27,389 nucleotides of DNA from IMG/VR virus record IMGVR_UViG_3300010885_008179, positions 1 through 27,389 of that record, one strand, 5' to 3'. This DNA comes from a virus. The number at the start of each line of letters is the position of its first letter. The first letter of the stretch is position 1. A program made the translations under genes and the position numbers. This document shows, one piece after another, positions 1 to 27,389 of the stretch. The notes below the pieces were generated by a model. The model did not search any database, was not told the origin of the DNA, and saw nothing but the letters and a program-made list of their open reading frames with translations.

Positions 1-384
1 GCCAAACTCAGTTGATAACTGTATTTTTAATGTTTGGGTTTTAGTTGTGTAGGTAAGGTACACATCCGGTTTAATAATATCGGTATATTGTATTAGTGGT
101 ATTCTATGTAGAACATCGTCTAACTTATTCAACGTTTTTGTTTCAGCTATTTCTAGCTGGCCTGAATGAACATCTATCTGGCAGTGATGTATCTGTATTT
201 CTGCCGCAATGATTGACAACGCTGTTTCACTGTCTATGTTAACTACACATTCTTCATTCGGAAAGGCGTAATCAGGGCCTACACTTGTCACAGCACCTGT
301 CAACTGATCATAGACCGCTATATATTTCACAGGGACTGGTTTGTATTCAGCTAACCACTTGTCAAAATCTTCTACGGTTTCCAT
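1..384 (-). CDS. Hypothetical phage protein, C-terminus cut off by the window edge
   Basis: An uninterrupted reading frame of 128 codons starts at ATG 384-382 and continues past base 1, so only the N-terminal part is visible. It begins METVEDFDKWLAEYKPVPVK and contains YIAVYDQLTGAVTSVGPDY, which looks like a small beta-rich module. I do not recognise the family. The start overlaps the end of the upstream glycosyltransferase-like gene by 13 bases (its TAG is at 374-372). A clear Shine-Dalgarno AGAGGA at 396-391, six bases before the ATG, supports this start. It is the last visible gene of the unit that begins at 2415, so it is probably expressed late with the glycosyltransferases. It could be a virion protein or a further enzyme of the same modification pathway; the sequence does not decide. 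Confidence 0.85.
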   Translation of the reverse strand, partial: METVEDFDKWLAEYKPVPVKYIAVYDQLTGAVTSVGPDYAFPNEECVVNIDSETALSIIAAEIQIHHCQIDVHSGQLEIAETKTLNKLDDVLHRIPLIQYTDIIKPDVYLTYTTKTQTLKIQLSTEFG

Positions 385-1211
385 GCTATTTCCTCTAGAT
401 TGTTTATCATTTCTGTGTTTATTTTATCTTTTTCTACATAGTGAACTATGTCATACTGTTGGTAATTTCCTATTTTTAGTTGACCTCTTTTGTTGAGATA
501 AAATCCCACATGGTCACTCCACGTATCTGCAGGCCACGGCCAATTCTGTAACATGGGTTTCATGTGTACTATTCTAGGAAATTCTAATGCATAAGCAATG
601 TCGTCTGAGATACCTAATATATCTGCAGCCAACGCAAACGCTTCATCGGTGCCTAACACTTTTGGTTTGTGATTAGTTAAGAACATGTTTGAGAATTCTA
701 TAGGATTTTTAATTATACTCCTGCCTAGATCAAAAAATTCTCTAGCCATTTGAGAATCCTTGCTAAAAAAAGTCCACATTGAATATAAATCCGGAAGATT
801 ATTTTTATCAAAGGCTTTTCTATAAGTGCGATCGCTAACAGTGTCACCTCTGTAAGTGAACACTTGATTTGCAACATATAATTCACTGTTATCAACAAAA
901 TAATCAATCCAGTGGCTGTGGTCTCGTAACAATATCATATCAGCATCTAAGCAGACGGTGTGATCAAACGGAGTAAGTTGATCCATCCAGCTACGACCGT
1001 CCCAAAATATTTCTTGGCTCCATTCTATCACATGATCAAATACCCACGGGCTGGTAAGTTTTTCTATTTTTGTTTTATCATCTATCACGATCGCTACTCG
1101 ATCGTAACCTTCTCGTTGTGTGTTTTTTATACTCAGTGCCAGGCCGTAGGCCAGCTGTAGATAATCAATAGACTCGTGTTCTGCAACAATTAGCAAATAT
1201 CCGAAATTCAT
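372..1211 (-). CDS. Glycosyltransferase-like protein (GT-A fold, DxD type), 279 aa
   Basis: The predicted activity is transfer of a sugar from a nucleotide-sugar donor in the host cytoplasm, with an unknown acceptor (fibre protein, host surface glycan or another molecule). The N-terminus (residues 1-47) has a Rossmann-like strand-helix-strand pattern ending in VAIVIDD. A DxD motif, D89-A90-D91 in HTVCLDADMILL, is the expected metal and nucleotide-sugar site. Downstream come GTDEAFALA (187-195), FPRIVHMKP (211-219) and IVHYVEK near the C-terminus, the kind of TDE and His motifs seen in GT8-like enzymes. There is no signal peptide or membrane segment. The start overlaps the preceding gene by ATGA (1211-1208), with only a weak GGA upstream, suggesting translational coupling. 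It is a distant relative of that neighbour: both have 'TP(F/Y)D', then DxD, then '(T/N)D(E/I)AF'. The fold call is fairly secure; substrate and exact family are not. Confidence 0.8.
   Translation of the reverse strand: MNFGYLLIVAEHESIDYLQLAYGLALSIKNTQREGYDRVAIVIDDKTKIEKLTSPWVFDHVIEWSQEIFWDGRSWMDQLTPFDHTVCLDADMILLRDHSHWIDYFVDNSELYVANQVFTYRGDTVSDRTYRKAFDKNNLPDLYSMWTFFSKDSQMAREFFDLGRSIIKNPIEFSNMFLTNHKPKVLGTDEAFALAADILGISDDIAYALEFPRIVHMKPMLQNWPWPADTWSDHVGFYLNKRGQLKIGNYQQYDIVHYVEKDKINTEMINNLEEIAWKP
385..396 (-). promoter_or_regulatory. Ribosome binding site that fixes the start at 384
   Basis: The minus strand reads AGAGGAAATAGC directly before ATG 384. AGAGGA (396-391) is a good Shine-Dalgarno match at a six-base spacing. 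It lies inside the last codons of the upstream gene, which explains how the overlapping gene is started. Confidence 0.75.
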
Positions 1212-2068
1212 ATTAGATCCAATAACGCCTGTTTGTTTCTGATCACACTTTGTTTGTTCATGATATGTATATCTATATTAGATATGGCAGCAGCACAATA
1301 CGAGTTGGTCAATTTATGATCTACAAGAAACGTGAGTGTATTATCATTAACACCATGTAGGATATCTTTGTCTAAGGCTGATAATACCGGAGGCAAGGAT
1401 AATGCGTCATCCTGTTGATATCCATCTAATATATGTTTGGCCACACTAAAGGCAATGTCATTTCTAAATTGACGAGGGTCAAATCTAAATACATCGGCAA
1501 ATTGAGAATAATTTGCTTTGACATAATTTACTGTGTCAAAAAACAATTTAGCATTTGAATTCTTAGAAAACATCACTGTAGTAGCCCAATACATTTTAAC
1601 ACCAGTATCACTCACATGCCGGTCTAGATATCCTACACGAGAATCATTATAGATATCGTTAATAGAATTTCCTAGCATGACATCTGCATCAACATTCCAA
1701 TATTCTCCAAGGCTGTTTGATAAGATAAAAAAATCACTGTCTATCAATAATGTTCTATCATAGGGGGTAAGATCATATGCTGTGCTTCTGTTGGTGTTTA
1801 TAAATGGCACCATCTGACCTGCTTGCCCGTCATGCAAGCGTCTTTGATTATCAGTGGTTGGTCTATCAACTGTGATGATATGATCAAACACCCCAGTGGC
1901 CTGATCAAAAATATTCGAGTCTTTCATCCATGAAACGGTAGATGCATCGGTGATCAATGAAACTGGAACCTGCAAATTTTTCTTAGCTAGTCCTCCAGCT
2001 ATCACAGCCATTAGTGCATAATCAACTGTGCGATTATTGTGTGCGAAGAGTAGAATTCCCCGTGTCAT
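1208..2068 (-). CDS. Glycosyltransferase-like protein (GT-A fold, DxD type), 286 aa
   Basis: A second putative nucleotide-sugar transferase. It begins MTRGILLFAHNNRTVDYALM, followed by VPVSLITD, an N-terminal nucleotide-binding-like half. The DxD motif is D110-S111-D112 in YDRTLLIDSDFFIL. FRNDIAFSVAKH (201-212) aligns with the TDEAFALA motif of the next gene, and NIDIHIMNK (264-272) supplies the late histidine. There is no export signal or membrane helix. Its ATG overlaps the TGA of the 116-aa gene (2068-2065), no strong Shine-Dalgarno precedes it, and its own TGA overlaps the next gene's ATG, so three genes form a coupled chain. The two transferases have diverged well past 50% identity by eye and probably use different donors or acceptors. 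It could instead be an inactive structural relative, but the DxD is intact. Confidence 0.8.
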   Translation of the reverse strand: MTRGILLFAHNNRTVDYALMAVIAGGLAKKNLQVPVSLITDASTVSWMKDSNIFDQATGVFDHIITVDRPTTDNQRRLHDGQAGQMVPFINTNRSTAYDLTPYDRTLLIDSDFFILSNSLGEYWNVDADVMLGNSINDIYNDSRVGYLDRHVSDTGVKMYWATTVMFSKNSNAKLFFDTVNYVKANYSQFADVFRFDPRQFRNDIAFSVAKHILDGYQQDDALSLPPVLSALDKDILHGVNDNTLTFLVDHKLTNSYCAAAISNIDIHIMNKQSVIRNKQALLDLI

Positions 2069-2415
2069 TGCGATATTAATTTTTCCACAGACCTACTTTT
2101 TTTAATCTTTTGATGTTGCTCAAAATATTCATTAGTGACTTCAAAGTATCTGCGAAAAATTTCATCACGGAATTCTTCGAGATCATCTACTAGCACAGGA
2201 TTTTCATTGGCATCTAACAGAACCACACCGGATATTCTATCTTTGACACACAACATGTCTACAAAAGTTAATAGAGTTCTATCAATGCGAAACAGCCCAC
2301 CATTGAATCCGTAGGTTAGTTTAGCCGATATACGTTCTTTGAGAACTTTCTTCTGAATAGAAAAAGTCTGTTGGTAGTTGGCGAAATCTAGAGCGTCTTT
2401 AAGCTGTTGGTCCAT
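2065..2415 (-). CDS. Conserved-looking small protein of unknown function, 116 aa
   Basis: This is a compact, charged, soluble protein. The first half (MDQQLKDALDFANYQQTFSI, then a K/R-rich stretch) looks helical. The middle FVDMLCVKDRISGVVLLDANENPVLVDDL looks like two or three strands with a turn, and the C-terminal third (FRDEIFRRYFEVTNEYFEQHQ) is a long charged helix. I do not recognise a named family. It is the first gene of its unit, 28 bases downstream of a TATAAATA late-promoter octamer and with a strong AAGGAG Shine-Dalgarno (2426-2421) five bases before ATG 2415, so it should be well translated late in infection. Its stop overlaps the start of the following glycosyltransferase-like gene by four bases, which could mean a joint role, or simply that it is a small virion or assembly protein in the same operon. 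Confidence 0.85.
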   Translation of the reverse strand: MDQQLKDALDFANYQQTFSIQKKVLKERISAKLTYGFNGGLFRIDRTLLTFVDMLCVKDRISGVVLLDANENPVLVDDLEEFRDEIFRRYFEVTNEYFEQHQKIKKSRSVEKLISQ

Positions 2416-2426
2416 GAGTTCTCCTT

Positions 2427-2446
2427 AATAAACTGCGTAGTTTATT
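2427..2446. other. Perfect 8-bp inverted repeat with 4-base loop
   Basis: The plus strand reads AATAAACT-GCGT-AGTTTATT, a perfect hairpin with an 8-bp, AT-rich stem. It overlaps the late-promoter octamer (2443-2450) and abuts the Shine-Dalgarno (2426-2421). Read-through RNA from the 607/304/334 unit would contain the whole hairpin, while RNA begun at the local promoter (about 2437) would contain only half. It is AT-rich and lacks a U-tract, so it is a weak terminator candidate; an RNA processing site or protein-binding palindrome is equally possible. Confidence 0.5.
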
Positions 2447-2450
2447 TATA
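2443..2450 (-). promoter_or_regulatory. T4-type late promoter octamer TATAAATA
   Basis: The minus strand carries an exact TATAAATA, the consensus -10 element of T4 late promoters, in the 62-base gap between the 334-aa gene and the 116-aa gene. With T4-like spacing, transcription would start near 2437, giving a leader of about 20 bases with AAGGAG and ATG 2415. No -35 element is needed for this promoter class, and none was seen. Confidence 0.75.
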
Positions 2451-2477
2451 GATGAATCAGAACCTGGGGGAAATTAA

Positions 2478-3482
2478 TTAACTGCCAGTTACTGCGCCCA
2501 CAGTAATAATTGGCTGAGACACTGTGAATAATTGGCTTGCGGGTACCATAATACCTGTGGCATATAGTGCAGAAGCGTTTACGGTTAGTGTGCCATCTAC
2601 TAAATCGTCTGGGGGGAACATCCCAACCGTAGCTGTTTGAGTTGCACCCGGAGGAGCAATAGGCGCAATACCCGGGTCAACATATCCGTCTGTGAACAGC
2701 ACTCGAATCTCTAATTGAGACGCTAGTCCTCCACTGTTAGAAGGTTGATCAAGACATCTAGACTGTATTTGATAATTATTGGATCCATAAGGACTTGATG
2801 AAGTAGCTGTGTAGTAGGTTTGAAAGCTGCTGGTAGTTCTATACCAATTCAATCCGTCACCGGGGAATGTTCCCGAACCGGGATTTGCAGCGCCAAACTG
2901 CTGTGTACCTGCTGAACTCAACAAGGAGGTCCATGATGTGTTCTGGGCTGATGCGGTGCCGCTGGATCTAGATGCACTAATTCTAATTTGGCCGCCGCTA
3001 TTGAAAAAATATCTAGCTTCATTAGAATTTGCCCAATAAACTTGCACGGTGCATTGGCATTGAGACAACCACGAACCTGTCCTGCTTGCTGACAACACAC
3101 CTGTGGTGGCAGACTCACCAGCGGCAACCGTGTACCTGTTTGCAGTTATTGTGTCGGCCCATGTATCATACTGTTTCTGCGGTACATCAAGTGAGCCGGT
3201 ATCTGGGGTAAAATTTGTAGTATAGCGTACTGTGCCACCCTCAGAGACTGTAGCAGTGGTTGGATTAGATCCAAAAATGTGTTTGTAGGCATTAATGACG
3301 TCATATCTGAGATTAGCCCATTCGTTAATGGTAACCTTACTATCGTCTCCGACGGCGGTTGATTGAATCCTTGCCTGCTGTCCCCATCCTACGTTTCCGG
3401 ATCCACTCCCTAAGATCGCAACTAGTTTATCTCTGATTGAGTTATAATCTATTTTAAGAATTTTACTATTAACTGCTGGCAT
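2478..3482 (-). CDS. Probable virion-associated protein, paralogue of the upstream 304-aa gene, 334 aa
   Basis: This protein and the one before it share a common order of motifs. Here they are a G-rich N-terminal block GSGSGNVGWGQ (25-35), INEWANLRYDVINAYKH (52-68), RYFFNSGGQIR (157-167), TSLLSSAGTQQFG (185-197), FQTYYTATSSS (220-230), LEIRVLFTDGYVDPG (247-261) and a C-terminal DDLVDGTLTVNASAL (282-296). The composition (Ser, Thr, Gly, Asn, Gln) and short strand pattern suggest a beta-rich surface protein. I recall the FFNSGG-type sequence from marine T4-like phage genomes, without an assigned function. There is no signal peptide or membrane segment. The start is 16 bases after the previous stop; the nearest AGGA is about 15 bases from ATG 3482, so initiation probably relies on coupling. 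A role as a fibre-tip or decoration protein is inferred from its neighbours only. Confidence 0.85.
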   Translation of the reverse strand: MPAVNSKILKIDYNSIRDKLVAILGSGSGNVGWGQQARIQSTAVGDDSKVTINEWANLRYDVINAYKHIFGSNPTTATVSEGGTVRYTTNFTPDTGSLDVPQKQYDTWADTITANRYTVAAGESATTGVLSASRTGSWLSQCQCTVQVYWANSNEARYFFNSGGQIRISASRSSGTASAQNTSWTSLLSSAGTQQFGAANPGSGTFPGDGLNWYRTTSSFQTYYTATSSSPYGSNNYQIQSRCLDQPSNSGGLASQLEIRVLFTDGYVDPGIAPIAPPGATQTATVGMFPPDDLVDGTLTVNASALYATGIMVPASQLFTVSQPIITVGAVTGS

Positions 3483-3498
3483 GAGATTATTTAAGTCC

Positions 3499-4413
3499 TT
3501 AACTAGCTGATATGCTAGAAAGTGAATACGAAGGGCTGGTTATAGAAAAAGTACCGGAAGGTTGTAACTGCCCAGATGCTTTGAGTTCAGATACTGATAT
3601 AGTTAACGTACCGTCGACCACGTCATTTGGCGCAAAGGTTGGCGGTCCGGGATTAGCGGTATCCGGATCAACATAACTGTCTAAAAGTGTTACACGTAGT
3701 TCTAACTGAGTAGCTGTTCCGGTAGAATTGTTTGCCACATTGGTCCTAGCTTCAAGTTTGTAACTGTTAGCAGAATAAGAACTACTCAAGAAACTTTGAT
3801 AATAGGTCTGATAAGAATTTGTTAATGTATAATAATTAACTGTGGGATCGGTATCAGCACCAAATCCCTGTGTGCCAACAGAGCTTAGAAAATTAACCCA
3901 AGCAGTAACCTGTGGTGTAGACACTGCGCCTGCGAGAGATGAAGTAAATCTTATTTTGCCGCCGCTGTTGAAAAAATATCTGCCTTGATTAGCATTACCA
4001 AATGTCACTGTTAGGGTTGCCTGTGCCTGCACAGACCACGGCGTACTATAAGTTTGGCTGGCTTTAGCTGCGACTATAGATTGGCTTCCTGCTATGAGAA
4101 ATCTTTTTGCGATAGCATCATCTAATAATATATTATAATTAGTATTTGGAGAACTGGCTCCGAATCCTATAGGATCGCCGACATTAACATTTACCACTGG
4201 TGGAATATTTCCGTCCTGATGAAATTTAATATTAATAATATCAAATTTAATTAGATCCCATTGTGCTTTTGTTATAGTATTGCCTGTGAACACATCAGAA
4301 CTTTGTACAGTTTGGCCGTAGCCTAGTGTACCAGCACCGGTGCCTATCATTGATTCTGCTTTGTTTTGTATAGCTACATATTGTGCAGCAAAAACGTTGG
4401 TTCCTAAAGTCAT
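3499..4413 (-). CDS. Probable virion-associated protein, paralogue of the downstream 334-aa gene, 304 aa
   Basis: First of a tandem pair. Matching motifs are GTGAGTLGYGQ (24-34), AQWDLIKFDIINIKFHQDG (50-68), RYFFNSGGKIR (145-155), NFLSSVGTQGFG (174-185), YQTYYQSFLSSSYS (201-214), LELRVTLLDSYVDPD (237-251) and NDVVDGTLTISVSEL (263-277). The pair differ most between the N-terminal block and FFNSGG and at the extreme C-terminus. Low charge and abundant Ser/Thr/Asn point to a beta-structured surface protein. The gene begins inside the stop codon of the 607-aa fibre gene (TAATG, 4415-4411) and has no Shine-Dalgarno, so its translation should be tied to that fibre. Tight coupling suggests that the fibre and this protein are needed in similar amounts, perhaps in the same appendage. 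No enzymatic motif was seen. Confidence 0.87.
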   Translation of the reverse strand: MTLGTNVFAAQYVAIQNKAESMIGTGAGTLGYGQTVQSSDVFTGNTITKAQWDLIKFDIINIKFHQDGNIPPVVNVNVGDPIGFGASSPNTNYNILLDDAIAKRFLIAGSQSIVAAKASQTYSTPWSVQAQATLTVTFGNANQGRYFFNSGGKIRFTSSLAGAVSTPQVTAWVNFLSSVGTQGFGADTDPTVNYYTLTNSYQTYYQSFLSSSYSANSYKLEARTNVANNSTGTATQLELRVTLLDSYVDPDTANPGPPTFAPNDVVDGTLTISVSELKASGQLQPSGTFSITSPSYSLSSISAS

Positions 4414-6236
4414 TACAACACCAATGCTTCTATTATACTAATACTGTCTGAACCAGTCGACGCCAGTGCCACTGCAAACACATTGGCATAATTGCCGTGT
4501 GCTGCGATCGCTGCGCCTCTAGGGCCGGCGACCAACCGATCACCTTTTCTGACTGAACCGTATACCTTACATGGTACACGACCTTTTAGAGCGATATAAG
4601 TGCCGCCTTGTAATTCACTGTTCATCATATAAGCTGGGTTAGCAGATACTACACCAATAGCACGAGTGTTAACATCGGCAGCAGTAACTTCTTTTTCACC
4701 GCCAACCATTACTACTGTGCCGACTTCGTATTCTTGATCAGCGAGGTATTTTTCTGCTAGGTCAGCATATCGAGCAGCTGTGGCTGTGCCATTAAAGATG
4801 TTAGCCGTGATGTTGCCGCTGACATCTCTAGCTGCTATACTATAAGCAGTGGCTGTGAGTCTAGCAGTTCTATACTGGGTACTAGCTGTGCCATCTGACC
4901 ATGCTGGGTCGACTCTAGCATCAGTACGGTCAACAAAAGTACGGTCTACTTTGTCTGCTATTCCTATAAATTGATTAGCTAATATGTTACCACTAGAATT
5001 ACGTATGGTCACTGTGGCAATTGCAGATCCCGGCACCGTGGCACTGGAGGCTAAGCCGTTTAAAGTGCCGGCGTCCGCAGCAGTGGCAGCTGATCCAGTC
5101 ACTGATCCAGTCAACGTTCCTACAATGTTAGCACCAGCAAATCCTATCTGTTTAGTGCCGGCATTAACCATGATATCATTATCATTAGCCAACACGTTAC
5201 CTTTGTGACTACCTGTGGTATTGCCTGTGACTGCACCTACCAAAGCGCCAGTGAATGTATTAGCATAGACATTGCTCCACGCTAGGCCTCCGGGTATTTC
5301 GGTGCTAGACGGTGCTCCTAAACTGTACGAACCGCTAACTCCAGGCACTACACCAATCGGTTTTACTATAGCGATATCTCTTTCATCTGTGGTTTCTGTA
5401 ACTGTGATTCTAAATCTAATGTCGTTACCTAAACGATTTTCAACTATGACTTGATTTCCACCTTCTACTCGTATTCTAAGATCGTTGCCATCGCCTACTT
5501 GAAAGCCAGGATCTTTAAAACTAACTTCTGAGATAAATGAGCTTTCACCTGTTTTAATATATTGGTCGGCTGTAAAGCCTCCTAGTTTAGCGGCATTACT
5601 TGCGGTGCCCCAAAAGGTAAAATCGTCTGTAGAAACACCAGTCTGTGATTTAGCTAATGTAACTCCTTTCTTAACGACTGTGAAATCATCTATAGCATTT
5701 TTACTGCTGTCAAGAGTAAACGCAGTCTTGCTGATTATTGCAATAGTTTTACTATCTGATATAACCTTTAGTATAGTGTGTGGACCTTCTGCAGTACTTA
5801 TAGTACCGTAGACCACTGCTGGACTAATAGTCGAAGTGCCCAGATCCGGACTAGATATCGGCCCGATCAGTGTAAATGCTGTACCGTTATATGTGTATAG
5901 TTGTTTGGCCCCTGTATCCCACCAAAAATCTCCTGCAGATAACCCGCTAGGCGCTGATGCACTAGCTTCTGCACCGCCGGCTACTTTAAATCTAGCTCCA
6001 TCATAGAACTTGAGTTTTTTAGTAGAGGTATCAAACCAAATTTGGCCTGTAACAGATTTTGGCGGAGCTGTGGTGTTGGCGAAATTTTCTAATAGGTGTA
6101 CAAAATTTTCATTCTGCACTTCGCCGTAACCTGCGTAATTTTTACCTACTAGCCGTAGATCTGTAGTGGTGTCGATGGTGCCGTCAGCTACAGACGTTAA
6201 AAATACACCGTTAAATTTGTTGACTTCATATGCCAT
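4413..6236 (-). CDS. Tail-fibre-like protein with C-terminal peptidase-G2-like domain, 607 aa
   Basis: Likely a trimeric fibre of the virion. Residues 1-127 are the attachment-type module shared by four genes here, with two tandem W-D-T/Y-G repeats (GQIWFDTSTKKLKFYDG and GDFWWDTGAKQLYTYNG). Residues about 128-487 are repetitive stalk sequence, with ITVENR-like strands, SYSLGAPSS and repeated GSVTGSAATA and SGNI.AN.F.G units. Residues 488-607 begin ARYADLAEKYLADQEYEVGT and continue with GGEKEV, RAIGVVSANPAYMMN and GRVPCKVYGSVRKGDRLV; this resembles the peptidase-G2/chaperone-type C-terminal domain found on many phage fibres, which in some relatives cleaves itself after folding. AGGGG at 6249-6245 precedes ATG 6236, and an AATAAATA octamer lies 23 bases upstream, making it the first gene of its unit. 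The fibre call is strong; self-cleavage is not shown. Confidence 0.88.
   Translation of the reverse strand: MAYEVNKFNGVFLTSVADGTIDTTTDLRLVGKNYAGYGEVQNENFVHLLENFANTTAPPKSVTGQIWFDTSTKKLKFYDGARFKVAGGAEASASAPSGLSAGDFWWDTGAKQLYTYNGTAFTLIGPISSPDLGTSTISPAVVYGTISTAEGPHTILKVISDSKTIAIISKTAFTLDSSKNAIDDFTVVKKGVTLAKSQTGVSTDDFTFWGTASNAAKLGGFTADQYIKTGESSFISEVSFKDPGFQVGDGNDLRIRVEGGNQVIVENRLGNDIRFRITVTETTDERDIAIVKPIGVVPGVSGSYSLGAPSSTEIPGGLAWSNVYANTFTGALVGAVTGNTTGSHKGNVLANDNDIMVNAGTKQIGFAGANIVGTLTGSVTGSAATAADAGTLNGLASSATVPGSAIATVTIRNSSGNILANQFIGIADKVDRTFVDRTDARVDPAWSDGTASTQYRTARLTATAYSIAARDVSGNITANIFNGTATAARYADLAEKYLADQEYEVGTVVMVGGEKEVTAADVNTRAIGVVSANPAYMMNSELQGGTYIALKGRVPCKVYGSVRKGDRLVAGPRGAAIAAHGNYANVFAVALASTGSDSISIIEALVL
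5856..6236 (-). repeat. Shared fibre N-terminal module, copy in the 607-aa gene
   Basis: Encodes residues 1-127, with NKFNG, GKNYAGYGE, NENFVHLLENFANT and two WFDT-type repeats. It is closest to the copy in the 756-aa gene: the DNA near 6070-6180 and 8740-8850 can be aligned by eye over about 100 bases. Confidence 0.85.
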
Positions 6237-6258
6237 GCTGTTAGCCCCTAATATCTTG

Positions 6259-6266
6259 TATTTATT
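6259..6266 (-). promoter_or_regulatory. Late promoter-like octamer AATAAATA
   Basis: Lies in the 34-base gap after the 118-aa gene. It matches the relaxed xATAAATA late consensus of marine T4-like phages (seven of eight bases of the T4 consensus). The predicted start near 6253 leaves a leader of about 17 bases with AGGGG before ATG 6236. Octamer position and leader length match the other two sites in the window. Confidence 0.6.
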
Positions 6267-6270
6267 GTTG

Positions 6271-6627
6271 TCATACTATACGAGCTGCTGCGGCTTCTCG
6301 CTGCTGCTCAAGTTGTATATACTCTGCATCTGATAAACTTGTGGTAATATTCAGTGCTTTCTGTCTTATATGCCTCAAAATCTTCCAATCTGTGCTGTTT
6401 AAAAATTCACGTTCTTGACCGTTGGCAACATCTGCGACTTTTTGCGCTGTAATAGCAGAGCTTACCGCAGTAACAGATCTACTAGATACATCAAAATAAT
6501 GTGTTTGTGCTGCTATTTGGGCAGCTTGTGCATCTGTTATTTCTACCATCGTAACAGAACTCGGCACATTAGGCTGATAATTTAACATGCTAACTACTAG
6601 ATTATTTTCTATACAAACATAATGCAT
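6271..6627 (-). CDS. Probable tail-fibre assembly chaperone, 118 aa
   Basis: A small soluble protein directly after a fibre gene. Residues 1-50 (MHYVCIENNLVVSMLNYQPN, then a VEITDAQAAQI helix) resemble the variable head of fibre-assembly proteins. The C-terminal part, with FLNSTDWKILRHIRQKAL followed by LSDAEYIQLEQQREAAAARI, has the 'DWK..R..(D/Q)......LS..EY..L...R.AAR..I' pattern typical of the tail-fibre-assembly and phage DUF4376-like families. Members of these families help a partner fibre trimerise and are usually encoded next to it, here the 756-aa fibre two bases upstream. I prefer ATG 6627 over an upstream TTG at 6639, because GGAG (6637-6634) sits six bases before the ATG. The TTG would overlap the fibre's stop and lacks its own site. 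It could instead be a small virion component. Confidence 0.8.
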   Translation of the reverse strand: MHYVCIENNLVVSMLNYQPNVPSSVTMVEITDAQAAQIAAQTHYFDVSSRSVTAVSSAITAQKVADVANGQEREFLNSTDWKILRHIRQKALNITTSLSDAEYIQLEQQREAAAARIV

Positions 6628-6637
6628 GATTAACTCC
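6628..6637 (-). promoter_or_regulatory. Ribosome binding site that fixes the start at 6627
   Basis: The minus strand reads GGAGTTAATC before ATG 6627. GGAG occupies 6637-6634, with a six-base spacer that contains the TAA stop (6632-6630) of the 756-aa fibre, so the two genes are tightly joined. Confidence 0.75.
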
Positions 6638-8900
6638 AAATGGCCAAATAGTTTGCTGCTGGGGTGCTTCGTTGTTCTGTGTTCTGCACGTAGACTCTGA
6701 TCCTATCACCGAGATAGGAATATGTACATCTCATTGAGTCGTCGCCGTTTACACCGCCTGCATAATGAATCACATGGATAGACGGTATAAATGCTACAAT
6801 ATTTGCCATGCTTTTTCCTGATGGGGGGAATACATCAAAAAAGTTTGCGCCATCGTTGAATGATCCAACTTGATTGGTGTATCCCGATGTGCTGTATTGT
6901 GCTCCGCTGACAATAGTATACTGCGGTAATCTGCTGTCTACATAGGTTTTGGTAGTGGCATGATTTGCATTTACAGGAGCTCCAACCAATGTTAGATATC
7001 CCGTCATAGTGCTGCCTGCCAGAGCCACTTTGGTAGCATCGGTGGCACTGACTGTTATATCTTGTGTGCCGTTAAATGATACACCGTTGATGGTTCTTGC
7101 AGTTTGTAATTGTGTTGCTGTGGCAGCATTGCCTGTAACTGCTCCTACGAGGTTAGCTGTGATCGTTCCTGCTGCAAAATTGCCGCTGGCGTCACGTGCT
7201 ACAACTTTACTAGCAGTATTAGTTGAGGTAGCATCCACTGAAATTGTTACCGGTACACCACCGTCGAATAAACTTAAACTACCACTAGTAGTGGTGTTTA
7301 TCATATTCAAATAACTACCTTTAGTTAGAGCTTCTTGAGCAATTGCCTGCCATGCTAGCCCGCCCGCCTGTGCAGTAAGCACAGTACCCGATGCCCCTAA
7401 TCCCAACATAGCAGTTGTACCAGCTGCTGATTGATAAGGAATAGCACCAAGGCCGCCACCTGGGAGATTTGTAGCTGTGGTTGCTAAGGTAGCTGTAGTG
7501 GCGTTCCCAAAAAAGTTGTTGGCATAAACACCGGCAAATTTGTATCCTGTTATACCAAGATTGGTTGAGTTGTCGCCTATTATAGCAGGAGCGTTCGGTC
7601 CACCAAGACCCAAGGAAGTCGCAGAATCAATAAAGTTAACATCCGGACCACTTGTGCCCATATCAAAATTCAAACGTCCTGTAGCAGATCTAATTGTTGG
7701 AGTACTAGAATCAACAAATAACCTAAGTTGATTTCCACTACCTACAAATATTCCGTTGTCGTTGACATTTAAAGAACTCAGTGTTCCTACCTGTGTCAAG
7801 CCACTCAGTGTCACAGAATTATTAATAGAATTTCCTGTTAATGTTTCTGCACTGGCCGGTACTATGATATTGTTAGATCCATCAAAATTTACACCGTTTA
7901 TGGTTCGTGCAGTAGCCAATCTTGTGGCAGATCCTGCATTCCCTGACAGTGTAGCCCCGATAAATTGAGTAGCCTGCACAGTATTAAATGTACTGATTCC
8001 TGTTGAAGCCGTAACATTGCCTGTGAGATCCCCGACAAATGTAGCTGTAATAGTACCTGCCGAAAATCCACCTTCTGAATTTCTTGCTACTATCTTGCCT
8101 AACACGTTAGAAGATGTTGCGTCAACACTCCATGTGGTCTCTGAATTGCCATTGAAATCAGCACCTGCAATATAAGTGCCTTTTTTCAATAAATTAGTGG
8201 TGTTAGCTGTTATTGTGATGTTTGATGAGGCGTTAAATGGTACACCATTAATCAATCTTGCAGTAGATAATTGATCTGCTGTGGCAGCATTTCCTGTAAT
8301 GCTACCGTTGATCTTAGCTGTAGCGGATAAATTAATTCCTACTTGTAAAGCATTACTGAATCCGGTAACTGAATTGCTGGGATTTATAAGAAATGCCGCA
8401 GCAGTACAGATAGCAAATATTGTACCGTTAGTTTCTAAAAAGATCACGGGCTGAGGATCACCTGCAGTGTCATCTAACGAGCCGGCCCTAGCTCTAGTAG
8501 ATCCAAATCCTTCCACAGCCTCAGGTCCTATAAATCTCCATTCTGCGCCAGTGTATACATATAATTGATTGATCGGAGTTTTTAACCACAGTGCTCCGGA
8601 GTTGGTGTTAGGCGGGGCAGATGCACTAACAGTCGCCGATCCTATCGGATTCCACTGTGTGCCATCATAGGCATATGCTGTGTCGTCTGTGGTATTGAAC
8701 CATATCTGTCCGGTCATCGGTCTCGAGGGAGGAGCTGTGTTGGCAAAGTTTTCTAATAGAAAAATAAAATTTTCATTTTGAGTTTCGCCATAGCCTACAT
8801 AGTTCCTGCCCACTAGGCCTAGACTGGTGGTGGTATCTAGGGTACCGTCATCAAGTACCACTAGTTGTTGTCCGTTAAACTTGTTAATTACATAGGCCAT
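6630..8900 (-). CDS. Long tail-fibre-like protein with internal repeats, 756 aa
   Basis: The longest of the four fibre-family proteins. Residues 1-127 are the shared module, with WFNTTDDTAYAYDG and LWLKTPINQLYVYTG as the two internal repeats. The stalk (about 200-620) contains three 'ATxLxTARxINGVxFxG' units near residues 205-230, 318-347 and 590-618. A further duplicated stretch, SVDATSSNVLGKIVARNSEG and SVDATSTNTASKVVARDASG, recurs about 300 residues apart; such repeats are common in trimeric phage fibre shafts. HATTKTYVDSRLPQY (about residue 650) marks the usual shaft-to-tip junction. The last 100 residues, rich in Y, F and G with IPSIHVIHYAGG and YLGDRIRVYV, form a unique tip and are the best candidate for receptor contact. 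AGGAG lies eight bases before ATG 8900. The adjacent downstream gene looks like its folding helper. No catalytic motif was seen. Confidence 0.88.
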   Translation of the reverse strand: MAYVINKFNGQQLVVLDDGTLDTTTSLGLVGRNYVGYGETQNENFIFLLENFANTAPPSRPMTGQIWFNTTDDTAYAYDGTQWNPIGSATVSASAPPNTNSGALWLKTPINQLYVYTGAEWRFIGPEAVEGFGSTRARAGSLDDTAGDPQPVIFLETNGTIFAICTAAAFLINPSNSVTGFSNALQVGINLSATAKINGSITGNAATADQLSTARLINGVPFNASSNITITANTTNLLKKGTYIAGADFNGNSETTWSVDATSSNVLGKIVARNSEGGFSAGTITATFVGDLTGNVTASTGISTFNTVQATQFIGATLSGNAGSATRLATARTINGVNFDGSNNIIVPASAETLTGNSINNSVTLSGLTQVGTLSSLNVNDNGIFVGSGNQLRLFVDSSTPTIRSATGRLNFDMGTSGPDVNFIDSATSLGLGGPNAPAIIGDNSTNLGITGYKFAGVYANNFFGNATTATLATTATNLPGGGLGAIPYQSAAGTTAMLGLGASGTVLTAQAGGLAWQAIAQEALTKGSYLNMINTTTSGSLSLFDGGVPVTISVDATSTNTASKVVARDASGNFAAGTITANLVGAVTGNAATATQLQTARTINGVSFNGTQDITVSATDATKVALAGSTMTGYLTLVGAPVNANHATTKTYVDSRLPQYTIVSGAQYSTSGYTNQVGSFNDGANFFDVFPPSGKSMANIVAFIPSIHVIHYAGGVNGDDSMRCTYSYLGDRIRVYVQNTEQRSTPAANYLAIWS
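7048..7137 (-). repeat. INGV shaft repeat, copy 3 in the 756-aa gene
   Basis: Encodes TATQLQTARTINGVSFNGTQ and flanking residues. It is preceded by the second copy of the SVDATS...VVAR segment, so the real duplication unit is longer than the INGV core. Confidence 0.75.
7860..7946 (-). repeat. INGV shaft repeat, copy 2 in the 756-aa gene
   Basis: Encodes GSATRLATARTINGVNFDGS and flanking residues. It is followed, in the direction of reading, by a shaft segment that is not repeated. Confidence 0.75.
8209..8298 (-). repeat. INGV shaft repeat, copy 1 in the 756-aa gene
   Basis: Encodes TADQLSTARLINGVPFNASS and flanking residues. It aligns in protein and partly in DNA with the copies at 7860-7946 and 7048-7137; the conserved core is 'QL-TARxINGVxF'. 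Confidence 0.75.
8520..8900 (-). repeat. Shared fibre N-terminal module, copy in the 756-aa gene
   Basis: Encodes residues 1-127 (NKFNGQQLVVLDDGTLDTTT, GRNYVGYGE, NENFIFLLENFANT and two W-x-x-T/Y-G repeats). It is most like the 607-aa copy, suggesting a recent duplication or gene conversion between these two. Confidence 0.85.
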
Positions 8901-8919
8901 TTATGCCGCTCCTGATTCA

Positions 8920-10734
8920 TTATGGTGGAAGTACTGTGTCTGACTGCCAGGCCCACACACTTCCTACTATTTGAAACAATTTGATAATTCTTGTTACAGA
9001 CACACCGGCTGCTGAGATAGTGGCTGTTGGAAAACTTATATTGGTAATTGCGAGACTCGAACTGCCGCTTAGATTGGTCAAGAATGGTGCTGTCGACAAT
9101 GCCGGCGGAAGTGAATTTATTTCTAGAGTCTGTGCGTTATTACTGATTAAACTGCATAGTAGTCTTGCATAAGTGCCTGCGCGATATTCGCTTACTGGAG
9201 CAAGATTATTTAATATGTTGGCAATTATATACGTATTCGATTTGCCATCAGACAGATCAATACTAAAAATCAATGGTCTAGATTCTATTCTGTTATCTGT
9301 ATATTCTTTAGTCGCAGCATCTTGAGCAGTGGTTGGATCAGCCATCCCGGTAATTTTTGGAGAACCTATCAATGCCACGTTACCTGTACCATCTGGTTCT
9401 AATTCAATATCCAAGTTGGTTGACACTGTAGAGATGCGATGATTTTCCAATCTCATTTGTGTGACTGGAGGTATTCCCGGGCCTACGTTTACTACGTTTT
9501 GTGTGCCGAAAGATGTAACACCGGGGATACTAGTAATTGCAGATCCTAAACTGTTTCCATCGATAACTTTAGTACCATTAATATATAATGCTTTTCCTGA
9601 TGCTAAATTCAATGTTTCAGAAATATCTAACCAGTTGCTAGCATTGCTATAAGCAATGATTTTATCAGTGGTACCTTTTATGATTATGCCTGCGCCGTCT
9701 GCTGTGCTATTAGTAGGACTGCCCACGTTAGCAATAACAATGTTTTTATCTTCTACTGTAAAAATGCTTGTGTTTAGTGTAGTAGTAGTTCCTTCGACTG
9801 TGAGATTTCCGTTTACTACTAAATCGCCGCCAACATTAACCGTACTAGTTGTTATGGTAGGATATAACCCAACAGTTCTTGCATTTGAATTTATTACTAA
9901 TGCTGCTTCTTGGGTGTCTGATCTGTTAACACTCAAGGTGATATTTTTATTACTCGATTCATTTGCTAAAGTTAAATCACCATTAGTAACAAACAACGAT
10001 CCGTTAATGGCTGACCCGAAGAGTAACCCATCGTCAACAGTAATTTGCAATTGTCCGTTAATTGCATTAGTTGTATCTGTACGAACATATGTGGTAGCAG
10101 GTGCACCGCCAAGACTGTCACTGTTGGTACAGGTTGCACGTATTTTAAAATTAGCCAATGTTCCTACGTTAAACCCAGGTGCAATGCTGCCTGTATATCC
10201 TGTAATAGCTATCTTTGGAGTGAAGCTATCTTTAGCAAATATGCCTAACAATATACCGTTGTTATACAAGCTGGTGATAACTCTAGTTTGGTTAAGAGTA
10301 TCTAGTATAGTATCAACTCTAAGTCCGCTTAGACTCTGCGAGCTGCTGTAGGCCGGAGCTAACAGTATTGCCGATGAGCCGTCGAAGAAAAATAATTGTT
10401 CGCCTACGTCGTCGTACCACAGATCACCTGTAGCCAACGTTGAAGGTTGGGTGCTGGATATTGTTGCAGAGCTAACCGGTACAAAACTAACACCGTTGTA
10501 CACTTTCAATTTTGACTCGCTCGAGTCAAACCATATTTGTCCTCTTAGAGGATGATCTGGTTGGGTTGTATCAGCAAAGTTTTCTAATATCTTGATTAGA
10601 TTTTCATTAAATATTTCTCCGAACCCACTGTAATTTTTACCAATTAACGTAATGTCTGTTGATCGATCATCAATTTGACCGTCAGCAACAGTAGCAACTA
10701 TGGTCCCGTCTGTTTTATTAATCTGATATGCCAT
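8920..10734 (-). CDS. Tail-fibre-like protein, 604 aa
   Basis: Residues 1-128 are the shared N-terminal module (NENLIKILENFADT, GQIWFDSSESKLKVYNG, GDLWYDDVGEQLFFFDG). Residues about 296-335 carry NLTVEGTTTTLNTSIFTVED followed by KNIVIANVG and TADGAGIII, a shaft sequence I recall from many marine T4-like fibres. The segment DAATKEYTDNRIESRPLIFS (about 468-487) is a typical shaft-to-tip junction. The C-terminal 115 residues (ending IIKLFQIVGSVWAWQSDTVL) form a distinct beta-rich tip, different from the tips of the other three fibres. It lies 13 bases after the 705-aa gene, with a weak CAGGT before ATG 10734, so its translation is probably helped by read-through ribosomes. No chaperone is directly adjacent; the 118-aa protein two genes on could serve both fibres. 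A virion fibre is the best reading; which appendage is unknown. Confidence 0.87.
   Translation of the reverse strand: MAYQINKTDGTIVATVADGQIDDRSTDITLIGKNYSGFGEIFNENLIKILENFADTTQPDHPLRGQIWFDSSESKLKVYNGVSFVPVSSATISSTQPSTLATGDLWYDDVGEQLFFFDGSSAILLAPAYSSSQSLSGLRVDTILDTLNQTRVITSLYNNGILLGIFAKDSFTPKIAITGYTGSIAPGFNVGTLANFKIRATCTNSDSLGGAPATTYVRTDTTNAINGQLQITVDDGLLFGSAINGSLFVTNGDLTLANESSNKNITLSVNRSDTQEAALVINSNARTVGLYPTITTSTVNVGGDLVVNGNLTVEGTTTTLNTSIFTVEDKNIVIANVGSPTNSTADGAGIIIKGTTDKIIAYSNASNWLDISETLNLASGKALYINGTKVIDGNSLGSAITSIPGVTSFGTQNVVNVGPGIPPVTQMRLENHRISTVSTNLDIELEPDGTGNVALIGSPKITGMADPTTAQDAATKEYTDNRIESRPLIFSIDLSDGKSNTYIIANILNNLAPVSEYRAGTYARLLCSLISNNAQTLEINSLPPALSTAPFLTNLSGSSSLAITNISFPTATISAAGVSVTRIIKLFQIVGSVWAWQSDTVLPP
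10351..10734 (-). repeat. Shared fibre N-terminal module, copy in the 604-aa gene
   Basis: Encodes residues 1-128. It is more diverged than the 607/756 pair but keeps GKNYSGFGE, NEN...ILENFA and both W-D/Y-G repeats in the same order. Confidence 0.83.
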
Positions 10735-10747
10735 GTTATTTTACCTG

Positions 10748-12865
10748 TTAGAATGCCGGTGGACCGGATCTGATTATAAAGTTCATTGATAGAAACGGAT
10801 TCATCAATCCCACAGCAGTTCCAAGAGTAACACCTCCTAGCTTTTTGACAGGACCGCTGTCTTTGAGATATTGTGCTTGCCCCGGTGCTGTGGGTCCTAG
10901 TCCAGATGTTGCCTCTGGATCGAGGGTGGTGCTTACTGCTATCGCATTGTAATTATTAGCAGCTGTTGATAAAGTATGACTGTGTTCTGGAAGATTGGCC
11001 AAAGTTAGTGCTACTGAGCTAAGGCCAGCTGCACCTCCTAAGATTGTGGCCTGCACGTCTGGAACACGACCTGCAGTTCCTCCGCCAGCATCTACATAAG
11101 GGCCTGCAGATGTAGGCACAGTTCCTGAATTATCCATGTTATCTTTACCTAGAGCAAATCTACCTCTAAGGTCGGGCAGTCTAAAAGTTCCCACACCTGT
11201 CAGGGCAGTAGCCCCATTAAATACAACTCCGATGACATCAAATAAATCACCGTATTTTGATCTTTCAATTTCTGAGCCATCACATAACAAATACCCATCA
11301 GGTGTTGTTCCGCCAGCATAAGGCAGTATTGCACCAATCGGTACAGCTAAGTCTCCCATGAATACTTCTCTAGTCTGTTTTAATAATCCTGAACTAGCCA
11401 ACGTACTTTCACTAGGTCTGTATGTTAATACAAAATCTCCCTTTTTACCTCGGTTAGGTGAGGGTTCGGATTTACCTGCTATGATGTTTGCAGTGAGGGT
11501 TGCATTAAAGATTTTTGTAGCAGCTCCTACCTGACCGTCAAACTGCACAGCAGGCGATATCACATCACCCGCTAGTTGAAAACTAGTCACTGTGCTTAGA
11601 GAAGTAGCGGTGTTGGCATTGCCGCTAATATTTCCTTCTAACACACCTTGTATAGTATCTGCTATAACGGTTTTAGCACGTACAGTATTAAATCTATTTA
11701 AAGTTGTACCTAAATCATAAGTGTTAGTAATTTTTGGTTGAATAGTATTAGTTTGTAGAATCCCAGTAACGTCTATTCCATCTCCCACTATTAGGTTTTT
11801 AGTAATAGCTGCACCACCTAAGGTTCGTATGCTACCATTATTCAAATTACTACTAGCTGTGGTATTATTAGATACGATTGTTCCAGTGAGTTTGAAATTA
11901 CCAATAACATCTAAAGATTCGGTTGGATTTTCTTGATTTATCCCTATAAGATTATCTATTACTCTAAGTATTGTTGCAGGAATTCCGTTTCTGTTAGTCT
12001 GTAAATCAAGAGAGCTACCTGCTGCAGAGTTATATATACTGTTTGCCGATTCAGTCGATAACAGTTTAAATGTTTCGTCAACTCCAATAGAAAGACCATT
12101 ATTGTTTTTTATTTTTATTTCATAATCGGTGGTGTTGATAGTATCTGATCTAAGAAATGTTCCTGCAGCTTTTTCTACGCCGCCCACTAATAACGCTTGA
12201 GCATTTTTAGCAGTACCGTTAAGTAATGGTAAAAATCCTCCTACGAAATTAGCAATTTCACTAGAGGTGTCAGGCGCACTGATGTTTATTCCTGACCTTA
12301 CTGTATCAAATCCAGATATCAAAGTTTTGGGAGTAAAGCTGTCTTTGCTTATGACAATTACAGGAATATCAGCAATATAGAATATCAATATAAATCTATC
12401 TACGTTGTCTGAGTCGGAAATTTTTTCTATAACCGGACCGTATCTCAGGCCGCCCACTGAACTTTCAACAGGGCCAACTAAAATCCATCGTGTGCCTGTG
12501 AATATACGCAGCTGTTGGTTTGTGGTATCTACCCAAAGTTCTCCGATCTTACTGTTTTCTACCGCAGGTTGGCTAACACCTTTTTGTATACCAGATGCTG
12601 CTTTCCATGCTGTGTTATCCCAGATCTTTAAAGTCTGTGTGCCACCTGTGCTGTCATACCATAGCTGGCCTTCTACTGGATTTACTGGTTGATCCGTAGA
12701 AGCAAAATTTTCCAGCAGTGATAAAAAGTTTTCTGCAATTATCTGGCCGTAGCCAGTGACGTTTCGGCCAGGAAATTTAAGACTAGTATCTGTACTAGAA
12801 GTATTATCAAATACCGTAATTGGGCTTTTGTTTTCGTTGTCTGTGAAATTAACTATGTATGGCAT
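10748..12865 (-). CDS. Tail-fibre-like protein with phage tail-collar domain, 705 aa
   Basis: Residues 1-134 are the most diverged copy of the shared fibre module (AENFLSLLENFAST, GQLWYDSTGGTQTLKIWD, GELWVDTTNQQLRIFTG). The shaft (about 140-500) includes GNFKLTGTIVSNN, TNTYDLGTTLNRFNTVRAKT and GNISGNANTATSL, all common fibre motifs. From residue 503 (MGDLAVPIGAILPYAGGTTP) the C-terminus matches the phage tail-collar family: DGYLLCDGSEIERSKYGDLF, FRLPDLRGRFALGKDNMD, NLPEHSHTL (622-630) and the terminal MNFIIRSG. In T4 the family is represented in the short tail fibre, where the domain lies at the receptor-binding end. GAGGT with a seven-base spacing precedes ATG 12865, which lies three bases after the previous stop. 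A short or side fibre of the baseplate is plausible; the receptor is unknown. Confidence 0.9.
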   Translation of the reverse strand: MPYIVNFTDNENKSPITVFDNTSSTDTSLKFPGRNVTGYGQIIAENFLSLLENFASTDQPVNPVEGQLWYDSTGGTQTLKIWDNTAWKAASGIQKGVSQPAVENSKIGELWVDTTNQQLRIFTGTRWILVGPVESSVGGLRYGPVIEKISDSDNVDRFILIFYIADIPVIVISKDSFTPKTLISGFDTVRSGINISAPDTSSEIANFVGGFLPLLNGTAKNAQALLVGGVEKAAGTFLRSDTINTTDYEIKIKNNNGLSIGVDETFKLLSTESANSIYNSAAGSSLDLQTNRNGIPATILRVIDNLIGINQENPTESLDVIGNFKLTGTIVSNNTTASSNLNNGSIRTLGGAAITKNLIVGDGIDVTGILQTNTIQPKITNTYDLGTTLNRFNTVRAKTVIADTIQGVLEGNISGNANTATSLSTVTSFQLAGDVISPAVQFDGQVGAATKIFNATLTANIIAGKSEPSPNRGKKGDFVLTYRPSESTLASSGLLKQTREVFMGDLAVPIGAILPYAGGTTPDGYLLCDGSEIERSKYGDLFDVIGVVFNGATALTGVGTFRLPDLRGRFALGKDNMDNSGTVPTSAGPYVDAGGGTAGRVPDVQATILGGAAGLSSVALTLANLPEHSHTLSTAANNYNAIAVSTTLDPEATSGLGPTAPGQAQYLKDSGPVKKLGGVTLGTAVGLMNPFLSMNFIIRSGPPAF
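12464..12865 (-). repeat. Shared fibre N-terminal module, copy in the 705-aa gene
   Basis: Encodes residues 1-134. It has extra residues in the first 40 positions but keeps TGYGQ, ENF..LLENFA and the two W-D/F-G repeats. It is the outlier of the four copies. Confidence 0.78.
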
Positions 12866-12867
12866 AA

Positions 12868-13518
12868 TTAGACCTCAGCAAAGCCGGTTAAACTCTGCAC
12901 ACGTATGGTGTAATCAATCTGCAGTAATCTATTCAAACTTTTTTGCACTGGATGAAATATAACGTGTGTCAGCAACTTCCCGTCTGATGTGTTTGGTCCA
13001 AGACCTTTTAATCCTAATTCATCAAATACAAATTCACCATTCATATCTACGCTGTTGTCAAAGGCTTCTTGATCTAACGGTTCACCATAATCTAACAAAC
13101 AGCTGATCAAAATATCACTGTAAGTAGCACCACTAATGTGTCTAATTTCCATCTTGTTTCTAATTGGATCTTGATTTTCAATGGCGTTTTGATCCACTAC
13201 TTTTTGGTAGGTTTGATTATATAGACTAGAATTTACTCCTACTGTGTTAGGTGTAAGATATGTAATAAGCCCTGTGGGATCTACTGTGGTTCCGCCTGTG
13301 CCAAAAATCATTTGATACACTGTACCGTAACCTTGATTACTTAGACTGTTGACCATGGCCACACTCATATTTTCGTAGTGAATAGCATTGCGTTTGTCCA
13401 CAAAAACTTCTTTAGTGTTAGGATCATGGATTTTTATATGTCCTTCAAAATGAAACCCGCCTGTTTCGTTAGGGCGAGTCTGAGGACTAACTTTTGGTTG
13501 ATCTTGATTATTTGGCAT
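12868..13518 (-). CDS. Conserved phage protein, probably structural, 216 aa
   Basis: I recall this protein type from marine T4-like phages but know no function for it. The N-terminus (MPNNQDQPKVSPQ) is disordered-looking. It is followed by a strand-rich stretch HFEGHIKIHDPNTKEVFVDK, then a helix with YENMSVAMVNSLSN. GYGTVYQMIFGTGGTTVDPTG, SGATYSDILISCLLDYGEPL and VIFHPVQKSLNRLLQIDYTI look like a beta-sandwich fold. I place the start at ATG 13518: ATGs at 13542 and 13539 also exist, and the frame is open to 13578, but the late-promoter octamer at 13544-13551 would start RNA near 13538, which leaves only 13518 with a leader and a GAAGAG site. The gene precedes the fibre genes and follows the giant gene, so a connector between the two is possible. 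No enzyme motif was seen. Confidence 0.82.
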   Translation of the reverse strand: MPNNQDQPKVSPQTRPNETGGFHFEGHIKIHDPNTKEVFVDKRNAIHYENMSVAMVNSLSNQGYGTVYQMIFGTGGTTVDPTGLITYLTPNTVGVNSSLYNQTYQKVVDQNAIENQDPIRNKMEIRHISGATYSDILISCLLDYGEPLDQEAFDNSVDMNGEFVFDELGLKGLGPNTSDGKLLTHVIFHPVQKSLNRLLQIDYTIRVQSLTGFAEV

Positions 13519-13530
13519 TTTGATCTCTTC
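13519..13530 (-). promoter_or_regulatory. Ribosome binding site supporting the start at 13518
   Basis: The minus strand reads GAAGAGATCAAA before ATG 13518. GAAGAG is a moderate Shine-Dalgarno match at a six-base spacing. The ATGs at 13542 and 13539 have no comparable site and lie at or before the predicted transcript start. Confidence 0.55.
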
Positions 13531-13543
13531 TTGTTCCATCATG

Positions 13544-13551
13544 TATTTATT
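13544..13551 (-). promoter_or_regulatory. Late promoter-like octamer AATAAATA overlapping a stop codon
   Basis: The minus strand reads GAATAAATAC. The TAA stop of the giant gene (13549-13547) lies inside the octamer. The octamer ends 25 bases before ATG 13518, close to the 27 and 22 bases seen at the other two sites, giving a leader of about 20 bases. It matches xATAAATA, the relaxed late consensus of marine T4-like phages. Confidence 0.6.
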
Positions 13552-16500
13552 CAGGTATAGCTGTGGTCTTTTCCACAATGAATCTAGCTATAGCAGTGTC
13601 TGTATGTACCAGACTTATACCATCTGTAGCTGTGGTTTCGCCCCTAGCATACCAAGTTGTACCCTGTCTTCGTAAAACAGTAATTCGAGTACCCGCCGGT
13701 AGTGCAGCGGTAAGTCTTATCTGTGCAGTCGCACCGTCCACGCTAAACTCAGCTTCTTGTGTCTCGTCTGCCGCTGGGCTTGCAGCACCGTTAGCTTCTA
13801 CGTAAACGGATTGCGGATCTTTTTTCAATCTACGACCTGCAGCAAATACTTCTATTTGATCGCAAGGGCCACAGGTTGCTGGTATAGTATTCCTGTACCA
13901 CGTACCGCTTCTAGTGCCCTTTTGAGGCACAAAATCTAGAGGGCCAATTAATAATGAGCTGCCGTCACTGGTAAAATCAGTTCTTTGCTGAACTTCGTTG
14001 TACGGTATCACTTCACTGTATCCCACATCAACTACTGCTGTGCCCTGAGCATATGTGTTTGCTATAGCTGTTCCTTGAGCACCTCTGCGTAATTGGCTTA
14101 ATATGTTGCCTGATTTTAACATGTACTCAATACGTTCACCCTGTATAAACACCACCCCTGGTAAGTTTCTATTAGCAATCGGCTGAGATAGCCCGGTAGC
14201 ATTAGTAACTTCTATAGTAGTGTCGTAGTAGTTTAACACCTTGGCTAATTTGCATTCATCTTTTGAAAATCTATTATAATGAAACACATTTAACATATCT
14301 TTGTGAATTTCATAAGCCGATGGTAATGTAAAGATATCATTAGAAAAGTTTACAATTTTTATAGTATCTGCAGGAGTTGTGTCTGCTGTGATGTATACCA
14401 CTGCTCTAGGCAAACTCACGTAATAATCTTTGTCTTGGCTTAAACGATGTCCATTCTTATACACCCACACATAACTTACTGAAATCGGAGGTCTTGATAA
14501 TTTATACTGTACTTGACCTCCAGTGCTTTCATCTTGAATAATATCCATAGATGGATATTCTCCGAACCAGGTAACATTCACCGCAGGATATGTTGAGTCG
14601 GATACTGTAGAATCTCCCGGAAATCCAAAGTCAAATGCGGAGTCGATTGTGATAATAGTATCTTGTATAGAGTATTCTGCCCTAAGATCATTTTCAATCT
14701 TAATAGTATCGCCAACGGATAACTTGGATGCGTTAACTGTTAGCACCTTAGCGGCACCATTTAGAGTATAGTCCACAATGAATGTTGCAGGCCGATCATT
14801 TATTAGAACTTTAAGATTTACCGGCAATATACTACCGCCGGGTTCAAGTGGATCTACTCCTAGCGAGAATATATTGTTAGTGCCGTCGTAGACCGCATAT
14901 ACTGTATCAGGCCCTTTCAACAACTGACCGTTGGCTTCGACTATCAATGAGCCCAATGTTGCGCCCCTAGTTAATTCACTAAAGCCAGTAATCTCAAAAC
15001 TTCTTGTACTTCCTTCGAAATAAAAAGTCTGAGTATTAACCTGTACCAACGATAATCCCGAACTATCAATATCGGTTGTTGATTCCAAACATACTATTTT
15101 AACTATGTCGCCTACTTGTGGAGTGATTCCAAACTCTACCAAAGTTTTACCTACAGCATCAACTACATCTGTACTGTTACGGAATCCCACATCAACTTGT
15201 GTTCCATTTATACTAACAAATACACTGCTGGTATTGTCATAATTAGCATTAGTCAAAAACAATCCAGTTGCGCCATCTGCGGTATAACTTTGGTAATCTA
15301 AAATGCCAACACCCCCAATTCCTATACTGAGTATTTCCACAAATTCGTCTACCGATGGCGCTGCTAAGAAGTTTACAGTATTTGTTTCAAGATTAATAGT
15401 GTAGTGTGTGTTTATGACTCTCGGTGTGTTAGACACATACACAAACACTGACTGATTTTCTAATACTGTTTGTCCTATGACAAATTCTGTATCTATACCA
15501 TTGGCAATTTTTACATTGGAGTGAAGGGGTGCAGCACCTGATACTGCATTATTATATACTTTAATTGAAACACTTTCTATAACCTGACCTGGAACATTTT
15601 CTTCAGGTGCCGGTACTACGGTCGGATCTATAAATTTACCACCTATGATCGATATTTCTTCTGCAGTAGTACCATTGGCTGTAACATAGGCGCCGCTAAT
15701 TGACGACAGCGATCCTCCGCTGAGTTTGGTATCTAGAATATTTTCATCTGTTATAACAACAGATCCATCACTTTCTATAGGGCGGAATATAAGAATATCA
15801 CCGTCTACAGTACTTAGATACACGCCGATCTCCACTACTGCATTTGCGCCATCGCCAATAAATGTTGGCATTTCTGCTGTTGGGTTGGTGCCTGTGCTAG
15901 AATCTTGAGTAGGCAAATATGCCTCGTCGTCAACACGTACAGTGATATCAGTATTCTTTCGTTTGATATAGATGTTGATTTGTTGTCCGGCTGCCGGAAT
16001 ATAAGGTAATGTTACTGTAGCAGTACTGCCATCACAGACATGATAATAATCCGAACTAGCCTCCACTGAATCCCAGTTGTCTGTAAACCATGGTAGAGCA
16101 TCCCAACCGCCGGTAACGTCAAATGTAGTACCTTGGATTCTAACTCCACCAAAGTCAATACCTGTCATCAGCTGGTTTAGTTCTTTTCCTATCATACCTG
16201 CTTTAGGTGTATAGGATTGATTGATTCGATTTACAGCATCTAGTAACAGAATGTTCTTGTCGTAGGTCACTGTGATTTCATTATCTTTAGGCGGAGCTGT
16301 GTTAAATATCAATTTTCCGCGCAATAAAGAATAACTATCAGTGGCTTGATAATATAGATTGATTGTATATTCGCTGGCTAATACCACTTGTGTTTTTTTA
16401 GTTAAGAATGATTTCTGTGTTACTCTAATTTTAGTTTTGTCATTGGTTGGTGAGTAATTCAAAAAGAACACCGCACTGCTTCCGGTAGCTGTAAATATCT

Positions 16501-19500
16501 GTGTCTGTGAGAATGTATTATAAATTCCGGTGGTGGAGATTCTATCAAATTTTACCGATACATCAAATGTTCGAACTTGAGAATTACCTATGTCTGCCAC
16601 TGCTTTCGCCTGAATAGAGGTAGGAGAGTTTCCGCCTACTAATGTAATCGTTGGTGCTGTGGTGTAACCGGCACCTGCAGTTAGCACTTGTATGCCTGAA
16701 ACTTTACCGTTGGAGATAAATGCTTTTGCGGTCGCACCGGTGCCTGTTCCGCTAATCAATACTTTAGGAGGAGTAGTATAGTCTGTGCCCGGTTGATACA
16801 CTTCTATAGCAGTCACCGTGTAGGCATTATTATCTGCCCACCATTTCCATGGATATTTTGATATTTCTGCAGATGACGAATTAACAGGATTTGCGCGGCC
16901 ATCAAAGATCGAGTATGCCGGCGGTAAATCAAAATCGGCTACTGCTGATGAATATGTTTCTGGTGTGTTATAACGACTTATATATTCTCTAACTGTGGTT
17001 CTAAATGGTTTAACTTCGTTGATGTATTCTTGATAACTCTGTAAATTATCATTTTTATAATTGACTTTCTGTTCAAATGCCCCAATATTATGCGTAGCAT
17101 TTAGAAAACTAGTTTTGAATACCCAATCTACATACTGCTGTTCGCTGAATACATGTCGTATTGAAGCAAAAAATAATTTGTTCCATTCTACCGCATAGTC
17201 GCCGATAAACACCTGTTGTTTGATCGCTGTGAATATGTTTCTCAATTCTCTAGAATTTTCAATGTCATATGTTGTGGTATCAAATGCCTGTGTGTTGTCA
17301 AATCCGACACCAATTATCCCTGTGTTATATAATGAGGAATTTATTTGAATAGTGCCGAGTTGTCTGCTGACTAATAGATATCTGTCTAGGAACAATTCAG
17401 CAGTATCTGAGATTTTTTCAAATATTGCCCATCCGCCAGCAGCGTATTCTTTAACTTTTATGATATCCCCGATAGCAATTTGATTATCAACTACGTCGTA
17501 GATACTGTTCAACTCTTTAATTATTCGAAGATTGCTAGCATATCCTGTGCGAACCCAATCTATTTTGCTCCAATATTTGGTTGTATCGAAGGATTGAGAT
17601 TTACTGCGGAAATATACTTTACGCAAATCATCCCAAGAATATATACTCCAGAAATTATTTAGAGTAGCATCACTGTTCACTAACACAGAAAAATATCTAA
17701 TTTGCACACTGATAGTGCTATATTTTTTACCACGATTAGTTACTACCACAGCAATCACACGACCTTGGCCGTCTATATGGCATCGCGCGGTAGCATTGAC
17801 TCCATCTCCGGATATAGTGAGTGGCGGGCCAATATAAATTCCGCTCTGCTCTTGATCAAACAGCTCTTTAGGTTTATATCCGTATCCCGGATCCACGATA
17901 TCTACAGTATCTAATTCGCCATTGATAAGATTTCCTCGTAGAACAGCACGGCGAGTGTTAGTTGTTCCTACAGTCTGAAGATCGATATCAGTGTCTACTG
18001 CCACATCATAAAGATTTAATGCAGAGCTAGGCGCAGTATCCACACTACTGAGATTGGTAAAATCTATGGTTTCTGCAAAAGTTTCTTTTTGTAAAATATT
18101 GTTGATATATTCTATAACAATTTTCAGTGCTAAAATTCTATCAACAAACATGGTCTGACGTGGTCGATATTCAATTCCGTATTTTTGTTTAGCTGACAGC
18201 GATATATCTGGAATTCTATTTCCTGCAATATCCGAACCTACAAGACTATCAATCCATTTGTTTTCTAGTTTAGCAGACGGCAAACTATCAGCCACTCCCT
18301 CTGTGAGCAATTGATATTCATTGTGTACAGGAATTTGTGATTCTAGGTTTTTTCTAATTTGTAGATTTATTAGTGCTGTATCAGACTGCATAACTGATTT
18401 AAAATTATAACTTAAAAATTTATCTGATTGCAAAAATGCTACAAACGCAATACCAGTTCCTGCAGGATTTGAAATTAAGTTTGCTACTTCAGCTGCTGAT
18501 CGTTTACGATCCACCGTGTTAGACGGAGTCACAGCCTTGCTTCTAACCCAGTAATAGTATAATGTTTCTGAAACTTGGCCAGTGGTAGAACTAAAGAAAA
18601 ATTTCACACTGTAAACATCATTGTTAGGATACAAGGGTTGACCGCTGATTCCTTGAGCTAGTCCTGCGTTGGTATCTGCCAACGCAGCCCATTCATTAGG
18701 CAACAGCACTGTTTCTACCCACTCGTAGACATCAATGCTAGAGCCTTGAACTGTTTGATTCCAATTTCCTATTCTATAAGCAGCATCTTTTTGTTCTGCA
18801 TATTGAAACTTAGCTGTGCTGATATTCCACCATAGTTTTCCTACATTTTTTTCCAACCAGTTAATAGTAGGATCTACTACCACCGATGTTGTGCCCACAG
18901 TGTATACTGCAGGATCATAAGGAGTTTTATATTTTATTTCCTGTTCAGCTATGTTTAAAATTTTTCCTCTAGCAGCATCAATGTAATCTACATCTTGTAT
19001 TTTTATATTTTTAACATTGTCATATAGTTCAATTTTCTTTATTTTTCTTAGATCAACTAATGGCTGTTGGCTGGTCAACGTGGTCCAACTTGCACCGGCA
19101 GCAGTAGAAGTAAACAAGCGAGCAATTCCTTGATAGGTATTAGTCACTGAATTTTTATAGTAAGGAGATCCTACCAGTAACTTTGTGCCCACACAATCTA
19201 CACTATGACCAAACGATTCGTCTGCTTGTAAATCGCTGTCAAGTTTTTCTGTGAGAAAGAATATTTGATCTTTTTTATCAAACACATAGACTCCGCCAGT
19301 AAATCCTTGTTCTACATAAAAGCCTGTTCTACTGTTATCAAATGTTGTTCCTTTTAAAAGATCAAAGTTTACAGGAAATGGAGTTTTGGCATTTCTGGCG
19401 CCTACGGCGATCTTTGCACTATCTGGACTCACTGACACAGCAAAGCCAAAATATTCGTTGGCATAGATTTCATAGCTCTGTAAACGTTGTTTCACACGGA

Positions 19501-22500
19501 ATTCAGTAACAGGCTGATCTAGTTCCAACACATACACTGCACCCTGATCTTGATAGTTTACGTCTGATCTAGGACAAGAAACGGCCAAGGTTGTTCCATT
19601 AGAATCCATATCCATGCTAAACCCAAATTGATCCCCTGTGCTAATAACTAACCCAGAATCGATATCAGTAAACGATGTCAGAGAACCAGCATTGATCATC
19701 TGAGTGAGTTCGTAAGAATCATATTGGGTTTTCTTATAAACAAAAATTTTGCCACTGGAAGTTGTTGTACTATCACCCACCTGTTGCCAACTTGCACTGT
19801 CAGAAGGATCTTCGTTATAGCTTCGATATGTACTGTCAGGTCCTGAAAATGTATCTCCTAACTGATAGTACTGATATGCATCGCTAGGTGATCCACGATG
19901 TCTAACTGTTTCGCCTTCGATATATTCTACATCGGCACGCCATAGTCCTCGGTAGTTAGCAAAGTAAGCACCGTCACTGTCGGGTGCGCCTATGACCAAT
20001 ATACTGCCATCACTACTCATAGTCATAGAAAAACCAAATTGATCTCCCTGCTTGACTAATTCTGCTTTTTGTGTATCTGTTAACAGTCCTGTAGTGGTAA
20101 ATTCTACCGTAGACCCGTCATCTTCTACAGAAATATTTGTAGGCAACGAACAGTGTGTGGAAATCTCACTGACCTTGAGCCAGTTCTGAGAATCTAGAGT
20201 AATGGTGCTGCCGTCCGATGTTGAACCATCTAGACTCTGCCAGAGGTTGCCACGAGTAGCTTCTCCCACAGGATCTTCAGATGCTTGCCATACTATTTCA
20301 CCTTGCTTGTACGAATCAAACAGATTGTATATACCCTTATACAACGGGTTTTCCATATGCGTCCATTCAGTTCCGGTATACTTGATAAGATATACTCTAC
20401 CTGTGTTGTTGTAAGAACCTATGGCAGATACTGCTAGATAATATTCGGTGCCGTTTACCCCAATGGTAATTTCTGATCCAAATTTTTCGTTGTCTGTAGG
20501 TCTTGGTGAGACAAATGCAGTGACGTTGATGTATCGTCCGCTAATAAATTCATATACAGCTACCATACCTTGCTGATAATAACCAGTGTTACGACCTGAT
20601 GTTTCAGCAGGAATAACTGTTGTATGCGGAACCCAATCATCAGAATTTATAGCTACCTGAGTGCTGCCATCGCCTAGACCTACAAAATTTCCATTGGCAT
20701 TCAATGCTCTATAAAGTCTACCGCCATATAGTACAATGTCATTTTGTTCATAGGCTACTTCAGTCTGCCACTCGCCCATGAATCTATTCACCACGCCGCT
20801 GGCCGTAGGCGCACCAACCACTAGATATTTGCCGTCAGGGCTGACTGCCATTTTTTCACCGAACGATCCTAGAGCGATGTCGTAGAATCCAATAGGCGGT
20901 GCTATGATCTGTTTTAACGAGAGTCCTGTATCTGTTTCCACATACACATTTACAAATCCTGAACCAGGCATGCTGCTGATCACGTGTTTATTAATATTGT
21001 CGTAAACAACTTTAGAGCCTGCGAGCAGTGGCGCTGAGGTACCAAAATCTGATATAGGTTTTGAAGTATATAATTTATTTTTCTGTACCACTTCCCATCG
21101 ATCGTCGCCGTTGTTATCTACAAATACTAGTGATTTGTTTTTCAACAGTGCGGATGGATGTTGATCAACAGCCGCATAGTCATCGAATCTTGCTGTAGTT
21201 AACAACTGAATGTTAACTGTGGTGCTGGAGTCTAATTCAGGATCACTGATGTCTGCGCCGACAACAACTGTTATAGTAGTATTGGTTACTGCGCTGACTT
21301 TGAAAAATCCACTAAGATTAACAATCTCACGGAATCCCACATAATCATCAACTGCCACCGAATGTGATCTGTTCAAGGTCAGCGTAACTACTGTGTCGTC
21401 TATACGTACTGCTTCGGTGACGTATAACAGCGGTGATTCGTTGACTCGAAGTATCTGCCACGAGTCTTGATCGAATGTTACCCAGATGTGATCATTTTCT
21501 TCAACAGCAGTTATGTCCAGCGTGGTTAATTGATCCAATGCGCCAATTACATGCTGATACTGACCTGCACTAACGTAACCGGCAGTTAATTCTGGTTCTA
21601 GATCTACAGTAGTGGGTAAAATATCTACAGTGTAGGGAATTAACGAAATTGTAAAATCATTGGCAGTGAATCTATAATATTGATCTAAAGCGTTAGGCGT
21701 TTCGCTGCTGGTTACCAAATGCGGCTGCGGATCTAATTTAAATCTATTCTTTTCTAGTTGGATTTCAATTTCTGAAAATTGATCAACTCCACCAACCTGA
21801 CCTAATCTAAAGGCCCATTCTTCATTAAGTACCACGCTGTCAGATCCTGATCTACTCAGCTTGTTGAAAATTTTGGTCACGCTGTTTGCGGTACCTTTTT
21901 CTCTAATAAATCCTTGATATAATTTAAATTGGCTCACAGAATCTTCTGCAAGATTTTGTAGATAGTCTCGTTGTTGATATCCTATAGCATGTCTAGCTAA
22001 TTCTCGTTGACTTTGGTCTAGCCCTTGAGAAGAAGTTTCAAAATAATCGCTGAATTGCTTTATCTTATAATCAAAATTTGACACCAGCTGTTTGACTGGT
22101 TTTGAATCTAGTTTTGACCAATTAGCATCATTGAATTCTTCTGTGCCTAATTGATTTACAAGACTAGTCCAATCATAAGATTTGTAAGATACTATGTCCC
22201 CTAGCTTATAATCTTTAAAAGGTGTCCAGGTCTGTATATCGACATTATCAAATATAAATCCGGGACTTGTATAATCGCCGTCCCAATCCACTGTGCGATA
22301 GCCCTGCATTTTGATACGACCCTGACGATATCCAGTAGGCTTATCATAGATAATATCATTGAATACTGTACGATCATTGAATACCGTAACATGTTCTTTT
22401 ATTACGTAATGCAGTCTTGCATAGTAGATACCGTCAGTGGTATTTGTAGTTTCTATCTTGAGATTTTGAAAACTTCTATTAACATTTAGAAATCTCGGAG

Positions 22501-25500
22501 CCAACGGAGTTCCGTCTCCTTTAAGGATCTGATAGTCATAGAAACCGTCTAATAAATTGTCTGGTGTTCCGATCGGAACTGAAATCTCTAATTTTTGTGC
22601 GGAGGGGCTTAGAGCAATGATCGCTCCTGGTTCCCAATTGTGTTTGGTCCAGAACATAAACTCTTTAGCAGCACTGAGCCAATCTTGGCTGGTAGCATTC
22701 TGAGGATCATAATTATCAAAGATAAGTCCCTGTGTTTTCAGATAACTCTCATAGCCTAATAGTAGATCCACTACTTCTTGTATAGTGTTTAACTGTGTTC
22801 CGTAGCTGATCTGTCTCACTGACAACGTGTTAAACACACGTCTACGTTGAGCTTCTATTGCACCTATTTTAGGCACATCGCCTAGTTTCTGCCATTGAAC
22901 ACGATCGAAATCCCCGCCGCTGCGATGTGTTTTCAAGGCACGATAAAAATTACTTTGATATCTTACTAGTGTGCCATTGTTGTAGTTTTTGTCTTCAATC
23001 CAGTCTGTAAACGATTCACTAACGCCGCCTACAGAAATTATAGGATCTTTGCTGCTGGCCTGAGCTTGATGGTAGTTGAAGTAGGGATGAATATCATCAT
23101 ACCCTGCTATTATCCAACCGCCGCCAGTTTTTTCCAGTCTCACTCCACTGTAGCTTACCGTAGTTACAGGACTGCTAACGTTGAATATAATGTCATAATT
23201 TTCTGAAGGAATAAAAATTCCAGACGTAGTGGCTGAGGGATTTTTAGAATCTAATAGATATTTCTGCTGTTGCTGATCAACAAAGCCACTCATTCTAAAA
23301 CTTAACGCAACATCTAATTTTTCTATTTTAGTTTGTAGACTGTCTTTATCTAATCCTTGAGATTTTGTATAACTGGTCAAATATTTTACCAAACCCACGG
23401 TAATAGAATCTGTCACGTAAGGTGAGATATCAGCTATCGTTGTAAAGAGCCCTGTTGTTGAATTTACATATTGATCTAACTTGTTTTTTATGATTCTTGA
23501 TCTATCAAAATTGTCAGGTATATATTCAAATGGTTTCATCAAACACATGGCAGTGACTATTGCATAAGGCCATTCAGAACTGGATCTCCATGCATATTCT
23601 ACCGGACTCACATCTCCTAACACAAAAGGTCCGCGATTGTTAATCAACGAAAAATCCTGTGCTAAATTAGAATCCAATGGGCTCAATAATTTGCCGTCAC
23701 CATCTACCGGTACATGCCTAATAAGCCCCGGACGCTTGTATCTATCGTGTCGACCTGCTCGAACACCTTGGCGAATAATACCAGCTTCAAGGTCTTCCCA
23801 AAGAATTAAGTTATTGCTAGTATAAGGAGCAGCACCGTATTCTTCCTGCCACCAATCGGGTTGCTGGCTAAATCCTAGCATTTCCCAAGGACAGCGATGC
23901 GGTCTATCTGTATCATAGAAATGCTGGTACACACCTCTCCACCAACCAGGGATGTTTTTGGTCTTGGTAGGGTCTGACATATTTGAATAGGTGTAAGTGA
24001 ATGAGTTCTCACTGTCAAAATATTCATTTAAAGTGTAGTTGATATTGGTGTTTTGAATCCACTTGAGGAAATCCTGCACTACAATACCATCTAACTGATT
24101 TTTAGAATATTCGCCTTGACCATAATAGCCTGCTAGTATTTGATCTATGTCAAAAACTGCAGGATCATATTCTTGTTTGATATTATTATAGATACGTAAT
24201 TCAAGTTCTATCAGTAGATCATCTCTAAAATCGTTAAAGGCTGCGGTGATACTGCCATCATGCCCCTGTATCACGTATCTAGGTTCTTGATAGGTGTCAT
24301 CAAGAAATTTCATCGGAGTGTATTTTTTGTACAATCCCATAGATGTAGGTGTTGGCGGAATATGGTTTGTTGCTGTGCTGAGATATTCTCTTATCTCAAT
24401 CGTATCACCCACCGCTAGTGATTCTGTAATTTTTACAAAACTAAATGTAGAATCAAATTCATAGTCATAAGCGTTTATCAATTGCACACCGTTTTTATAA
24501 ACATAAACAGCTCGGTTGCTTGGTGTTTTTAAATCAAATGTCTCTGTTAAAGAAAATACGGTGATTCCTGGGTCTTCAACCAGTGTCTCTAACACAGTAT
24601 AGGCTCCTGCTCCTATCATATCCGAATCAGCAAATGCATCTTCTGCTGTTTTTACTGCTGTAAGACTATTGATAATGTCGTCGACAAAATTAACTACTTC
24701 ATCATTAAAGTCAATTTCAATTGCTCTTTGTAGAAAATTATTTTTAAAATCTGTATATTCTTTTTTAGCATATTGAATAGACTTTATAATATTATGAGTC
24801 TTGTCACACAAGGACATTACAGCCAGCGGCGAATTACCGCTGTGTTTTAAAAATCTTTTGGCAAACAGTCTGTAATCTTCAATATCTCTTAGATTACTAA
24901 CTCCCGGCAATATTCCTGTAAATTCAGTGGCCCATTCTACTGCGCTGCTAATATGATCAACAGCCTGACCTAGAGTAAACGATTCAATAGGAGTGTTAAA
25001 AGGATTTTTTCCTAGACCAACTGGCATTTCGTAGAAACCTTGATCAGGTTCAATATCTGCAACAAGTTTTATTACTACAACATCGGTTGCCGCAAATGTT
25101 TTGTTAAACACAAAGGTGCCACGATTTCTTGTCCATGTGCCGGTATATTTTATGCCGTTAAGATAGAAATTTATGTCGGGGTCAGTATTTAGACTCTCCC
25201 ATTGTACTGTATTAAACACTAATGTGTCCGTGGCTGTTTCTACCACTTGATTATCTATTATAGGTTGTAGATATTTAGAATTTAGTTGCTGCCATCCATT
25301 GGCATATCTATCAGATCCGAATCTATAAAAACCCGAAGATATTTTTTTCTGCACTGGTGCTCTATCAATAGTGTAACGGAATGTTTCTGTATCCCAGTTC
25401 CAATTAAATTCTATATCGCCGATATTATCTATGTTAAGATAACTGATTTTAAACCCCAGTTCTTTATCGATTCTAGCGTTCCCTGGCTTGTAGCTTAATA

Positions 25501-27373
25501 TACTCGAACCAGTGAATTCTGAGTCTGTATATGTGGTATGGTCGCCGAAACTAATTTCGTTGCTGTCAAAGACATCAAACATCGGCGCTTGATTTACAGT
25601 GGTCTTGGGTTGACTAGATACCCAATCAGTTCCGTTAAAATGGAACATTAGTCCTTTGTTTGCTGTGCCGCGTCTTACAGTCACACCCTGCCCTAGTATC
25701 GATTCAGTGTCATCACTTTCTCTTAGGTGAATTTGGGTAACGCTGTTATGCGTGATAAATTCTACTGTGTAAATTTTGTTATTAACTAATTTATCTTTGT
25801 CTGCTACCACTAATACCCTTGCACCCTGAAACAAAAATTCACCATCTATGTTATAGCCTTTGGCTCCTTCAATTATTGAAAACACATCAGTGGTTGCGGT
25901 GTCGATGTAATCCACAGTCTGTTTGGCTGTAGATCCGTGATTGAATAATTGCAGGCCTGCACGGAATTCTATAATCGGACGTTTAGCTCTAGCAGTTTCG
26001 TTGGCTAGAAAATCTTGTCCTCTTAATTGATATGCTTGTTCTAAGACAGACCTATGGAACCAACGATTGTATCTACTCCAAGGGTTGTTGTCAACACTGT
26101 CTCTAGCAATTGTAATATAGTCTTTAAATGCAGCGTATTCTGTGGCATCATCAAAAGGCTGCGTATCAAATCCTTCGTTGTCGAACAACACTTCAGGAAC
26201 TTCTGCACTGAGTACTGGCACTACAAGATCACTAAATCTAGTCAAGGTTATGGCTGTGCCTACTCCTTCTACTAACCATGCATCTCTTGCATAGATAGCA
26301 GGTAATACGTTGCCTGAGAATTCGACAATCATGCCGTTACTAAATTCTATACCATTGCCACTGGTATATGTGGTTTTACCAATAATTTCTATGTCTACGT
26401 TAACGAATGTGTTTTCTTCTATGTCTGCAATAACAAATCTTCCAAATGCATCTGGAGTTATTTTACTTTGGTAATATAGTGTGTCGGGTGCATCATATGG
26501 CACCACAAATGTCAAAGTACCGTTTTCAATACCGTTGTTGGTGATTCCTTTACTGTAGTCTAATGCGGAGCCTTCGCCAGCAGGCTCTACATATTGCCAA
26601 TCTTCACTGTCTATAGTAATTGAACTAGTATCAAGGCTGGTAACATCTCTAACTGCTCGCCATAGTTTTGAATCATACACCACAAGACTGTTCTGTGCGT
26701 AACTTCTGTTAGGTTGAAATAATAAACTGCCTGTATCGAAATTAGTGCGTATTGCAAATCCTTCAGCAGGAGCATTAACTTTGAATTTGTAGGTTTGTCC
26801 TCGGTAAAGAGTTAACGTAGGATTATTAGTGTATGCATCTGGTGTGAACACAAATGAATTTTTAGTTGTACCTAATACTACCTTATAGGTGCTAGTGATA
26901 CTAGAACTTTGACCTGTAATATTAATGCTGCGTGGGCCTAGTGGCTCCCAATAATATTCTCGATAGTTGATGAACTTGTCCCAATCGATAGGAGGATTCC
27001 AGGTGTAGTGCGTTTGGCTGGTTACTTTATCATCTCTTTCAATAGTATTTTCAAAAAATTTCAATTGATTTTTAACATCAATATAATCGTAGAAGTTTTC
27101 TATTTTATCGTGATTTTTAAATATCACTCCAGGTTCAAGTTGATAACTGCTACGCAATGTGCCATCTGTGTCAATGTACACATCTTTACCATTATAGGTT
27201 TTGTCATATCTACGACCAATGTAACCCACAACTTTATCTAACACCCCTGGCTGTATTAGGGGATCGACTACTGCCGATAAAAATTTATCGTTAGCCGGAG
27301 TTTGAAAAATTACTGGTAGCAGTTCTACTGATCTGCGTATTGGTAGTTGACTGTTAGGAAATTTATCGGCCAT
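13547..27373 (-). CDS. Giant multi-domain virion-associated protein, 4608 aa
   Basis: A single open frame of 13.8 kb, product about 500 kDa by length. The N-terminus (residues 11-67, PIRRSVELLPVIFQT then VVGYIGRRYDKTY) matches what I remember of giant structural proteins of marine T4-like phages. Reading on: W/Y-rich carbohydrate-binding-like modules at about 213-262, 1456-1503, 1711-1760, 2197-2250, 2343-2403 and 2472-2530; an aromatic block (IPGWWRGVYQHFYDTDRP, WEMLGFS; about 1139-1186); six FG-GAP-like repeats (about 2160-2760); GxGY glycine-rich blocks (about 3161-3227 and 3524-3580); many 'NG...DY...GD.I.I' strand repeats (about 735, 955, 3620, 3960, 4190, 4300); and a C-terminal block (PGVVFIQGERIEYML, about 4395; EVFAAGRRLKK, about 4503). 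No signal peptide or membrane helix was seen. ATG 27373 has no Shine-Dalgarno in the 16 visible upstream bases. A tail or baseplate appendage is my inference; an ejected or adhesin-like protein is possible. Confidence 0.9.
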   Translation of the reverse strand: MADKFPNSQLPIRRSVELLPVIFQTPANDKFLSAVVDPLIQPGVLDKVVGYIGRRYDKTYNGKDVYIDTDGTLRSSYQLEPGVIFKNHDKIENFYDYIDVKNQLKFFENTIERDDKVTSQTHYTWNPPIDWDKFINYREYYWEPLGPRSINITGQSSSITSTYKVVLGTTKNSFVFTPDAYTNNPTLTLYRGQTYKFKVNAPAEGFAIRTNFDTGSLLFQPNRSYAQNSLVVYDSKLWRAVRDVTSLDTSSITIDSEDWQYVEPAGEGSALDYSKGITNNGIENGTLTFVVPYDAPDTLYYQSKITPDAFGRFVIADIEENTFVNVDIEIIGKTTYTSGNGIEFSNGMIVEFSGNVLPAIYARDAWLVEGVGTAITLTRFSDLVVPVLSAEVPEVLFDNEGFDTQPFDDATEYAAFKDYITIARDSVDNNPWSRYNRWFHRSVLEQAYQLRGQDFLANETARAKRPIIEFRAGLQLFNHGSTAKQTVDYIDTATTDVFSIIEGAKGYNIDGEFLFQGARVLVVADKDKLVNNKIYTVEFITHNSVTQIHLRESDDTESILGQGVTVRRGTANKGLMFHFNGTDWVSSQPKTTVNQAPMFDVFDSNEISFGDHTTYTDSEFTGSSILSYKPGNARIDKELGFKISYLNIDNIGDIEFNWNWDTETFRYTIDRAPVQKKISSGFYRFGSDRYANGWQQLNSKYLQPIIDNQVVETATDTLVFNTVQWESLNTDPDINFYLNGIKYTGTWTRNRGTFVFNKTFAATDVVVIKLVADIEPDQGFYEMPVGLGKNPFNTPIESFTLGQAVDHISSAVEWATEFTGILPGVSNLRDIEDYRLFAKRFLKHSGNSPLAVMSLCDKTHNIIKSIQYAKKEYTDFKNNFLQRAIEIDFNDEVVNFVDDIINSLTAVKTAEDAFADSDMIGAGAYTVLETLVEDPGITVFSLTETFDLKTPSNRAVYVYKNGVQLINAYDYEFDSTFSFVKITESLAVGDTIEIREYLSTATNHIPPTPTSMGLYKKYTPMKFLDDTYQEPRYVIQGHDGSITAAFNDFRDDLLIELELRIYNNIKQEYDPAVFDIDQILAGYYGQGEYSKNQLDGIVVQDFLKWIQNTNINYTLNEYFDSENSFTYTYSNMSDPTKTKNIPGWWRGVYQHFYDTDRPHRCPWEMLGFSQQPDWWQEEYGAAPYTSNNLILWEDLEAGIIRQGVRAGRHDRYKRPGLIRHVPVDGDGKLLSPLDSNLAQDFSLINNRGPFVLGDVSPVEYAWRSSSEWPYAIVTAMCLMKPFEYIPDNFDRSRIIKNKLDQYVNSTTGLFTTIADISPYVTDSITVGLVKYLTSYTKSQGLDKDSLQTKIEKLDVALSFRMSGFVDQQQQKYLLDSKNPSATTSGIFIPSENYDIIFNVSSPVTTVSYSGVRLEKTGGGWIIAGYDDIHPYFNYHQAQASSKDPIISVGGVSESFTDWIEDKNYNNGTLVRYQSNFYRALKTHRSGGDFDRVQWQKLGDVPKIGAIEAQRRRVFNTLSVRQISYGTQLNTIQEVVDLLLGYESYLKTQGLIFDNYDPQNATSQDWLSAAKEFMFWTKHNWEPGAIIALSPSAQKLEISVPIGTPDNLLDGFYDYQILKGDGTPLAPRFLNVNRSFQNLKIETTNTTDGIYYARLHYVIKEHVTVFNDRTVFNDIIYDKPTGYRQGRIKMQGYRTVDWDGDYTSPGFIFDNVDIQTWTPFKDYKLGDIVSYKSYDWTSLVNQLGTEEFNDANWSKLDSKPVKQLVSNFDYKIKQFSDYFETSSQGLDQSQRELARHAIGYQQRDYLQNLAEDSVSQFKLYQGFIREKGTANSVTKIFNKLSRSGSDSVVLNEEWAFRLGQVGGVDQFSEIEIQLEKNRFKLDPQPHLVTSSETPNALDQYYRFTANDFTISLIPYTVDILPTTVDLEPELTAGYVSAGQYQHVIGALDQLTTLDITAVEENDHIWVTFDQDSWQILRVNESPLLYVTEAVRIDDTVVTLTLNRSHSVAVDDYVGFREIVNLSGFFKVSAVTNTTITVVVGADISDPELDSSTTVNIQLLTTARFDDYAAVDQHPSALLKNKSLVFVDNNGDDRWEVVQKNKLYTSKPISDFGTSAPLLAGSKVVYDNINKHVISSMPGSGFVNVYVETDTGLSLKQIIAPPIGFYDIALGSFGEKMAVSPDGKYLVVGAPTASGVVNRFMGEWQTEVAYEQNDIVLYGGRLYRALNANGNFVGLGDGSTQVAINSDDWVPHTTVIPAETSGRNTGYYQQGMVAVYEFISGRYINVTAFVSPRPTDNEKFGSEITIGVNGTEYYLAVSAIGSYNNTGRVYLIKYTGTEWTHMENPLYKGIYNLFDSYKQGEIVWQASEDPVGEATRGNLWQSLDGSTSDGSTITLDSQNWLKVSEISTHCSLPTNISVEDDGSTVEFTTTGLLTDTQKAELVKQGDQFGFSMTMSSDGSILVIGAPDSDGAYFANYRGLWRADVEYIEGETVRHRGSPSDAYQYYQLGDTFSGPDSTYRSYNEDPSDSASWQQVGDSTTTSSGKIFVYKKTQYDSYELTQMINAGSLTSFTDIDSGLVISTGDQFGFSMDMDSNGTTLAVSCPRSDVNYQDQGAVYVLELDQPVTEFRVKQRLQSYEIYANEYFGFAVSVSPDSAKIAVGARNAKTPFPVNFDLLKGTTFDNSRTGFYVEQGFTGGVYVFDKKDQIFFLTEKLDSDLQADESFGHSVDCVGTKLLVGSPYYKNSVTNTYQGIARLFTSTAAGASWTTLTSQQPLVDLRKIKKIELYDNVKNIKIQDVDYIDAARGKILNIAEQEIKYKTPYDPAVYTVGTTSVVVDPTINWLEKNVGKLWWNISTAKFQYAEQKDAAYRIGNWNQTVQGSSIDVYEWVETVLLPNEWAALADTNAGLAQGISGQPLYPNNDVYSVKFFFSSTTGQVSETLYYYWVRSKAVTPSNTVDRKRSAAEVANLISNPAGTGIAFVAFLQSDKFLSYNFKSVMQSDTALINLQIRKNLESQIPVHNEYQLLTEGVADSLPSAKLENKWIDSLVGSDIAGNRIPDISLSAKQKYGIEYRPRQTMFVDRILALKIVIEYINNILQKETFAETIDFTNLSSVDTAPSSALNLYDVAVDTDIDLQTVGTTNTRRAVLRGNLINGELDTVDIVDPGYGYKPKELFDQEQSGIYIGPPLTISGDGVNATARCHIDGQGRVIAVVVTNRGKKYSTISVQIRYFSVLVNSDATLNNFWSIYSWDDLRKVYFRSKSQSFDTTKYWSKIDWVRTGYASNLRIIKELNSIYDVVDNQIAIGDIIKVKEYAAGGWAIFEKISDTAELFLDRYLLVSRQLGTIQINSSLYNTGIIGVGFDNTQAFDTTTYDIENSRELRNIFTAIKQQVFIGDYAVEWNKLFFASIRHVFSEQQYVDWVFKTSFLNATHNIGAFEQKVNYKNDNLQSYQEYINEVKPFRTTVREYISRYNTPETYSSAVADFDLPPAYSIFDGRANPVNSSSAEISKYPWKWWADNNAYTVTAIEVYQPGTDYTTPPKVLISGTGTGATAKAFISNGKVSGIQVLTAGAGYTTAPTITLVGGNSPTSIQAKAVADIGNSQVRTFDVSVKFDRISTTGIYNTFSQTQIFTATGSSAVFFLNYSPTNDKTKIRVTQKSFLTKKTQVVLASEYTINLYYQATDSYSLLRGKLIFNTAPPKDNEITVTYDKNILLLDAVNRINQSYTPKAGMIGKELNQLMTGIDFGGVRIQGTTFDVTGGWDALPWFTDNWDSVEASSDYYHVCDGSTATVTLPYIPAAGQQINIYIKRKNTDITVRVDDEAYLPTQDSSTGTNPTAEMPTFIGDGANAVVEIGVYLSTVDGDILIFRPIESDGSVVITDENILDTKLSGGSLSSISGAYVTANGTTAEEISIIGGKFIDPTVVPAPEENVPGQVIESVSIKVYNNAVSGAAPLHSNVKIANGIDTEFVIGQTVLENQSVFVYVSNTPRVINTHYTINLETNTVNFLAAPSVDEFVEILSIGIGGVGILDYQSYTADGATGLFLTNANYDNTSSVFVSINGTQVDVGFRNSTDVVDAVGKTLVEFGITPQVGDIVKIVCLESTTDIDSSGLSLVQVNTQTFYFEGSTRSFEITGFSELTRGATLGSLIVEANGQLLKGPDTVYAVYDGTNNIFSLGVDPLEPGGSILPVNLKVLINDRPATFIVDYTLNGAAKVLTVNASKLSVGDTIKIENDLRAEYSIQDTIITIDSAFDFGFPGDSTVSDSTYPAVNVTWFGEYPSMDIIQDESTGGQVQYKLSRPPISVSYVWVYKNGHRLSQDKDYYVSLPRAVVYITADTTPADTIKIVNFSNDIFTLPSAYEIHKDMLNVFHYNRFSKDECKLAKVLNYYDTTIEVTNATGLSQPIANRNLPGVVFIQGERIEYMLKSGNILSQLRRGAQGTAIANTYAQGTAVVDVGYSEVIPYNEVQQRTDFTSDGSSLLIGPLDFVPQKGTRSGTWYRNTIPATCGPCDQIEVFAAGRRLKKDPQSVYVEANGAASPAADETQEAEFSVDGATAQIRLTAALPAGTRITVLRRQGTTWYARGETTATDGISLVHTDTAIARFIVEKTTAIPE
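16633..16804 (-). other. GxGY glycine-rich block 2 in the giant protein
   Basis: Encodes about residues 3524-3580: YQPGTDYTTPPKVLISGTGT, GATAKAFISNGKVSGIQVLT and AGAGYTTAPTITLVGG. It is a cleaner copy of block 1; the two lie about 360 residues apart and probably fold alike. Confidence 0.65.
17692..17893 (-). other. GxGY glycine-rich block 1 in the giant protein
   Basis: Encodes about residues 3161-3227: DPGYGYKPKE, GPPLTISGDGVNATARCHID, then GRVIAVVVTNRGKKYSTISV. The order 'GxGY..PP.(L/V)xISGxGxxATAxxxxxGxVxxIxVxxxGxxY' is the same as in the block encoded at 16633-16804. Confidence 0.65.
19093..20896 (-). other. FG-GAP-like repeat region within the giant protein
   Basis: Six repeats of the form 'FG...(S/A)-x-x-x-G-x-x-L-x-V-(G/S)-(A/S)-P' are encoded here: FGEKMAVSPDGKYLVVGAP (about residue 2168), FGSEITIGVNGTEYYLAVSA (2295), FGFSMTMSSDGSILVIGAP (2443), FGFSMDMDSNGTTLAVSCP (2579), FGFAVSVSPDSAKIAVGA (2640) and FGHSVDCVGTKLLVGSP (2720). 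Several are followed by GxVYxxx strands (GRVYLIKY, GAVYVLEL, GGVYVFDK). The pattern is that of FG-GAP beta-propeller blades, as in integrin alpha chains. Spacing is uneven because other modules sit between the blades. Confidence 0.7.
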
Positions 27374-27389
27374 ATTAATAAGTTGTTGA

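Follow-up and report, generated by a model that had tools for sequence, protein, structure and literature searches.

The alpha heads of integrins are formed by seven FG-GAP blades, and some integrins carry an I domain in a propeller loop. FG-GAP proteins of the same fold are also encoded by giant eukaryotic viruses and, as a 393-aa FG-GAP-like protein, by phage Atu_ph07, where they are free-standing. Domains of the CBM5/12 (chitin-binding) profile family are found in chitinase A1 and as N-terminal modules in the tailspike gp124 of phage Milano. A third described system is the set of giant phage proteins in PHROG 10938 (PA5oct gp355, Atu_ph07 gp180, SCTP-2 gp140, and RaK2 gp465), in which a homologous core, 25-30% identical to that of the protein studied here, flanks a slot. 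The slot holds 325 residues in PA5oct, 511 in SCTP-2, 222 in RaK2, and 1537 in Atu_ph07, and no FG-GAP match was found in any of these four giants. Here we describe a viral protein of this family whose slot is predicted to contain an FG-GAP propeller with three small CBM5/12-like modules in three of its loops. While the parts are known, namely an integrin-like FG-GAP propeller fold and CBM5/12 modules, none of 50,697 phage genome records showed three such modules in the loops of a single propeller within a giant baseplate-region protein, an arrangement carried by uncultured jumbo phages. A tblastn search of these records with the propeller of the window (the whole 27,389-base stretch of DNA analysed) or that of relative L165 gave no match, and the propeller of L270, which is bare of inserts, matched once, to a separate protein of phage Phosso. 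Among the papers of the library searched, FG-GAP, chitin-binding, and phage occur together only in a biofilm review.

The giant protein is encoded by a 4608-aa open reading frame with no internal stops, and its features are collected in the table. The large open reading frames of the window lie nearly all on the minus strand. The protein matches PHROG 10938, annotated as 'virion structural protein', with 1023 bits, and shares the homologous core with PA5oct at 28% identity over 1449 columns, with residues 521-1883 and 2756-3094 aligned on either side of the propeller slot. In the close relative L067, a gp6-like baseplate wedge gene (phrog_10646, 945 bits) directly precedes the giant gene, and the same order is found in PA5oct, Atu_ph07, and RaK2, and thus in three of the four described giants. 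As the window ends 16 bases upstream of the start codon, adjacency of its giant gene to gp6 is taken from L067. Downstream, the giant gene stands at the head of a run of fibre genes.

Features of the window and of the giant protein that it encodes (residue numbers in brackets are those of the 4608-aa protein)
Feature	Position	Strand	Basis
Giant virion (baseplate-region) protein, 4608 aa	13547..27373	minus	ORF; PHROG 10938; neighbour of gp6-like gene in L067
Further CBM5/12-like module (224-259)	26597..26704	minus	Family profile, E 2.7e-12
Further CBM5/12-like module (1463-1494)	22892..22987	minus	Family profile, E 3.8e-13
Further CBM5/12-like module (1721-1752)	22118..22213	minus	Family profile, E 2.8e-12
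Predicted seven-bladed FG-GAP propeller (2122-2768)	19070..21010	minus	Pfam FG-GAP_2; AlphaFold2 model; Foldseek to integrin alpha
Blade 1 (2122-2157), FG-less	20903..21010	minus	Four model strands; aligns with an FG blade in relatives bare of inserts
Blade 2 (2171-2290), interrupted by M1	20504..20863	minus	Model; alignment to bare relatives
M1 (2196-2262), CBM5/12-like, blade 2 B-C loop	20588..20788	minus	Pfam CBM_5_12; family profile, E 1.7e-8
Blade 3 (2298-2340)	20354..20482	minus	Model
M2 (2345-2405), CBM5/12-like, between blades 3 and 4	20159..20341	minus	Family profile, E 2.1e-10; model
Blade 4 (2446-2562), interrupted by M3	19688..20038	minus	Model; alignment to bare relatives
M3 (2470-2535), blade 4 B-C loop	19769..19966	minus	CBM5/12-like by correspondence with relatives
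Blade 5 (2583-2632)	19478..19627	minus	Model
Blade 6 (2642-2712), short B-C insert FD..TTFD..RT.F	19238..19450	minus	Model
Blade 7 (2721-2768)	19070..19213	minus	Model
Collar-type fibre protein, common N-terminal domain	10748..12865	minus	Pfam Collar, 3.2e-17; ~135-aa N-terminus
Fibre-like protein, common N-terminal domain	8920..10734	minus	PHROG match; N-terminus comparison
Tail-fibre-like protein, common N-terminal domain	6630..8900	minus	PHROG match; N-terminus comparison
Fibre-like protein, common N-terminal domain	4413..6236	minus	PHROG match; N-terminus comparison

Mass spectrometry of distant relatives places such proteins in the virion. The record of PA5oct gp355 is annotated with ESI-MS/MS, and in the RaK2-like phage CBB the product CBB_236 was detected in virions with 21 peptides (PMC5259590); by number CBB_236 adjoins CBB_237, which is gp6, and from this position it would be the orthologue of the giant. 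A predicted model of core residues 1003-2100 gave no PDB match at E<=0.001, and placement of the giant in the baseplate, which we consider probable, thus rests on gene order and on these mass spectrometry results. The same gene order bears on whether the giant is a true, enlarged homologue of the T4 wedge protein gp7, with the propeller as counterpart of a gp7 domain. Its position directly after gp6 is identical to that of gp7, and T4 gp7 contains a stretch, SNDKGQTW, which we take to resemble the Asp-box of propellers. However, hhalign comparisons with whole and partial profiles gave probabilities below 1%, the Pfam gp7 domains were not found in the giant, and the core model, besides lacking a PDB match at the above threshold, did not have T4 gp7 among its 50 listed matches. 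As no homology to T4 gp7 was detected by hhalign or by the fold of residues 1003-2100, we regard this kinship as distinctly unlikely.

An earlier note, made from the sequence, had read six FG-GAP blades in this region with W/Y-rich, chitin-binding-type modules in the gaps between blades. FG motifs are indeed present at residues 2171, 2298, 2446, 2583, 2642, and 2721, as the note had placed them, but the blades number seven in all since the FG-less blade 1 lies ahead of these six. Pfam FG-GAP_2 (PF14312) matched four stretches of the whole 4608-aa protein at 1e-14, and the propeller segment taken alone at 7.3e-21 (74.5 bits versus a curated cut-off of 23). An FG-GAP regular expression found five blades, versus a mean of 0.012 and a maximum of one in 2000 shuffled sequences; the bare FG dipeptide count was not enriched, being reached by 161 of the 2000 shuffles. 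Modelling of residues 2085-2795 by AlphaFold2 with 54 relatives in the alignment (pLDDT 83.5, pTM 0.85) yielded 28 strands in order, as seven blades of four strands each, with the modules outside the blades, which agrees with the outcome that the earlier note had named as support. The domain is thus predicted with good confidence to be a closed seven-bladed FG-GAP propeller, closure being judged from these figures and the Foldseek matches, and its W/Y-rich stretches are read as additional loop elements from the model, from Foldseek, and from module-free relatives.

A Foldseek search of the PDB with this model placed integrin alpha heads on top (best E 1.1e-11), with matches that span the whole length, while searching solved structures with the propeller's sequence returned only integrin alpha-E at E 0.87; the fold search was thus needed to find the likeness. 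TMt (the TM-score normalised by the target) to integrin heads of ~446 residues did not exceed 0.61, as the inserts in the propeller lower this score. Higher values were obtained against viral models, up to 0.74 for a 411-residue protein, and the giant eukaryotic virus and Atu_ph07 proteins mentioned above, which are not part of a baseplate giant, reached best TMt values of 0.70-0.74. The phage propeller differs from the integrin alpha head in several respects: it is part of a phage baseplate-region protein, it is only ~10% identical over aligned columns, and it has no integrin-type DxDxDGxxD calcium loops, the nearest being one partial motif, DMDSNG, in blade 5. Integrin-type calcium binding, raised in the earlier note as a possibility, is therefore not supported. 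The note had also called the insertion of modules into propeller loops an unusual design. Integrins likewise house an I domain in such a loop, and the titles of the integrin alpha matches mention the alphaM I domain; what appears to be new is that a single propeller bears three small modules of the CBM type, each in a loop of its own, where integrins have one I domain.

Pfam CBM_5_12 matched three stretches of the whole protein (1.4e-14), the best of which lies in M1 at residues 2201-2226. An iterated family profile detected five modules, at residues 224, 1463, 1721, 2208, and 2354 (E 4e-13 to 2e-8); those at 224-259, 1463-1494, and 1721-1752 are copies beyond the three first noticed, and all lie outside the propeller. 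M3 alone falls below significance with the module profile in the window protein, and as modules in the equivalent loop of relatives L197, L213, L223, and L250 score positive, it was assigned to the CBM5/12-like type. By profile, then, the chitin-binding-type likeness holds for M1 and M2, which are assigned to the CBM5/12 superfamily from their sequence, and it extends to M3 through loop correspondence only. The position of M2, in the stretch that joins blade 3 to blade 4, is as originally read, whereas M1 and M3 interrupt blades 2 and 4 rather than occupying gaps between blades. When the protein was aligned to a profile of bare relatives, the blades matched and most of the M1-M3 stretches did not, and the M1 loop insert is missing from the bare relatives. 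The short B-C insert of blade 6 is kept across the whole propeller family. Conservation was 80% for M2, 82% for M3, 70% for M1, and 67-87% for the blades; the alignment of the M2 flank is uncertain, with strand 3D placed differently by profile mapping and by the model.

Against solved chains, the module profile matched chitin-oligosaccharide deacetylases, chitinases, and the Milano tailspike gp124 (8fqc), the last at residues 29-117 of its N-terminal region, which fall within its tail-binding module (PMC10811340). The core model of residues 1003-2100 also resembled chitinase A1 locally, over its chitin-binding domain (1ed7; TMt 0.74, rmsd 1.9), a match which we attribute to one of the two modules predicted in this segment, 1463-1494 or 1721-1752. 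Unlike the domains of chitinase A1 and gp124, the M1-M3 modules appear to sit in propeller loops. These matches are relevant to a proposal that builds on the three binding sites suggested in the earlier note: the propeller would be a host-adhesion disc whose modules together make a multivalent, lectin-like site for glycans on the envelope or capsule of the host. Membership in a chitin-binding superfamily, the local match of the core model to chitinase A1, and the avidity that several copies per chain would give are all consistent with this proposal. In ChiA1, however, chitin contact is presumably made by a tryptophan after the second strand, and by eye the aligned modules have none at this position. 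Nor are the modules hypervariable, unlike many receptor-binding parts, and in cyanophage A-1(L) host binding was not observed for a carbohydrate-binding module at a distal position (PMC10966104). We consider glycan adhesion unlikely. Docking of the phage's own fibres by the modules may be at least as likely as sugar binding, as the same module type anchors the Milano tailspike.

Scans of viral contigs yielded 138 distinct slots between two conserved cores. By a start-point pattern a propeller is present in 116 of these, an approximate count as the pattern missed two propellers, in L151 and L152, whose sequences show FG blades with inserts. All 54 aligned relatives score for FG-GAP_2 and 31 of the 54 for CBM_5_12. 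Clustering at 60% identity gave a non-redundant set of 62 propellers, of which about 58 could be mapped. Inserts of at least 40 residues were found at 2B-2C in 22, 3C-4A in 33, 4B-4C in 19, 4C-5A in 15, and 5C-6A in 21 of the 58, and at every remaining span in 0 to 3. Large inserts are thus limited almost entirely to blades 2-5, and 16 of the ~58 propellers are bare. None of the 20 propellers with profile-positive CBM modules has an insert at 4C-5A or 5C-6A, while among propellers whose inserts include no profile-positive CBM module, 21 of 22 have an insert at 5C-6A; these counts track phylogeny and do not represent independent events, and the non-CBM module types were classed by eye.

In a phylogeny of the core, built from 81 rows and 844 columns by a quick method with SH-aLRT support, the propeller-bearing rows fall on one branch of 62 rows with support of 100. 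L151 and L152, mislabelled as lacking a propeller, fall within this branch, as does L274, which appears to carry a true replacement. Propellers of the CBM type form one branch of 21 rows (99) whose sister is a bare clade of eight (99), with joint support of 97, and inserts of other kinds require four changes; the root is uncertain, and the outgroup does not form one side of a branch. Judged from this tree of aligned sequences, the CBM module set has a single origin, after which it stayed mostly in the same loops. Such retention, together with conservation of M2 and M3 equal to that of the blades, argues against the inserts being passive spacers, that is, tolerated decorations that pack between giants or stiffen the baseplate with no specific partner. 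The dispersal of the same module type elsewhere along the chain and the quite different inserts, or none, in other clades would fit passive spacing, which we nevertheless judge to be quite improbable.

The four fibre proteins encoded downstream have in common an N-terminal domain of ~135 residues (35-51% identity), which suggests a common dock. Receptor-binding proteins are usually attached to the peripheral wedge protein (PMC10811340). The fibre domain was found at 62 of 66 loci with propeller-bearing giants and at 12 of 15 loci whose giants lack a propeller, and the fibres thus need no propeller to attach and their dock may differ. These counts weaken the idea that the propeller has its specific partner in this domain.

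We propose that the propeller is an exposed, insertion-tolerant domain of the giant baseplate protein that would serve as a rigid platform at the baseplate periphery, with small beta modules placed in the loops of one sector, blades 2-5, to form contact sites. The two faces of a propeller bear different loops, B-C and D-A on one and A-B and C-D on the other. M1-M3, being in B-C and D-A loops, should therefore share one face of the disc. Given the N-terminal domain common to the four fibre proteins, we consider contact of the modules with the phage's own fibres somewhat more likely than contact with host glycans. The inserts of the non-CBM clade map mostly to C-D loops and should lie on the opposite face. 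Relatives carry the propeller on contigs of up to 281,658 bases, and the phages are thus jumbo-sized; under the platform explanation the source virus would be a jumbo myovirus with the giant as one of its baseplate proteins. Weighing the propeller-less loci that carry the fibre domain and the blade-like conservation of M2 and M3, we give this platform explanation as a whole an even chance of being correct, and it is on the same grounds that glycan adhesion and passive spacing are rated as above.

The occurrence of bare or differently loaded discs in related viruses gives the propeller the look of an adaptable display platform. A broader reading, to which we give slightly less than an even chance, is that the phage baseplate propeller is a general display scaffold whose loaded face and site shifted in evolution, tuning fibre docking or host adhesion: one clade would carry CBM5/12-type modules in three loops, while in another clade blades 3-5 would hold other modules, mainly in their C-D loops, and bare discs persist beside both. 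The loop map shows which loops of the phage propeller take added domains, and the bare and differently loaded relatives provide a natural series with which the role of the inserts may be probed.

The FD..TTFD..RT.F insert of blade 6 in the predicted seven-bladed FG-GAP propeller of the giant virion protein is close to invariant across loaded and bare propellers, that is, those with and without modules in their loops. The propeller of L183, a related giant, holds on top of its modules a domain of ~130 residues that appears cupredoxin-like by eye. Long arrays of GxGY-type repeats (VTNPGRGYRTAPSVEV...) were seen in the related giants L053 and L230, either inside blade 1 or in the slot between the two conserved cores, and the window protein has one copy at about residues 3529-3600.

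In the relative L274, the propeller has apparently been swapped for other sequence between the two cores, part of which may be SGNH/GDSL hydrolase-like as judged by eye. Visual reading of the L054 giant (Salicola phage SCTP-2) suggests a LamG/concanavalin-type domain in its slot, at about residues 2110-2350, a reading not among the Pfam matches.

The stretches DADMILLRD and IDSDFFILSN would give the two neighbouring ORFs at window 372-2068 the look of GT-A glycosyltransferases; a Pfam search of these two ORFs returned zero matches. The pair at window 2478-4413 was without a match in either PHROG or Pfam. The ~135-residue N-terminal domain of the fibre genes was found downstream of most giants, whether the propeller is present or absent.

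Features of the window and of the L183 locus
Feature	Location	Strand	Remarks
Two adjoining ORFs	window 372-2068	minus	GT-A glycosyltransferase-like by eye
Two adjacent ORFs	window 2478-4413	minus	apparent mutual paralogues, by eye
Four fibre genes	window 4413-12865	minus	common ~135-aa N-terminal domain, 35-51% identity
Short blade 6 insert	window 19307-19384 (residues 2664-2689)	minus	FD..TTFD..RT.F
Additional ~130-residue domain	within L183 13349-15832		cupredoxin-like by eye; C-D hairpin of blade 3
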